A stretch of DNA of 64,000 bases, from contig JAKAUW010000080.1 in assembly GCA_021817455.1 (NCBI GenBank), positions 1-64,000 on the forward strand, written 5' to 3'. The translations under genes were made by a program, and so were the position numbers. The stretch is from Thermoplasmata archaeon (GTDB lineage Archaea > Thermoplasmatota > Thermoplasmata > Thermoplasmatales > Thermoplasmataceae). Each line of letters starts with the position of its first letter. The stretch's first letter is position 1. The notes beneath the pieces were generated by a model, which had not been told where the DNA came from, made no database searches, and saw only the letters and a program-made list of their open reading frames with translations. This document shows, piece after piece, positions 1 to 64,000 of this stretch.

Positions 1-1
1 C

Positions 2-424
2 CCTTCCAGGGAGGAAGAACTCAACATCCTCAAATCCATTACTCTCCCGAATGATGACGTTGACAACGATGTTGATGCAACTAAGATCCTGAGCCTTCGG
101 AAAGAAGTTTCAAAGGTTCATGCAAGTGAAGAGATAATGTCCTATATTGTTGATATTATTAGAAGAACCAGGGAACACGAGCTCATAATGGTCGGTGCAA
201 GCCCAAGGACCGCAGCCAAGTATCTTACAGCTGTCAGGGCCAATGCAATGCTCAATGGAAGGGACTATGTAATACCGGAAGATGTGAGGTTCATTTCCAG
301 GGAACTTTTGAACCACAGGCTAATACTCAGGCCCGAGGCACTGCTTGAAAACGGTGGAGATGGAGTTTCCACTGTCAACAGGGTAATCGACAGGCTTATA
401 TCACAGGTTGCGACACCTAAATGA
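2..424 (+). CDS. MoxR-family AAA+ ATPase, C-terminal part (5' truncated by window)
   Basis: The reading frame is open from base 2 and its start lies outside the window. Only the C-terminal helical lid of a MoxR-type AAA+ ATPase is visible, with the sensor-2 region GASPRTAAKYL and the typical IPEDVRFISRELLNHRL segment. MoxR ATPases are thought to act as chaperones that mature or insert metal centres in partner proteins, often with VWA/DUF58 proteins. The stop codon overlaps the start of the next gene (ATGA), a DUF58 protein, so the two are almost certainly co-translated. The Walker motifs are not in view. Confidence 0.88.
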   Translation, partial: PSREEELNILKSITLPNDDVDNDVDATKILSLRKEVSKVHASEEIMSYIVDIIRRTREHELIMVGASPRTAAKYLTAVRANAMLNGRDYVIPEDVRFISRELLNHRLILRPEALLENGGDGVSTVNRVIDRLISQVATPK

Positions 425-1734
425 TCAAGAAATCCGGATATGGGATACTGGCGGCAGTTTCTGCTTCAGTGCTGGAATCCATATTATTCGGATATGATTA
501 TTACATAATTTTCTCTTTGATTCTCTTCTTCATCCTTGTATCTGACATCATCATTTTCAACAGCGGGGCTGCCCGGGACCTCTTCAAGGTGGAAGTCGAA
601 AGGAAAATGGCGGACGACCACGGAAGGAAGTATCAGGGAAAGGAAGTGGAGGTATTCTTCAAGAATCCAACAAGAAGAGTCATAACTTTCCATTACTACG
701 ATACACTTTCAGATGTATTCCATGCAAGCGGGGATTTCGACGGGGACTTAGTTCTTGCCCCTGGCGAAGTCAAGAGGCTCACTTATGCAATCTCAGCCTA
801 TGCCATCGGGAAGTATCAGATTGGCCCGCTTATCCTTTACATACAGGATCCCATGAAACTGTGCATAACACGGGCAGTGGTTCCAAAGGTGGATGAAGTG
901 AAGATCGGCCCAGCTTATTCTGATATCCACACACAGAGAAGCGAGAGGCTAAGCAATTTCCTCTTCACAATGGGGATTCATTACTCAAGGAAGAGCGGCC
1001 AGGGTTACGATTTTTACGGTATAAGGCAGTACGTCGAATCTGATGATTTCCGTTATATCGCATGGAACAAGTACGGGATGATTGACGGGGAAGACCTCTA
1101 TATCAAGCAGATGGAAGAGGAGAGGCAGATTGATGTATATTTCTTCATAGATTACAGTATTGGCGCGAACCAGGGGTACGGGGACAGAAGGATGTATGAT
1201 TCCGTTGTCTCAAGTGTTCTGAATGCCTCATACTCAATCACAAAAAACAGAGATGGCGTGGGTTTCCAGGTTATTTCCAGCAACATTGACCATTTTATCC
1301 CTGCCCAGAAATCAGAAGAACCAATCAAGAAGCTTGAAAAACTGGTTGCTGAACTTCGCCCATCGGGGGAGTTTCACATTGAGCAGGTTTTTGAAATGGT
1401 AAAGAAGCGGATCAAGAAGAACGCGGTCGTATTCATCGTCACACCATTTTCATACCCAGAAAGTTTCGTAAAGCTCAATGCAAGAAATATTCACACCGGC
1501 AAGCCAACTTACATGTTTCTCCTTGACTCATATGACTTCATGGAGAAGCGTGAGGACCCTGTCTACAGGAAACTGATGATGAGCACCGGGATAAAGGAGC
1601 GCAGGTATCTAAAAACCGTCACCGGATTCTTCAATGGAATAGGGGTGAAGGCCGTGGTCTCAAGAGAAAAGGACCTCCTGGCCAGGATCCTTGCAGAATA
1701 CAGGTATGCAAGAATGCAGAACCTGGGGAGCTGA
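421..1734 (+). CDS. DUF58 family protein, MoxR partner
   Basis: 437 residues. Two hydrophobic N-terminal segments (about residues 5-45) are followed by a beta-rich region and then the DUF58 core, recognisable by GQGYDFYGIRQYVESDDFR and IAWNKYG (about residues 195-220), and by a VWA-like strand FFIDYSIGAN. DUF58 proteins are membrane-anchored VWA-like proteins encoded next to MoxR; their exact role is unsettled. The start overlaps the end of the MoxR gene by four bases and the next membrane protein follows within 6 bases, so this is a three-gene operon. The VWA strand has D-Y-S-I-G instead of the classical DxSxS metal site, so metal binding may be lost. Confidence 0.85.
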   Translation: MIKKSGYGILAAVSASVLESILFGYDYYIIFSLILFFILVSDIIIFNSGAARDLFKVEVERKMADDHGRKYQGKEVEVFFKNPTRRVITFHYYDTLSDVFHASGDFDGDLVLAPGEVKRLTYAISAYAIGKYQIGPLILYIQDPMKLCITRAVVPKVDEVKIGPAYSDIHTQRSERLSNFLFTMGIHYSRKSGQGYDFYGIRQYVESDDFRYIAWNKYGMIDGEDLYIKQMEEERQIDVYFFIDYSIGANQGYGDRRMYDSVVSSVLNASYSITKNRDGVGFQVISSNIDHFIPAQKSEEPIKKLEKLVAELRPSGEFHIEQVFEMVKKRIKKNAVVFIVTPFSYPESFVKLNARNIHTGKPTYMFLLDSYDFMEKREDPVYRKLMMSTGIKERRYLKTVTGFFNGIGVKAVVSREKDLLARILAEYRYARMQNLGS

Positions 1735-1740
1735 TGGAAA

Positions 1741-2619
1741 ATGGAAGACGACATGAAAATGATTCCCATCAACGTTGCAATAATGCTTCCATCCATAGTG
1801 CTCTCAATATACGTAATACCAAATATTGTTGGAAACGTGTATGTTATCCCATTCATATTCTTGAGCATTCTCCCCATAATCAAGAAAGTCCTTCCAGAAC
1901 CATTTTCAAGAGACCTTTACCCAACGGTAGTCATTCTAGTATTGCTCATAATCCTGCTTAATATCATGCTTGCGGGGAACCTCATTGCCTCAAACTGGTT
2001 CTTCAGGCTGTTCATAATCCCTCTGAATATTCAGACTGCCATTACCCTGACAATGGCCCTGAGTATAGCATCTGTTTTTGAGGGAATCTTCTCAAAAAGC
2101 TTAGCGAAATCCATCGGTTACCAGACATTTTCCCTTCTTCCGTTACTTGATCAGGTATTCGTTCTGTATTTGATGCAGCAGTATTCTTACACTTACCTTC
2201 AGGCCTATTACGAAGCTTATTCTCAGCAGATCATCTCTTTCATTGCACTTGTGGTCACAGGATCCACAAACATTTTTGGGCAGAAATTCCCACCTCCTCT
2301 TTCCGAATACAGTTTCCCAATAGATCCAGTGATGCTGTCTGCGCTGATTATTTCCCTGGTGGCCATTATGGCGTACTTCGTGATAGTCAAGGAGAGCAAG
2401 CTCAAGGGTGAAGTACTTTCCGGCATTGCGTCCGCACTGGTTCTAGGGGGTGTGTTGGGAGTGATTGTTTTCTACCTGGTCCAGATAACTGCAGGTTCAG
2501 GCTTTGACCTTTTCGTTGCTGCCCTGGCGCTTGTCGTGACGCTGGTTTATGCCGCTAGATCTTCCCCAGAAAGAAAAGCTAGGAAAAAAGGAGCTCCTAA
2601 GCTTAAAAACAACTGGTAA
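1741..2619 (+). CDS. Polytopic membrane protein of the MoxR-DUF58 operon
   Basis: 292 residues with about eight hydrophobic segments spread over the whole length and a basic C-terminus (SSPERKARKKGAPKL). No family is recognised. It lies 6 bases after the DUF58 gene on the same strand, so it probably belongs to the same membrane-associated MoxR system. A TTTATTAA element just after its stop is the likely promoter of the next gene, so the operon seems to end here. The ATG at 1741 is chosen because an earlier ATG at 1734 opens a different frame; an internal ATG at 1753 is also possible. Confidence 0.7.
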   Translation: MEDDMKMIPINVAIMLPSIVLSIYVIPNIVGNVYVIPFIFLSILPIIKKVLPEPFSRDLYPTVVILVLLIILLNIMLAGNLIASNWFFRLFIIPLNIQTAITLTMALSIASVFEGIFSKSLAKSIGYQTFSLLPLLDQVFVLYLMQQYSYTYLQAYYEAYSQQIISFIALVVTGSTNIFGQKFPPPLSEYSFPIDPVMLSALIISLVAIMAYFVIVKESKLKGEVLSGIASALVLGGVLGVIVFYLVQITAGSGFDLFVAALALVVTLVYAARSSPERKARKKGAPKLKNNW

Positions 2620-2646
2620 TTTTATTAATTTGCCTCTCAATACCTT

Positions 2647-3915
2647 ATGGTGAATACCCTTGAAATAAGGAATGCACTCATAGTAACCCAGAATCAGGGA
2701 AGAGAAGTACTGAGGGGAAATATTTACGTTGAAGGGAGCAACATTTCATACATAGGCAATGGGACCCATGATTCAAATGAAGTCATTGACGGTACACACA
2801 AACTTGTGATGCCCGGCCTCATAAATACTCACTGCCATGTGGCAATGTCTCACCTCAGGGGAAAACTGGACGACATGCCTCTGAGCAAATTCCTGGAACT
2901 CACCTTCAAACTCGATTCAGAAAGGACGAACAGTGGGATCTACAATTCGGCCCTTCTGGGAATTTATGAAATGATAGATTCCGGCGTGACCTCCTTCGTG
3001 GACCTTTATTATTCAGAAGACTTGATTGCAAAGGCTGCAGAAGACGCAGGAATGAGGGCATTTCTTTCCTGGGTTACACTAGATCAGGACAAAACAACTC
3101 AAAAGGGGGACCCAAGCGCAAACGCAGAACGTTTCATAGGTCAGTTCCAAAATGACGATTTGGTGACTCCTTCGGTAGGCGTTCAAGGAGTATATGTAGC
3201 TTCGGACGAGGTCTACCTCAAGGCCAGGGAAATTGCCGATAGAAAGGATACAATTATTCACGGCCACCTGTGTGAAACAAGGGAGGAAGTGTACAACTTC
3301 ATGGAACTGCATAATGGGGAAAGGCCCACTGAGCACCTCGACAGGATAGGATTCCTGAACCGCAGATTCCTTGCTGCCCATGGGGTGTGGAACACCATGA
3401 GGGAAGTCAGGCTATTGGGCAAGAATCATTGCAATGTCTCATGGAATCCAGTAAGCAATGCGAAACTCGGAGTAGGCGGAATAGCACCGGTCACAGAATA
3501 CCGGGAAAATGGGGTGACAGTCACAGTGGGTTCTGACAGTTCTGGAAGCAATAACAACCAGGAACTTTTCCAGACCATGAAGTTTGGATCCATATGGGTG
3601 AAGAATGAACGATGGGATCCTGCACTCACAACTGCACAGGAAATACTTGACATGGCAACAGTAAATGCCTCCAGGGCGTTAAACACCAATGACATAGGTT
3701 CCATTGAGGTTGGTAAGAAAGCTGATTTCGCCATTCTGGATATGAGGACGCCAAGAATGATGCTTACCAATGAAGAAACTGCAGTATCCAACATCATATA
3801 TTCCGCAGATTCATCCTGCGTTTCAGATGTTATAATCAACGGAAAAATCCTGAAGAGAGACCGAAAGCTGGTTGGTTATGAACCTGAAAAGCTTCATGAC
3901 CAAGTCTTCATCTAA
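2647..3915 (+). CDS. Amidohydrolase of the SAH/MTA/5'-deoxyadenosine deaminase group
   Basis: 422 residues, the full length of the ATZ/TRZ-like amidohydrolases that deaminate S-adenosylhomocysteine, methylthioadenosine or 5'-deoxyadenosine. The metal-binding HxH is in PGLINTHCHVAMSHLRG (H62, H64). Further ligands are visible in HGHLCET (about residue 208), AAHGVW (about 245) and the active-site aspartate segment VGSDSSGSNNN (about 300). The C-terminus carries the usual GSIEVGKKADFAILD motif of the composite beta-sandwich. A TTTATTAA box at 2621-2628 fits a leaderless transcript from the ATG. Substrate choice among these nucleosides, or a chlorohydrolase-like activity, cannot be decided from sequence. 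Confidence 0.82.
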   Translation: MVNTLEIRNALIVTQNQGREVLRGNIYVEGSNISYIGNGTHDSNEVIDGTHKLVMPGLINTHCHVAMSHLRGKLDDMPLSKFLELTFKLDSERTNSGIYNSALLGIYEMIDSGVTSFVDLYYSEDLIAKAAEDAGMRAFLSWVTLDQDKTTQKGDPSANAERFIGQFQNDDLVTPSVGVQGVYVASDEVYLKAREIADRKDTIIHGHLCETREEVYNFMELHNGERPTEHLDRIGFLNRRFLAAHGVWNTMREVRLLGKNHCNVSWNPVSNAKLGVGGIAPVTEYRENGVTVTVGSDSSGSNNNQELFQTMKFGSIWVKNERWDPALTTAQEILDMATVNASRALNTNDIGSIEVGKKADFAILDMRTPRMMLTNEETAVSNIIYSADSSCVSDVIINGKILKRDRKLVGYEPEKLHDQVFI

Positions 3916-4008
3916 TGAATTATGAAGAACGTTGGGATTCGTAAATTCAGATTGGCAGTGTATGCACAAATCACAAAAGTTACCTTCCCATGAAAGAGTG
4001 TTATCAAT

Positions 4009-4056
4009 GAGGATTTCCCATAACCTCTCCTTTTCGACAGAATGAATTTGGAAATC
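4009..4056 (-). repeat. 48-bp repeat block A, possible small-RNA gene start
   Basis: Read on the minus strand, this block matches 6191-6238 (plus strand) at 43 of 48 positions by eye, including the core TCGAAAAGGAGAGGTT. On the minus strand a TATA-like TTTAAAT (4078-4084) sits 25 nt upstream of its first base, and copy B has the same arrangement. The TATA element overlaps an inverted repeat, ATGGCATTT (4073-4081) and AAATGCCAT (4092-4100). No ORF covers the block. Similarity fades after about 60 nt. It may be the 5' end of a small RNA or an IS-related end. Confidence 0.5.
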
Positions 4057-4145
4057 ACGTTTTTCAATTGAAATGGCATTTAAAGTGCTCGAAATGCCAT
4101 CAGTTCATGCCATTTTCCTTCTGTTTTCTTATGAATTTCTAGTGC

Positions 4146-5042
4146 TCACGCTGTCCGATCAAGAAATCTTGTCCTCATGAGGTTATAGCACATGGCGGTG
4201 AAATATGTCTTGACCCTTGCCCTCTGCACGGTTGTTACCATGGTTCCACCACTGACTTTATTCTGGATAACCTCATGTTCCTGCGTATGCTCTTCGTGGG
4301 GAGCTTGTGATTCCTCACAGCGCGATCCATGGTTCCATTGATGCCCTTGCATTCGGAGCAGAAATATCCTTTGCCCCTGTAACAGACCACTCCAGGAAGG
4401 GAGAGATCAATCCTTGAGTCATGAACATTCGCCGGTGTTACTGAAAGCTTCTCCATGATCTTGATCTCGTTGGTGAGGGTGTGTTCCTTGTATCCGAAAT
4501 GGTGCTGCTTATTCTTTGTGGCTGAGGTACCGTCCTTAGATCTGCGGGTCCTTGCATCCTCCCCCCCTTGTTTTGCAGTATCCACCGCGATCGGATTCGA
4601 TGAATGAAGCATCCCGAATGATCCCTTTCTTCACCCTGCTGCGGCTGGCCCTGATCTGATCCATGATGTCATTGAAGACAAGGCGATTCTTGCCTATTTT
4701 AGAAAGCCTTTCACGGAAGTACCGGATCGTGTTCCTGTCCGGCAATTTCTCATGGAATCTCAGGAACTTCATGAATGATATCCTGTCCCTGATCTCCCTC
4801 TTCACCTGCGGATCAGAGAGATTTTACCACTGCTCCAAGAGTAATATCCTCACCATGAGTACAGGGTCATATTTTGGCCTTCCTCCCTTCTCTGTATCAT
4901 TGTCATAGAGATCTGCAAGAATATTCCTGTTCCTCTCAAAATCTATGCGATCCCCTATGCCGGAAAGGGGATCGCCAAGGTTCTCAATTCCTTGTAGAGT
5001 TCTGATAATCCGGTCTGAAAGAGGTTCATGCCATTTGATCAT
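4146..5042 (-). pseudogene. Decayed IS5-like transposase
   Basis: The remnant runs 5042 to 4146 in three reading-frame pieces. The first frame begins MIKWHEPLSDRIIRTLQG and contains GGRPKYDPVLMVRILLLEQW, then a TAA at 4826-4824 where a sense codon is expected. The same frame continues through DRNTIRYFRERLSKIG. A frameshift at a run of seven G (4561-4567 on the plus strand, as C) moves to the frame with DEARTRRSKDG-like residues (EDARTRRSKDGT) and FGYKEHT. A second shift near 4250 leads to TTVQRARVKTYFTAMCYNL, the usual IS5 C-terminus. With one nonsense codon and two frameshifts it cannot be active. A 13-bp sequence, GTTCATGCCATTT, is found at 4103-4115 and 5024-5036. Clear terminal inverted repeats were not found. 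Confidence 0.85.
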
Positions 5043-5051
5043 GGGGTCATG

Positions 5052-5084
5052 AAAAAAGGTTTCGGTAGGGTTTTTTAGGAAACC
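5052..5084 (-). terminator. Hairpin-plus-U-run terminator of the HTH regulator
   Basis: On the minus strand GGTTTC (5084-5079) can pair with GAAACC (5063-5058), and a run of six T follows (5057-5052). The hairpin overlaps the stop codon of the regulator at 5075 and separates it from the transposase remnant. Confidence 0.5.
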
Positions 5085-5773
5085 TCAAAATACTCTTTAT
5101 TGAACATACTTAAATAAGGCTTAAGTGAGAAAAGTATCTTGGTTTTGGCCTTGTTAAGATGTTCCTCCATTGTTGATTCGGACAGGTTGTTTCTGTTTGC
5201 CAGATCTTTCAGCGTAGTCTTTTTGGGGATTGAATAATATCCTAAATACAGGGCCTCAGTGAAATATTCCATCTGCTTTTTTGTTACGCCTTTGAAGAGA
5301 GATGAGATAGATATGGTGTATGTATCCCTCAGAGAATCAGGGGTGAACGAATTCTTTTTTACGATTTCAGTTTCTCCTATTTTAGCAAAATCCTCATAGA
5401 GAGATTTCAGGTACTGATCTTTAAGAGTTATAACATTTATGCTCTCTCTTCCATTTTTATATTCAACTGGGGCCTGCCAGAGGCAGTTATTGGATTCTGC
5501 AATCCTGATTGTGGAATTATCTATGCTGCACTTGCAGGTAAACATTATTGTAAGCCTTGATCCATTCCTGGACTGGTAAACTGCTTTGGAATTCAGCATG
5601 TTCACAATTTCCGGAATAAAGGTCTGAACCCTGTCAATATCGCCATTCTTGCCATAAAATTCAAGGTAGTCAAGGCTCGAGTTGCACCACCTGTAAAAAG
5701 TCACTTCTGGGAATTTTTCTGAAACAGAACAGAAAGGGTAGTTATTCCTCAGTGAAAACGCAACTTCATCCAT
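5075..5773 (-). CDS. Bacterio-opsin-activator-type (HTH_10) transcription regulator
   Basis: 232 residues from the ATG at 5773. The N-terminus (DEVAFSLRNNYPFCSVSEKF, then RWCNSSLDYLEF) and middle resemble the ligand-sensing part of archaeal Bat/HTH_10 regulators. The C-terminal 60 residues hold the DNA-binding domain, with TKKQMEYFTEALYLGYYSIP and TLKDLANRNNLSESTMEEHL. The frame extends up to an ATG at 5845, but a TATA element (5793-5805) centred about 25 nt before 5773 indicates a leaderless start at 5773. The gene is divergent from a small protein gene, and both seem to share that TATA element, so it is a candidate regulator of that neighbour. The ligand is unknown. Confidence 0.8.
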   Translation of the reverse strand: MDEVAFSLRNNYPFCSVSEKFPEVTFYRWCNSSLDYLEFYGKNGDIDRVQTFIPEIVNMLNSKAVYQSRNGSRLTIMFTCKCSIDNSTIRIAESNNCLWQAPVEYKNGRESINVITLKDQYLKSLYEDFAKIGETEIVKKNSFTPDSLRDTYTISISSLFKGVTKKQMEYFTEALYLGYYSIPKKTTLKDLANRNNLSESTMEEHLNKAKTKILFSLKPYLSMFNKEYFEVS

Positions 5774-5792
5774 GATAGCCAATCCAGAACGG

Positions 5793-5805
5793 TTATAAAT
5801 ATATA
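5793..5805. promoter_or_regulatory. Shared bidirectional TATA element
   Basis: The sequence TTATAAATATATA reads as a TATA box on both strands. On the minus strand it is about 25 nt from the ATG of the HTH regulator (5773). On the plus strand it is about 40 nt from the ATG at 5839, which is preceded by GGTGAT at 5829-5834. No other AT-rich box lies between the two genes. Confidence 0.6.
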
Positions 5806-5838
5806 CCCGACCGTTCAATGTGTATATGGTGATGAAAC

Positions 5839-6099
5839 ATGACAAACATAATTGTTGAACACAGATGGAGAGAACATAATAAGGATGAGGCGTTTAAGGC
5901 TGTAGGCGGCATAGTTGACATGGCAAAAAACAGCAAACTGCCAGCAGGTTTCACACTTAAATCCATCAATGTTATTGGCGAGGAGAACCGTGCAGTATGC
6001 AACTGGGAAGCACCGAGTGCTAACGAAATGAAAGAACTACTCAGGAAAGTTAACCCGCCAACAAAACACGAAGTATTCGAAGCACAGAAAATATTCTGA
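5839..6099 (+). CDS. Small alpha/beta protein, DUF4242-like
   Basis: 86 residues, no signal peptide or membrane segment. The C-terminal part (CNWEAPSANEMKELLRKV, then PTKHEVFEAQKI) resembles the strand-helix-strand end of small ferredoxin-like-fold proteins of the DUF4242 type, some of which bind nickel. The family assignment rests on this pattern only. The gene is divergent from the HTH_10 regulator and shares its TATA element, suggesting it is the regulator's target. A GGTGAT ribosome binding site lies close to the ATG, and a hairpin terminator follows at 6122. The N-terminal His in VEHRWREHN could be a metal ligand, but this is a guess. Confidence 0.55.
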   Translation: MTNIIVEHRWREHNKDEAFKAVGGIVDMAKNSKLPAGFTLKSINVIGEENRAVCNWEAPSANEMKELLRKVNPPTKHEVFEAQKIF

Positions 6100-6121
6100 A
6101 CTGTTTTCCGTTGAAAGGATT

Positions 6122-6155
6122 CGGGGAACATTTTCCCGTTTTCTGCAATTTTTTT
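6122..6155 (+). terminator. Hairpin-plus-T-run terminator
   Basis: CGGGGAA (6122-6128) pairs with TTTCCCG (6132-6138) around a CAT loop, with one G-T pair. A run of seven T follows at 6149-6155. It ends the small gene at 5839-6099. Confidence 0.55.
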
Positions 6156-6190
6156 AAAAAACTTAAAAGCCTTCCTTATTCAATGTTCGG

Positions 6191-6238
6191 GATTTTCAAT
6201 TTCATTCTATCGAAAAGGAGAGGTTTTGGGAAATTCTC
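6191..6238 (+). repeat. 48-bp repeat block B, possible small-RNA gene start
   Basis: This is the plus-strand partner of block A at 4009-4056, with 43 of 48 positions identical by eye. A TATA-like ACTTAAAAGC (6161-6170) lies about 25 nt before its first base, as in copy A, so both blocks would begin at the predicted transcription start. No ORF of note follows before aIF5A. The gene-free stretch 6100-6473 otherwise holds the terminator at 6122 and the aIF5A promoter near 6448; nothing else is recognised in 6240-6440. Confidence 0.5.
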
Positions 6239-6482
6239 CAATGTGAAACTTGAGTAACATCCATTTTCCTTTAATTAACAATTCAGTGCAATGACTGGCT
6301 TTTTTCATTGCCAATGTGGTATTCTTGTATCGGAATGAAATCTCTTCCTCCTTGAGGTTTCTCAGAATAAGGCCCTTTCAGAGTGTTTTTCCAATGTGAT
6401 CAATCAGTTGGTTTTCTTTATCCACTATTACTTTCGTCAATAGAAGATATATAAATACTGATACAATTAGGAAATGAAGCAT

Positions 6483-6872
6483 ATGAGTTGGCAGGAAGCC
6501 GAAGTTAGGGAATTGAAAGTTGGAAGATACATGCTTATTGACGATGCACCCTGTAAAATCGCAGAAATCACCATGTCCAAGCCAGGAAAACATGGTGAAG
6601 CCAAAGCTAGAATCGTTGCAATCGGAGTTTTCGACGGTCAGAAGAGGAGTGTTGTATTCCCTGTAAAGCACAAGGTAAAGGTACCAATTATAGAAAAGAA
6701 GAATGCGCAGGTACTTTCAAAAGCTAACAACGAAATCCAGCTTATGGATTCTGAAACCTTTGAGACCTTTTTAGTGCAGGTCACCCCGGAAGAGGTTGAC
6801 CGGATACAGCCCGGAACGGAGGTATCCTATTGGGAGACAATGGGCGTAAGAAAGATCATGCTTCAGAATTAG
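6483..6872 (+). CDS. Translation factor aIF5A (hypusine-containing)
   Basis: 129 residues from the ATG at 6483 (an in-frame ATG at 6474 would add three). The protein has the SH3-like N-terminal domain with the hypusination loop [13 protein letters not shown] (target lysine K36) and the OB-fold C-terminal domain. aIF5A relieves ribosome stalling during peptide-bond formation and is modified from spermidine by deoxyhypusine synthase. A TATATAAAT box (6448-6456) places the transcript start between the two candidate ATG codons. [11 protein letters not shown] is the usual archaeal beginning, which favours 6483. The next gene, agmatinase, makes the precursor of the polyamine used for this modification. 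Confidence 0.95.
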
Positions 6873-6877
6873 GCGCA

Positions 6878-7729
6878 ATGTTTTCCCACAGGAAAATAGC
6901 CGATGCACAGGTATCCTATGAGGATGCCAAGTATGTTATTTTCGGGGTTCCGTTCGACCATACTTCAAGCTTCAGGAGAGGCTCTCGTTTAGCCCCTGAT
7001 TCCATAAGACTTGCCTATGATAACCTGGAATCATTCGATTTCCAGTACAAAGTGAATTTCCCTGACCTGCCAATTTGTGATATGGGAGACCTTTATGTGG
7101 AAGAGGATGCCGAAGAGGTCGTCAATGATATAGAAAGATCCGTCAGGCACATTGCGGACGATGGAAAGATTCCGATTATGCTCGGTGGGGAACACTCCCT
7201 TACAACTGGCCTCATCAGGAATTTCCCGAACTGTTCAATGATCATAATTGATGCCCACAGTGACTTCAGATACGAATACATGGGAAGTAAGTACAACCAT
7301 GCCTGCATCACCAGACGGGCATTGGAAGTTCTTGGCGAAGAAAGAATTTTCTCTGTAGGGACAAGATCTGTGTCCAGAGAGGAATACGAAGACCCAGACT
7401 TTTCTAAGATAAGATATTTCAGCGCTAATGAAGTCAGAGAGAAGGGGATTCAGAAAGTGATTGAAGAAATTGAGAGAAAGGCCAAGGAAAAAATCTACTT
7501 CTCAATCGACATGGATGGCATCGACCCTTCAGAAGCCCCTGGCGTTGGCACTCCGGAACCTTATGGCATATCATCTGCAGAAGTCCGGTCACTGATTAAC
7601 CATTTTGCAAAGAGGATTATCGGGTTCGACATTGTGGAAATGACACCTGTATATGACAATGGCAACACATCCATGCTTGCGGCTAAATTCATTCAGGACT
7701 TCATAGGCAGTAAAGAAAGCAAAGCGTAG
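6878..7729 (+). CDS. speB: Agmatinase (ureohydrolase family)
   Basis: 283 residues from the ATG at 6878; the frame is open to an ATG at 6830, but that would overlap aIF5A by 43 bases. The two-manganese site of ureohydrolases is complete: GGEHS, DAHSDFR, and SIDMDGIDPSEAPG (each about one third apart). The EPYGIS segment is also typical of agmatinase. It hydrolyses agmatine to putrescine and urea, feeding spermidine synthesis. The gene lies 5 bases after aIF5A and is probably co-transcribed, which links polyamine supply with hypusine formation. Arginase or formiminoglutamase activity is less likely given the motif pattern and archaeal context. Confidence 0.88.
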   Translation: MFSHRKIADAQVSYEDAKYVIFGVPFDHTSSFRRGSRLAPDSIRLAYDNLESFDFQYKVNFPDLPICDMGDLYVEEDAEEVVNDIERSVRHIADDGKIPIMLGGEHSLTTGLIRNFPNCSMIIIDAHSDFRYEYMGSKYNHACITRRALEVLGEERIFSVGTRSVSREEYEDPDFSKIRYFSANEVREKGIQKVIEEIERKAKEKIYFSIDMDGIDPSEAPGVGTPEPYGISSAEVRSLINHFAKRIIGFDIVEMTPVYDNGNTSMLAAKFIQDFIGSKESKA

Positions 7730-7742
7730 TCATCGGTTTTTT

Positions 7743-8537
7743 CTATTTCTTCTTCATGAGAAATAGCTGCCAGAGATAGCTTTTCGTGATTTTTCCGCCA
7801 TAATTTTTGTCAATCATGTCTGTTAGGCATTCCAGCAAGCCTTCCCGCGAAGGGTCCTCCATCAATATTATATCTGAATAGGTGGATAGGAGTTGCCTAT
7901 ATTCTGAAGCAGTGTATTCAACATCAGTTCCATAGTTTTTGTTAATTGTCTTTTCAAATCCGTCCCTGAACTCGGAAGAGTACCTGAATCCATCTTTCAC
8001 CACTTCATCGCGGCCAGGGAGCCTGAATTCTGCAGTTGTGTTCTTATCCCATTTGAGATAACATTCCTGAGATGAAACAGGAAAAGTATCCCTCCCATTG
8101 TCTATATGCCTTGTTTCAATTATTGCTGCTGTTCCACCTTTACTGACAATATTCCTGATCTTTTGGCCTCTTTTCAATGGGTCGAGCCAGTGGTATGAAG
8201 TAGCGGCAACAACTAGGTCATATGAGTCAGGTTCTAATTCTTCTGTGTCAAAATCTCCTTCAAGAATAGTAACATTAGTGAACTTGGGGACATTGAGTCT
8301 GGCTTTCTGCGCAAGTTTACTGCCCAGTTCTATCCCAGTAACGGTGAAGCCCTTGAGTGCCAAAGCCCGGGTCAGGAAGCCTGTGCCTGTACCGATCTCA
8401 AGTATCCTGGAACTGACTTTAATGCCAGAATTCTCGACGAGATCGTCTATAAGAGAGACAGGGTATTCTGGCCTAGCAATATCGTAAAGGTCAGCAACAC
8501 TGTCAAATATGGACTTCTTCCCCGCAGCATCCTTCAC
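7743..8537 (-). CDS. Class I SAM-dependent methyltransferase
   Basis: 264 residues. The SAM-binding glycine-rich motif ILEIGTGTGFLT is at about residues 40-51, followed by the acidic loop TGIELG and the motif-II/III region ILEGDFDTEEL and DLVVAATSYHWLD. This is the UbiE/BioC-like methyltransferase fold. HWLD is common in trans-aconitate and small-molecule methyltransferases, but no substrate can be assigned. It stands alone, convergent to agmatinase. Confidence 0.75.
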   Translation of the reverse strand: MKDAAGKKSIFDSVADLYDIARPEYPVSLIDDLVENSGIKVSSRILEIGTGTGFLTRALALKGFTVTGIELGSKLAQKARLNVPKFTNVTILEGDFDTEELEPDSYDLVVAATSYHWLDPLKRGQKIRNIVSKGGTAAIIETRHIDNGRDTFPVSSQECYLKWDKNTTAEFRLPGRDEVVKDGFRYSSEFRDGFEKTINKNYGTDVEYTASEYRQLLSTYSDIILMEDPSREGLLECLTDMIDKNYGGKITKSYLWQLFLMKKK

Positions 8538-8630
8538 TGATGCCTCACCATGTTGTATATTGGTATAATTAACGGTTCATACATGTTTGATATATAAAAT
8601 GCATTTGTTGAGATAAAAAGTAAAATTAGG

Positions 8631-9161
8631 TTAAAGTCCTAGCTTTCCAGCTATTTCTTTACCTTTGGTAATTTCAATTCTGCAAGGGGTTGGTAATTTG
8701 ATCGATGCTTTGTGCAGTGCGTCTCTGAGCATCACAGCTCTGTCAGGGGTTGTCCTGCCAACCATTATGATGTCACCTGAAGATATTCTGGCTGCTGTGC
8801 CAACAGGCCTTCCAAATGCCGCCCTCATACCTGATGAAATTCTGTCTGCTCCTGCCCCGGTTGCCATCTTATGTTCCCTAAGGACATGATGTGGGTATGG
8901 CCTAATCTGGAGGAAATAATTGTCTGCAGTTGAGCCTTCCATCATCTTCCTGTTCACAGAAATCCTAGCGGCTTCAAGAGCGATATGCCTGATCTGGCAA
9001 GCTTCCTTGGCAACCAGTCTTAGTTCGATCTCGAAATCTCTCTTCTGATTCCCCTGTATGAAAGTCGTAATCTTTGGGTAGGGTACTCCTCCCATGAACT
9101 CCTTCCTAGTATAAGCTGGACCTGAAATTTTAGTGTACATTCTTGCTGGTTTAGTTACCAT
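8631..9161 (-). CDS. rpl10e: Large ribosomal subunit protein L10e (uL16)
   Basis: 176 residues, the normal length for archaeal L10e. Typical segments are KPARMYTKISGPAYTRKEF at the N-terminus, RPYPHHVLREHKMATGAGADR in part near residues 107-120, and SSGMRAAFGRPVGTAARI. The protein binds 23S rRNA near the A-site finger and helps position tRNA. A TATA element near 9187-9197 on the minus strand fits a leaderless start at 9161. It is a single gene, outside a ribosomal protein operon. Confidence 0.95.
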   Translation of the reverse strand: MVTKPARMYTKISGPAYTRKEFMGGVPYPKITTFIQGNQKRDFEIELRLVAKEACQIRHIALEAARISVNRKMMEGSTADNYFLQIRPYPHHVLREHKMATGAGADRISSGMRAAFGRPVGTAARISSGDIIMVGRTTPDRAVMLRDALHKASIKLPTPCRIEITKGKEIAGKLGL

Positions 9162-9292
9162 GGAGATTCTATCCGAAAGCCGGTCAGAATATAAAAACTA
9201 AACGATTTGCTTAATAAACGGTGTCATCATTGTCGTAATTTTCCCTTTGTGACCCTAATTCCAAGATGCGGTAAAACTGCACTTGGTATAAA

Positions 9293-9318
9293 CATTATAT
9301 TTATGGTAACTATTTACC
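9293..9318 (+). promoter_or_regulatory. TATA box with palindromic operator candidate
   Basis: The TATA element CATTATATTTATGG (9291-9304 region) is followed directly by GGTAA (9305-9309), CTAT and TTACC (9314-9318), a perfect 5-bp inverted repeat with a 4-bp spacer. It ends three bases before the ATG at 9322, so it covers the predicted transcription start. A dimeric regulator bound here would block transcription; the encoded AbrB-like protein is the obvious candidate. Confidence 0.5.
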
Positions 9319-9321
9319 ACT

Positions 9322-9483
9322 ATGGAGAAAAAGAAATTAATTGATGTTACCCACATATCCTCAAGGGGATCATCTTACAGGATCACACTTCCTAAGAGGG
9401 TAATCAGCAGACTAAACCTCAAAGATGACGACATCATAGCATTTTACGAAGACGAGGGTGTCAAGATCGATAAAATCCAGTAG
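9322..9483 (+). CDS. AbrB/MazE-like (SpoVT swapped-hairpin) DNA-binding protein
   Basis: 53 residues: a short basic N-terminus, then SSYRITLPKRVISRLNLKDD and IIAFYEDEGVKI. The pattern of strand, (I/V)TLPK(R/E), LxLKxGDxI-like turn and strand is that of the AbrB swapped-hairpin fold, which dimerises to bind DNA. Such proteins act as free-standing transition regulators or as antitoxins. No toxin-like ORF is adjacent: the next gene is an MFS transporter 30 bases downstream, which may be co-transcribed and regulated by it. The TATA spacing makes the mRNA leaderless. The gene is below the usual length cut-off and easily missed. Confidence 0.75.
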   Translation: MEKKKLIDVTHISSRGSSYRITLPKRVISRLNLKDDDIIAFYEDEGVKIDKIQ

Positions 9484-9513
9484 GTAAGTACCAAGTGAGA
9501 TTTATCTCAACCG

Positions 9514-10605
9514 TTGCATTACTCCGTTGTGCCTTCAGATTCATCAAAAAATGCCTCTTTTTCACTATTCATAAGCACACTCTCCTTTGGGTCTGGATGG
9601 TTCAGCCTTAGTTTTGCTATTCCATTGCTTGCGCAAAACATTGGATACTCTTACGTAGTAATCGGGATATTAGGGTTTCTGGCATCATTGCCTTTCCCGG
9701 TTGTGGCCTTTATCTACCTGAAATCAGGCTACAGGATGCTGAGATATGGCACGATTATTCCGCTTGTTTCACTTACTGCCTTATCCCTTCTGTTTTATTT
9801 CTATTACAGGAGCTACTTCATTCCACTTACAATAATTGCCAGTTTAATTCAGGCACCTTGGTGGATTGCAACGGAGATCTCACTCGGGACATTCAGCGGA
9901 ACAAGAAATGCTGAAAAGTATTCTGCCGGATGGGGCATTCCAAACGCACTGGCACCTATACTTATGGGCGTCATTCTCCAGATAAGCGGTTATGAAATAG
10001 TGTTCCTTGTTTCTATGGTGGCTTTCATCGTTGGTGCGTTGACGTCTCCAAGGCCAGGCATACTTTCAATGAAAAATGCGGAAAAACCTGTTAAGAGGAT
10101 CTATCTTCTATCGCTTTTCTTTGCAGGGATATTTTCCGGGTTCATCTACTTCGTAATGGAACCTGTCCTAAGGGCACATGGCTTCAATTATCTGATAATA
10201 GGAGGTGTGATCTCGCTTTATGGGGTGGTTGCTGCAATCGGGTACATAATACTAAATTATTCTAGAGATCTTAATATATCCACTTACAGTGCGCTTTCTG
10301 CACTATTAATAGTTCCAACCGCATTAATTGGGGTTTTCCTGAACATTTACACCATTGTCATTGTGGTTATTCTTGCAGGGCTAGGAGTCTCTATAAGCAT
10401 GTCCAAGGTATTGTCTTATATCGCAGGTTCATCTGATCTAAAGAGGGGTGTATTCTATTATGAGACGTTCTTCGGGACTGGATTCATGGCAGGTTCGCTG
10501 CTACAGGACGTCCTTTACCAGTATATTGGAAAAGTAACAATTTTGATAATGTTCATCGCTCCCCTGGCCTACGCAATGGTAATGCTATCACGGAAATGGC
10601 AATAA
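9514..10605 (+). CDS. MFS-type transporter
   Basis: 363 residues with about eleven to twelve hydrophobic segments. Loop motifs such as LKSGYRMLRYG after the second helix fit the major facilitator superfamily. It is shorter than the usual 400 residues. The start is a TTG at 9514; a GTG at 9529 gives nearly the same protein. It follows the AbrB-like gene by 30 bases with no promoter of its own visible. Substrate unknown; drug, sugar or metabolite export and import are all possible. Confidence 0.72.
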   Translation: MHYSVVPSDSSKNASFSLFISTLSFGSGWFSLSFAIPLLAQNIGYSYVVIGILGFLASLPFPVVAFIYLKSGYRMLRYGTIIPLVSLTALSLLFYFYYRSYFIPLTIIASLIQAPWWIATEISLGTFSGTRNAEKYSAGWGIPNALAPILMGVILQISGYEIVFLVSMVAFIVGALTSPRPGILSMKNAEKPVKRIYLLSLFFAGIFSGFIYFVMEPVLRAHGFNYLIIGGVISLYGVVAAIGYIILNYSRDLNISTYSALSALLIVPTALIGVFLNIYTIVIVVILAGLGVSISMSKVLSYIAGSSDLKRGVFYYETFFGTGFMAGSLLQDVLYQYIGKVTILIMFIAPLAYAMVMLSRKWQ

Positions 10606-11706
10606 TCAGAATTTAGACGGATTTCGAACATCAATCACAATATTCTTTTCCCCAACGGCATCCTTGTCTAGCTCATGGCCACACTTGGTGCACTTCAGTG
10701 ACAAGTTCGGGAGAAGTATGTGGTACGTTGCCTGGCCGCATTCAGGGCATCTGCTTTTGACAAATGGCTCGATTTCAGATATCACCTTCCGTTCCACACT
10801 ATGTTCCACATCTACTCCTATTGCAGAAGACGTGCTTACTTCCGGCGTCTCATTAGGGACCTTTATCCCGAGCTGTACCAGTGAATAGACGCCAAGAAAA
10901 CCGAGGAAAAAGAGGAAAAGTGGCAATATTACGCTAAGAGCTGCGTTGCCGGAAATAAGGAATGCAGTTAAATTGGTCATGGCAACGGCAAAATTTGTTA
11001 GGTATGCTTTGAGGAAGCCTAAATTCAGGAATATTTCGTTCAACACCAGAAGGGAAAAGAACGCGGTAATGAAAGTCAGAATGGTTCCTGAAACCAGAAA
11101 AGATGCTGCAAGGGATATTATGACGGAAACAAAGTGTCTCTCCTTGCTGCTCATCTTGTAGAATTTTATGCCTTCAGACAGTGGAGTACCGTGCATTTTG
11201 CTGATGATCACCGCTGCAATTGTAATAGGGAGCAGTTCGTAAAGTGCAGCCTCCAGAAGGGTCTGGTAAGAGAAGATGAAGTTCTGAATTGGCCCTGATT
11301 CATTAAACGGAAATTCATTGGTGTAACTAGGCACAAAATAAGTAATGAGTTCTGAAAGGACCAGCTGGACCAGAATATATATCATAAGATAGCCATAGAA
11401 TTTCCTGTTTTTCTCCCTTGAAAATCCCATGGACAGGTTTTCGTTTCTGTAGAACAGTGAATAAATGGCAAAAATCGTAAAGAAAATGGAAAGGATTACG
11501 ATTAGATAAACGGTGAAAGCGTTGAAATTAAGGCCTGAAAAGCCTGAAACCTTGTCTCCCAGTGCTGTTATCTTGTCCGGGCTGGAAAAAACTGGTATGA
11601 TAAAGTATAGAAATGTTATGAATGAGACGAAAATCAGCACCAGGCCAGAATAGGTCAGGATCAATTCACCGGGTGTCAGTTTTTCATCCTTCTCATGCAT
11701 TGGCAA
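10606..11706 (-). CDS. Membrane protein with C-terminal zinc ribbon, degenerate CPBP-like
   Basis: 366 residues with about eight membrane segments over residues 15-270, then a soluble tail with a zinc ribbon: CPECGQATYHILL and CTKCGHELD (about residues 325-350). The segment EAALYELLPITI resembles the EExxxR region of CPBP (Abi) intramembrane proteases, but the second glutamate and the arginine are missing, so protease activity is doubtful. The gene ends right against the MFS gene (convergent) and begins 6 bases after the AlaX-like gene, with which it may form an operon. Confidence 0.55.
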   Translation of the reverse strand: MPMHEKDEKLTPGELILTYSGLVLIFVSFITFLYFIIPVFSSPDKITALGDKVSGFSGLNFNAFTVYLIVILSIFFTIFAIYSLFYRNENLSMGFSREKNRKFYGYLMIYILVQLVLSELITYFVPSYTNEFPFNESGPIQNFIFSYQTLLEAALYELLPITIAAVIISKMHGTPLSEGIKFYKMSSKERHFVSVIISLAASFLVSGTILTFITAFFSLLVLNEIFLNLGFLKAYLTNFAVAMTNLTAFLISGNAALSVILPLFLFFLGFLGVYSLVQLGIKVPNETPEVSTSSAIGVDVEHSVERKVISEIEPFVKSRCPECGQATYHILLPNLSLKCTKCGHELDKDAVGEKNIVIDVRNPSKF

Positions 11707-11712
11707 TTCTCC

Positions 11713-12426
11713 TTACTTCAGTGTTATGTTTATTCTTCTGCTTATTTTTCCCTTGACGAGGTTAGTCTTGAACTCAATCTCCCCAATCTCGCTTGTATTC
11801 TTTACATTAGTGCCAAATTCCATCTGGTCGGGAATGCCATTTAAGTGGAGTATCCTTATCTTATCGTAATCTGGTACTCTTGCTTTGCATAATTTCATCA
11901 TTTCTTCTTTTTTAAGGAAGTCTTCCCTGCTCAAATAGGAAAAACTTGTGTCTGCATTAGACTTAGCCACTTTGTTGGCTTCAGCAAAGAGTTCATCCAC
12001 CTGTTCCTTAGTAATTTCTTCAAGCTCAAGATCCACCCATGCGTTATCGTCATAGGTCTGGTTAATCCTCATTGTCGCCCCATACATTTTGTATGCAAGG
12101 CCACTGAGTATCTTCAATGCGGTTCTGAACCTCATGTGAAGGTACCTCACATCCCAGTCAAGAACCTGTTTTACCTCTTTTCCGTCAATGTTGTCTGGGA
12201 AAGTGTCATGGGACATAAGGTGGATACTGTCTCCATCTGACCAGGTATCCACTATAATGTACTCAGTCCCATCGATGTATACATGGCCCCTATCGTTTGG
12301 CTGCCCCTCGCTGGTAGGATAAAAGACCGTCTGATCAACTATCAAATCTGTGAATTCATGCCACAAAGCCTTTCCTGTGGCTTCTTTTTGATACTGATCT
12401 TCGAGATATAGCAATTTGGTGTCCAT
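11713..12426 (-). CDS. AlaX-like alanyl-tRNA editing domain protein lacking zinc ligands
   Basis: 237 residues. The family signature is clear: VDQTVFYPTSEGQPNDRG at residues 30-47 (canonical QTxFYPxGGGQPxDxG) and KNTSEIG near residue 217. The zinc ligands are not there. Where active AlaX has HTALH, this protein has RTALK (R101, K105), and where they have CGGTH it has FGTN. Functional AlaX proteins remove serine or glycine from mischarged tRNA-Ala with this zinc site. The protein is therefore probably inactive in the known way, or uses another mechanism. It is upstream of the zinc-ribbon membrane protein and divergent from folC. Confidence 0.75.
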   Translation of the reverse strand: MDTKLLYLEDQYQKEATGKALWHEFTDLIVDQTVFYPTSEGQPNDRGHVYIDGTEYIIVDTWSDGDSIHLMSHDTFPDNIDGKEVKQVLDWDVRYLHMRFRTALKILSGLAYKMYGATMRINQTYDDNAWVDLELEEITKEQVDELFAEANKVAKSNADTSFSYLSREDFLKKEEMMKLCKARVPDYDKIRILHLNGIPDQMEFGTNVKNTSEIGEIEFKTNLVKGKISRRINITLK

Positions 12427-12556
12427 CGATTCTTGAATACTCTGGAATATTTATTTAATTGCCTTAACCGCAATGCTCACCAACTTCATGGGAACCTGTC
12501 CAAAAATACAAATGAGGCCCCTTCTTTGTGGAATAACTTTTTGATTAGGCAAAGCA

Positions 12557-13852
12557 TTGGCTCTCGTGTTTTCTCCAGATCTGAAGTTTCTATACGGGCT
12601 TTACAGGGAAGGTATAAAGCTGGATCTTTCGGCAACAATGGAATTTGCCCAGTCGATGGGGAACCCACAGAACAATTTTCGCTCTTTCCACATAGCAGGT
12701 ACCAACGGAAAAGGTTCCACGGCTGCCTACATTTACAATATTCTCATGGAAAAAGGTAACACCGGCCTTTACACCTCCCCCCATCTTATTAAGTTTAATG
12801 AGAGAATAATTGCAGGTAGGGAACAAATTACGGATGAAGAGATAATAAGGTTTATTCAGGAAAACAAGCCTCTAATCGAGGAACTTTCCACCAAAAATAG
12901 AAACCCCACTTTCTTCGAGGCTTCCACAATTATGGCATTCCAGCATTTTGCAGACAAGAATGTCAAATACGCAAGCATAGAAGTCGGGCTCGGCGGGAGA
13001 CTAGATTCCACAAATATCATTGAACCTGAGGTGAGCGTCATAACTCAGGTGGGATACGAGCATGCAGACAAGCTCGGGTGCTCACTGACATCCATTGCCG
13101 GTGAAAAAGCAGGGATCGTGAAGCCTGGCAGGCCGGTTGTACTGGGGGACACAAAGAGGGAAGTCATCGAAACCGTAAGGAAGTTTGCGGAATCTAGGAA
13201 CTCTTCGTTTATACATTCTCCATCAGTCTGCAGGATCACTGAACTGGAGCAGGATATACGTGGAAGCAGGTTTAATTTAAGCACACCTACAGGTGAATAC
13301 AGGATAGACACCTCAATGGTGGGTCGTTTTCAGCCGGGAAACATATGTACCGCCATACTTGCGGTTGAAAGTTCAAAAGTAGACACATTCAGCGAGAAGG
13401 ACATTGAAAGGGGGATCTCAAGAACTAGATGGCCCGGAAGGATGGATATTATCAGGAAGGATCCTGTAGTCATGGTCGACGGTGCACACAACCCCCCTGC
13501 CGCCAACGCACTTAGAGTTTCAATGGAAGAGCTCAAGGTAAAGTCACCAACATTACTGCTTGGAATGCTTTCAGACAAGGACGCTTTCTCTTTCCTCAGA
13601 ATAATGCGGATGATTTCAGGAAAGGCAATATTCACTACACCTGATGAGCCAGTCAGGGCAATTCCTGCCGGTACACTGGCCAAAATGGCTGAAGGTATCT
13701 TCAAGGATGCAGTGGCAATAGACGACCCATTGGAGGCGTATGAAAGGGCAATTGCAACATCTGATTTTGTACTCGTTGCAGGCTCACTTTACCTAGTCGG
13801 AGCCATAATGGAACATGAAAGGGCACCCGTCATGCCTTATGCTGCAGATTAA
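12557..13852 (+). CDS. folC: Folylpolyglutamate synthase / dihydrofolate synthase
   Basis: 431 residues from the TTG at 12557 (a GTG at 12566 is an alternative). The Mur-ligase-like ATP site is HIAGTNGKGS (residues 46-54), followed by the FolC signature SPHLIKFNERI and the central GLGGRLDSTN. C-terminal MVDGAHNPPAA is also diagnostic. The enzyme adds glutamate to folate-type cofactors. An AT-rich TATA element near 12450 would start transcription near 12473, where a 23-codon ORF in the same frame begins and ends with TGA at 12544, thirteen bases before the TTG. Confidence 0.88.
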   Translation: MALVFSPDLKFLYGLYREGIKLDLSATMEFAQSMGNPQNNFRSFHIAGTNGKGSTAAYIYNILMEKGNTGLYTSPHLIKFNERIIAGREQITDEEIIRFIQENKPLIEELSTKNRNPTFFEASTIMAFQHFADKNVKYASIEVGLGGRLDSTNIIEPEVSVITQVGYEHADKLGCSLTSIAGEKAGIVKPGRPVVLGDTKREVIETVRKFAESRNSSFIHSPSVCRITELEQDIRGSRFNLSTPTGEYRIDTSMVGRFQPGNICTAILAVESSKVDTFSEKDIERGISRTRWPGRMDIIRKDPVVMVDGAHNPPAANALRVSMEELKVKSPTLLLGMLSDKDAFSFLRIMRMISGKAIFTTPDEPVRAIPAGTLAKMAEGIFKDAVAIDDPLEAYERAIATSDFVLVAGSLYLVGAIMEHERAPVMPYAAD

Positions 13853-13892
13853 GCTTTTGATCAAGTATTGGTTTATGTTTCTGGTCAAAAAA

Positions 13893-13933
13893 GCTTTTAG
13901 TACTCCCAACCCCTATGCGTAATTTACCGGTAA
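13893..13933 (+). promoter_or_regulatory. orc1/cdc6 promoter with palindrome
   Basis: A TATA-like GCTTTTAGTAC (13893-13903) is followed by the perfect palindrome TTACCGGTAA (13924-13933) at the predicted transcription start, four bases before the ATG at 13938. No origin recognition box with its G-rich string was identified in the 85-bp intergenic space. Confidence 0.4.
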
Positions 13934-13937
13934 TCGC

Positions 13938-15248
13938 ATGAATTTATTTTCAAAATATTCAGGTTCTTCTGATCTGCTGGCAGGTGATCTCGGGCGCTTA
14001 AGCGGTTCATATGTTCCTGAATCTTTCCCCCACAGGGAAACCGAAATTGATCATATCGTACGGATACTGAGCAGCATCATGCGCGATTCCAGGCCGTCCA
14101 ATATTCTCATCTATGGCAAGACCGGGACCGGAAAGACTTCCACTACACAATATGTTACAAAAATGCTGTCTGAAGCAGCAGGGGAGAAAGTTAGAGTCTG
14201 CTTTGTAAACTGCCAGGTTCATGATTCACCTTATTCCATACTCACAACTCTTGTAAATGAACTGTCTGAAGGTAAAGATGATCTCATCCCACCCATGGGA
14301 TGGCCGCTGGACAGAATCTACGGCGAGCTTATTGCTAGGATAAACGGAAAAGGCGGATATTATGTGCTTGTCCTTGACGAAATTGACAGGCTCCTCCAAA
14401 AGAATGGCGGAGATTCACTCTATGTACTGCTCAAGGTAATCGATGATTCCACTTCATCCAGGACTTCCCTCATTGGCATTACAAATGACGCAAACATCCT
14501 CGACGGCCTTGAGCCGAGGATAAGAAGCAGAATGAACCAGGAAAGTATTCTTTTCTCCCCCTACAACGCCTCTGACCTCAGAGATATAATTTCCTTCCGG
14601 CTTAAGGGCGTGGTAAAAGCCAATGTGGTTGAGGAATCAGCCATAAACCTTTGTGCTGCACTGGGTGCACAGGAACACGGGGATGCACGAAAAGCACTGG
14701 ACCTCATGAGAATATCCGTAGAGATAGCTATGAGAGAGGGCAGGAAGACCATCACCGACAAGGAAATTTATGAGGCAAGGGACAGGTTTGAAATGGATGT
14801 GGTGAAGGAAGCTATTAAGACACTTCCGCTGCAGAGCAAAATTGTCCTTCTGAGCGCCGTTGTCACACAGGAACTGAGCAGCAAGCTCATGATAACTGGC
14901 GAGATTTATGAGAACTACAGGAACATATGCAATGAGCTGGGTTTCATGTCCCTTACCAGCCGGAGGGTTAGCGACATCCTTTCTGAACTGGAAGACTTCG
15001 GCCTTCTTTCAGCTACAACGAGAAGCATGGGGAGATACGGAAGAACAAGGTTCATAAAGGTCATGGGACAGCTGGACCTATTCAAAAAACACCTGCTTGA
15101 AGACGATAACCTTTCCATGTTCCAGGGGTCTAGAATCGTGAGGCAGTCCCGCTTTGAAAATGTTTTTGGGAATAAGGAGGAGAGAAATCTCACAGATCGT
15201 GAACTGGAGAATAAGCTTTCAAACTTTGCAGATGCTGACTTGCAGTAA
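13938..15248 (+). CDS. cdc6: Orc1/Cdc6 replication initiator
   Basis: 436 residues, normal for archaeal Orc1/Cdc6. AAA+ domain: Walker A YGKTGTGKT (residues 59-67), Walker B VLVLDEID (143-150), sensor 1 in LIGITND, and the arginine-finger region LEPRIRSRM. The C-terminal third is the winged helix (LTSRRVSDILSELEDFGLL). The protein binds origins and loads the MCM helicase. In many archaea an origin lies next to the gene, but the upstream region here is short. Confidence 0.93.
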   Translation: MNLFSKYSGSSDLLAGDLGRLSGSYVPESFPHRETEIDHIVRILSSIMRDSRPSNILIYGKTGTGKTSTTQYVTKMLSEAAGEKVRVCFVNCQVHDSPYSILTTLVNELSEGKDDLIPPMGWPLDRIYGELIARINGKGGYYVLVLDEIDRLLQKNGGDSLYVLLKVIDDSTSSRTSLIGITNDANILDGLEPRIRSRMNQESILFSPYNASDLRDIISFRLKGVVKANVVEESAINLCAALGAQEHGDARKALDLMRISVEIAMREGRKTITDKEIYEARDRFEMDVVKEAIKTLPLQSKIVLLSAVVTQELSSKLMITGEIYENYRNICNELGFMSLTSRRVSDILSELEDFGLLSATTRSMGRYGRTRFIKVMGQLDLFKKHLLEDDNLSMFQGSRIVRQSRFENVFGNKEERNLTDRELENKLSNFADADLQ

Positions 15249-15250
15249 TA

Positions 15251-15892
15251 TCAAACGAAGTTTTCTCTGAAGATGAAGCACATATCGTCCGCAACTTTCA
15301 CCAGTGTGAGACCTTGTTTTTCGGCGAAATCATCAGGTGCTGTGGTCCAGTCATAGTTATCCACAACAATGAGGAATTTTTTCCTCAGGTTTTTCAGTGC
15401 GGTTTCAAGTTCCCAATTTACATGCTCATAGGTGTGCTCCGAATCGTGGAAGAAGATATCAAATGGGCCGAAATAGCTTAATTTGCTTTCCAGGGTGTTC
15501 TTTGTGTCTCCAAGAACCAGTGACCAACGATCCCTTAATTTATCAGGAACGAGGAACCCAACTGGCATTTCCTCATCCTCACCGTACTTCTGTCCCAGGT
15601 CAAAACTGAAGAGCCTTCCCCTGAATTCTGAAGAAGCTTCTAAAATTGCAGTCGAAGTGCTTCCTGGACCCACACCCGTTTCTGCAATTAGTGGTGCCCT
15701 CATCATCTTGACACCTGTATAAAGCCAGCAAAGTTCCGATCCTGAAACCTGCCAGTAATTCTTTCCGCCTATTCTGGATTCCACATATTCAACAATCCTT
15801 GAAGCCTCTTTGAACGAATCTAAGACTTCAGTTTCAGTGCATTCCAGGAACTGGAGAATCTTCTCTTTTCCTGTAAAGTCAGGGTTGATCAT
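15251..15892 (-). CDS. Class I methyltransferase-like protein (O-methyltransferase fold)
   Basis: 213 residues. LIAETGVGPGSTSTAILEA (about residues 68-86) is a SAM-binding motif of the Methyltransf_24 type, LFSFDLG is the acidic-loop strand, and FDIFFHDSEHTYEHV with IVVDNYDW are the typical metal-dependent O-methyltransferase segments. Substrate unknown. It is convergent with cdc6, three bases apart. Confidence 0.7.
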   Translation of the reverse strand: MINPDFTGKEKILQFLECTETEVLDSFKEASRIVEYVESRIGGKNYWQVSGSELCWLYTGVKMMRAPLIAETGVGPGSTSTAILEASSEFRGRLFSFDLGQKYGEDEEMPVGFLVPDKLRDRWSLVLGDTKNTLESKLSYFGPFDIFFHDSEHTYEHVNWELETALKNLRKKFLIVVDNYDWTTAPDDFAEKQGLTLVKVADDMCFIFRENFV

Positions 15893-15969
15893 TCTTTTCC
15901 TCTCTCATAAGAAATGCAATTTTCCGCATTAAATTTAATGGCAGAAAGCACATCCCGGTGTAGATCGCT

Positions 15970-16566
15970 TTGATAATATATCTGCTTGCCTTGCTGGGAA
16001 TTCTTCTAGGCGTTTCACTGGCCGGGCCTCCAGGGCCAGTTACAGCGATTCTTGTGAACAGGGCTTCCAGGTCCATATTGAATGGAATTTCAGTCGGCCT
16101 CGGGGCAATGACTGCAGATTTTATCCTAATGGTTGTCATTCTTGTATTCGGGCAAGTTACAAATATTTCCAGGTTCAACAATTATATCTACATCCTGGGC
16201 TCTATTTTCTTCTTTTACCTATCCATAGCAATATATCGTTCAAGGGAACCAGGCAAGGCAAGGGATAGGGAAGGATCAGGATATGTTGCGGGTCTAACTA
16301 TTGGCCTGATAAACCCTATGCAGATTGGCTGGTGGTTTACAGCGGGTCTAAGCGTGTTTCAGAAATTTGGTTCTCTGACTATTGTATTCCTGTTCGTTGG
16401 AATCCTGGCGTGGGTATTTTTCATTGCTACATTGATCTACAAGGCATCAGTCAGGTATGGCACAAAGGTGAGATATGCCATTAAGATGTTCAGTGCCCTG
16501 TCCCTCGGATTCTTCGGTGTGCTCTTCATATATCTTGCACTGTCCGGTATAATTTCATCCGTATAG
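15970..16566 (+). CDS. LysE/RhtB-family exporter
   Basis: 198 residues and six hydrophobic segments. The N-terminal GVSLAGPPGPVTAILVNRA is the LysE-family signature, and GLINPMQIGWWF is the matching motif in the second half. Members export amino acids or related small molecules. The start is the TTG at 15970, because a stop codon lies three codons upstream in frame. Confidence 0.82.
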   Translation: MIIYLLALLGILLGVSLAGPPGPVTAILVNRASRSILNGISVGLGAMTADFILMVVILVFGQVTNISRFNNYIYILGSIFFFYLSIAIYRSREPGKARDREGSGYVAGLTIGLINPMQIGWWFTAGLSVFQKFGSLTIVFLFVGILAWVFFIATLIYKASVRYGTKVRYAIKMFSALSLGFFGVLFIYLALSGIISSV

Positions 16567-16619
16567 CGCCTTAATTGTATTAGAATTTAAAAAATAAAAT
16601 TGGGAATAAAAAGAGAAAT

Positions 16620-19434
<2,815 letters not shown>

Positions 19435-19600
19435 AGGGTTATCTGGTCAGGATGCTCATCCAATTAAAAAGTTTTATTAGATTACGGTTTTTAATCAATA
19501 TTATTACAGCCAAAGTTTATAAATATGACTGTTAGAATATTCTCAAATTTATTATTTATTTAATTGAATTTTAATAAATTCTTGGAATTTGCAAAAGCTA

Positions 19601-19624
19601 CCATCATTCCTCTAAATATGATGG
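19601..19624. repeat. Hairpin in AT-rich intergenic region
   Basis: CCATCAT (19601-19607) and ATGATGG (19618-19624) form a perfect 7-bp inverted repeat with a 10-base loop. The 239-bp region 19435-19673 also has a strong TATA-like GTTTATAAATATG (about 19513-19525) that serves no known gene. A second TATA-like segment near 19641-19652 fits the gene starting at 19674. Confidence 0.35.
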
Positions 19625-19673
19625 GCTGGTACGATAACCATTAATATTTTTAACGGTAGAATACTCATGGATT

Positions 19674-19967
19674 GTGTACGCACTTTATCTGCTCAAAAAG
19701 AGCGACAAGCCTGTTATTGCCAAAATGCTAGCGGATGATATTATCGGCAGGCAGGCAATCACTGAGAAGGATACCGCATCATTCGGGCTAGACAATGACA
19801 AAATTCTTCTGCTTTATGAAGGCAGCGAGGAAGCGAACAGAAGACTCGCTGAACTCTTCAAGGACAACCTGACGCCGCTTGAAAAATCCAAGGTAGAAGA
19901 AGTCTACAAAATGATCAAAGATGAGGAATCTAGGGCTGAAGGCGGAATGGGGTTCCTCTTCAGGTGA
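19674..19967 (+). CDS. Conserved-looking small protein, operon partner of UPF0200 kinase
   Basis: 97 residues from a GTG start, no membrane segment. No family is recognised. The sequence is mixed alpha/beta at the start (YALYLLKKSDKPVIAKMLA, KILLLYEG) and then helical and charged. A TATA-like element lies about 25 nt upstream, giving a leaderless transcript. Its stop codon overlaps the next start (GTGA at 19964-19967), so it is translationally coupled to the nucleotide kinase. Confidence 0.65.
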   Translation: MYALYLLKKSDKPVIAKMLADDIIGRQAITEKDTASFGLDNDKILLLYEGSEEANRRLAELFKDNLTPLEKSKVEEVYKMIKDEESRAEGGMGFLFR

Positions 19968-20497
19968 ACTCTGTGTTAATAGTTACGGGAATGCCAGGCT
20001 CCGGCAAAGACGAATTCGTTAAAGTTGCGAAATTGCTCGGATTCAAAGATGTTCATATGGGAGATACAGTAAAGGCTTATGCCAGCAGATCCGGGATTAA
20101 AATGGTTGACAAGGAAATTGGCGCATTCGCCACAAGGGAGAGACTTGAAAAGGGAATGGATATATGGGCCAAGAGAACCGGCGAGAATATATCCAATCCA
20201 GAAAAGACCGTGGTTGATGGTCTCAGGAACATAGAGGAGCTGGAGTACTTCAAGTCTCATTTCGCTGATGCAGTTGTTATAGCCATCTATACCAACCGTG
20301 ATGAGCGCCTGAGGAGAATCCTGAAGAGAAACAGGATAGATGATGTAAAGAATGAGCCGGAACTCGAGCAGAGGGACAACAGGGAACTTGGCTGGGGGAT
20401 AGGAAGGACAATCTCACTTGCAGATCACATGATAGTGAATGACGGAACCTTGGAGGAATTCAAGGAAAAAGCCCGTGAATTCCTTTTGTCTCAGTAA
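19964..20497 (+). CDS. UPF0200-family P-loop nucleotide kinase-like protein
   Basis: 177 residues starting at a GTG. The Walker A motif is GMPGSGKDEF (residues 9-18), followed by the dephospho-CoA/adenylate kinase-like pattern: GDTVKAYASRSG, WAKRTGENI, TVVDGLRNIEELEYF and IYTNRDERLRRIL. UPF0200 proteins are archaeal relatives of dephospho-CoA kinase and adenylate kinase; a role in coenzyme A synthesis has been suggested for the family but is not shown by sequence. It is coupled to the preceding 97-aa gene and overlaps convergent purQ by 7 bases. Confidence 0.75.
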   Translation: MNSVLIVTGMPGSGKDEFVKVAKLLGFKDVHMGDTVKAYASRSGIKMVDKEIGAFATRERLEKGMDIWAKRTGENISNPEKTVVDGLRNIEELEYFKSHFADAVVIAIYTNRDERLRRILKRNRIDDVKNEPELEQRDNRELGWGIGRTISLADHMIVNDGTLEEFKEKAREFLLSQ

Positions 20498-21252
20498 CCT
20501 ATTTTTGCAATATATTGTTTGACAGCTTTGAAGAAGACCTCTCCTATGGCTGGCTCCCCAAAAATAGCCTTGTCAGTATTCCTGTACCTGTAGAACATTC
20601 TTTCAGGATGGGGCATAAGTCCTATGACGTTCCCGTCTTCATTCGATATTGCGGCTATGTCATGATCGGAACCGTTTGGGTTCCATGGATATGTGCCAAA
20701 GTTCCCATCAGGGTCAGAGTACCTGAATAATACCTGGCCCTGTTCCAAAAGCCTTTCCTGATTTTTATCTTTCTTTTGTATCTGGATCTTCCCCTCTGCA
20801 TGTGCCACTGGAACAAGATATGGCTCACTTTCCTTGAAAAAGCTCGCAAAGATCTTGTTCTTTGAAGTGATTTTTATATATGTGTATCGGCACTCGTACC
20901 TGTTGGAAGTGTTCTGTCCAAGCACTATTTCCCTTTGGTTCTCATAGTTCCACCCAGGCAGGAAACCAAGCTCGCACAGTACCTGGAAGCCGTTACATAC
21001 TCCTATGACCGGCTTGCCAGTGTCTATAAATTTCCTGAGGTCCGGTAATGAGGAACTTGCAATCCTATTTGCTAGAATCACGCCTGCCCGTATATAGTCA
21101 CCAGCAGAAAATCCGCCCGGCAGAAAAATCGCGGAAAAGTCTTCAAGCGAAACTGATTTTCTCCTCAGCTCATTTACATGAACGTAACTTGGCTCAACAC
21201 CAACTCTTTTGAAAGACTGGAAGGCTTCGTATTCATTGTTGGTCCCTTCCAT
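20491..21252 (-). CDS. purQ: Phosphoribosylformylglycinamidine synthase, glutaminase subunit PurQ
   Basis: 253 residues counted from the ATG at 21252. This is a class I glutamine amidotransferase with the nucleophile elbow GVCNGFQVL (C86) and the His/Glu of MPHPERMF. It releases ammonia from glutamine for the fourth step of purine synthesis. The usual PurQ N-terminus (V-A-I-I-R before MEGTNNEYEAF) is encoded in frame just upstream of this ATG, at 21270-21253, but no ATG, GTG or TTG precedes it before the in-frame stop at 21294-21292, which is the stop of the upstream L40e gene. The true start may be non-canonical. Confidence 0.88.
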   Translation of the reverse strand: MEGTNNEYEAFQSFKRVGVEPSYVHVNELRRKSVSLEDFSAIFLPGGFSAGDYIRAGVILANRIASSSLPDLRKFIDTGKPVIGVCNGFQVLCELGFLPGWNYENQREIVLGQNTSNRYECRYTYIKITSKNKIFASFFKESEPYLVPVAHAEGKIQIQKKDKNQERLLEQGQVLFRYSDPDGNFGTYPWNPNGSDHDIAAISNEDGNVIGLMPHPERMFYRYRNTDKAIFGEPAIGEVFFKAVKQYIAKIGY

Positions 21253-21291
21253 TCGTATGATTGCTACCCTGGGAGAACTGTCAGAGTCCGT

Positions 21292-21441
21292 TTACTGCCC
21301 GCCTCTTCTCTCCTTCGCTTTTAGTCTAAGGCCAGTGTAACCGCATTTTCTGCATTTGAGTGCTCTGGGTGAATTTCTGGCATCGCATCTCATGCATATT
21401 TTTTTGTTTAGTCTTCTTTCAACTGCTTCCGGAAATGCCAT
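21292..21441 (-). CDS. rpl40e: Large ribosomal subunit protein L40e
   Basis: 49 residues, too short for a standard ORF cut-off. The zinc ribbon is complete: ICMRCDARN and [11 protein letters not shown] (C16, C19, C30, C33), in a very basic background ending KAKERRGGQ. This is the normal archaeal eL40 length. It begins [14 protein letters not shown]. The gene is immediately upstream of, and in the same frame as, purQ, so the two are probably on one transcript. Confidence 0.92.
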
Positions 21442-21511
21442 TTTAAATCTACCATTATCCTAAGTAATAACGCTGCGAGTATTGGAAATTACTATATGAA
21501 TGTACTTGTAC

Positions 21512-23080
21512 TCAAATGATTCTCGGCACTATAATCTCCCACAAAAGCAGTGCAATAAGAATTGCACTTGAGACGTTAAGAATACGGCTGACATTCTTCT
21601 CATCCCTGAGATACTTGAACCGCTCCCTTCTCCCTGCTATGAGCAAAGTGTCCCTGAAAAACTGTGCCCCGTCAAAGATAAGGATTGGCAGCGCGTTTGT
21701 CACTCCGAGAAGGAAATTAAACCAGAATAGCCAGTAAATCAGGTTAACAGCTCCCCAAAAAACGGGTGCGTAGAATGGGGCAGTAAACATAGAGGCTAAA
21801 CCACCGGAAATAGGGTAAAGGTAAAGGAACGGGAGGGTTATGAAACTGAGTCCTCCATACCAGGGATTGGAAAAGACACTCCGGCCGGATAGTGTCTGCT
21901 GCAACCCTGAAAGGTTGTACCCCAGTATTCCGCCATAACTTATGGTTATGCCAACAAAGCTCTGGCTTTTGTAGGCTGGGGAATTGGCAGATGGATCATA
22001 TGCCTGATAATAAGCATATTTTGACATGGTTGTAATATTCTTGTAAATAAGAGATACTTCAGGTTTTCCTGAGGATACTGTGAAATTCTCCACAACAAAG
22101 TTGACAGTTGTACCTGGAACTATGGCATCAAGCAAATCTGAGAGTGTTGTATCGTTATAGATAGGATTGCCGTTTAGGGAAACTATGGTCTGTCCAGCTA
22201 AAAGGCTTGAGTTGTACGCAGGAGTGCCAGGGCTAATAGAATTTATGACCAATCCTGCAGGGATTTCAAATGTGCTGGTGGCCTTACCATTGAAGAATGT
22301 AACGTTGTAAAGCTTTCCCGGAATTAATTGGGACGATAAAATCAGGTTGTTTACTGCATTTCCCGAATAAGAACCAAATGAAATGAGCTCAGTACCGGGA
22401 GAGATGTAGTTTGCCACAGGTGAGCTCTTGGTTATCTCCTGGATGTAAGTGCCCTCGTGAATCGGTGTAGCAGCAGGCATGAGCAGAAGGGCAAGCACAA
22501 GGAACGTAATCATTCCGAGAACTATATTTATTCCAGGTCCAGCAGCTATTAACCTTCTTCTCTTTACGGGATCCGTTTTCTGGATTTCCTCCTCATCAGG
22601 TTCGACAAATGCCCCCATTGGAACAATAAGGAAAAGGATACCAACGGAGGAGACCTTGATTCCTTGTTTTCTAGCGACAATTCCGTGGAACATCTCATGG
22701 ATAATAACGGAGATGGCCAAAGCTACAACCCCATAACCTATGGGAATTGCAGGGTTAAGCCCCGGGAGGCCAATTTCCAATGCGAGGGAAGGAGCGCTGG
22801 ATGGAGGTATGTAAAGAGAAAGGTAGGCACCATATACAAGGAGGATAATGGCAGCAACAGCTGAAATGAAGACGATAATTACGGATACCCTGCTAAACAG
22901 TATAGCTGGAAATCTGTTGGCAAACTTGTCCAGTATCTTTCTGTTCTTAACAATCTTAACAAGTAGCAAGGGTCCATATGCCTGAAAATGCTTGGTCTTA
23001 GCAAGTTTAGGGGCAAGGTAGATCATCAACATGACCCAGAGAAATATCAATAAAATAACAAACTCCAGAGTCAAGTTCAT
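21512..23080 (-). CDS. M50-family (site-2 protease-like) membrane metalloprotease with PDZ domain
   Basis: 522 residues. The zinc motif HEMFH (H128, E129, H132) sits in a membrane helix, and the third ligand is in the NALPILIFDG motif near residue 468. A PDZ-like domain (about residues 275-345, INSISPGTPAYNSSLLAG) lies between them. There are about eight membrane segments. Site-2 proteases cut membrane-bound substrates inside the bilayer, often in signalling. No substrate such as an anti-sigma factor exists in archaea; the target here is unknown. Confidence 0.88.
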   Translation of the reverse strand: MNLTLEFVILLIFLWVMLMIYLAPKLAKTKHFQAYGPLLLVKIVKNRKILDKFANRFPAILFSRVSVIIVFISAVAAIILLVYGAYLSLYIPPSSAPSLALEIGLPGLNPAIPIGYGVVALAISVIIHEMFHGIVARKQGIKVSSVGILFLIVPMGAFVEPDEEEIQKTDPVKRRRLIAAGPGINIVLGMITFLVLALLLMPAATPIHEGTYIQEITKSSPVANYISPGTELISFGSYSGNAVNNLILSSQLIPGKLYNVTFFNGKATSTFEIPAGLVINSISPGTPAYNSSLLAGQTIVSLNGNPIYNDTTLSDLLDAIVPGTTVNFVVENFTVSSGKPEVSLIYKNITTMSKYAYYQAYDPSANSPAYKSQSFVGITISYGGILGYNLSGLQQTLSGRSVFSNPWYGGLSFITLPFLYLYPISGGLASMFTAPFYAPVFWGAVNLIYWLFWFNFLLGVTNALPILIFDGAQFFRDTLLIAGRRERFKYLRDEKNVSRILNVSSAILIALLLWEIIVPRII

Positions 23081-23230
23081 TATGGGGTAATGTTTAATCT
23101 ACTAAAAATTTACACTTCAAGAGATTTATTTCGACAATAAGTAAATCATATTTACAATTTTGTTGCCATTTGCCGAAGTAATTTTTTCATAAACAAAAAT
23201 TTTTAATACTGTCTTTGCAAGTGGTAGCAT

Positions 23231-24391
23231 ATGAAAGCTACAATAACCCACATTAAAGCGGATATTGGAAGTTTGCCCGGCCATACCACGGTCTACGGCC
23301 CAGTTGTTGAAGCCGTCAGAAAGTACGTGAAAGAAAAAGGAGAATCCCTTCTGTCAGACTTTCACATATCATATGTCGGGGACGACATACAGATAACAAT
23401 GGTTCACAATAAAGGCGTGGACTGTCCAGAAATTCATGAACTAGCCTGGAACGCATTCAAGTCGGGCACCGATCTTGCAAGGAAAGTAGGGTTGTATGGC
23501 GCGGGACAGGACCTCCTCAAGGACTCCTTCTCGGGTAATATAAAGGGAATGGGCCCAGGAATTGCTGAAATGGAAATTACACCAAGGAAGTCTGAACCAT
23601 TTATTGTTTATATGATGGATAAGACCGAACCAGGTGCGTTCAACTACCCTATCTTCAAGATGTTTGCTGATCCATACAATACTCCCGGCCTGGTCATTGA
23701 CTCTAACATGCATGATGGTTTTATTTTCGAGATTTGGGACATCGTGGAAGCAAAGAGAATCTTTCTCTCCGCCCCAGAACATATGTATGACATACTCGGG
23801 ATGATTGGTTCCAAAGGAAGATACGTTATAAAGAGAGTTCACACAAAACCAAACCATGAGAAACTGCCGGACGAAAACGTAGCTGTCATAACAACAGACA
23901 AACTGTCCTTTATAGCAGGCGAATACGTGGGTAAGGATGATCCTGCAGGTATTGTCAGGATACAATCGGGTCTTCCCGCCTCCGGAGAAGCGATGGAAGC
24001 TTTTTCACACCCTTATCTAGTTTCTGGATGGATGAGGGGCTCCTTCAATGGACCTCTGATGCCAGTAGCGATGAAGGATGCCAAAATGACAAGGTTCGAT
24101 GGCCCTCCCCGGGTGGTGGGCCTTGGTTTCGTGCTTAAAGATGGCAAATTGGCCGGACCTGTTGATATGTTCGATGACCCAGCTTTTGACGGTGCCAGAA
24201 GAACAGCTGTGAAAGTTGTGGATTATTTGAGGAGAATGGGACCTTTCGAGCCTCACAGGGTACCGGAGGAAGACATGGAATACACAACACTCCCAAGAGT
24301 GCTTGAAAAATACAAGGGGCAGTTTGAGGCAGTCCCGGATATCCAGAAGAAAAAGAAAGAAGTCAAGCTTTCTACTAAGGATGTTGATTAA
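23231..24391 (+). CDS. fbp: Bifunctional fructose-1,6-bisphosphate aldolase/phosphatase
   Basis: 386 residues, the full length of the archaeal class V FBP aldolase/phosphatase. Signatures are TITHIKADIGSLPGH at the N-terminus (metal-binding His and Asp), YVGDDIQI, YGAGQDLL, EPGAFNYPIFKMFADP, and FDGPPRVVGLGF. The enzyme condenses triose phosphates and dephosphorylates the product to fructose 6-phosphate, making gluconeogenesis one-way. A TTTTTAATAC element (about 23200-23210) precedes the start. It overlaps the convergent Fe-S protein gene by 17 bases. Confidence 0.95.
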   Translation: MKATITHIKADIGSLPGHTTVYGPVVEAVRKYVKEKGESLLSDFHISYVGDDIQITMVHNKGVDCPEIHELAWNAFKSGTDLARKVGLYGAGQDLLKDSFSGNIKGMGPGIAEMEITPRKSEPFIVYMMDKTEPGAFNYPIFKMFADPYNTPGLVIDSNMHDGFIFEIWDIVEAKRIFLSAPEHMYDILGMIGSKGRYVIKRVHTKPNHEKLPDENVAVITTDKLSFIAGEYVGKDDPAGIVRIQSGLPASGEAMEAFSHPYLVSGWMRGSFNGPLMPVAMKDAKMTRFDGPPRVVGLGFVLKDGKLAGPVDMFDDPAFDGARRTAVKVVDYLRRMGPFEPHRVPEEDMEYTTLPRVLEKYKGQFEAVPDIQKKKKEVKLSTKDVD

Positions 24392-26369
24392 TCCTTCTTT
24401 CCTTTTTTTCCTTTATAAAATTCCTTACATCATAAAAGAAAATATTGTCATAAGGGCAGGCAACCACGCAAGAACCAGCCCCGACGCATTTTGAGCTCTT
24501 GAAGAAACCTTGCTTTATGAATTGGCCTGGGAGGTCCCCGAGCCCCACCTCACAGGCACTGACACAGTCTTTAGTGGGGCATGTTACGCAAGTGTCCGGG
24601 CTCCTGACCTTAAGCTTGAACAAACCGATTTTGCTGAAGAAGCCTACAAAAGTTCCCGTTGTGCACCAGCCATATCTCCTGCAGGGGCTCATTCCAACAA
24701 ACGGGATTGTGATGAAGAACGCATACCACAGGAAGTTCCAGATGAAGAAAGAAAAGAAAACCGCTGGATCTATGCCATAAATTGTATAGTTCCCTAACCC
24801 TTTAGAAGTTTCAAATGAAAGGTATGAAAGCACTATCATGAAGATCCAGGACATTGATATGTATGGATAGATGGCCGCCCTGAATTTGCTTCCAATGTTC
24901 TTCTTGCTAATATCAGACTGGTAATTGTACCCTATCATCTGCTGTCCCAGAGTCCCGCCATACATAACCGCGGAAGGGCAGAGTGTGCTGCAGTAGCTCC
25001 TTCTGCCGAAAAGTAGGGCCAGGACTGCATATAATGCATAGCTCCCGATAAGTGCTGTAATAATGGCGGGATAAACCGGGCCCAAGGCCCCTGAATTGGC
25101 CCAGAGGGGAAGAATGCGGTAGAAACTCTCCGGTCCGAAGTTAGGCCAGAAAAGTGTATAAAGTGCAAATGCGACGAGCGCAAGGGAGAGATTTACCCTT
25201 TTTTCCTTCCATTGAAGCTTTCGCATTCTGAAAACAACAAGGGCCCCCATTTCAATGCCCATGATAGCAAGGAAAACGTATGAATTCGCTATTGCGCCAA
25301 CAATGTAAGGCACATCAATGGCAACAGCGGGAAGGGAAAAGCTGTTCACGCCTCCCAACAGTGCAGAGAAAGCAGCAAAACCTGAAATACCGGGGTGGGC
25401 AGTGGAAAAGATGTAAAGTAGAGCTCCGGAAACAAAGAGTTCTGAGAGGAATGACAAAAGCAGGACCTTGAACATAAAGGAAGGATGTTTCAGCCACCCA
25501 ACCCTTTTCCCGTTGGCAGTCGGTTCCAATGCTATGTAAAAGTAAAAGGTCATCCCAAGAAGCATTCCGATTCCATAAACAAGCCAAGAAAGATAGAATG
25601 GAACAGAGGATACCTCCCCAAGAAATACTCCCAGGGACATTACAGAATAAATAATGAAAAGACCAGAGATTTTGCTCATTTCTGTTTCAGTAATTGTATT
25701 CCTCCTGTTAGCTATCCATTCAAACAGTATGATCATGAATGCTACCATGAAGGCAGTGAATGCTAAGGTGAGCCACTTCATGAAAAAGGTGTCCTGGAGC
25801 ATTGAAGGTGTTGCTGCTGACATTGCGATTATTGAGCCGAACATGAGTTTTTCAGTGCGCGGTTCCTTGAAAAAGTAAAGAATGAACAGCATTTCGGAAA
25901 TCATGGGGATCACGAACAGGAAGCTGTTAATTCCTGAGGTAAAATAACCCAGTATATCTGACGTTCCAGCCAGAGAAATCCTGGCATTCTGGGTGTATGC
26001 AACAGTGAAGAGAAATGCACCCATGGAAACCTCATTCCAGGCAAATAATATGGAAAACGCCATTGCCATTTTCCGGGTTATTTTTTTTATTTGAGTGTGC
26101 GTGGAAATCCAAAGCAGGAAAACAATTGCTATGGTCATGAAGAACATGGCCAGATTCACTGTCAGTATTGTTGTAAAAAATCCAGGCGGTGCGGCAGCGT
26201 AATAGGTGAGCGCATTAAGCATGCTGCCCATCATGGTCAGCAGAATGACCATATAAGCCATCTTCTTGAGGGTGAAATTATCAGAATTCTGCTTCAGGTA
26301 ATTGAGACTGTAAGCAATGAACATTGTCATAATAACGATAACAGCTATGACTATGGGCAAATTCTGCAT
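24375..26369 (-). CDS. Polytopic membrane iron-sulfur protein (NapH/CcoG-like C-terminus)
   Basis: 664 residues. About 450 residues of closely spaced membrane segments lead into a NapH/NosR/CcoG-like region with CSTLCPSAVMYGG (about residue 472) and further membrane segments, SPCRRYGWCTTG, and a cytoplasmic-type ferredoxin tail. That tail has C-x2-C-x4-C-x3-C (CVTCPTKDCVSAC) and C-x5-C-x3-CP (CVGAGSCVVACP), seven cysteines in all. It begins divergently from the terminal oxidase operon, 222 bp away, so a role in electron transfer or oxidase maturation is likely. The long N-terminal membrane part is not a recognised family. Confidence 0.7.
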   Translation of the reverse strand: MQNLPIVIAVIVIMTMFIAYSLNYLKQNSDNFTLKKMAYMVILLTMMGSMLNALTYYAAAPPGFFTTILTVNLAMFFMTIAIVFLLWISTHTQIKKITRKMAMAFSILFAWNEVSMGAFLFTVAYTQNARISLAGTSDILGYFTSGINSFLFVIPMISEMLFILYFFKEPRTEKLMFGSIIAMSAATPSMLQDTFFMKWLTLAFTAFMVAFMIILFEWIANRRNTITETEMSKISGLFIIYSVMSLGVFLGEVSSVPFYLSWLVYGIGMLLGMTFYFYIALEPTANGKRVGWLKHPSFMFKVLLLSFLSELFVSGALLYIFSTAHPGISGFAAFSALLGGVNSFSLPAVAIDVPYIVGAIANSYVFLAIMGIEMGALVVFRMRKLQWKEKRVNLSLALVAFALYTLFWPNFGPESFYRILPLWANSGALGPVYPAIITALIGSYALYAVLALLFGRRSYCSTLCPSAVMYGGTLGQQMIGYNYQSDISKKNIGSKFRAAIYPYISMSWIFMIVLSYLSFETSKGLGNYTIYGIDPAVFFSFFIWNFLWYAFFITIPFVGMSPCRRYGWCTTGTFVGFFSKIGLFKLKVRSPDTCVTCPTKDCVSACEVGLGDLPGQFIKQGFFKSSKCVGAGSCVVACPYDNIFFYDVRNFIKEKKERRINQHP

Positions 26370-26520
26370 GTTTCAGGATTGTTGCCTCCTATAAAATGGT
26401 TGAATGAGATGATAGGTTGTGTTAACTTATACTTAAAGCAAAATAGAATCAACAATCAAAATTATGCGGCACCGACCAAATAAGGAATAGTTTTTCCTTG
26501 CAATTATACAAATTATTATG

Positions 26521-26540
26521 GAACCAATATTTACTGGTTC
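26521..26540. promoter_or_regulatory. Palindrome upstream of the oxidase operon
   Basis: GAACCAAT (26521-26528) and ACTGGTTC (26533-26540) form an inverted repeat with one mismatch and a 4-base spacer. It lies about 15 bases before the TATA-like AAATTTAAATAAT (about 26560-26572), a position suited to an activator or repressor. The start codon of the first oxidase-operon gene is at 26592. Confidence 0.4.
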
Positions 26541-26591
26541 TGCCCAACACACTTCAAAAAAAATTTAAATAATGTCTTTCAATCCATCAAT

Positions 26592-26840
26592 ATGGAAGAA
26601 AAGGGTAGACTCATAGTCACCTTTTTAGTAATCTCTGTGGTGATTGGGGTAATTGCATACTTCTTGTTGCAATTCCTGTTTTCCCTGTTCTTTTTCGGTT
26701 ATCCGGGAATTGCAGAGGGGCAATCCTCAGACCCCGCTATTTCAACAGGAATAGCTTCCGGTGCTTTTGCCATAATGTTCCTGTTGTACCCTGTTTATAA
26801 ATATGGGGACAGAAGTTCCATGGGAGATGACTTCAGGTGA
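26592..26840 (+). CDS. Small two-helix membrane protein of the oxidase operon
   Basis: 82 residues with two hydrophobic helices (about 7-35 and 50-67) and a short charged tail. No family is recognised. It is the first gene of the oxidase operon and its stop overlaps the GTG start of subunit II (GTGA at 26837-26840), so it is very probably a small oxidase subunit or assembly factor. A TATA-like element about 25-30 nt upstream gives a nearly leaderless mRNA. Confidence 0.65.
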   Translation: MEEKGRLIVTFLVISVVIGVIAYFLLQFLFSLFFFGYPGIAEGQSSDPAISTGIASGAFAIMFLLYPVYKYGDRSSMGDDFR

Positions 26841-27283
26841 ACAGCAAACTAAAAAATGAGATGATTTATTCAATTGTGGTTATAGTTATCCTGCTGGTGG
26901 TAGCCATTATCAATGTCAATTACATAGATGGGCATATGGCAAACATTGCGCAGCCTGAGAATAACAGCACTGTTCCGGCAAATTCGACCATCATTAAAGT
27001 CACCGGATACCAGTGGGCATGGAGTTTTACTTATACAAATGGAACAACATCCACCGATGTCCTTTATGCCCAGGCTGGGCACGCCTACACGCTCCAGGTC
27101 ACTTCAAAGGATGTTATCCATGATTTGCTGATACCCAATCTTGGAGTTCAGGTTTACGCGGTTCCGGGACACCCAAACCAGGTTACATTCGAGCCCACCA
27201 AGCCTGGGACATATATCTTTGAGTGTGTAGAGTATTGCGGCCAGGACCACTACCTGATGAGAGGATACTTGGAGGTTTCTTAG
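26837..27283 (+). CDS. Terminal oxidase subunit II with CuA site
   Basis: 148 residues, short, as in B-type oxidases. One N-terminal membrane anchor (about residues 8-25) is followed by a cupredoxin domain. All CuA ligands are visible: His in VIHDLLIP, and the C-x3-C-x3-H-x2-M cluster in CVEYCGQDHYLM near the C-terminus. The site receives electrons from a soluble or membrane-bound copper protein or cytochrome and passes them to subunit I. The GTG start overlaps the preceding gene, and subunit I begins directly after the stop. Confidence 0.92.
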   Translation: MNSKLKNEMIYSIVVIVILLVVAIINVNYIDGHMANIAQPENNSTVPANSTIIKVTGYQWAWSFTYTNGTTSTDVLYAQAGHAYTLQVTSKDVIHDLLIPNLGVQVYAVPGHPNQVTFEPTKPGTYIFECVEYCGQDHYLMRGYLEVS

Positions 27284-28957
27284 TTGTCAACAATTGATCT
27301 GTTAATTCTGGCTTCAGTGGTCGGTTCTCTTGCCGCTGTACTTGTTTTCCTGGTTTATTATTTGACAGCCTCGAAGGCAGAATCCATGAGCCTAACGGCT
27401 AAAGAGGAAGGATACACCGATTCCAACGCCTACTGGAGAGAGCAGCTCTACGGGAAGCCAAGACCCCTTTCTTGGTCTATTTTTACATATGATGATGCCA
27501 AGAGCATTGGCCTGAGGTACATTTTCACAGCAGTCCTTTTCCTGTTCATTGCCGGGGCCTTTGGTGTTCTCATGAGAGTAAGTCTCTTTGATCCAAATCC
27601 TGTGATCATTCAGCCAATAATTTACAACATCCTCATGACTCAGCACGCAACTCTCATGATCTATATGTTTGCAATAGGTGCTGCATTGGGATTTGGATAC
27701 TATTTGCTTCCATCACAACTCAGGCTAAAGAGGGACAATATGGGCCATCTCTCATCAGTTGCCTACTGGATCTGGGTTCTTGGTGGAGCCTTATTCGTCC
27801 TGTCCAGATCGAGCATGAGGTGGTATCTGTACCCACCGCTATCTCTACAACTCACACCAACAGGGGCGGGGGCATTCAATTGGCTGGCCATAATCGCAAT
27901 GGAATTGATCTTCATCGGAGTCACCATGGCAAGCGTAATAGTCCTGAAAGTGATTTTCATTGACCGTGCAGATAACATTCCTCTATCTAAGATGCCTGTC
28001 TTTGCATGGTCTGTCGTATTCACACTGATAATGCTCCTTTCATCCGATGAGCCCTTGATGGTTGGTTTGGGCATGCTCTTTTATGACTTCTTCAACCCTG
28101 TTTTCTTTACCGGTACCACAAGTACACCGCTTACCTTTGCTGTGCTTTTCTGGTTCTGGGGTCATCCGATTGTTTACATCGCGGTAATTCCTTACTTTGG
28201 TTTGATGTATGATATCATAACCAGATTTACCAAAACTCCTGTATACAGCTATTTCTCAGGCGTATTTTCTCTTGGACTTCTGATGATCCTAAGTGAACTA
28301 GTCTGGGGGCATCATCTACTCAATTCCGGCCTTGGGATAGACTGGGTATTGTTCTTCACCTCCGCTTCATTCGTAGTTGTGATTCCATCAGCACTTACTA
28401 TTTTCAACATGATTGGGACGTTGTGGAAAGCTGAAAAAATACGCTTGACAACTCCTATGATGTTCGTCATCAATGCAATACTAGATTTTATCATCGGCGG
28501 GGTAACTGGCGTGATGCTTGCCAGCCAGTCAGTGAATGAAGTTGCCCATGGAACATACTTTGTGACTGCACACTTCCACTTCATATTCGTGGGGTTGACG
28601 CTTGGAGTCACCATGGCAACCTTTTACCTCCTGTATCCAACATTCTCCAATGGAAGAGTATATGATGAGAGGCTTGCAAAGTGGCACTTTTACATCACAG
28701 CCTTCGGTTCTCTATTGATGTCAACATCGTGGGCAGTTGGCGGATACCTTGGAATGCCTCGGTCAGTGGCAGGTTATTTCGCTCAGTTCCAGGCTTACCA
28801 GGACAGTGCGATTATCGGTGGAGTGATTATCGGGATTGGACAGCTTGTATTCCTTTACAACATAGCTAAGAGTTGGCTGGCGCAGCCGACTACCGATCCA
28901 TATAATATCCTGGAATACAGGAACGAGACCAATCAGGAAATAGGGGGCGGAGAGTAA
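27284..28957 (+). CDS. Haem-copper oxidase subunit I (B-type)
   Basis: 557 residues and about twelve to thirteen membrane helices. The CuB/Tyr motif is WGHPIVYIAVIP (about residue 293): tyrosine for the His-Tyr cross-link is kept, but the glutamate of A-type enzymes (HPEVY) is Ile, as in the ba3-type oxidase of Thermus. The low-spin haem ligand is in MTQHATLMIYMF and the haem pair in TAHFHFIFVG. The protein reduces oxygen to water and pumps protons. The TTG start follows the stop of subunit II with no gap. Confidence 0.95.
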   Translation: MSTIDLLILASVVGSLAAVLVFLVYYLTASKAESMSLTAKEEGYTDSNAYWREQLYGKPRPLSWSIFTYDDAKSIGLRYIFTAVLFLFIAGAFGVLMRVSLFDPNPVIIQPIIYNILMTQHATLMIYMFAIGAALGFGYYLLPSQLRLKRDNMGHLSSVAYWIWVLGGALFVLSRSSMRWYLYPPLSLQLTPTGAGAFNWLAIIAMELIFIGVTMASVIVLKVIFIDRADNIPLSKMPVFAWSVVFTLIMLLSSDEPLMVGLGMLFYDFFNPVFFTGTTSTPLTFAVLFWFWGHPIVYIAVIPYFGLMYDIITRFTKTPVYSYFSGVFSLGLLMILSELVWGHHLLNSGLGIDWVLFFTSASFVVVIPSALTIFNMIGTLWKAEKIRLTTPMMFVINAILDFIIGGVTGVMLASQSVNEVAHGTYFVTAHFHFIFVGLTLGVTMATFYLLYPTFSNGRVYDERLAKWHFYITAFGSLLMSTSWAVGGYLGMPRSVAGYFAQFQAYQDSAIIGGVIIGIGQLVFLYNIAKSWLAQPTTDPYNILEYRNETNQEIGGGE

Positions 28958-29619
28958 TGGCATCAAACAAAGGTGGAGTAACTTTCGCGGTCATCATAAT
29001 ATTACTGGTTTCAGTTGCCTTTGGTTATGTTCTCACAAGCCCAACCGGTGGTGGCCTGCAAAAATCCAACACACCGACAAAGAATACTCAGTACATTAAT
29101 TTAGGTGCCGATGCAGCAGGCTGGGAGTACAACTATAACACGAGTGACCGGAACCCCGTCCTCAATGTCAATTTGAGTACAACTGTGTATTTCAACGTAA
29201 CTGAAATGGACGGTGCACCACACAACCTCTATATAGCATATGATGGGAGTTATTCCGCGTCTGCATTTGCTAAATACATGTCTGATCTTACCACAAACCC
29301 AAAGAGCATAGAAGGTTCTAACAATTACAAGGTGCTCAGCACATCTGAAATAACTCAGACAATTGGCCACAAGACACAGGGAAGCTTCCCGTTCGTCGGT
29401 TCAAGCATGGTAGGCATATACACGTACTGGTGTTCTGTCCACTATGAAACAATGGTCGGTCTCCTCATAGTGAATGATACATCCGGATCCGCATCCGTGG
29501 CATCCATGCATGTTTACAACGGGGCTTCACCGTCACACGTAAATAATCAGTCAACATATTCGACACACGTCTCCAATGTCCTCGTGACAATGGAAACTGC
29601 CATCAAGACGGTCGAGTAA
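28957..29619 (+). CDS. Membrane-anchored blue copper protein (sulfocyanin/plastocyanin-like)
   Basis: 220 residues: one N-terminal membrane segment (about 8-26), a linker, then a cupredoxin domain. Type 1 copper ligands are His in GAPHNLYIAYDG and Cys, His and Met in YWCSVHYETMVGLLI. Proteins of this kind carry electrons to terminal oxidases in acidophilic archaea. The start codon overlaps the stop of subunit I (TAATG), so it is a natural electron donor for the CuA of this oxidase. Confidence 0.85.
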   Translation: MASNKGGVTFAVIIILLVSVAFGYVLTSPTGGGLQKSNTPTKNTQYINLGADAAGWEYNYNTSDRNPVLNVNLSTTVYFNVTEMDGAPHNLYIAYDGSYSASAFAKYMSDLTTNPKSIEGSNNYKVLSTSEITQTIGHKTQGSFPFVGSSMVGIYTYWCSVHYETMVGLLIVNDTSGSASVASMHVYNGASPSHVNNQSTYSTHVSNVLVTMETAIKTVE

Positions 29620-29620
29620 T

Positions 29621-30487
29621 TTGAATGGAAAGGAATTCGTAAAAATCTCTAAACTTGAGATCACATTTCTTGTTGATCTCGTTGCTTTGGCTGGATTCCT
29701 ATCCAATCCGATATTTTATTCAAAGTCCATCCTGCTTCTACCGCTTTTAGTGGCAGGAAGCCTTGGTTCAATGTCTGCAGCTTTTTTCAACAATCTTTAT
29801 GACATGGACATTGACAGTTCCATGAAGAGGACCAGCTACAGGACAGGCATCGTGAACAAGAGCACCTATTGGCGCCTTTTCGCTTACGGCATAATAATGC
29901 TTGTGGCTTCCATCCTGATTGCCTATTTCGCAATTAACCCCCTTACTGCTCTCTTCATTTTTCTTGGATTCCTCAGTTATGTATTCCTGTACACAATTTT
30001 CCTGAAAAGGCGCACCACCTGGAATATAGTCATTGGTGGGATAGCTGGAAGCTTCCCGGCTTTTGCCGGCTGGGCGGCCGTAAGTAATGCCGTTTCACCA
30101 ACTGCAGCTTTCATTGCTTTTCTCGTTTTCCTGTGGACACCAACCCATTTCTGGTCACTGGCGACTGGAAATGCAGAAGACTACCAGAGCGCAAAAATTC
30201 CAATGCTCCCCGCTGTTGTGGGTACACAGAAAAGTTCACGCTATATAATTGCAAATACAGCGATTCTGTTCGTCTATTCCATGCTACCAATCTTCATAAG
30301 GGAAATCAACGTGGGCCCGGCTTACTATGTCATGGCTGTTGTTCTGGGGCTAGTCCTGCTCTATTACACAATCCTGCCGGTCAGGTCAGGTTTTTCAAAG
30401 CAGTCTTACAGGAAGGCTTTCCATTTCTCTAACTATTACCTCATGGTTCTTTTGGTTGCAATATGTCTGGTGAATTTCATTCATTAG
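29621..30487 (+). CDS. ctaB: Protohaem IX farnesyltransferase (haem O synthase)
   Basis: 288 residues, a UbiA-family prenyltransferase with about nine membrane helices. The first aspartate-rich motif is NNLYDMDIDSSMKRT (D61, D63, D65), and the second half has TPTHFWSLATGNAEDY. It adds a farnesyl or longer prenyl tail to haem B for use by the oxidase. The start is a TTG one base after the blue copper gene. Confidence 0.92.
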   Translation: MNGKEFVKISKLEITFLVDLVALAGFLSNPIFYSKSILLLPLLVAGSLGSMSAAFFNNLYDMDIDSSMKRTSYRTGIVNKSTYWRLFAYGIIMLVASILIAYFAINPLTALFIFLGFLSYVFLYTIFLKRRTTWNIVIGGIAGSFPAFAGWAAVSNAVSPTAAFIAFLVFLWTPTHFWSLATGNAEDYQSAKIPMLPAVVGTQKSSRYIIANTAILFVYSMLPIFIREINVGPAYYVMAVVLGLVLLYYTILPVRSGFSKQSYRKAFHFSNYYLMVLLVAICLVNFIH

Positions 30488-31929
30488 ATCATGGTCCTTT
30501 CCCTGTTCTCTTCTTTCACCTGCTCGGTTTAGCAGCAACTCTTATCGCAGTTGAATTCGGTCTGCTTTCCGGCATAATCATTGTTGACAGCAATGTTCAA
30601 TTGCAGTTCAATGCCATTTTCATAATACTTTTTGCTATTATCATGGCCATATGGCTGGCTCCACGGAATAAACTCAAAACATTACTTTCAACAACGCTGA
30701 TTTTATTTTATGGGGTGCTGGCCATATTCTCAATTCCCTATTACAATCTCACTATCCTCTTCGCTATTTCGCTTCTCCTCGAAATAAGAGAGTTCCATAG
30801 GTTGCATGGATTCAGGTCCAGGGAAGGAACCTGGCTCGCATCAATCATGACGGCCCTTATGGCAATGATTCTGCTCTCCGGCCTAATTAGGATTCTCCCC
30901 ACTGCCCAGGGGATTGGCATGCTCGTGGCATCCATTTCAGATGACGTGGCATCAGGCGGAACACCAGTCTTGTTCATGGGCGGGTTGGTATTTTTCACAA
31001 AGTATCTCGTATTTTCAATAAGCCTCCAGGCTCTTCTCGTGTTTTCAATCCTTTCATTTCTTCTGGTTGAAAATTATTTTCTCATAATATCCTTCATAAG
31101 GGGCAACTCAAAGAGCATTATTGGTGGCCAGGTATCTGGCGCGCTTACTGTACTAAGTTGCCAGTGCGAGAGCATAACTGCAGCCTTCCCATCAATCGTC
31201 TCTTTAGTGCTGACTGCCTCAATTATACCTCTGATTTTTGAAAGCATCCTCCTTGTTTTTCTCACCAATATCCTGCTAAGGCGGCGATATATGTTAGGAA
31301 AACGTTCCTCGCTGCTGGATTCGATATATCCTGTGAAAAACGTCAATGCCTTCATAGCTCTGGCATCGGCTACAATCATTGCACTGCCTTTGATTGAAAC
31401 TGTAGGTGTTTATTACGGTCTCCAGTCAAGCCTTTATTTCTTCGGTTCTCTGGATTTCCTGATGCTTATTGCTGGAATTTTTGTGGTTTTGCTGGTTGAA
31501 AAATCCCGTATGCTTCATTTGAATATGGGTAGCCGGGAAGCCATAATATTTGCACTACTTGTTTCATCATTCACAATGTTTGTCTGGTTTTATCCGCCAC
31601 TTGCTCTGTACGCTATTAGCTATGGGTCCGCCTTTGCTCTTATGAGCATCACAAGTTTCGCTGGCGGGATAGTTGCAGGACTTGTTTATATTGGTGTTGG
31701 GAAAGAGGGAAAAAAGCTCTTTCTCGAATTTCTCGCTATGATGATCACCATGTTTGCCATAGTGGTATTCTACGTTTCCATTCTTACAGGTTATTCCATC
31801 TGGAGTTTCTTCGGGTTAACAGAGCAGGTAATATTCAGCATTGCAGTATGGGTCGTCGCCCTCCCCTTTATGTGGTTTGCCACAAATATAGCTCTAAACA
31901 GTTCAGTGAGGAAGGAGGCATTATCTTAA
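30463..31929 (+). CDS. Unrecognised polytopic membrane protein of the oxidase operon
   Basis: 488 residues with about fourteen hydrophobic segments. No family is recognised. It contains a short Cys motif in a hydrophobic context, LSCQCESITAAFPS (near residue 230), that might bind copper or haem iron. The start overlaps the end of ctaB by 25 bases, and the stop overlaps the next start (TAATG), so it is an integral member of the oxidase operon. Haem A synthase, which some operons place here, would be about 300 residues with conserved histidine pairs; these are not obvious. Confidence 0.6.
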   Translation: MSGEFHSLDHGPFPVLFFHLLGLAATLIAVEFGLLSGIIIVDSNVQLQFNAIFIILFAIIMAIWLAPRNKLKTLLSTTLILFYGVLAIFSIPYYNLTILFAISLLLEIREFHRLHGFRSREGTWLASIMTALMAMILLSGLIRILPTAQGIGMLVASISDDVASGGTPVLFMGGLVFFTKYLVFSISLQALLVFSILSFLLVENYFLIISFIRGNSKSIIGGQVSGALTVLSCQCESITAAFPSIVSLVLTASIIPLIFESILLVFLTNILLRRRYMLGKRSSLLDSIYPVKNVNAFIALASATIIALPLIETVGVYYGLQSSLYFFGSLDFLMLIAGIFVVLLVEKSRMLHLNMGSREAIIFALLVSSFTMFVWFYPPLALYAISYGSAFALMSITSFAGGIVAGLVYIGVGKEGKKLFLEFLAMMITMFAIVVFYVSILTGYSIWSFFGLTEQVIFSIAVWVVALPFMWFATNIALNSSVRKEALS

Positions 31930-32543
31930 TGGGCCAGATTTTTGAAAAACTGCTTCCTGCATTTCTCGAGGTTGCAATTTTTGCCATGTTCTACCTAATT
32001 CAGGTGAACGTGTACTTTTTCTATCTCTACATTGGTGCGACTCCATTGGTCTTCCTCTTTGCATCTGTCCATTTCAAGGATGTCAGGGGCGCGATTTACA
32101 GGGTGCTACTAAACAATGATCTTGTGATCCTGGCCACAGCCATGTTCTTATGGCTGTTCATTTTTGCAGCTACCCACAATGGTCCCATTTACGTGATTGA
32201 GACCGCTTATTACCCCGTGTTCCTTGAAGAATTCAATTTCAGGTTCCTTATAATCACTTTCCTTAGGAGAAAGTACAGCCTCGGGCAGTCCATAGTCATT
32301 CAGGGGGTTTTGTATGCGATATTTTATTCCAGTTTCCTGCTTTTCTACCCTACGGGCTACCCAGGCGCGTTCTTTGAACTATTCATCATTGACAACTTCA
32401 GCATGGCAATTGTTTATGGCTTGCTGTACTACCTCAGGAAGAACTTCTACATAGCTGCCACGCTTCACTTGAGCCTTTACCTAATTTCGGTTTTCCTGCC
32501 AGCATCCCTGGGCTGGTTTCCGCAAATAACTACTCCAGTTTAG
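31929..32543 (+). CDS. CPBP-family intramembrane protease-like protein
   Basis: 204 residues from the ATG at 31929, which overlaps the preceding stop. About six membrane segments. The CPBP (Abi, Rce1-like) motif is LEEFNFRFLI (EExxxR), and a later His is in ATLHLSLYL. In bacteria and archaea such proteins process membrane substrates or act as chaperones. It closes the oxidase operon. The frame is open to an earlier ATG at 31848, but that lies within the previous gene. Confidence 0.75.
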   Translation: MGQIFEKLLPAFLEVAIFAMFYLIQVNVYFFYLYIGATPLVFLFASVHFKDVRGAIYRVLLNNDLVILATAMFLWLFIFAATHNGPIYVIETAYYPVFLEEFNFRFLIITFLRRKYSLGQSIVIQGVLYAIFYSSFLLFYPTGYPGAFFELFIIDNFSMAIVYGLLYYLRKNFYIAATLHLSLYLISVFLPASLGWFPQITTPV

Positions 32544-32932
32544 GCTTTCAGTCTTCTGAGTTCTTCAGGGACCCTCTCAGGTTTCCTGTTCTCGTCAATG
32601 GAAACTGCAACGATCTTTCCCACTGCATAAACAAGTGAGCTATCCTGGTTTGTAATTCTGTGAAGAAAAGTGAAACTGGTGTTCCCTATGGAATCCAGGG
32701 AAGTTTCTAGGTAAATCTTTTCATCCATTGTAATAGATTTTTTGAACTCTACTTCAGCTTTCGCTATAACAAACCTGACATTCCTTGCATCGAAAGAGGG
32801 CAGGTATTTCCTGAAATACATGACCCTTCCAAGCTCAAAATATGTAAGGTAAACTGCATTGTTTACGTGGCCAAGAGTGTCCAGGTCTCCATATCTGACC
32901 TGTAATTCAATCCTTAGGGATGAATCAGTCAT
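32540..32932 (-). CDS. Acyl-CoA thioesterase, hot-dog fold (4HBT type)
   Basis: 130 residues from the ATG at 32932, which overlaps the end of the upstream gene in the string ATGACTGA. The catalytic segment is YGDLDTLGHVNNAVYLTYFE (Asp and the HVNN turn) typical of 4-hydroxybenzoyl-CoA thioesterase and YbgC relatives. A longer frame starts at 32995, but its extra residues show no family similarity. Substrate unknown. Confidence 0.82.
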   Translation of the reverse strand: MTDSSLRIELQVRYGDLDTLGHVNNAVYLTYFELGRVMYFRKYLPSFDARNVRFVIAKAEVEFKKSITMDEKIYLETSLDSIGNTSFTFLHRITNQDSSLVYAVGKIVAVSIDENRKPERVPEELRRLKA

Positions 32933-33494
32933 TTGACATAAATCTCCGAATTGAATTAAATGATTGTGTGAATCTCTCATAAATGGGATTGCCATTTATT
33001 CCTCTTACATACGCAATAGAAGAGCCAGAGATGAGGTCATGGTACTTTACGGCATCAGGGTTGTGGTCAAGGTTTCCCGGAGTAGAAGACAGCACCAAGA
33101 CCTGAACCTCAAAGGCAGCCATTTTTGTTGAGATTGATTCATTATATGCTGGGTTGACAAATACGATTTTTACCACTTTCGCAAGGTTCTTGAAATTTTC
33201 GATCAGGAATGGTGCGTATCCTCCCATGGAAATTATCATTAATTTTCCTGGAAGCATATTAAGGGCAGTGAGAACGGGCGAAAAATCCAAATTGGAATTT
33301 ACCGGATTCTCCTTTCCGGGAACAAGCAAAAGAATCTCACGGCCCAGTTTGTGAAAATTCTCAAGAAGTTTCAGTTCCTGGTCATTCAGATCTGTGTCAC
33401 AGAGAATCAATATAGAATATTCAGCCCCAGGTTCGCCAGTGAGATGCAGAAACCTGAAGGGCCCAGTCTGGTGTTCCTTCTCAATGATCGGCAT
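32925..33494 (-). CDS. Alpha/beta-hydrolase-like protein, degenerate nucleophile elbow
   Basis: 189 residues. The alternating strands and helices (YSILILCDTD, EILLLVPG, KLMIISMGGYAPFLI, KIVFVNPAY) suggest an alpha/beta hydrolase fold. The elbow reads I-I-S-M-G rather than GxSxG, and it is shorter than usual. It may be an esterase of limited activity or a non-catalytic relative. It is coupled to the thioesterase that follows and lies 18 bases downstream of the CoxG-like gene. Confidence 0.45.
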   Translation of the reverse strand: MPIIEKEHQTGPFRFLHLTGEPGAEYSILILCDTDLNDQELKLLENFHKLGREILLLVPGKENPVNSNLDFSPVLTALNMLPGKLMIISMGGYAPFLIENFKNLAKVVKIVFVNPAYNESISTKMAAFEVQVLVLSSTPGNLDHNPDAVKYHDLISGSSIAYVRGINGNPIYERFTQSFNSIRRFMSND

Positions 33495-33512
33495 ACATTA
33501 CGACTTTGCAGT

Positions 33513-33950
33513 TCAGGAGGATAGCTTCTTTTCAAGATTGTCAAAGAGTTCCTTGATGATCTTCTGCGCCTGTCCACCAATAAGCCTCTGGCCCATTGAA
33601 CCAAGCTTTCCCCCTACCTTCGCGTCAGCTTTCCAGTCCATCTTGGTTTTTCCGTCCGCTTCTGAGAGGTCCATTATGGCTTCTAGGTCTACTGTGCCCC
33701 CAAGACCCTGTCCATTTCCGCTTAGCTTTGCATGCTTGTTGGCTTCCTTTTCAACAACCTTGAACTTGATGTTGAAGTCACCCTTGATGAAGGCTATGCC
33801 AACCCTCACCACAACAGAGTATTCTTCAGGAGAAATTACATTGAGACTTTTGAAGCCTGGAATGCAGGAAGATACCTCATTTGGGTCCATAACGGTGTTA
33901 AATACTTTTTCACTTGTGGCATTTACTTCAAACGTACCATCAAAATTCAT
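33513..33950 (-). CDS. CoxG/SRPBCC-family protein
   Basis: 145 residues from the ATG at 33950, chosen because a good ribosome binding site (GGAGG, 33961-33957) precedes it; an earlier ATG at 33974 lies upstream of this site. The sequence MNFDGTFEV, FNTVMDPNEVSSCIPG and GKLGSMGQRLIGGQA fits CO-dehydrogenase accessory protein CoxG, a START-like lipid- or quinone-binding fold. No CO dehydrogenase genes are nearby, so the role is open. Confidence 0.82.
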   Translation of the reverse strand: MNFDGTFEVNATSEKVFNTVMDPNEVSSCIPGFKSLNVISPEEYSVVVRVGIAFIKGDFNIKFKVVEKEANKHAKLSGNGQGLGGTVDLEAIMDLSEADGKTKMDWKADAKVGGKLGSMGQRLIGGQAQKIIKELFDNLEKKLSS

Positions 33951-34036
33951 AGTAATCCTCCACTGGGAATCCAAGTGACTCTTAAAAACTATTGTAGTAG
34001 GAATTTATCTCGTATGGTAAACAGCAGAGGCAAGAA

Positions 34037-35872
34037 ATGAATCCAAAGCCATCATCATTAGACTTCTACGCATTCATACAGAACTATTCTTCTGTCATAA
34101 CCGGCTCCTTCATAAAGAAAGTGTACCAGATTGAAGAGACCGATTTTCTTTTCCAGCTATACAGCTCAACATCCGGAAAGAATTACCTGCTAATCTCACT
34201 CAAGAAAGGACTGGTGTTTTATGAAGCAGAGCGACCTGAAGCCGCGACTCCTCTATCTATGCTACTCAGAAAATCCCTTTCTGAAAGACGCATTGTATCA
34301 GTGGAGCAGATCAATTTTGACCGAGTTGTGAAATTTACCCTCCACACTGGCCAGGAACTCATCCTAGAGCTGTTCAGGGAAGGGAATTTCATCATTACAA
34401 ACGAAAGAAAGATAGAGTTTGCTTCCGACCAGCGCGAATGGAAGAACAGGAAAATCCTCAAGGGGGAGCCATATGTTCCCCCATCCGCCAATAATCCACT
34501 GGAAATAGAAGACAACCAGTTTCGTGAAGTTCTGGAACAGAGCAAAGCATCCCTGGTGCAGACCCTCGCCACCAGGCTCAATCTTGGAGGGGACATGGCG
34601 GAAGAGGTGCTCTTCAGGCTCGGAATTCACAAGGACCTTCCTGCAAAATTGTCCCTGGAACACGTGCAAAAAATAAGAGATGGAATCCGCCAATTGCTTT
34701 CTGAAACAGGGAGCTGCAAATCATACTATTACCAGGAACAGGGACTGCTGTCGCCTGTACCCATGCTACACCTCAGGAACGAGCCTGATATAGAATACGA
34801 CGATCTAAACAAAGGAATGCTGGATTACCTGCAAAAGCATTATCCCGCAGGCGAGGCCAAGGACCCTATCACAAGAAGAATAGAGTCCATGGAGAAGAGC
34901 ATAGAGGAATTTCAGAGGCAGCGTGAACTGAATTTCCAGCGGGGAAATACCATAATGCAGTCATTAGGACGATTTGACAGCCTAATCAGAAAACTGTCAC
35001 GGGCCAAGGATACCCAGGATCTTTCCAGAATCAAGGAATTCGATGGATACAACGTTTCATCCTACAATTCAGCAACTAAGGAAATAGAACTTGAAGAGGG
35101 TGGGACCTCCATAATTATTGATATTAACCTTTCCGCGGGGCAGAATGCAAACAACTATTTCCAGAAATCCAAGGAATTCAAGTCGAAGATAGAGGGCGCC
35201 TACAGAGCTATAGAAGAGACCAAGGCCAAGCGTGTATCAGAAAAGAAGGAATCTTCCAGGAAGAAGAAAAGGGAATGGTTTGAAATTTACCACTGGTTCA
35301 TATCTTCTGAGGATTTTCTCGTTATATCGGGCAGGGATGCCAAAAGCAATGAGAGAATAGTGAAGAAGCACCTCAAGGATAAGGACCTATATGTGCACGC
35401 AGATGTATATGGGGCTCCAAGCACAATCATAAAGGTCGAGGGAGACAGAGAGCCAACAGAACAGACTATCAGGGAGGCATGTGCGTTCGCCATTTCATTC
35501 TCCAGGGCTTGGCCAGCCGGCGTATCTTCGGGAGCTGCATACTGGGTGCTCCCTTCCCAGGTCAGCAAAACACCTGAATCTGGTGAATACGTCTCCACTG
35601 GATCATGGATGGTAAGGGGGAAAAGGAACTATCTCTTCGACCTTCCAATGCGGCTGGCTATTCTCATTAAGGAATACAAGGGCGAACGGAAAGTCATGTC
35701 TTTCCCGGCACTCCAGGATGCCCAGTTGCCTGCAAACACTATAGTCATTGCACCAGGTGACGAAAAGAGGAATTCGATTTCACAAAAGATTTCCAAGAAG
35801 CTAGGAGTACCAATGGAGGATATAGATCCCATACTTCCGCCAGGAAATTCTTCTGTAATATCAGGACTTTAG
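34037..35872 (+). CDS. rqcH: Ribosome quality-control protein RqcH (NEMF/Rqc2 family)
   Basis: 611 residues: NFACT-N domain (about 1-250), coiled-coil arms (about 270-415) and the NFACT-R domain (about 415-530, with DLYVHADVYGAPSTIIK). The D95-R96 pair in NFDRVVKF matches the Asp-Arg motif that RqcH uses to hold tRNA-Ala for Ala-tail synthesis on stalled nascent chains. The protein recognises obstructed 50S subunits and marks their peptides for degradation. It overlaps the convergent PGI/PMI gene by 12 bases. Confidence 0.93.
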   Translation: MNPKPSSLDFYAFIQNYSSVITGSFIKKVYQIEETDFLFQLYSSTSGKNYLLISLKKGLVFYEAERPEAATPLSMLLRKSLSERRIVSVEQINFDRVVKFTLHTGQELILELFREGNFIITNERKIEFASDQREWKNRKILKGEPYVPPSANNPLEIEDNQFREVLEQSKASLVQTLATRLNLGGDMAEEVLFRLGIHKDLPAKLSLEHVQKIRDGIRQLLSETGSCKSYYYQEQGLLSPVPMLHLRNEPDIEYDDLNKGMLDYLQKHYPAGEAKDPITRRIESMEKSIEEFQRQRELNFQRGNTIMQSLGRFDSLIRKLSRAKDTQDLSRIKEFDGYNVSSYNSATKEIELEEGGTSIIIDINLSAGQNANNYFQKSKEFKSKIEGAYRAIEETKAKRVSEKKESSRKKKREWFEIYHWFISSEDFLVISGRDAKSNERIVKKHLKDKDLYVHADVYGAPSTIIKVEGDREPTEQTIREACAFAISFSRAWPAGVSSGAAYWVLPSQVSKTPESGEYVSTGSWMVRGKRNYLFDLPMRLAILIKEYKGERKVMSFPALQDAQLPANTIVIAPGDEKRNSISQKISKKLGVPMEDIDPILPPGNSSVISGL

Positions 35873-36787
35873 CCTTTCCTTTAATTCCGTGAGGACAGAA
35901 ACGTCCTCAGGGTCTATCTTCCTCATTTTTCCCAGGTGGTAAGATATGTAGTCTCCGGCATGTATGAAGTAAAACATCCTTTCCAGAGTGCTCTCTCCCC
36001 CAGGTTTAATTGTAATGAAATCTGTGGAAGTTATCTCAGAGGTATACCTGACTCTTTTTTCAATCTGGCCAGTGGAACCTCCAAATACAATGAAGGAGAA
36101 AGTATCCTTTCCATAGGTGTGTTTGAAAGGGATCGCATCGTTGTGGTCCAGCTCCGGGAAATATGATGAAAAAGCCAGAAGCTTTGAATTCTCATTGAAC
36201 TGAGTTTTCCAGCGGTAAGCCACCCAACGGAAAGGAGGGTAACCCAGGACATACGGGATGCTGTTCTTCCCGAATATTTTTGCAGCTGTCCCCTTTTCCA
36301 GGGAATTGTCGGTTTCCATTTCCGACAAAATGGCTGAAATCTTCTCATACACTGGCTTATCCGAAGTTATGAACGAGTTTAGGAAAGGCTTAATGAGGTA
36401 ACCCAGAGCAGCCCTGGGCTGGTAACCTTTTGGAACCAGCACAGTTTCCTGCCCAAGTTCTGAAAGTTCTCCACCCGAAGTAATAAGGCGGATCTGGCAG
36501 TTGCGTTTTATGGCCTCTTTTGTCGCACTGATCGTTTCCTCAGTGTTTCCCGAATAGCTGATTCCAACGAAGAGTGTATCCTTATCAGCGTAAGCGGGGA
36601 GTTTATAATCACTCACAACCTGAACTGGAGCCTTGTCGTACAATTCTGAAAATATGCTCCCTGCAATGCCGGAACCACCCATTCCTGAGATGACAATATT
36701 CTTGAACGGACTTAATTTGCCAAAGTCTGCGTTGAACAGAACCTGCCTGCTGAAGTCCTTAAGCTGGTCCTCAAAATTCATGTACAT
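35861..36787 (-). CDS. Bifunctional phosphoglucose/phosphomannose isomerase
   Basis: 308 residues (a second ATG at 36781 would shorten it by two). Two SIS sugar-isomerase subdomains: the first has IVISGMGGSGIAGS and VGISYSGNTEETI, both typical of archaeal PGI/PMI, and the C-terminal catalytic region includes ELDHNDAIPF. It interconverts glucose 6-phosphate or mannose 6-phosphate with fructose 6-phosphate. Together with FBP aldolase/phosphatase (23231) it belongs to gluconeogenesis. Confidence 0.92.
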   Translation of the reverse strand: MYMNFEDQLKDFSRQVLFNADFGKLSPFKNIVISGMGGSGIAGSIFSELYDKAPVQVVSDYKLPAYADKDTLFVGISYSGNTEETISATKEAIKRNCQIRLITSGGELSELGQETVLVPKGYQPRAALGYLIKPFLNSFITSDKPVYEKISAILSEMETDNSLEKGTAAKIFGKNSIPYVLGYPPFRWVAYRWKTQFNENSKLLAFSSYFPELDHNDAIPFKHTYGKDTFSFIVFGGSTGQIEKRVRYTSEITSTDFITIKPGGESTLERMFYFIHAGDYISYHLGKMRKIDPEDVSVLTELKERLKS

Positions 36788-36843
36788 CCATAGGAACTTG
36801 ATATAATATATTTAACAGTGAAAAGTTGGAAATTAGTGGAAAA

Positions 36844-36936
36844 TTAGAAAGGATTCAGGACGATGGAGTAGCCAAAAGCGGCTGTTACTATTGCAGTAAC
36901 TATGATAACCAGTTTTATCTTACTGTCTGCAGTCAT
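36844..36936 (-). CDS. Single-span membrane microprotein
   Basis: 30 residues: a polar start MTADSKIK, one hydrophobic span (LVIIVTAIVTAAFGYSIVL) and a short tail NPF. No family is recognised. A TATA-like AATAAATATAT lies about 25 nt upstream of the ATG on the minus strand, fitting a leaderless mRNA, which is the main reason to call it a gene. It stands alone between PGI/PMI and the LigB-family gene. A subunit of a membrane complex is possible. Confidence 0.5.
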   Translation of the reverse strand: MTADSKIKLVIIVTAIVTAAFGYSIVLNPF

Positions 36937-37024
36937 TGATATGAAATATTTGTGATATATTTATTGATTTTCCATAAATATTGAAAACGACCGTTTTAAG
37001 ATATGGCGCAGCAGTCAGCATTGA

Positions 37025-37798
37025 TCATTTTATAAGATGGGCCAGTAGCATGCCAAAGTAATGTTCCACATAATGATAATCAAGAACACTTTTCATTCCG
37101 GTGTGGTCCATTATCCCCTTCAGGATGATCATGTTCCAATAACTGTCTGGCTTGGCCTTTTCTATGAAGGCTCTGTTCAGCTCCAGCAACGGTGTCATGT
37201 CTGAGGCAACAACACATTTCTCAATCAGGTCCTCATAAGGTTTGGCTTCCAGAGCAAAACCATAAACTCCATCTGGTGCGTGAGTGTGCGCCTGGTCAGC
37301 ACTTATTACAATTGTGACCTTCTTCTCGTGCCTCTCTGCAATTCCTGCAAGGGCTTTACCGAAATCCATCAGCCCATCCAGATCCCATATGCGTGGTTGG
37401 CCTATGGACACAAGCCGTTTCTTTCTGAAGAAAGTAAGCGGTATCACTGATCCAAAATCTAGGGGAAACACTGACATTGGGCCGGTGCTGGTCACGAAGG
37501 ATACTTCCTGGGTTAAAGGTCCAGAGGCTGCAATAGCCGTGGCAAGTATTCTGTCAGTCTCGTATTTTCTGTTAATCCTTCTTGTCTTCAGGGAAAGCTG
37601 CCCGTTGAGGTACTGTGTGTTTATCACTCCAATAGAATTGCTGAGTTTCAAGCCATGGGGGCTTATAATCACAATAGTATCGGACAAATCTCGTGATGTT
37701 ACTTTCCTTATTCTTTCAGATAGTTCTATGCTTTCCCTGTTGGGGTGGTCAATTATCTCATCGCCGTGGGGGATCACAAAAACATTTTCAAGAGACAA
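37025..37798 (-). CDS. LigB-type (extradiol dioxygenase-like) protein
   Basis: 257 residues from a TTG at 37798. The class III extradiol dioxygenase fold is indicated by VFVIPHGDEI near the N-terminus, IVIISPHGLKL, STGPMSVFPLDFGS, and ISADQAHTHAPDGVYGF. These are the usual places of the iron-binding His residues. In archaea the substrate is generally unknown. The frame extends to an ATG at 37912, but a TATA element (about 37823-37833) fits a leaderless start at 37798, and the extra N-terminal residues are unusual in composition. Confidence 0.7.
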   Translation of the reverse strand: MSLENVFVIPHGDEIIDHPNRESIELSERIRKVTSRDLSDTIVIISPHGLKLSNSIGVINTQYLNGQLSLKTRRINRKYETDRILATAIAASGPLTQEVSFVTSTGPMSVFPLDFGSVIPLTFFRKKRLVSIGQPRIWDLDGLMDFGKALAGIAERHEKKVTIVISADQAHTHAPDGVYGFALEAKPYEDLIEKCVVASDMTPLLELNRAFIEKAKPDSYWNMIILKGIMDHTGMKSVLDYHYVEHYFGMLLAHLIK

Positions 37799-37981
37799 TG
37801 GCAGATCATAAAAATGACATTTATTAAGAGATTGCTGACAAATAACCTGAAATGATTCTTCATTTGGAACCTGCCAGCAGTGTATTTCAGGTTGATTCCC
37901 ATTAACTCCCATCTTGAAAAAGTCTATATATGCTGCAAAGTATTCGGGTAAGGTCTTAAGGGTCTAAAGAAGATTAAAGCC

Positions 37982-38021
37982 CTTATATGCAAAAACCGTA
38001 TCTAGGTAAAAGATTAGGTGA
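37982..38021 (+). promoter_or_regulatory. Promoter and ribosome binding site of EF-1alpha
   Basis: TATA-like CTTATATGC (37982-37990) would start transcription near 38010, leaving a short leader with AGGTGA (38016-38021), 6 bases before the ATG at 38028. This leadered arrangement differs from the leaderless pattern of most single genes here. Confidence 0.55.
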
Positions 38022-38027
38022 AAATAA

Positions 38028-39302
38028 ATGGCACAAGCAAAACCACACGTAAACTTGGTAACAATCGGTCATGTAGATCATGGAAAGTCCACCCTCGTGG
38101 GAAGGCTTCTCTTTGAACATGGTGAGATTCCGGCCCATATTATTGAAGAATACAGGAAGCAGTCAGAAGAAAAGGGAAAGGCAACGTTCGAGTTCGCCTG
38201 GGTAATGGATAAATACAAGGAAGAGAGAGAAAGAGGAGTTACTATCGATCTTTCACACAGGAAGTTCGAGACAGACAAATACTACTTCACTATTATTGAC
38301 GCACCGGGCCACAGGGACTTTGTCAAGAACATGATCACCGGAACCAGCCAGGCAGATGCAGCTATGCTAGTAGTTTCAGCCAGGGAAGGAGAAGGAATCA
38401 TGGCACAGACAAGAGAGCATGCTTTCTTGGCAAGAACCCTTGGTGTCCAGCAGCTTATTATACTTATAAACAAAATGGACGCAGTCCAGCCCCCTTATAA
38501 CCAGAAGAGGTATGAGGAAGTAAAGAAGGACGTTGAAAAACTGCTAGCATCCATTGGATACAGAAATGTACCTATCATACCAATCAGCGGATACAAGGGA
38601 GACAACATCCTGAAGAAATCAGAAAATCTCAAGTGGTTCAACGGACCCACACTCATCGAGGCCCTTGACAACCTTAAAATTCCCGAGAAGCCGATTGACA
38701 AGCCTCTTAGACTTCCGATACAGGATGTCTATTCAATCACGGGAATTGGAACAGTACCTGTGGGAAGAGTGGAGACTGGCATAATAAAGATCGGAGACAA
38801 GGTTGTATTCCAGCCGGCAGACAAGCAGGGTGAAGTCAAGTCAATTGAAATGCACCATGAAAACATGTCTTCCGCGGAGCCAGGAGACAACATAGGCTTC
38901 AACGTTAGGGGAATCGCAAAGAACGACATTAAGAGGGGAGACGTCTGTGGACCTGCCAGCAACCCGCCAACAGTGGTGAAATCATTCACAGCCCAGGTAG
39001 TTGTCCTGAACCACCCAAGCGTCATCGCAAACGGATACAAACCTGTGTTCCACATTCACACAACACAGATAGCCTGCAGATTTGAACACATTATAAAGAC
39101 TTTGAACCCCAAGGATGGAACGACGCTGAAAGAGAACCCCGACTTCATAAAGACGGGAGATATCGCAATCGTCAAGGTTGTGCCAGACCGCCCATTCGTA
39201 ATTGAAAAGGTTTCAGACATACCACAGCTTGGAAGGTTTGCCATCAGGGATATGGGCCAAACCGTTGCAGCTGGACAGTGTGTTGACGTAGAAGTAAAGT
39301 AA
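38028..39302 (+). CDS. tuf: Elongation factor 1-alpha
   Basis: 424 residues. G1 motif GHVDHGKS (residues 14-21), G3 DAPGHRDF, G4 NKMD and the EF-Tu-like domains 2 and 3 follow in order. The protein brings aminoacyl-tRNA to the ribosome and in archaea also serves release-factor and surveillance partners. The gene is followed after 12 bases by ribosomal protein S10, the usual archaeal pair. Confidence 0.98.
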
Positions 39303-39314
39303 AGGTGACTGGAA

Positions 39315-39629
39315 TTGGCGTCATATAAGGCTAGAATTTCCCTTAGTGGAACTGAACACAAAATAGTCGACGTAGTATGCAATGAAATCAAGGGAATAGC
39401 CTCAAGGACCGGGGTAGAAGTGCACGGTCCTGTGCCTCTTCCAACGAAGAGACTGGTGGTCCCGGTTAGAAAGAGCCCCGATGGAGAAGGTACATCCACC
39501 TGGGACCGCTGGGAAATGAGAATCCACAAGAGGCTAATCGACGTTGATGCAGATGAAAGGACCCTCAGGCAGTTAATGAGAATACCCATACCTGACGGCG
39601 TTCAGATCGAAATTCAAATAAAATCCTAA
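39315..39629 (+). CDS. rps10: Small ribosomal subunit protein S10
   Basis: 104 residues: [20 protein letters not shown] at the N-terminus (first 20 of the family pattern), [18 protein letters not shown] and [16 protein letters not shown] are diagnostic. The start is a TTG at 39315; GGTGA at 39304-39308 is a well-placed ribosome binding site, so the TTG is secure. It follows EF-1alpha in one operon. Confidence 0.96.
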
Positions 39630-39799
39630 TCCCTTCTTTTATATGGGATCACCTAATCTAATCATATTGCCTCAAAATCAAGGCATTTAACAATATTTCT
39701 GTTCAAACTTTTATGATAGCCTAATACGCAGAACAATCCATCAATTATAATCTAAATAAGTAGGCTTAAATTGAGCAGAAGAGGATGTAGCTTGAATGC

Positions 39800-39866
39800 A
39801 TGTTCAAGGTTCTTTATTCCAATGAGTTCCTGCAGATATTTCACAGACTTTCTGGCTCTTGAACAT
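39800..39866. repeat. Inverted repeat in the S10 - EF-2 intergenic region
   Basis: ATGTTCAAG (39800-39808) recurs as its reverse complement CTTGAACAT (39858-39866), just before the EF-2 TATA-like GTTATATAATG (39868-39878). The left copy is also part of CTTGAA-TGCATG-TTCAAG (39791-39808). The rest of 39630-39918 is AT-rich, and no gene or tRNA was recognised in it. Confidence 0.35.
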
Positions 39867-39918
39867 TGTTATATAATGCTTTCTAATTACCTTCTGTAAA
39901 TCTAACAGTTGATGTAGT

Positions 39919-42123
39919 ATGGGTCGAAAAGAAGACAATATTGCAAAAGCAATGAAGTTAATCGAAAATCCAGTAAAAATAAGGAACATGGGAATTGCAG
40001 CCCATATTGATCATGGCAAGACTACCCTTAGTGATAACCTTATCGCTGGAGCAGGAATGATGAGCGAGGAACTCGCAGGTAAGCAGCTTATGCTGGACTT
40101 TGACGAGCAGGAACAGGCAAGAGGAATCACTATTAATGCTGCCACAGCTTCTATGGTGCACCCATTTGATGGAGAGGAATACCTCATCAACCTTATTGAC
40201 ACGCCTGGCCACGTGGACTTTGGCGGAGACGTTACTAGGGCAATGAGGGCTGTAGACGGGGCTATAATCGTTGTAGATGCAGTTGAGGGTGTCATGCCCC
40301 AGACAGAAACTGTCATAAGGCAGGCACTCAGGGAGAAAGTCAAGCCAGTGCTCTTTATCAACAAAGTTGATCGCCTCATAAATGAACTTAAGTTGAACGG
40401 CGACGAAATGCAGAAGCGTTTTCTCAGAGTTATTACCGATGTAAACAAGCTCATTTCCAAATATGCCCCAAAGGAATTCCAGGCTGCCTGGCAGGTAAAT
40501 GTACAGGATGGCAGGGTGGCCTTCGGTTCAGCATATAACAACTGGGCAATTTCTGTCCCCGCCATGAAGACATTTGGTGTCTCTTTCAAGGATATAGTAG
40601 ATTTGGTGCAGAACGGCCAGCAGAAGGAACTTGCAAAGAAGGCCCAGCTTCACAAGATTATTCTCAACATGGTTATCAGGCATCTGCCAAACCCACTTGA
40701 GGCACAGAAATACAGGATTCCACAAATATGGAAGGGTGACCTGGAGTCAGAGATCGGAAAGTCAATGATGGCATGCAATTTCCACGGGCCAGTTAGTATG
40801 ATGATCACTAAAATCATCATTGACCCTCACGCGGGGGAAATAGCTGTTGGAAGAGTTTTCAGCGGCACTATCAGGAAGGGAAGTGAACTTTACATCGTGG
40901 GTCAGGGAACCACTAAATTCAAGGTCCAGCTCCTTTCAATGATGGTCGGCCCTGACAGGATTTCAGTTGAAGAGATGGCTGCTGGAAACATTGCCGCCTT
41001 AGTGGGCCTCAAAGCAGCAATAGCAGGTTCAACTGTATCTTCAATTACGAACATGGATCCATTCGAGCCAATGCAGCATTACACAGACCCTGTTGTTACG
41101 CTTGCTATCGAAGCGAAGCACACTGCCGACCTTCCAAAGCTTATCGATGTACTGAGAAGCGTTTCCAAAGCAGACCCCTCTATCCAAGTTGAAATCAACC
41201 AGGAAACCGGGGAACACTTGATTTCCGGTATGGGCGAACTACACCTGGAAGTTACAATGTACAGGATCAAGAACGATTACAAGGTAGAAGTCCAGACATC
41301 AGATCCGCTGGTTGTTTACAGAGAAACCATTGACCATAAGGGCGGGCCATTTGAAGGCAAGTCTCCAAACAAGCATAACAGGTTCTACTTTGAAGTTGAG
41401 CCACTGCCAGAAGCAGTGATACAACTCATAAAAGACGGTGTTGTTCCGCAGGGTACCAAATTCAAAGACAAGAAAGCAATTCAGGAAGAGCTCGAAAAGG
41501 CAGGTTTCACAAGGGAGGAGGCCAGAGGCATTGTCGTTGTTGAAGGAAACAACATCATGACTGATGTCACAAAGGGTATCCAGTACCTCGATGAGACTAT
41601 GGAACTCCTTATTGAAGGATTCCTAGAAGTTATGCAGAAGGGGCCACTTGCCAACGAGAAAGTTTATGGTCTCAAAGCAAGGCTCGTGGATGCAAAACTC
41701 CATGAAGATAGCATACACAGGGGTCCAGCCCAGGTTATACCTGCAGGAAGGAACTCAGTTTACGGCGCAATGACCATGGCAAAACGTGTACTCATGGAAC
41801 CAATGCAGAAAGTCTTCATCAATGTCCCACAGGAGATCATGGGCTCGGTTACCAATGAAATCCAGCAGAGAAGGGGCGTTGTAGAAGAAATGAACCAGGA
41901 AGGCGATGACCTCGTCATAGTGTCAAAGATCCCTGTGTCCGGAATGTTCGGTTTCGCATCTGCAATCAGGAGCGCCACTGGTGGAAAAGTTCTCTGGAGT
42001 TCCGAGAATTATGGATATCAGAGAGTCCCGCCTGAAATTCAAAAGGAAATTGTAGCCAAGGTCAGGGAGAGAAAGGGGCTAAAATCCGAGCCTTACGATG
42101 AGGCTTACTACGCCCAACTCTAA
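39919..42123 (+). CDS. fusA: Elongation factor 2
   Basis: 734 residues, normal for archaeal EF-2. G1 AHIDHGKT, the switch sequence ARGITINAA, G3 DTPGHVDF and G4 NKVDR are intact. The diphthamide loop is DSIHRGPAQ near residue 600, with the His to be modified. The factor drives translocation with GTP. Its own promoter (TATA near 39868) separates it from the EF-1alpha operon. Confidence 0.98.
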   Translation: MGRKEDNIAKAMKLIENPVKIRNMGIAAHIDHGKTTLSDNLIAGAGMMSEELAGKQLMLDFDEQEQARGITINAATASMVHPFDGEEYLINLIDTPGHVDFGGDVTRAMRAVDGAIIVVDAVEGVMPQTETVIRQALREKVKPVLFINKVDRLINELKLNGDEMQKRFLRVITDVNKLISKYAPKEFQAAWQVNVQDGRVAFGSAYNNWAISVPAMKTFGVSFKDIVDLVQNGQQKELAKKAQLHKIILNMVIRHLPNPLEAQKYRIPQIWKGDLESEIGKSMMACNFHGPVSMMITKIIIDPHAGEIAVGRVFSGTIRKGSELYIVGQGTTKFKVQLLSMMVGPDRISVEEMAAGNIAALVGLKAAIAGSTVSSITNMDPFEPMQHYTDPVVTLAIEAKHTADLPKLIDVLRSVSKADPSIQVEINQETGEHLISGMGELHLEVTMYRIKNDYKVEVQTSDPLVVYRETIDHKGGPFEGKSPNKHNRFYFEVEPLPEAVIQLIKDGVVPQGTKFKDKKAIQEELEKAGFTREEARGIVVVEGNNIMTDVTKGIQYLDETMELLIEGFLEVMQKGPLANEKVYGLKARLVDAKLHEDSIHRGPAQVIPAGRNSVYGAMTMAKRVLMEPMQKVFINVPQEIMGSVTNEIQQRRGVVEEMNQEGDDLVIVSKIPVSGMFGFASAIRSATGGKVLWSSENYGYQRVPPEIQKEIVAKVRERKGLKSEPYDEAYYAQL

Positions 42124-42190
42124 TTTTTCTAAATTCTTTAAAACTTCATTCCTCTTTCTTGCTAATACCAATTTATTTTGACAATGAGAT

Positions 42191-42208
42191 ATACTGAATT
42201 TTGAGTAT
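42191..42208. promoter_or_regulatory. Palindrome upstream of the sugar ABC operon
   Basis: ATACTGAATTTTGAGTAT is an inverted repeat of 8-base arms with one mismatch and a 2-base centre. It lies about 23 bases before a TATA-like TTTATATATTTAG (about 42231-42243) of the transporter operon, so a sugar-responsive regulator may bind here. Confidence 0.4.
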
Positions 42209-42268
42209 TATAATATTTTAAGGTAATAAGGTTTATATATTTAGATATGAATTTGGCAACGATTACCA

Positions 42269-43666
42269 ATGGCTAATGAAGAAGAATTTAGAAAGAAGCC
42301 ATGGGGATGGGTTGCAGCAGTAATTATAGTCTTCATAGTAGGATTTTCTGCTGGATATTTCCCATTCTCGCACTCAAGTAATACAAACAAGACGGTGGAC
42401 GTGCAATTTTATTCAAGCCTTGCCACTTCAGAGGCTGCGTTCATCAATAATACATTGATTCCACAGTTTGAGCAGCAGCATCCAGGAACCCATGTAACCC
42501 TTGTAAATGTAGGCAGTGGAGACACTTCTAAGGATGTACTTGCCCTAGAGAAGGCCGGAAATGTGGGGCCAGTAGTTGTTGGCCAGGACAATCTGGAAAT
42601 CGGGCAGCTGATTTACAGCAGTTCAGGCAATGTAATGATGAATCTCACAAATGAATCGTCCAAAATGATGCCGAGCACTATCATCCCTGCCGCACAGAGC
42701 ATGGTGAATTATGAGAAAAAGGTATTTGGAGGGGTTTATTTCTTCCCATGGAGAGCAAACATCCCACTGACGTTCTACAACAAAACGACATTTTCAAATG
42801 CCGGCATAACGCCTCCGAACAATAATACAGCACTCCTTAAAGACCTAAATGTCCTTAAAGCAAAGTATCCAAATGTTAATCCTCTAATGATACAGGGGGG
42901 TGGAATTAACGGTCATTATTCATCCACAGCTACAGAGCTTTACCAGATGATGGTGCAGTATGGTGGTAATCCTCTGTATGCAAATGACACAGGCGACGTG
43001 CATGCATTCCAGTTCCTGTATAACCTGACACCATACCTGACACAAAACTATGTCAACGGATACTGGGGCTCTTATCATGGATTGGCAGTTGGCAACTACT
43101 CAATGCTTGATTACCAGTGGCCATACATCTACAGCACCCTAACCTCTGGCGGGTCGAGTGGTTATTCAATGACTAACCAGACACTTGGTGTTTATGCTGG
43201 TCCCAATGGAACCGTCAATGGCCAGCACCTCCTTGGCGGGGATGTACTTTACATTCCACAAGGTGCATCTGACACGCCGCAGCTTGAATCATTCATAACA
43301 TTCATGCTTGGCGCACAGGCGCAGAGGGAATACATGCTTAACCAGTCATGGCCAGCTATTAACCAGGCTGCCTATGTTGATCTCCCTGCAAGCCAGTCTG
43401 CGGTTTTCAGCGCAGAGGCGCAGGCAATCAACAACGGAGTTTTCCTTAGGAACCCGACACCATGGATAACTGAGTGGAACACAATCATTATCCAGAAGGC
43501 ATACGACCCACTCATTGTCAAAGGACAGGGTAATACAATTGCCAACATAACCGCAGATCTGGCTGCTGCCCACTCTGCCATGTACACTTACATACAGCAA
43601 AACTACGGGCAGGCCAACGCTACGTTATACAATAATGACGCAAATTACGCGCCAATATCTGTATAA
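42269..43666 (+). CDS. Sugar ABC transporter substrate-binding protein
   Basis: 465 residues with an N-terminal membrane anchor (about residues 12-31), then a long extracytoplasmic part rich in Asn, Ser, Thr and Tyr, as expected of an archaeal surface binding protein. The order of segments (ATSEAAFINNTLIPQFEQQH, PWRANIPLTFYN, and GGDVLYIPQGA) fits family 1 solute-binding proteins for oligosaccharides. The permeases and ATPase follow. No lipobox cysteine is visible, so anchoring is by the uncleaved helix. Confidence 0.85.
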   Translation: MANEEEFRKKPWGWVAAVIIVFIVGFSAGYFPFSHSSNTNKTVDVQFYSSLATSEAAFINNTLIPQFEQQHPGTHVTLVNVGSGDTSKDVLALEKAGNVGPVVVGQDNLEIGQLIYSSSGNVMMNLTNESSKMMPSTIIPAAQSMVNYEKKVFGGVYFFPWRANIPLTFYNKTTFSNAGITPPNNNTALLKDLNVLKAKYPNVNPLMIQGGGINGHYSSTATELYQMMVQYGGNPLYANDTGDVHAFQFLYNLTPYLTQNYVNGYWGSYHGLAVGNYSMLDYQWPYIYSTLTSGGSSGYSMTNQTLGVYAGPNGTVNGQHLLGGDVLYIPQGASDTPQLESFITFMLGAQAQREYMLNQSWPAINQAAYVDLPASQSAVFSAEAQAINNGVFLRNPTPWITEWNTIIIQKAYDPLIVKGQGNTIANITADLAAAHSAMYTYIQQNYGQANATLYNNDANYAPISV

Positions 43667-43673
43667 AAACCCT

Positions 43674-43690
43674 TATTTTTTTATTTTTTG
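43674..43690 (+). terminator. T-rich partial terminator after the binding-protein gene
   Basis: A stretch of two T runs (TTTTTTT and TTTTTT) follows the stop codon of the binding-protein gene and precedes the GGTGAT ribosome binding site (43692-43697) of the first permease. Archaeal RNA polymerase terminates at such runs, so this may reduce expression of the permeases relative to the binding protein. Confidence 0.4.
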
Positions 43691-43705
43691 TGGTGATAAT
43701 GCATT

Positions 43706-44542
43706 ATGAAATGGGAAAAGGATGAGCTGACTGCGTTTTTCATGATACTGCCGGCTTTACTCTATGTGGTCATACTCGCGTTTATTCCTGCCTTGGAGTC
43801 TGTGTATGGCAGTTTTACAAATATTCACTCCAGTTTCACACTTTACAATTACAGCTTCGTATTTGATCTATACGGCTACAGGCCGATTCTGAATACCTTC
43901 ATTGTTACTGCTTCAGCCCTTGGATTTCAGTTCCTCATAGGGTTTGTTGTTGCTTCGCTCCTTTCCAAGCAATTCAGGGGAAGAACAGCGTTTTCAGCAA
44001 TATTCCTGCTGCCATTCGGTGTTGCAACCATTGTTACTGCTGTCATATTTCACGATATATTCTCAAGTTATGGGGGATATGCAAATACACTGGTCAGGGC
44101 ACTTGGAGGGTCAGCCTTGGATTGGACGGGCTATTTTTCCACCTCTCTCCTGGTGGTAGTCCTAGCAGACTCCTGGAAGAATGCTCCAATTGTATCTTTA
44201 ATTCTCCTAGCTGGAATGACAACTATACCGCCTGACCTCTACAGCCAGGCTATGGTGGATGGAGCTGGAACTTTCAGGAGATTCTTCCATATAACTTTGC
44301 CCAATCTCGCCCCATTTATAGCAATAGCTCTTATGGTAAGGGGAATAAGTGAGTTCAACATTTTTGCCATCGCTCAGGCCGGGCTTTTTCCATCACCCTT
44401 ACTCACCACTATGACTTATTCACTGTTTGACATAGTAAACCCACATCCATCATACGCTGGGGCAACCATTCTGTTAGGTTTCATAATGATATTTGCATTT
44501 TTCATAATGCTTTACAGGGACAGATCAGCGAGGGTGGCATAA
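43706..44542 (+). CDS. Sugar ABC transporter permease (MalF-like)
   Basis: 278 residues and six membrane helices. The EAA loop that contacts the ATPase is YSQAMVDGAGTFRRFFHITLP (about residues 183-203; pattern A-x-x-D-G-A). GGTGAT at 43692-43697 is 8 bases before the ATG. The next permease starts at the base after its stop. Confidence 0.9.
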   Translation: MKWEKDELTAFFMILPALLYVVILAFIPALESVYGSFTNIHSSFTLYNYSFVFDLYGYRPILNTFIVTASALGFQFLIGFVVASLLSKQFRGRTAFSAIFLLPFGVATIVTAVIFHDIFSSYGGYANTLVRALGGSALDWTGYFSTSLLVVVLADSWKNAPIVSLILLAGMTTIPPDLYSQAMVDGAGTFRRFFHITLPNLAPFIAIALMVRGISEFNIFAIAQAGLFPSPLLTTMTYSLFDIVNPHPSYAGATILLGFIMIFAFFIMLYRDRSARVA

Positions 44543-45382
44543 ATGGTGAGTGAATATAACAACCCCGGAAACAGCAAATATTACTTTATCATCGCCCTGA
44601 TATTCTCTTTCGTAATCCTTATTCCCTTTTATGTGCTTGTAATAATTGCATTTGCAGTACCATCACAGACCATAGCAGCATATTATCCTAGCATAATCCC
44701 TACTAAGTTCACCTTAACCAATTTAATGCATGCTTTCTCCGGATACAGTTCCGTTCTCGAAGCGGCGTTCATCAAGAGCCTGATCACTGCAACTATTGTG
44801 GGCGCCCTTGCCGCATTTCTGGGGTTCCATGCATCATACGGTCTCAGCAAACTGCCAGTGAGATTGAGCAGCCTCATAATTTCAGTGCTATTCTTTTCTA
44901 CCATGATACCTTCACTTACAATTGCAATACCAATCAGCGTATCGTTCCTAAAAGCAGGGCTGTATGACACTGCCCTTGGGCTTGCCTTGGCTCAGGAGCT
45001 CGTAGTGCTTCCAATGACCATCTTCATGATTACAGGGACCCTTCAGACCCTTCCAAAACAGATTGAGCTCCAGGCCCGTGTTGATGGCGCGGGTTTCTTC
45101 CAGTCACTATATTCAGTAATTTTCCCCCTGGCACTTCCCGGTGTTCTAGCAGCCTTCCTGCTCTCCTGGATGATGTCGTGGGACGAATTTACCTTCGCAA
45201 TTATCCTATCTCCTGTGCATCCAACTCTGCCTATCCTAATTTACCTGGACAGCACCGCCAGAGGGAACATCCTCTACGCTTCGGCTTTTTCGCTGATTGT
45301 GACAGTCCCGGTGATTATCATCACCATGGCGCTTTCCAGGTTCATCAAGGGGAACTACATGTCATCGGGACTTACAGGATGA
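44543..45382 (+). CDS. Sugar ABC transporter permease (MalG-like)
   Basis: 279 residues, six membrane helices, and the EAA loop ELQARVDGAGFFQSLYSVIFP in part (about residues 173-190). It forms a heterodimeric channel with the preceding permease. The start codon directly follows the stop of that gene. Confidence 0.9.
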   Translation: MVSEYNNPGNSKYYFIIALIFSFVILIPFYVLVIIAFAVPSQTIAAYYPSIIPTKFTLTNLMHAFSGYSSVLEAAFIKSLITATIVGALAAFLGFHASYGLSKLPVRLSSLIISVLFFSTMIPSLTIAIPISVSFLKAGLYDTALGLALAQELVVLPMTIFMITGTLQTLPKQIELQARVDGAGFFQSLYSVIFPLALPGVLAAFLLSWMMSWDEFTFAIILSPVHPTLPILIYLDSTARGNILYASAFSLIVTVPVIIITMALSRFIKGNYMSSGLTG

Positions 45383-45422
45383 CAATCACACTTGCAGATA
45401 CAAATCCAGGAAGGTATAGAAA

Positions 45423-46361
45423 ATGACAGTAAAGCTTGAATTAAAAAATGTTACAAAAATATACGGTAAGCACAAAGTCATCAACGAACTATCCCTCACA
45501 GTTGAACAGGGTGAGTTCTTCGTTATCCTAGGGCCATCCGGAACCGGAAAATCAACCCTTCTCAAGATGATGGTAGGAATAGAGCAACCGACTTCAGGCA
45601 AGATAGTAATAGACAGCAAGGACGTTACTAGACTCCCGCCTAACAAAAGGAATCTTGCGATGGTGTTCCAGAATTATGCCCTTTATCCAAATATGAATGT
45701 ATTCAACAATATCGCTTTCCCCCTGAGGATGCATCACAGAACCAATATAAGCCAGAGGGTAAGAGAAGTTGCGGAGAAGCTGAACATTTCAGATATACTC
45801 GGAAAAAGGGTGAATCAGATAAGTGGCGGTCAGCAGCAGAGAGTTGCTCTCGCAAGGGCAATGGTTCGGAAACCTGCCATGTTTCTGCTTGATGAGCCTC
45901 TCAGCAACCTAGATGCCAGGGTTAGGTTCTCTGCAAGGGCCGAACTTAAGAGAATTCAACAGGAACTGGAGCAGACTTTTGTTTTTGTAACTCACGATCA
46001 AAAAGAAGCTGAAGCTCTTGGAGACAGGGTGGCAGTGTTGAACAAAGGTGAATTCCAGCAGATCGCCCCTTACAAGGTACTGTATGAAGACCCTGCAAAC
46101 CCATGGGTGGGTGATTTTGTTGGGGATTTCCCGATGAATTTTGTGGAAGGGAAAGGTTTCAGGCCCGAATGGGCATCCGTTGGATCGGGTAACTATTCCA
46201 TGATAGTTGAATCCATGGAAAGTATAGGCGATGTGAGCTTCATTTTCGGAACTGATAGCAATGGTGAACACATTGTTCTAAGGAGTCCTGAAAAATATCC
46301 CATCGGCACAACGGTAAAATACGGTATTAACAGGTTCAAGGACTTCAGAAACCAATATTGA
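45423..46361 (+). CDS. Sugar ABC transporter ATP-binding protein (MalK/UgpC-like)
   Basis: 312 residues. Walker A GPSGTGKST (residues 37-45), Q-loop VFQNYALYPNM, signature ISGGQQQRVALARAM, Walker B FLLDEPLSNLDA and the switch His in VTHDQ are all intact. The C-terminal regulatory domain is shorter than in MalK (about 370 residues), so transport control by that domain may be limited. It completes the importer. Confidence 0.93.
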   Translation: MTVKLELKNVTKIYGKHKVINELSLTVEQGEFFVILGPSGTGKSTLLKMMVGIEQPTSGKIVIDSKDVTRLPPNKRNLAMVFQNYALYPNMNVFNNIAFPLRMHHRTNISQRVREVAEKLNISDILGKRVNQISGGQQQRVALARAMVRKPAMFLLDEPLSNLDARVRFSARAELKRIQQELEQTFVFVTHDQKEAEALGDRVAVLNKGEFQQIAPYKVLYEDPANPWVGDFVGDFPMNFVEGKGFRPEWASVGSGNYSMIVESMESIGDVSFIFGTDSNGEHIVLRSPEKYPIGTTVKYGINRFKDFRNQY

Positions 46362-46410
46362 AGCTGTTGGACGGAATATTTCAACAATCACATTAGGTGT
46401 TGAGGTTCGG

Positions 46411-47583
46411 ATGAAGATTGAAGATGCAAGAAAGTCAATAGAAGATCTGAAGAGTCCGGAGGGTTTCCTTTACGCAGGCCTGCCAAAGTTCAAGGCACTC
46501 TTTGGTAGGGATTCGCTTATTTCTTCTATTGAACTTCTCAACTATGACAGTAACATTGCCAATGCGACTCTCCATGCCCTGAGCTCCCTGCAGGGCTCAG
46601 GATTTGATCAGGAAACACTTGAGGAGCCGGGAAAAATAATCCATGAATACCAGCATGATACTGAGATCATCAAGTCAAGAGCTAGAAATGTTGTCTGGCT
46701 GAAACATGGAAAGAATTACTTTTCTGTTGACAGCACCCCCCTTTTTGTCATACTGTACCATATGCTGATGGAAAAGAACCCACGGGTCCTGAGGGACAGA
46801 GAATTACTGGATTCTGTTTTAATGGCAATTTCTTGGATGCTTGATTTTGGATTCAGCGGGGCCTTTCTAAGTTATATGAAGGCAAAGATAGGATTTGGGC
46901 TACAGTCCCAATCCTGGCGCGATGGCATCGGCGCAGTACTTGAGAACCTCAAGGATCCAGTATCGGTTGTTGGAGTTCAGGGATACACTTTCTCCGCCCT
47001 TAATAGAGGTCTCAAGATCATGTCAAAAGCTGGTCTGAAAGAAACAAAATATGCCTTTTATGAAAGAATTGAGGAATCGATCACTAAACTGAAGGAGAAC
47101 TTCCATGAAAACTTTTATCTTGAGGAGACAGGCTTTTATGCTTTCGCTATTGATGGAGACGGAGTTGCAGAGAAGACAGTAACAAGCGATCCAGGCCATC
47201 TGCTTTTCTCAGGCCTCTTAAACAGAGGTGAAGAGAAACAGGTTATTGACAGGATCTTTGAAACTGATCTCCTCACCGATTATGGCATAAGGTGCATGTC
47301 GTCGAAATCAACGTATTTTGATGAGAAGGCATACCAGAGAGGGAGCGTTTGGCCCCATGACAACTTCCTCATCGCATTGGGGCTCAAGAACGCGGGTTAC
47401 GAGAAGCTTGCCGCAGAAATAGGAAAAAGAGTTTCCAGTGCTCTAGAGGAACTCAATGGGGTGCCTGAATACTTTGGCGTTAGTAGAAATGGGGAACTAA
47501 TTCCAAGCAGAAAAATGAGGATAACTCCTTGCGATCCCCAAGCATGGACAGCAGGTGCCTATAACTACTTTAACAGTTCTTAA
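46411..47583 (+). CDS. Glycogen-debranching-type glucosidase ((alpha/alpha)6 barrel)
   Basis: 390 residues, no signal peptide. The fold of amylo-alpha-1,6-glucosidases (GDE C-terminal domain) is indicated by LFGRDSLISSIELL near residue 30, QSWRDGIGAVL, and YQRGSVWPHDNFLIALGL near residue 310. Canonical members are longer and have an N-terminal beta-domain, absent here. Its position 50 bases after the sugar importer suggests it hydrolyses the imported oligosaccharide inside the cell. The linkage is not certain. Confidence 0.72.
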   Translation: MKIEDARKSIEDLKSPEGFLYAGLPKFKALFGRDSLISSIELLNYDSNIANATLHALSSLQGSGFDQETLEEPGKIIHEYQHDTEIIKSRARNVVWLKHGKNYFSVDSTPLFVILYHMLMEKNPRVLRDRELLDSVLMAISWMLDFGFSGAFLSYMKAKIGFGLQSQSWRDGIGAVLENLKDPVSVVGVQGYTFSALNRGLKIMSKAGLKETKYAFYERIEESITKLKENFHENFYLEETGFYAFAIDGDGVAEKTVTSDPGHLLFSGLLNRGEEKQVIDRIFETDLLTDYGIRCMSSKSTYFDEKAYQRGSVWPHDNFLIALGLKNAGYEKLAAEIGKRVSSALEELNGVPEYFGVSRNGELIPSRKMRITPCDPQAWTAGAYNYFNSS

Positions 47584-47615
47584 ATTAATCCAACATATAA
47601 CCCAACGGGAAAAGC

Positions 47616-48635
47616 ATGTTGGCAAAATGCGTTAAATGCGGCAAACTTCGCAATGGAAATACCCTATCTTATCTATGCCAGTGCGGGGGGATATACCAGT
47701 ATGAACCTGATTTTAAATATCATGAGGGAAATTACATGCGCAACTACCCCTACCTCTCTGATGCAGTAAGCTTGGGGGAAACCCAAACACCAATTTTGGA
47801 TATGGGAGATCTAATGCTAAAGCTGGAATACTTTTCTCCCACATATTCTTACAAGGACAGGGGAACCAAGGCACTGATTTCCTACCTGAAATCCAGGCTT
47901 CCGAACGGCGCCAGGATAAACGAGGATTCGTCAGGTAATGCTGGGGCTTCAATATCGGCATATGGAGCAGCAGCAGGCTTTGCCGTGAATATTTTTGTGC
48001 CTGAAAAAACGGTTGCCTCGAAGGTAAAACAAATTGAACTTTATGGAGCAAAGATCCATAAGGTTCCCGGTTCAAGGGAAGATGTTTCTACTGCTGCAAG
48101 AAACGCTGAAGGTTACTTTGCAAGCCACGTCTATAATCCAGAGTTCAGGGACGGCATGAGAGAAATAAGCTATGAGATATTCAGGCAGGCACAGGCATTC
48201 CCTGATTTCATATTTGTGCCGGTATCAGCTGGTACACTGATTCTTGGTGTAATATCCGGCTTCAAGCATCTACTCGATTCCGGTGAAATTGCAAAGCTGC
48301 CAAGATTTGTGGCAGTACAGACAGAAGCCGTTAAGCCACTTTGCGCCAGGATGAATAATCTGCCATTTGATCCGAAGGCGAAAGTTTCCTCAATAGCTGA
48401 TGCCCTTGTTTCAAGAGAACCTCCCCTCCTTGAACTTATGTATGAGGCGTTGAGTGGAGTCGGAGCCTGCATTACAGTCCCCGAGGAGGAAATAATGCAG
48501 GCAAGGCTGGAACTAGCATCAAAGGGCGTACTTGTGGAATATAGTTCAGCAACAGTGTTTGCCGCCCAGAAGAAATTCAAGGGTATAGGAAAAAGGCTCC
48601 TCATTATGACTGGAAACGGTCTAAAGAATTTATAA
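47616..48635 (+). CDS. thrC: Threonine synthase-like PLP enzyme
   Basis: 339 residues. An N-terminal zinc-ribbon-like part (C5, C8, C21, C23) precedes the PLP fold. The PLP lysine is K80 in SYKDRGTKA, and the phosphate-binding loop is SSGNAGAS. Threonine synthase converts O-phosphohomoserine to threonine. The size and zinc-ribbon match archaeal threonine synthase; related beta-replacing enzymes cannot be fully excluded. It ends two bases before the convergent OsmC gene. Confidence 0.8.
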   Translation: MLAKCVKCGKLRNGNTLSYLCQCGGIYQYEPDFKYHEGNYMRNYPYLSDAVSLGETQTPILDMGDLMLKLEYFSPTYSYKDRGTKALISYLKSRLPNGARINEDSSGNAGASISAYGAAAGFAVNIFVPEKTVASKVKQIELYGAKIHKVPGSREDVSTAARNAEGYFASHVYNPEFRDGMREISYEIFRQAQAFPDFIFVPVSAGTLILGVISGFKHLLDSGEIAKLPRFVAVQTEAVKPLCARMNNLPFDPKAKVSSIADALVSREPPLLELMYEALSGVGACITVPEEEIMQARLELASKGVLVEYSSATVFAAQKKFKGIGKRLLIMTGNGLKNL

Positions 48636-48637
48636 TG

Positions 48638-49096
48638 TTATGCAGGAGTAGCAAGAGCTTCTTCCGGATCTCTCTCTGTATCGATATTCTGATTGTTTAT
48701 AGTGAGAGAATAGCTCAGGTCAGCCCCTCCTCTTTTTACTATGATGGATACGCTGCAGTACTTGGTAAGGGATAAGCCGATTGCTTTCCTGGCCTTTTCT
48801 TTGTCAACATCCCCTTCCAGGAAGTAATGGATATTCACATGAGTCAGGGTTTTGGGATGCTCATCCGCCCTGTCTCCAGTAACTTCACATCGAAAAGTTT
48901 TGAAAGCAACTTTCATTTTCAAGAGGATTCCAACCACATCGTCGCTGGAGCATCCCCCCATTGCAAGCAGAAGGTGTTCCGTAGGAGAAAAGTTATCAGT
49001 GTTGTTGGCAATAGAATTTTTCAGGGTGACTGGCACTTTGCCAGGAACATTGCTCTGAAAACCACCATTTTCAACATACTCAAACGAGACTTTCAT
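48638..49096 (-). CDS. OsmC-family protein
   Basis: 152 residues. The two redox cysteines of OsmC/Ohr proteins are present: C49 in MGGCSSDDV and C114 in KYCSVS. They reduce organic hydroperoxides in the known members. FSPTEHLLLAMGGC is the typical first motif. A role in peroxide defence is likely; a TusA-like sulfur function is less so. Confidence 0.86.
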   Translation of the reverse strand: MKVSFEYVENGGFQSNVPGKVPVTLKNSIANNTDNFSPTEHLLLAMGGCSSDDVVGILLKMKVAFKTFRCEVTGDRADEHPKTLTHVNIHYFLEGDVDKEKARKAIGLSLTKYCSVSIIVKRGGADLSYSLTINNQNIDTERDPEEALATPA

Positions 49097-49159
49097 GCCC
49101 TCAAAGATTGTAAAATTGTATTTAGAGTTTGGGAGGCCCCAAACCGGCTCAAAAATAGT

Positions 49160-49660
49160 TTACTCTTCCGGCACCTTTCTCAGTGCACTGCCAATAGCTT
49201 TAAGTGCGTAAAGGGCAGCTGTAAGGCCCGCTGAAATATCGGGGTCCTTCACCATGGCGTACAACCTGAGTAAGGATGTAGCCTCCGGATTCTTTGCACC
49301 ACTGACCATCCCATCCCAAAGTTCGTCGCTGTTGAACAGTATAGCTTTTATAGCATCAGATGCTTTTTCGCTGGAAAGTGAGTGTGAGAGCGCTGAAACC
49401 ACATTCATAGTCTTTACAAACCCATAGAGGAAATCCCTGGAAGTAAGGAAGTTCGAAAGAAACTCAATGTCACTTGGCAGGAATTCCGATGACAAGTTTT
49501 CCATTGCTGAGATAAGACCGGAGTTCTTCACTTTGCCAAAAAGGTTGAGAATGGCCTCAAGAGAATCCCTGTTCTCTAAGAGCCCTTCGATAAGGGGTTC
49601 AAGGTCATCCTGGTCATTTCCTGAACTTAACTTCTTTTTTCCTTCTGTTTTCTCTACCAT
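49160..49660 (-). CDS. DUF1641 family protein, partner of the SQR-like flavoprotein
   Basis: 166 residues, mostly helical, no membrane span. The C-terminal part (LRLYAMVKDPDISAGLTAAL, then YALKAIG) is the DUF1641 signature. Genes of this family are commonly adjacent to sulfide:quinone oxidoreductase-like flavoproteins, as here, where the spacing is 3 bases. It may anchor or regulate the flavoprotein; its biochemical role is unknown. Confidence 0.75.
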   Translation of the reverse strand: MVEKTEGKKKLSSGNDQDDLEPLIEGLLENRDSLEAILNLFGKVKNSGLISAMENLSSEFLPSDIEFLSNFLTSRDFLYGFVKTMNVVSALSHSLSSEKASDAIKAILFNSDELWDGMVSGAKNPEATSLLRLYAMVKDPDISAGLTAALYALKAIGSALRKVPEE

Positions 49661-49663
49661 AGT

Positions 49664-50806
49664 TTACACCATCCCTCTTACAATTGTGGAGAAGTATGTG
49701 TCATTGGAGGTCCACCTGAGCATGAAATCGCCCTTGTTCTCGGTTATAGCCTTAATTCTGGTTTCAGCGGTTCCAAGATATGTGAAAGCCCTATCCTTAC
49801 CGGTGATGTTGATTTGAGGAGCGACCGAAGTATATTGATCGTCTGAAAGACCGCCCACGGCATCTGCGATAATCCGAGATGCTGCAAATGAAGCCTCCAG
49901 ATACCCTGAAGTAGCAAGTTTGCTCTCAAAGAGATTGTTTGAGTCTCCAACAGCATAGACTGATCCATTTCCTTTCACGGTAAGTGTCTTTGGATCAACT
50001 TCTATATATCCGGTCTCTCCCGCCAGGCCAGACTGAGTCATCGCTTTCTGTCCCTTATGCGGCGGAACAAGAAGAAGTAAATTGTACTTGAATTTGGATT
50101 CATCAGCTGCGTTTACTTCCTTGTTCTTCTGGTTTACGGAGGTGACCGTCACATTCGGGTGTAATTCAATCTTCTTTTCCTGAAGTTTATCCCTGATGAA
50201 CCCTGTAAGGTTTGAATCTGTTCCAATATTTTCTGATGGGGCAAGATATGTTATCTCAGTCTTCTCTCTCAGCCCCTTTGCCGTCAGGAATGAATCAAGG
50301 AGAAATGCGAACTCATAAAGTGCCTGAGGGTACTGGATTGTTGTACCTGTACTGCCAATGACAACATTTCCTCCCTGGAATCCCCTGAGGGTCTCCCTTA
50401 ACTCAAGGGCTTTCTGAAGATCGTAAAAATGCTTTGCTTCCCCACTGTATCCGGGAATTTCCTCTGGCGCATACCTGTTACCAGTGGCAATTACGAGGTA
50501 ATCAGCCATGTAACTCTTCCCTGACTTGAGGAATACTATGTGCTCTTCCGAATTTACTCTGATAACCTCATCATGGATATACTGGATTCCGCCATTCAGA
50601 AGAAATTCAACAGGCTTTACACTTTTCCTGTAATTCTTATAGCCAAATGGAATGAATAGGCCATCAGGTTTGTAAAAATGCCTCGTAGTATTCCCTATCA
50701 CCAATATCTCAAGTTCCTTTTCTGTTGCGTGGAATCTCAGTTTGTTGGCTGCTACAAGCCCTGATGGGCCGTCGCCAATCACTATAACTCTTTTAGCAAC
50801 TACCAT
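49664..50806 (-). CDS. SQR-like FAD-dependent oxidoreductase without cysteines
   Basis: 380 residues from the ATG at 50806 (an earlier ATG at 50845 adds residues that do not resemble the family). The FAD-binding N-terminus is RVIVIGDGPSGLVAANKL, the second FAD motif is VYAVGDSNN near residue 285, and the HFYKPDGLFIPFGY segment is typical of sulfide:quinone oxidoreductase relatives. No cysteine is present anywhere, so the disulfide chemistry of SQR is impossible. A type II NADH dehydrogenase-like or other quinone-linked activity is more likely. DUF1641 follows in the operon. Confidence 0.78.
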   Translation of the reverse strand: MVVAKRVIVIGDGPSGLVAANKLRFHATEKELEILVIGNTTRHFYKPDGLFIPFGYKNYRKSVKPVEFLLNGGIQYIHDEVIRVNSEEHIVFLKSGKSYMADYLVIATGNRYAPEEIPGYSGEAKHFYDLQKALELRETLRGFQGGNVVIGSTGTTIQYPQALYEFAFLLDSFLTAKGLREKTEITYLAPSENIGTDSNLTGFIRDKLQEKKIELHPNVTVTSVNQKNKEVNAADESKFKYNLLLLVPPHKGQKAMTQSGLAGETGYIEVDPKTLTVKGNGSVYAVGDSNNLFESKLATSGYLEASFAASRIIADAVGGLSDDQYTSVAPQINITGKDRAFTYLGTAETRIKAITENKGDFMLRWTSNDTYFSTIVRGMV

Positions 50807-50844
50807 ATTAATCACTCTTTCAAATATCCGTGAATATGTTTCCA

Positions 50845-50940
50845 TAGCCTGAAATCCAGTAACTTAATGGGTTTCCTGATGTGCGATAACTGGTTGGCGA
50901 CCCTGCTGTGGTCACAATCGCTTGGTTGTCATTCAGGCTA
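50845..50940 (+). other. Intergenic element able to form a four-hairpin structure
   Basis: TAGCCTGAA (50845-50853) and TTCAGGCTA (50932-50940) are perfect 9-base complements that can close a 96-nt structure. Inside are CCAGT/ACTGG (50856-50860 with 50889-50893), GACC/GGTC and ACAA/TTGT hairpins, which would make a four-way junction. A run of seven T lies 37 bases downstream (50977-50983). It is not a tRNA: no T-loop sequence is present. The strand is uncertain. Alternatively it is an IS end or chance. Confidence 0.4.
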
Positions 50941-51090
50941 ATCCGCACTGCAAATCATCGTTACTTGTTATTAGAATTTTTTTGTTAACCTTTGAATTAA
51001 TGCGGGCTGGCAAGTATCCTGAAAATGAAAATCATATTGCGACCCTTTATCCAAATGGAAAGAATAAATAGTTATCTAACATAAACCTCT

Positions 51091-51390
51091 ATGGACTCCC
51101 AGCTAAGGGTTCTCAGCAAGGAAAAGAACACAATAACCCTTGAGATGCTCAATTACGACAACACGATTCTCAGGCCGCTTATAGATGAAATTCTGAAAGA
51201 TGAGCAGGTCGAAGAGACAAGATACTACATAAAGCACCCAATTATTGACAATCCGGAAATATTTGTAAAGGTAAAGACCGGCAAGCCCCAGGCTGCTGTA
51301 AAGAGATCTATCAAGAGGCTCAGCAAAGTGTATGAAAACCTTGAGGCTGATCTCACAAAAGAGCAGAAAAGACTTGCGGAATCAAGCTAG
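51091..51390 (+). CDS. rpoL: DNA-directed RNA polymerase subunit L
   Basis: 99 residues. The pattern NYDNTILRPLIDEILKDEQV, RYYIKHPIIDNPEIFVKVKT matches archaeal RpoL (Rpb11-like), the assembly partner of RpoD. AATAAATAG at 51063-51071 fits a leaderless start. It is followed four bases later by the tRNA methyltransferase gene. Confidence 0.94.
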   Translation: MDSQLRVLSKEKNTITLEMLNYDNTILRPLIDEILKDEQVEETRYYIKHPIIDNPEIFVKVKTGKPQAAVKRSIKRLSKVYENLEADLTKEQKRLAESS

Positions 51391-51394
51391 TTAA

Positions 51395-52363
51395 ATGGTA
51401 GGCACTTTTCTGGTGGAATTGCTCCAGGATATTCCTGAGGCGCCCCAGTATGAACTCCAGTCTCTGAGCGAGACAGGTAAATTTGAAATTCTGAATAACT
51501 CCGGAAACTTTTTCCTTATCCATGGCGACTGGGATGGCCTCAGAAATGCGGCCTATGTCAGGCGGGTGGTAAATATCCTTTCCAGTGCCTCACAGTTGGA
51601 AGATTTGGCGGCGAGTACCGTACTCCCCGAAGGAAAATTCTTTGTCCGCTTCCAGGACAGCTCTGATTGCCATAATTCAGGCATAGAACCAAGCATTGGC
51701 GATATGCTGGGAGGGAAGGGCAGGGTATCCTTCAGGAACCCAGATTTTGTGGTCAGGGTATACCATCTCGATATGTGGTATGCAGGATTGGAAATCTTTT
51801 CCGGAATAGGAAAGGAACTTCACGCGAGGAGAGCCCCAATGAGGCCGTTCTTCTCCCCTATATCAATAGACCCAAGGCATGCAAGATTTATGGTGAATAT
51901 TACAGGCACAAAAGATGGAGAAACCATCCTGGACCCATTCTGCGGGACTGGAGGTATTCTACTTGAAGCTGGGCTGATGGGCAGAAGAGTATTAGGTAAT
52001 GACTGGTCCCTCCAAATGGCAACTGGTGCAAAGCTGAACCTCAAGTATTTTGGCGTGAGGGATTACCAGATAGGCAATGACGATTTCCTTAAATTGGAGA
52101 TCAGCGAACCTGTTGCTGCCATAGCAACCGACTTTCCTTATGGAAAGAATTCCCGCTTATCACAAAAGAATCTGGAACAGCTTTATGGTGGTAGCTTCAG
52201 GAAATTCCATTCAATACTGCCAGAAGGCAGAAGGGCGGTAGTAGTTGTTTCAGAAAGAAAGTTCCTTGATCTTGCCACAGACTATTTCCATACTGAGAAG
52301 GTCTTCCAATTCCGGGTTCATCGTTCTTTAACAAGGTATTTCGCTGTGCTCAAGAGAAAGTAA
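51395..52363 (+). CDS. tRNA (guanine-N2) methyltransferase Trm-G10/Trm11-like
   Basis: 322 residues: an N-terminal THUMP-like region (about 1-150) and a Rossmann methyltransferase domain with DPFCGTGGILLEAGLMG (about residues 177-193) and NDWS. The catalytic motif IV is ATDFPYGKNS, with Phe where NPPY/DPPY-type enzymes have the first Pro. The family methylates G10 of tRNA. It is in one operon with rpoL. Confidence 0.85.
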   Translation: MVGTFLVELLQDIPEAPQYELQSLSETGKFEILNNSGNFFLIHGDWDGLRNAAYVRRVVNILSSASQLEDLAASTVLPEGKFFVRFQDSSDCHNSGIEPSIGDMLGGKGRVSFRNPDFVVRVYHLDMWYAGLEIFSGIGKELHARRAPMRPFFSPISIDPRHARFMVNITGTKDGETILDPFCGTGGILLEAGLMGRRVLGNDWSLQMATGAKLNLKYFGVRDYQIGNDDFLKLEISEPVAAIATDFPYGKNSRLSQKNLEQLYGGSFRKFHSILPEGRRAVVVVSERKFLDLATDYFHTEKVFQFRVHRSLTRYFAVLKRK

Positions 52364-52381
52364 CATTTTGGTTACCTGCTG

Positions 52382-52392
52382 TATTTATATAG
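52382..52392 (+). promoter_or_regulatory. TATA box of the grpE-dnaK-dnaJ operon
   Basis: TATTTATATAG is centred about 27 bases before the ATG of grpE (52414), so the message is probably leaderless. No separate heat-shock operator was recognised between it and the preceding gene. Confidence 0.55.
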
Positions 52393-52413
52393 AAGAACAA
52401 ATTTACTTGTGCA

Positions 52414-52956
52414 ATGTCTGCCCAATCCTCGAAGAACAGCAAACTCAGGAATCCGCTGGCCGATGAAGCAGCCACAAGCAGGGTTAGAGCCCTGACTAGA
52501 GACCACCTGCGCCTGGTAAGGCTTGACAGGGAACTCAATGAGGCCAATGCACAGCTTGCACAGTACAAGGAACTATACCTGAGGCAGAGGGCAGAGATGG
52601 AGAACTATTCCAGGGCGGTGGAGAGGGAAAAAACTCTCATAACTAAGAATGCCAGCAGGAATGTGATAAAGGATCTTCTGCCACTTCTGGATTCTTTTGA
52701 TTCTGCAATAAATGCATCAAAGGGAGATGGAAACATCGTCGCAATGCACACCCAGCTCATGAAAATTCTTTCTGCATATGGATTCAGTTCCATCGATGCA
52801 AAGGGCAAAAAATTTGATCCTTATCAGCATGAGGTTATTGCAGTGAACCAGTCAAATGAAGATGGAATAGTTCTTGAGGAAGTTCAGAAGGGCTATAAGT
52901 TGAATGAAGAAATTATCAGAACATCAAAAGTCATAGTAGGAAAAAACGGTGAATAA
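52414..52956 (+). CDS. grpE: Nucleotide exchange factor GrpE
   Basis: 180 residues: a long N-terminal coiled coil (about 25-80) and the C-terminal beta domain with [11 protein letters not shown], and [18 protein letters not shown], the most conserved GrpE segments. It releases ADP from DnaK. It is first in the operon grpE-dnaK-dnaJ, with 2 bases to dnaK. Confidence 0.95.
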
Positions 52957-52958
52957 GA

Positions 52959-54803
52959 ATGTCAAAGATCATTGGTATTGATTTGGGAACAAGTAACTCG
53001 GCTGCAGCAGTTGTTATTTCGGGAAAACCAACAGTAATCCCAAGCGCAGAGGGCGTTTCTATAGGTGGAAAGGCATTTCCAAGCTACGTCGCCTTCACAA
53101 AGGATGGGGATCTTCTGGTCGGTGAACCCGCAAAGAGACAGGCACTCCTCAACCCGGAAGGAACAATATACGCTGCTAAGAGGAAGATGGGTACCGACCA
53201 CAAGTTCAAGGTAAAGGGCAAGGAATACACCCCTCAGCAGATATCAGCATTCATACTCCAGAAGATAAAGAGAGATGCTGAGGCCTTCCTTGGTGAAGAA
53301 GTGAAGGAAGCTGTAATTACGGTGCCGGCTTACTTCGACGACAACCAGAGGCAGGCTACTAAAGATGCCGGGCTCATAGCTGGCTTAGAAGTAAAGAGAA
53401 TTATAAACGAACCTACCGCAGCCTCCCTTGCATACGGTATTGACAAGCTCAACGAATCCCTGAAGATTCTGGTTTTCGACCTTGGGGGCGGAACCCTTGA
53501 TGTGACAATAATGGACTTTGGCGAAGGAGTCTTCGAAGTTGTATCAACTTCCGGAGACACTCACCTTGGTGGAACAGACATGGATGAGGCAATAATCAAG
53601 TACCTACTCGATGACTTCAAGAGCAAGGAGGGCGTCGACCTTTCAAAGGACAAGAATGCTTACATCAGGCTCAAGGATGCCGCGGAAAAGGCAAAGATTG
53701 AACTCTCATCAACAACAACCACCGAGATAAACCTGCCGTATATAACAGCGACCCAGGATGGCCCTAAGCACCTGCAGCTTACAATGAGCCGGTCTAAGCT
53801 CGAAGAACTCATTAGCCCAATCGTTGAAAGATGCAAGGCCCCTATAGAGAATGCACTCAAGGGAGGAAAACTCTCTAAGGGGGACGTTACCAAGATCATA
53901 CTCGTGGGAGGGCCCACTAGAATACCAATGGTGAGGAAATTTGTCGAAGACTTCTTCGGAAGAAAAGTTGAAGGAGGCGTTGATCCAATGGAGTGTGTGG
54001 CCATCGGTGCTTCAATACAGGGCGCAGTTCTCACGGGTGATATTAAGGACATTGTGCTTCTCGATGTAACTCCGCTTACTCTGGGAATCGAAACACTAGG
54101 TGGTGTGGCTACCCCGCTTATACAGGCAAACACTACAATTCCCACAAAGAAATCACAGATATTCACCACTGCCGGTGACATGCAGACGGCTGTCACAATA
54201 CACGTAGTGCAGGGGGAGAGAGCCATGGCCGCTGATAATGTATCGCTGGGAATGTTCAATCTTGTTGGAATTCCTCCTGCACCAAGGGGCATTCCCCAAA
54301 TAGAGGTTACCTTTGATATCGATGCAAATGGGATCCTGAACGTATCAGCAACTGACAAGGGATCAGGAAAGAAGCAGAGTATTTCCATAACGGCATCAAC
54401 AAAGCTCTCCAAGGAAGAGATAGAGAAGATGAAAAAGCAGGCAGAGGAATTTGCAGAGCAGGACAAGAAGAAAAAGGAGGAAGTTGAAAAATTCAATGCT
54501 GCTGAGACACTTGCCTATACTGTTGAATCTACCCTGAATGATGCAGGGGACAAAGTGGATGAGGGCACGAAGAAAGAAGTGAAGGAAAAGGTCAAGGAAC
54601 TCAGGGAAGCAGTGACAGCCAAGGATCTGGCAAAAGTTGAGGCTCTGACAGAAGAATTATCTAAGAAGATACAGGAAATCGGCGCAAAGATGTATCAGGG
54701 ACAGCCTGGAGAGCAACAAACCTCCCAGGGTGAGCAACAGCAAGCCCAGGGGGAGAAGCAGGACAATGAACAGACTGTGGATGCGGATTTCAAGGAAAAG
54801 TAG
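52959..54803 (+). CDS. dnaK: Chaperone DnaK (Hsp70)
   Basis: 614 residues. ATPase domain starts [15 protein letters not shown]; phosphate-2 motif [11 protein letters not shown] and adenosine motif [10 protein letters not shown] are present. The substrate-binding domain and a helical lid follow, ending in a Gln-rich tail ([16 protein letters not shown]). The bacterial-type set in archaea is generally explained by ancient transfer. Confidence 0.98.
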
Positions 54804-54825
54804 TCTGGCGGGGACCAGATAATAA

Positions 54826-55932
54826 ATGGCCAAGGACTACTACGAAACTCTGGGGGTAGCAAGAAATGCTACTCAGGACGAAATCAAAAAAGCATTCAGA
54901 GGTCTTGCAAGAAAATACCATCCCGATGCAAACCCGGACAATAAGGATGCAGCTGAAGCCAAATTCAAGGAAATCAGCGAAGCCTACGAAGTGCTCTCCG
55001 ATGAAAGCAAGAGGAGAATGTACGATCAGACTGGAAGAGTCGAATTCGGTTCCGGAAGATCTGATTTCACTTGGCAGGACTTCTCGCATTTCAATGATTT
55101 CAGCGATCTCGGCGATGTCTTCAGGAATATTTTTGGGGGCAATTTCGGGTTCGGAGGTTCTTCTGATTTTGCTTCAGGCTTCGGAAGGCAGGAAGAAAAC
55201 CTTGATCTCGTCACCAATCTCCGGGTAACACTGGAAGAGGCATACTACGGTGCATCAAAAAATATAAGATACAGACGTAATGAAATATGTACACATTGCA
55301 AAGGGACAGGCTCTGATGACGGAAGGCTCATTACCTGTTCAGTCTGCAATGGAACTGGCCAACAGCGGGTGGTTCAGGGGCAGGGTTTCTTCAGGATGGT
55401 CTCGGTTACTGTGTGTAACACTTGCGGAGGCAGGGGAAAGATTCCAAGCAAACCATGCACTACCTGCAAGGGAGTAGGATCAGTCCCAGTTACAGAAAAT
55501 CTGGAAATCCAGGTCCCCAAGGGCTCTCCGGATCATCTTAGGCTTAGGGTGAAAGGCAAGGGGCAGTCAAACATGGGAAGGACGGGGGACTTATTTGTAA
55601 TCCTCAACATCCAGGAGCCAAATGGTATGAGGAGAATGAATGATGATATTTACCTCCAGTATGAGGTAAGTTTCCCGGAAGCTGCGCTTGGCGCAGAGAA
55701 GGAGATTTCAATCTTCAAAGAGAAATTGACACTAAAAATTCCTCCCGGAACTCAACCTGGAGAAATCTTAAGGATCAAGAATGCCGGGATGCCTCATGTA
55801 AATGGGCGTGGCTCTGGGGACATACTAATCGAGACTAAGGTAGTGGTCCCAAAACACCTCTCGCCTTCGCAGAAAGAGCTCATTGCAAAACTTGATGAAG
55901 AAAGCGGCAAGAAGCGCACCTGGTTCAAATAG
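54826..55932 (+). CDS. dnaJ: Chaperone DnaJ (Hsp40, type I)
   Basis: 368 residues. J domain with the HPD motif (KYHPDAN, residue about 32), Gly/Phe-rich linker (about 75-120), four zinc-binding CxxCxGxG repeats ([32 protein letters not shown]) and the C-terminal substrate-binding domain. It stimulates the ATPase of DnaK. It follows dnaK by 22 bases. Confidence 0.98.
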
Positions 55933-56040
55933 GGCTTATTCCTCCTTTTAGACAGTCATATCCGCAAAATTTGGCAGACAAAGTATGAATCAGGCTCATT
56001 AGACCGAAACTTATAAATTGGCTTAAGCCAATATTTGCCC

Positions 56041-56475
56041 ATGAAATTCCTTGTCGCATTCGACAATTCGGATGGCGCTAAGAAAGCCCTCAAATTTGCT
56101 ATGAAGTTTAAAGGTATATCGGATGAGTACATAATTTGCTACATTTCGCCCCTGGTAATGGGCGCTGGGCCCAATTTTGATGCATACGTGCCACCTTCCC
56201 TTTATAAGAAAAGCGACGAAACCTCTGATGTAGTACTTAATGCTGCCAAGGAGTTAATAGAAAAGGAGAACGTAAATGCCACTTTCTTGAAACTCGATGC
56301 CCCTGGTGAGCAGATAGCCCGGGCTATGGCAAATCAGGCTAAGGAAAGGGGGGTCGATATTATAATAACGGGAACTAGGAAGCTTTCTGGCTTCAGCAAA
56401 ATGCTCCTTGGATCAGTGAGTTCAGAAGTGGTAAAGCTCAGCACTGTTCCTGTTCTAGTTGTTCCTCCGGAATAA
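56041..56475 (+). CDS. Universal stress protein (UspA family)
   Basis: 144 residues from the ATG at 56041; TTATAAATT at 56011-56019 makes this a leaderless start rather than the TTG at 56035. The fold begins MKFLVAFDNSDGAKKALKFA, and the nucleotide-binding loop is IITGTRKLSGFSKMLLGSVS near residues 113-132. USP proteins bind ATP or AMP and respond to stress. Confidence 0.9.
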   Translation: MKFLVAFDNSDGAKKALKFAMKFKGISDEYIICYISPLVMGAGPNFDAYVPPSLYKKSDETSDVVLNAAKELIEKENVNATFLKLDAPGEQIARAMANQAKERGVDIIITGTRKLSGFSKMLLGSVSSEVVKLSTVPVLVVPPE

Positions 56476-56516
56476 CTGGCAAGATTTTTATAAGGACTAC
56501 GCATTTCTGGACACCT

Positions 56517-56756
56517 ATGGGAAGCATAAGACCATCGAACATCAAGAGAATCGCAATTGAACTGGTTGAAAATAATCAGGGGACATTCAACGTGAACTTT
56601 GGAAAGAACAGGGAAATACTGAAAACCTCCCTTTCAGGTATCTCAAAGAAGACGCTTAACCTCATCGCAGGATATGTTACAAGATATGTGTTGAAGAAAC
56701 AGTCCAGGCTCAAGAAAGAGATCGAGGACGGCACTGTGACCCCTCCAGCCGCCTAA
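56517..56756 (+). CDS. rps17e: Small ribosomal subunit protein S17e
   Basis: 79 residues. The archaeal eS17 pattern is clear: MGSIRPSNIKRIAIELVE at the start, then SKKTLNLIAGYVTRYV. TTTTTATAAGG (56484-56494) is 26 bases before the start, so the message is leaderless. Confidence 0.95.
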   Translation: MGSIRPSNIKRIAIELVENNQGTFNVNFGKNREILKTSLSGISKKTLNLIAGYVTRYVLKKQSRLKKEIEDGTVTPPAA

Positions 56757-56801
56757 TTTTTACCTTTTTCAGCAACAAACATATTATCAATTCAAGGCAT
56801 C

Positions 56802-57983
56802 ATGCATAGTGATTTCATGAGAAAGGTCTATGTCATTGCTGCCAAGAGGACTCCCATTGGAAAATTCGGAAAGTCACTTTCAACACTAAGTGCACCTCAG
56901 CTTGGTGCCCACGTTATCAGGCAATTAGTTCAGGAGATTCAACTCCCGGCGCAGTCAGTTGAGGAAGTAATAATGGGAAATGTTATCCAGGCAGGTGTGG
57001 GCCAGAACCCTGCAGGACAGGCATCGACCCTGGCTGGGCTTCCCGATGATGTTGTAAAGTACACGGTAAATACTGTGTGCGCTTCTGGCATGCTGGCCGT
57101 AGAAAACGCATCAAGGGAAATAATGCTTGGAGAGCGAAATCTGATCATAGCCGGAGGAATGGAATGCATGAGCAACACCCCCCTGCTCATGCCTTCAACA
57201 GCAAGGTGGGGTGTACGACAGTTACTAGACAAAGAGCTGAAAATGCAGGATTCAATGCTTACTGATGGGCTCATAGACGCATTTTACCACGAGCACATGG
57301 GCTATTCCGCTGAAGCTTCTGGCCGCAAATTCGGGATCACGAGGAAGGAAGCGGATCAATTTTCTGTCAGAAGCCAGGAACTGGCTTTCAGAGCATGGGA
57401 AACGGGCGAATTCAGGGATGAAGTAATCCCCATTAAGGAACTTTCAAAAGATGAAGGTATCAGGACCACAAGCATAGAAGCGCTTGGTGCCCTTCGTTCA
57501 GCATTCGCTGAGAACGGAATACTCACTGCAGGAAATTCTTCCCAGCTAAGTGATGGGGCATCTGCCCTAGTTCTCGCATCAGAAAAGGCGGTTAACGACT
57601 TTTCACTGAAACCAATAGCAGAAATCACAGGGTTCCAGGCTGCTTCACTTTCACCAAAGGATTTTGTGGAGGCACCCATCCCAGCAACAAGGAAACTCCT
57701 GGACCGGCTTGGAAAACCAATCGGTTATTTTGATTTAGTTGAGCATAACGAGGCATTTTCGGTTGCTTCACTGATTGTCCAGAGAGAACTAGGCATTGAT
57801 GATTCGAAATTCAATGTCAATGGTGGCGCAATAGCAATCGGCCATCCGCTGGGTAACTCTGGTTCCAGGATCATGGTTACCCTTATCAACGCCCTTAGAC
57901 ACAGGAAAATGGAACACGGCCTTGCTACCATTTGCCATGGTGGTGGTGGAGGCCACAGTATATCACTGGAGATGGTATATTGA
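56802..57983 (+). CDS. Acetyl-CoA C-acetyltransferase (thiolase)
   Basis: 393 residues (an ATG at 56817 would remove five). The acyl-accepting Cys is C93 in NTVCASGMLAVENA, the base His is in GGAIAIGHPLGNSG, and the second Cys is in TICHGGGGGHS. It makes or cleaves acetoacetyl-CoA and leads an operon with 3-hydroxyacyl-CoA dehydrogenase and enoyl-CoA hydratase. The upstream TATA-like CATATTATC fits a leaderless start. Confidence 0.92.
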   Translation: MHSDFMRKVYVIAAKRTPIGKFGKSLSTLSAPQLGAHVIRQLVQEIQLPAQSVEEVIMGNVIQAGVGQNPAGQASTLAGLPDDVVKYTVNTVCASGMLAVENASREIMLGERNLIIAGGMECMSNTPLLMPSTARWGVRQLLDKELKMQDSMLTDGLIDAFYHEHMGYSAEASGRKFGITRKEADQFSVRSQELAFRAWETGEFRDEVIPIKELSKDEGIRTTSIEALGALRSAFAENGILTAGNSSQLSDGASALVLASEKAVNDFSLKPIAEITGFQAASLSPKDFVEAPIPATRKLLDRLGKPIGYFDLVEHNEAFSVASLIVQRELGIDDSKFNVNGGAIAIGHPLGNSGSRIMVTLINALRHRKMEHGLATICHGGGGGHSISLEMVY

Positions 57984-58816
57984 ATGTAACTGTCATAGGC
58001 GCAGGCACAATGGGCAGGGGCATTGCCCAGGTCTTTGCACAGGTTGGCAATGAAGTGGTTCTTACTGATGTTTACCAGAAGGCATTAGAAACCGCCGCTA
58101 ATGAAATCCAGAAGTCTCTGGGCAAACTCCACTCCAAGGGTGCCATCACAGAAGCACCTGAACTGGTCTATGGCAGGATAAAATTCACGGAAGATCTCTC
58201 GCTGGGAAGAGATGCAGACATTTTCATAGAAGCAGTTCTTGAGAAGCTAGAAATTAAGGAAGCGCTATACAAGCAGCTCAACGAGATCGCAGGTGAAAAC
58301 TCCATCATCGCAAGCAACACATCATCCATTTCAATTAACGCCCTCTCTGCCGCAATCAAAAAGCCCGAGAATTTCCTGGGCCTTCATTTCTTCAACCCCG
58401 TCCCCATCATGAAACTGGTTGAAATAATCAAAGGAGTCAGAACTAGCGCATCAGTGGTCGAAAAAGCCATAGAAATCACAAGGCAGCTAGGCAAGGAACC
58501 CGTTACTTCACAGGACTTCCCAGGATTCATCTCAAACAGAATACTCATGCCCCTCATAAGAGAGGCAATCCTTGCCCTTGAGGAGGGTGTATCTTCCAGA
58601 GAAGATATTGATAAAACCCTGAAGCTGGGGATGAATCATCCCATGGGGCCGCTGGAGCTTGCGGACTTCATAGGTCTAGATGTGGTTCAAGATATCATGG
58701 CTGTTCTCTACGAAGAATTTGGCGATCCAAGATTCAAGCCTCCAGTTACGCTGAGGAACCTTGTCAATGCAAGAAAACTCGGAAGGAAATCCGGGGAAGG
58801 CTTTTACAAATATTGA
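57980..58816 (+). CDS. 3-hydroxyacyl-CoA dehydrogenase
   Basis: 278 residues from a TTG at 57980 that overlaps the thiolase stop codon. The NAD-binding motif is VTVIGAGTMGRGIAQVFA at residues 3-20. The catalytic His/Glu region is LGLHFFNPVPIMKLVEII, and the C-terminal domain ends ARKLGRKSGEGFYKY. It is the 3-hydroxybutyryl-CoA dehydrogenase type. The longer frame begins in the thiolase gene and encodes no family-like residues. Confidence 0.93.
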   Translation: MNVTVIGAGTMGRGIAQVFAQVGNEVVLTDVYQKALETAANEIQKSLGKLHSKGAITEAPELVYGRIKFTEDLSLGRDADIFIEAVLEKLEIKEALYKQLNEIAGENSIIASNTSSISINALSAAIKKPENFLGLHFFNPVPIMKLVEIIKGVRTSASVVEKAIEITRQLGKEPVTSQDFPGFISNRILMPLIREAILALEEGVSSREDIDKTLKLGMNHPMGPLELADFIGLDVVQDIMAVLYEEFGDPRFKPPVTLRNLVNARKLGRKSGEGFYKY

Positions 58817-58828
58817 GGAGTGGAAAAA

Positions 58829-59575
58829 ATGGAATATGAAAACATACTGGTAAGTGACCGAGAAAAGGTAAGAATAGTAACTCTGAACAGGAAATCTCCG
58901 CTGAATCCGTTGGATATGGATACACTGAGGGAGATAAAAGATGCAGTCCTTAATTCTGAAAACAGGGTAATATTGCTACATGGCGCCAACAGGGCATTTT
59001 CGGCTGGTGCAGACATCAACAATTTCATGAAGCTGACCAACGACACGGCCGGTATTTTCGCAAAGGAAGGGCATGACATCATGAATGCCCTTTCCAGTTA
59101 CCCCAGGCCAGTGATTGCGGCAATCCATGGGTACTGCCTGGGCGGCGGATTTGAGCTCGCTCTCGCATGTGACATCAGGGTGGCACATCCGGATACAACG
59201 TTCGGGCTTCCTGAAGTAAACTTGGGCATACTTCCAGGATTCGGAGGTACGCAGAGGCTGAGACACATAGTAGGAGAAACTCTTGCATTTGGCCTCATCT
59301 CTACAGGAAAGAGATACAAGGCCAGCGAAGCTTTCACCTATGGACTTCTGAATGAAGTTTCTGAGAACTATCTTGAAGTTGCAATGAAACTTGCAGAGGA
59401 ACTATCGAAGAAACCCAAGGAATCTTTGAGGTTGATCAAGCATCTGGTCAGAAATGCACCGGATGACATGTTTGAAGAGGAGATTGACGCCTTCGGGGAA
59501 GTATTTGCATATCCTGACCGGGAAGAAGGAGTCAAGGCATTCCTAGAGAAAAGGGAAGCAAACTTCCAGGATTAA
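58829..59575 (+). CDS. Enoyl-CoA hydratase (crotonase)
   Basis: 248 residues from the ATG at 58829, preceded by GAGGAG at 58815-58820. The oxyanion-hole segment AFSAGADINNF and the two catalytic glutamates, in GGGFELALACDI and FGLPEVNLG, are present. With thiolase and the dehydrogenase it allows conversion between acetyl-CoA and crotonyl-CoA, in either direction. Confidence 0.92.
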   Translation: MEYENILVSDREKVRIVTLNRKSPLNPLDMDTLREIKDAVLNSENRVILLHGANRAFSAGADINNFMKLTNDTAGIFAKEGHDIMNALSSYPRPVIAAIHGYCLGGGFELALACDIRVAHPDTTFGLPEVNLGILPGFGGTQRLRHIVGETLAFGLISTGKRYKASEAFTYGLLNEVSENYLEVAMKLAEELSKKPKESLRLIKHLVRNAPDDMFEEEIDAFGEVFAYPDREEGVKAFLEKREANFQD

Positions 59576-59763
59576 GTTCAAATCGCAACCTCATCAGTTA
59601 TTTTTTAAGGTTTTTTCTCATTTTCATAATAATGTTCACTTTCCCTGCACATCTTAAAGCTTTTATTCCATAATTTTTTAGGACATGAGGGAGGATCAAA
59701 ACCCTTAGATATGAGGGAAAGTGCCCTTCACAGATGGTTTTGATTTACTAAAAATAAAAATAC

Positions 59764-59802
59764 TTAAATATAGACATGTCGTTAAAGAGATGACAATTGT
59801 CA
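59764..59802 (+). promoter_or_regulatory. smc promoter with 12-bp palindrome
   Basis: TATA-like TTAAATATAG (59764-59773) is followed by the perfect palindrome TGACAATTGTCA (59791-59802) around the predicted transcription start, 14 bases before the smc ATG at 59816. The rest of the 240-bp gap 59576-59815 is AT-rich without recognised features. Confidence 0.45.
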
Positions 59803-59815
59803 GACAGGTTTAATC

Positions 59816-62800
59816 ATGCATCTGGAATCTCTGGAGCTGGATAATTTCAAATCGTTTGGAAACCGCAAGAAGATCATGTTCAAGAATGGCTTCACGGTTA
59901 TCAGCGGGCCCAACGGAAGCGGCAAGAGCAACATAGGAGACTCTCTCCTATTTGTCCTTGGAACAAGGTCATCAAAGACAGTAAGAGCCGACAGACTGGG
60001 TGATCTAGTCCACAAATCCTCCAATGAGAAAAAGAACAGGAATTACTGCAGCGTTACTGTTACGCTGGACAAGGATGACAATGATGCACCTGAAGACCAG
60101 AGAAAGATCGTTCTTAAAAGGGAACTGGTAGCTGATGCTGAAGGGTACAAGTCAAACTACTATCTCAACGGCGGAAGGGTCAGGCATACTGATGTTGCCA
60201 ATCTCCTGGATTCGCTTCACATTTACCTGGACTCCTACAGTTTTGTTCTTCAGGGAGATATCAATAACATCGTGAAGATGACTGGATTCGAACGCAGAAA
60301 ACTCCTGGAATCTATTTCAGGGATAGAAAGCTTTGATACCCAGATTGACAAGGCAAAAGTGGAAATTGACGCAATAAATGAAAACCTATCCCGGCTTGAA
60401 ATCCTCACTGAGGAAACCAGAAAGAGGAGAGATCAGTTGGAGGTAGAAAAGAAAAGCGCTGAACACTATCTGGAATTAACTGACAGGCTGGCAAACCTGA
60501 GAAAGACCCTTCTCAACCTTGAAATTGAAGGGCTTGGACGTGAACAGAGATCTTACACAGACAATCTGGATAAGCTAGAACTTGAGATCACATCCATAAA
60601 GTCTTCAATAACAGAATTGGAGGGGAAACTTGAGGAGAAAAAGGCCAGAGAGGCCGAACTTAAGCATAAGCTGGAAGTTTCCGGAAACTCTCAACTCAAT
60701 GAGATCAGGGAGCAGATCGACGGTAAGAGGGTAAGAATTGCAGAGCTGGGTGTAAGCATAGAAAACGCCAAGGATCGTGCGACAGAACTAAAGGAAGAGC
60801 TGGAACAGGGCATTGATGCAATCAAGAAGTCAAGAAAAAAAATTGAATGGCTGGAATCCAACAGGAATGAAAACGGCCAGACGCTGGATAAGATAAGGAA
60901 GGATATACAGGAAAAGGCAAATGAGCTGCGTATTCTCAAGGATAAATCCAGCAAGAGCAATACACAGATATTGGAAAGGCAGGAAAAAATCAGGGCGAAA
61001 GACCTGGAAATAAGGAACATAGGTTCAAAGATATCCGCCATCCAGGATTCAAAACAGATCAAGACATCAGAGAGGTCACAGATTATTTCCCAGCTTGGGA
61101 GCATAGAGGAAAGAAAGAAGGATCTTGAATTCAACATTAGAGACGCGCTGTGGAGACTCAAGGACATTGAAAAAGAAGTTGGGGGAAACAAGAGAAGCTA
61201 CGAGGACCTCAATGTAAGATATTATAAGCTGAAGAACAGACTGGACGAACTTAGGAAACGCAAAGACCAGATACAACAGGAACTGAACAGGATAGGGAGA
61301 GAGCATGCCCAGCTCCAGGCAACAACCGCCACAAAGTCAGGAATCCAGAACAGGGCACTGACAACGGTGATGAATGCAAGAAACAGGAACAGCATTAGTG
61401 GAATCCACGGCACAATAAGGGAACTTATCAATTTTGACGATGAATTCAGGTCAGCGATAGAAGCCTCTGCAGGTTCAAGGCTGAACTCTGTTGTGGTTGA
61501 GGATGATGAGGTTGCAGAGGAGTGCCTGGAACTCCTGAAGGCCGAAAAATCAGGAAAACTTACATTTCTGCCAATTAACAAGGTGCTTCCAGGCAGACCC
61601 AGGGGAAAGGCAATTACAGTTCACCAATCTGAGGGCTCAAGAGGCTATGTATTTGAGAAAGTATCCTTTGATCAGAAATACCAGGGGATAATATGGTACG
61701 CTTTCCAGGACACTGTCATTGTCCAGGATGTAAAGACTGCAAGGAGATACATGGTTGGGGTACGGCTCGTTACCATGGATGGGGACATTTTCGAGGCAAG
61801 CGGAGCCATAACCGGTGGTTACATGGACAAGACCCGGTCTGCAGCCGATATTGAGCAAAAGATGGGAAAACTGTCCACAGAAATGAGGGGGCTTTCCCTC
61901 GAACTTGAGGCACTCGATTCTGAGATCAATGCATTGGAGTCTGAATTCGAGACAGTATCCCAGCAACTAAGGGAAACCTCTAGAGATGAGGGCTCAAGAC
62001 AGACTGAACTCCAGCAGTACAGAAAGATTTCAGAAGAAGGCAAAGGGCAGATTGACCAGTTCAATGCAATCATAGAGAAACTCACGCAGGATCTTAAGAC
62101 TTCAGAAGAAGAAATAAGGCATATCGAACGCGAAATAAAGGAACTGCAGGATAAATCAGAAGCCATTGACAGTGAAAAGAACAGGCTTTTCGAGGAGATA
62201 AGGGAACTCTCGCCGAAATATGCTGAACGGGAATCTGCGCTTGAGGAAAACATTTCAGGATTGAGGGAGAAAGAGACAGAATTCTCCTCGGAACTGAGCA
62301 GGATCAAGGCCGACATAGACAACCTCAATGAGAGAATTCAGGAACTGGAATCAAAGAATGGCGAAATAACTTCAGACATATCCAAGCTTCAGGAACAGAA
62401 GAAATCTTCAGAAATAGAATTGAAGGTGGAGAACGAGGAACTTTCTAAACTCCGGGCAGTGGAGGCAGAGATATCAGAAAAATCCAGGGAGATCGTGGAA
62501 GCGCTCAACAGCAATGAGAACGAGATGAGGAAGACAGAGGAGCGCATAGAGATCAACAATTCAAATATTTCAGCAAAAAGGGAAATTATACTCTCGCTGC
62601 AGATCAAGATTGAAAATATTGAGGCCAAGATTGGGGAGGTCAGGCTAGAGATGGATGCAGTTGGAGGCAAAATCCTGGAAGACAGGAAATCTTCACCGGA
62701 GATCAAGAGGGAAATTGAGGGATGCAACATTTCCATTGCAGAGCTTGGCCCTGTAAACCAGAGAGCCATCGAGGATTACGGAATCGTATCAAAGGACCTG

Positions 62801-63358
62801 GAGGCACTCATATCTGAAGTTAGGAACCTCAATTCCGAGAAGGCGGGCCTGGAAGCCCTCACAGCCAAACTAAACGATCTGAAAACACGCGCATTCATGG
62901 AGATGTACCATGCCATCAATGACAACATGAAGATCATCTACAGGGAGATTTCAGGAGGCGGAGAGGCGCTTCTCGAGATGTCAGATGAAAGTGATCCCCT
63001 TAATTCCGAAGTGCATATCAGAGCAAGGCCAAAAGGCACGAACTTCTCGAAGATCGAAGCCTTGAGCGGTGGGGAAAAGAGCCTCACAGCACTTTCTTTT
63101 ATACTGGCCGTGCAGAGAATAAACCCATCTCCTATTTATTATCTTGACGAGGTGGACATGTTCCTTGATGGTTCCAACGCTGAGAGGGTGGGCAAGATGT
63201 TCAGGTCCAACTCCAACACATCCCAGGTGTTTGCTGTTTCATTGAGGAAGGCCATGCTAAAGTATGCAGACAATGTCATCGGGGTTACGAGCTTTGACCA
63301 GGAGAATACGGAGGTATTCGAGAAGTATGTGGGCAGTGACCAGGAGGCACTAACATGA
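59816..63358 (+). CDS. smc: Chromosome segregation ATPase SMC
   Basis: 1180 residues, full length. Walker A ISGPNGSGKSN (residues 29-39); coiled coil to about residue 500; hinge domain (about 510-670, with SGIHGTIREL and GAITGGYMDK); second coiled coil; signature LSGGEKSLTALSF (about 1080); Walker B PIYYLDEVDMFLD (about 1105). With ScpA it organises and segregates the chromosome. The stop overlaps the next start (ATGA). Confidence 0.97.
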   Translation: MHLESLELDNFKSFGNRKKIMFKNGFTVISGPNGSGKSNIGDSLLFVLGTRSSKTVRADRLGDLVHKSSNEKKNRNYCSVTVTLDKDDNDAPEDQRKIVLKRELVADAEGYKSNYYLNGGRVRHTDVANLLDSLHIYLDSYSFVLQGDINNIVKMTGFERRKLLESISGIESFDTQIDKAKVEIDAINENLSRLEILTEETRKRRDQLEVEKKSAEHYLELTDRLANLRKTLLNLEIEGLGREQRSYTDNLDKLELEITSIKSSITELEGKLEEKKAREAELKHKLEVSGNSQLNEIREQIDGKRVRIAELGVSIENAKDRATELKEELEQGIDAIKKSRKKIEWLESNRNENGQTLDKIRKDIQEKANELRILKDKSSKSNTQILERQEKIRAKDLEIRNIGSKISAIQDSKQIKTSERSQIISQLGSIEERKKDLEFNIRDALWRLKDIEKEVGGNKRSYEDLNVRYYKLKNRLDELRKRKDQIQQELNRIGREHAQLQATTATKSGIQNRALTTVMNARNRNSISGIHGTIRELINFDDEFRSAIEASAGSRLNSVVVEDDEVAEECLELLKAEKSGKLTFLPINKVLPGRPRGKAITVHQSEGSRGYVFEKVSFDQKYQGIIWYAFQDTVIVQDVKTARRYMVGVRLVTMDGDIFEASGAITGGYMDKTRSAADIEQKMGKLSTEMRGLSLELEALDSEINALESEFETVSQQLRETSRDEGSRQTELQQYRKISEEGKGQIDQFNAIIEKLTQDLKTSEEEIRHIEREIKELQDKSEAIDSEKNRLFEEIRELSPKYAERESALEENISGLREKETEFSSELSRIKADIDNLNERIQELESKNGEITSDISKLQEQKKSSEIELKVENEELSKLRAVEAEISEKSREIVEALNSNENEMRKTEERIEINNSNISAKREIILSLQIKIENIEAKIGEVRLEMDAVGGKILEDRKSSPEIKREIEGCNISIAELGPVNQRAIEDYGIVSKDLEALISEVRNLNSEKAGLEALTAKLNDLKTRAFMEMYHAINDNMKIIYREISGGGEALLEMSDESDPLNSEVHIRARPKGTNFSKIEALSGGEKSLTALSFILAVQRINPSPIYYLDEVDMFLDGSNAERVGKMFRSNSNTSQVFAVSLRKAMLKYADNVIGVTSFDQENTEVFEKYVGSDQEALT

Positions 63359-64000
63359 ACCAGGCAGAGGTAATGCAGAGCCTGGTTGTGCAGGGCACCC
63401 TCCTCGAGAGTGACACAAAGTACTATGTGGAACTCCTGAACCAGGATGTCTCCTCAGTGGAATACAAGGACCCGGTGGAAAGGACAGTAGCATCAGTATT
63501 CAAGATGTGCCTTGATGGTTCCATTGATCCATGGGACATTGATCTCAAAGCTTTTGCAAAAGTCTTATCAGAGATAGTGGATGAGAAATTCAGGGATTTT
63601 GGCGCGGCCGGATACCTCATATACCAGGCATGGAAGATACTCAATGTGAAGGCAGTAAATTCACTTCAGAAGAGGCTTGCATTTGAAAATGGGGAAGATA
63701 ACGGGGAATTTCCTGATGAAACAGTGCAATTCTACGAACCCATTGAACTTTCAGTGAAGGAGCCTGTGAAGCATCAGGAGAAGCGAAAGGTTTTCCTGGT
63801 TGAGCTATTGGACGCAATGCGCGATGCTTACCGTGTTGCGCCCCACCATGGGCAGAAGAAGGAAATACTCAGTGTCGAGCACACCGAAACAACAATAGAG
63901 GAGATTGTTTCCGGCATGCATGCTGAGGAACCCGAGGAGGAAATTAACAGTGTTTACCAGACACTTCTGCAGCATGGAATCGAAGGCTTCCTGGAGGAGT
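63355..64000 (+). CDS. scpA: Segregation and condensation protein ScpA (3' truncated by window)
   Basis: 215 complete codons are visible before the window ends. The sequence has the kleisin features FKMCLDGSIDPWDIDLKAFA and the second-half segment KVFLVELLDAM. ScpA bridges the two SMC heads. The ATG overlaps the smc stop, so the two are translated together. The winged-helix C-terminus lies outside the window. Confidence 0.9.
   Translation, partial: MNQAEVMQSLVVQGTLLESDTKYYVELLNQDVSSVEYKDPVERTVASVFKMCLDGSIDPWDIDLKAFAKVLSEIVDEKFRDFGAAGYLIYQAWKILNVKAVNSLQKRLAFENGEDNGEFPDETVQFYEPIELSVKEPVKHQEKRKVFLVELLDAMRDAYRVAPHHGQKKEILSVEHTETTIEEIVSGMHAEEPEEEINSVYQTLLQHGIEGFLEE

Follow-up and report, generated by a model that had tools for sequence, protein, structure and literature searches.

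The DNA analysed here (the window, 64,000 nucleotides of a Thermoplasmata archaeon genome) contains two 48-bp blocks in opposite orientation, A (4009–4056, minus strand) and B (6191–6238, plus strand), and raises the question of whether such a pair marks small-RNA genes or the debris of a mobile element. The observation itself was reproduced: an alignment of A with B gave 43 of 48 identical positions, TATA-like motifs (TTTAAAT for A, TTAAAAG for B) were found by counting on the sequence to be centred 25 nt ahead of the first base of each block, and A and B flank an insertion sequence (IS) remnant and a regulator pair, as claimed. BLAST matched the two blocks at 88% over 51 bp with an E value of 2.3e-12 in the 1.76-Mb genome, indicating that their similarity is not a matter of chance. 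The original prediction had offered two origins for them, either a family of small non-coding RNAs or conserved leaders that a mobile unit had left behind; the ‘mobile unit’ survives, since the blocks correspond to the terminal DNA of an IS5-family element, and the RNAs and leaders are not supported. In all likelihood A and B are the two ends, both facing outwards, of a dead 2.2-kb jumping element by which a foreign pair of regulator genes entered the chromosome, and not small-RNA genes. The features concerned are as follows.

4005–4008, no strand: CAAT, left copy of a 4-bp target-site duplication, identical to 6239–6242 and flush with the GAG terminus.
4009–4056, minus: block A, the IS terminus 3' of the transposase gene and left outer end of the whole element (G005/G091 alignment).
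4009–5086, minus: remnant of an IS5-family insertion sequence with a broken transposase (ORF matches, near-full-length copies in relatives).
5070–5086, plus: IS terminus 5' of the transposase gene, inward-facing in the whole element (16/17 to the end consensus; flank AAAA).
5075–5845, minus: passenger gene for an HTH_10 regulator with an HVO_A0563_N domain (Pfam) and a C-terminus unlike that of its homologues.
5839–6099, plus: passenger gene for an 86-aa protein (protein comparison with G009 and G005).
6191–6238, plus: block B, a copy of the same IS end lacking the IS interior, and right outer end of the whole element (BLAST, alignment, terminus scan).
6239–6242, no strand: CAAT, right copy of the target-site duplication, identical to 4005–4008.

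Three of the four ORF pieces of the IS remnant matched DUF772 or DDE_Tnp_1 in Pfam (DUF772 at E 2.3e-7; DDE_Tnp_1 at E 9e-4, below the cut-off), as befits a transposase of the IS5 type, and the intact transposase of a relative (L046) scored 201 against a cut-off of 140 for transpos_IS5_4 (NCBIfam NF033581). Some match to the remnant was present in 44 of 77 genomes, and near-full-length copies in the same archaeal family are 69–74% identical to it. The reading frame of the transposase in the window is broken, so that the element cannot move by itself and is a fossil.

When window positions 3950–5150 were used as the query, the IS copies of G005 and G091 aligned from base 4009 inwards, and block A is therefore identified, on sequence comparison, as the outer end of the IS. 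Inspection by eye of 22 IS end regions of relatives placed the end of the IS at ...GGAAATCCTC, ...GGAAAACCTC or a closely similar sequence, with differing flanks beyond it (the sole exception being L056). Terminal inverted repeats are present at 4009 (17/17) and 5086 (16/17), as scored against an end consensus whose list includes the window ends. The remnant thus resembles IS5-family insertion sequences in its transposase family (NF033581 transpos_IS5_4; DUF772, DDE_Tnp_1), its length class (about 1.0–1.1 kb), its GAG...CTC inverted ends and the 4-bp duplications made by the copies of relatives, but differs in its broken transposase and in having no duplication of its own at 4009/5086, where the flanks read CAAT and AAAA, respectively. 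The latter difference is explained if the ends that were used are 4009 and 6238.

The alignments with relatives contradict the proposal that the homology begins where transcription should begin, because the similarity of A to those IS copies extends inwards past the TATA-like motif. That stretch of A belongs to the interior of the IS, and is not conserved in G005 and G091, whose IS copies are the closest of those retaining this end; both have ACTGAATG in its place. At B, and at a third copy of the end in the same genome (C, G000:C16:62640–62687, 83% identical by BLAST), the homology ends where GATTTCY and GGAAATY form a short inverted repeat. A more distant copy (G036:C4:31805–31855) is 73% identical to B and 86% identical to the IS end of G005. 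A TATA-like motif at the 25-nt distance was looked for in the sequence of C and is absent, and the G036 copy carries TTTAAAAG at about the same distance as the motifs of A and B.

If the blocks were small-RNA genes, or conserved leaders, with promoters 25 nt upstream, this would account for the TATA-like motifs found at that spacing in A and B and, at about that spacing, in the G036 copy. Such motifs, from a list that was chosen afterwards, lie at that distance from 3–5% of random local intergenic positions; they are absent in C, G005 and G091, and A is contiguous with IS DNA. The folds of A, B and C were no better than those of shuffled sequences (z −0.72, 0.06 and −0.11), and the block matched no Rfam family, either at gathering scores or at E 1, in line with the earlier remark that no known RNA family was recognised. 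The changes in the terminal stem are all one-sided G-U changes, with no double change among them, which is the pattern expected of an imperfect inverted repeat. A search of the window for tRNA and tmRNA genes returned none. With neither promoter nor structure conserved beyond chance, we regard this explanation as highly improbable.

Of the weak matches that a search for the block in 61 genomes returned, most were taken as chance and only a handful were followed; among these, the matches in G008, G013 and G031 are IS ends adjoining IS DNA. A match in G005:C7 was set aside as chance from its sequence. Exact-pattern scans for the block gave no matches in genome contigs and none in viral contigs, and a plasmid search by blastn gave no match.

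The right end of the element differs from the left in its surroundings. Only 48 bp of the IS are present at B, with no IS interior detected at 5087–6190, and the 44 bp before B have no detectable similarity to the IS, whereas the corresponding 44 bp of A do. A scan of window positions 1–20000 for termini matching at least 14 of 17 positions returned three only (4009, 5086 and 6238), and the sole pair with equal 4-bp flanks was 4009/6238. One end consensus in that scan was shifted by one base, which produced paired entries one base apart. We examined 14 IS copies of relatives and counted 13, one end being uncallable in the other. Five of the 13 have an exact 4-bp duplication at their best-scoring termini (AATT, AAAA, CACA, TATG and GTTT), with a chance of 4-bp identity of 0.006 per IS copy, and eight do not; a TTAT match at L047 rests on the shifted consensus entry and was left out of the five.

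The 2,230-bp segment between the two CAAT copies is absent between the same neighbour genes (an amidohydrolase gene and an eIF5A-like gene) in three of five congeneric genomes (G001, G002 and G003). In G003, whose flanking genes are 86–90% identical to those of the window, the points matching window positions 3914 and 6411 are 266 bp apart, as compared to 262 bp for the window once the element and a single CAAT are taken out. The middle of that interval is too diverged to place the joint by alignment (129 of 500 shuffles align as well); a joint at CAAT ranks 31 of 100 joints of the same length, and the best free joint (3993/6230) lies 13–15 bp off, so that the joint rests on the length and on the CAAT repeat. 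In G001 and G002 the two neighbour genes are adjacent, with 80 and 106 bp between matches, and in G005 neither gene found a match. In G004 the amidohydrolase and eIF5A-like genes are separated by 6.8 kb that hold other genes, for which reason the interval may be an insertion hot spot. By eye, the G004 interval (L112, G004:C43:29500–40000) holds a kinase-like, a decarboxylase-like, two transporter-like and one transposase-like ORF.

The two genes carried between the ends have a G+C content of 38.6 and 42.1%, against 44.5% for the window. The passenger segment 5107–6099 is 82% identical at the DNA level, over 993 ungapped bp, to a gene pair in G009, a member of another genus. The 86-aa protein is 90% identical to its counterpart in G009, as compared to 58% for the same-genus G005 and 56% for a second copy in this genome. 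The last three residues of the regulator (EVS) and its stop codon are formed by the IS terminus, which replaces the C-terminus of the homologues. No IS match was found beside the G009 pair, which adjoins two methionine sulfoxide reductase-like genes (named from ORF translations), an order repeated in L162; the 86-aa gene thus lies next to such genes in two donor-type loci. The 86-aa protein itself is widespread, with matches at E 0.001 in 19 of 37 genomes, and its only Pfam resemblance, to SCO4226-like proteins, is weak and sub-threshold (E 0.095).

We therefore consider it probable that window positions 4009–6238 represent one 2,230-bp mobile element, a composite-like transposon with a single IS, now dead. 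Its left part would be an IS5-family IS with its 3'-side end (A) facing outward, and its right end a separate copy of the same end (B). In the likeliest course of events, the regulator gene of a donor received an IS5-family element at its 3' end, while another copy of the IS end lay beyond the 86-aa gene; the outermost pair of ends would then have been cut by the transposase of the element itself or by one acting in trans, and the IS, the regulator gene and the 86-aa gene would have been inserted jointly between the amidohydrolase and eIF5A-like genes, duplicating CAAT. We infer the movement of the whole segment in one event, and likewise the kind of donor; B would be the remainder of a second IS copy. 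Sequence comparisons favouring one element are the continuation of A into IS DNA in relatives, the 4-bp duplications made by this group of IS, the CAAT copies flush with the outer ends, the congeners without the segment, and the resemblance of the passengers to genes of another genus. Against it, B has no detectable IS interior, so that a second IS copy is putative, and a CAATGT just inside B means that B could have arrived alone; the diverged G003 interval and the eight IS copies of relatives with no exact 4-bp duplication also count against it.

The composite (compound) transposon, as described in PMC10969869, consists of two IS copies flanking accessory genes. The element resembles that description in its outward IS ends, in the passengers between them (the HTH_10 regulator and 86-aa genes) and in one target duplication round the whole (CAAT at 4005–4008 and 6239–6242), but has a single IS, the other side being represented by a 48-bp end copy. 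With only 48 bp and no IS interior detected at B, it works like a composite transposon without being a classical member.

The sequence around B bears on a different history, in which separate events produced the same arrangement: an IS inserted at A and lost its own duplication, the regulator pair came by another route, and B is either a 49-bp mini-element in its own right or a fragment of some further IS copy. B is bracketed by CAATGT (6181–6186 and 6239–6244), a direct repeat of 6 bp that misses the predicted inner end by one base, and the G036 copy is bracketed by AGAAA, again near its inner end. Furthermore, the three end copies that lack the IS interior (B, C and the G036 copy) share one inner limit, at the same inner inverted repeat, through which the copies joined to IS DNA continue (A, G005, G091 and, for ~207 bp, G020:C13). 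Neither direct repeat directly abuts the predicted inner end, however, and C has none. On this history it would also have to be coincidence that CAAT stands at both outermost ends and that the empty site has a matching length. We therefore judge separate events to be unlikely.

A partner end with a matching flank was found neither for C within L038 (9 kb) nor for the G036 copy within L118 (10 kb), and G005 offered no empty site for C, its locus there being non-syntenic as judged by eye. C has on one side two short ORFs, perhaps the pieces of a single broken gene, and on the other a gene that looks regulator-like and by eye resembles the HTH_10 kind; the stretches concerned are L038:4100–4593 and 4968–5600.

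Should it be more than chance that three independent breaks fall at one point, the 49-bp piece may be mobile by itself. The last 49 bp of the IS contain a second left-end-like sequence, GATTTCC, at the inner limit, as in the left end of relatives (GAGGATTTCCAAAA). PMC10969869 describes a MITE as a miniature element with inverted ends that is moved in trans, and B, C and the G036 copy resemble that description in being short and having an inverted repeat at their limits; they differ from it in lacking a flush duplication (by eye, a flush 4-bp repeat in none of the three) and in that only two such copies, B and C, are present in this genome. There is a small chance that the piece acts as a miniature element which settles as a ready-made end and, as at B, turns any nearby IS copy into a gene-carrying transposon.

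Under the preferred reading of 4009–6238 as one composite-like element, the small-RNA lead is replaced by a concrete case in which regulator genes seemingly were moved by an IS5-family element between genera of Thermoplasmata archaea. If everything did move in one event, a single IS and a 48-bp copy of its end sufficed to capture chromosomal genes.
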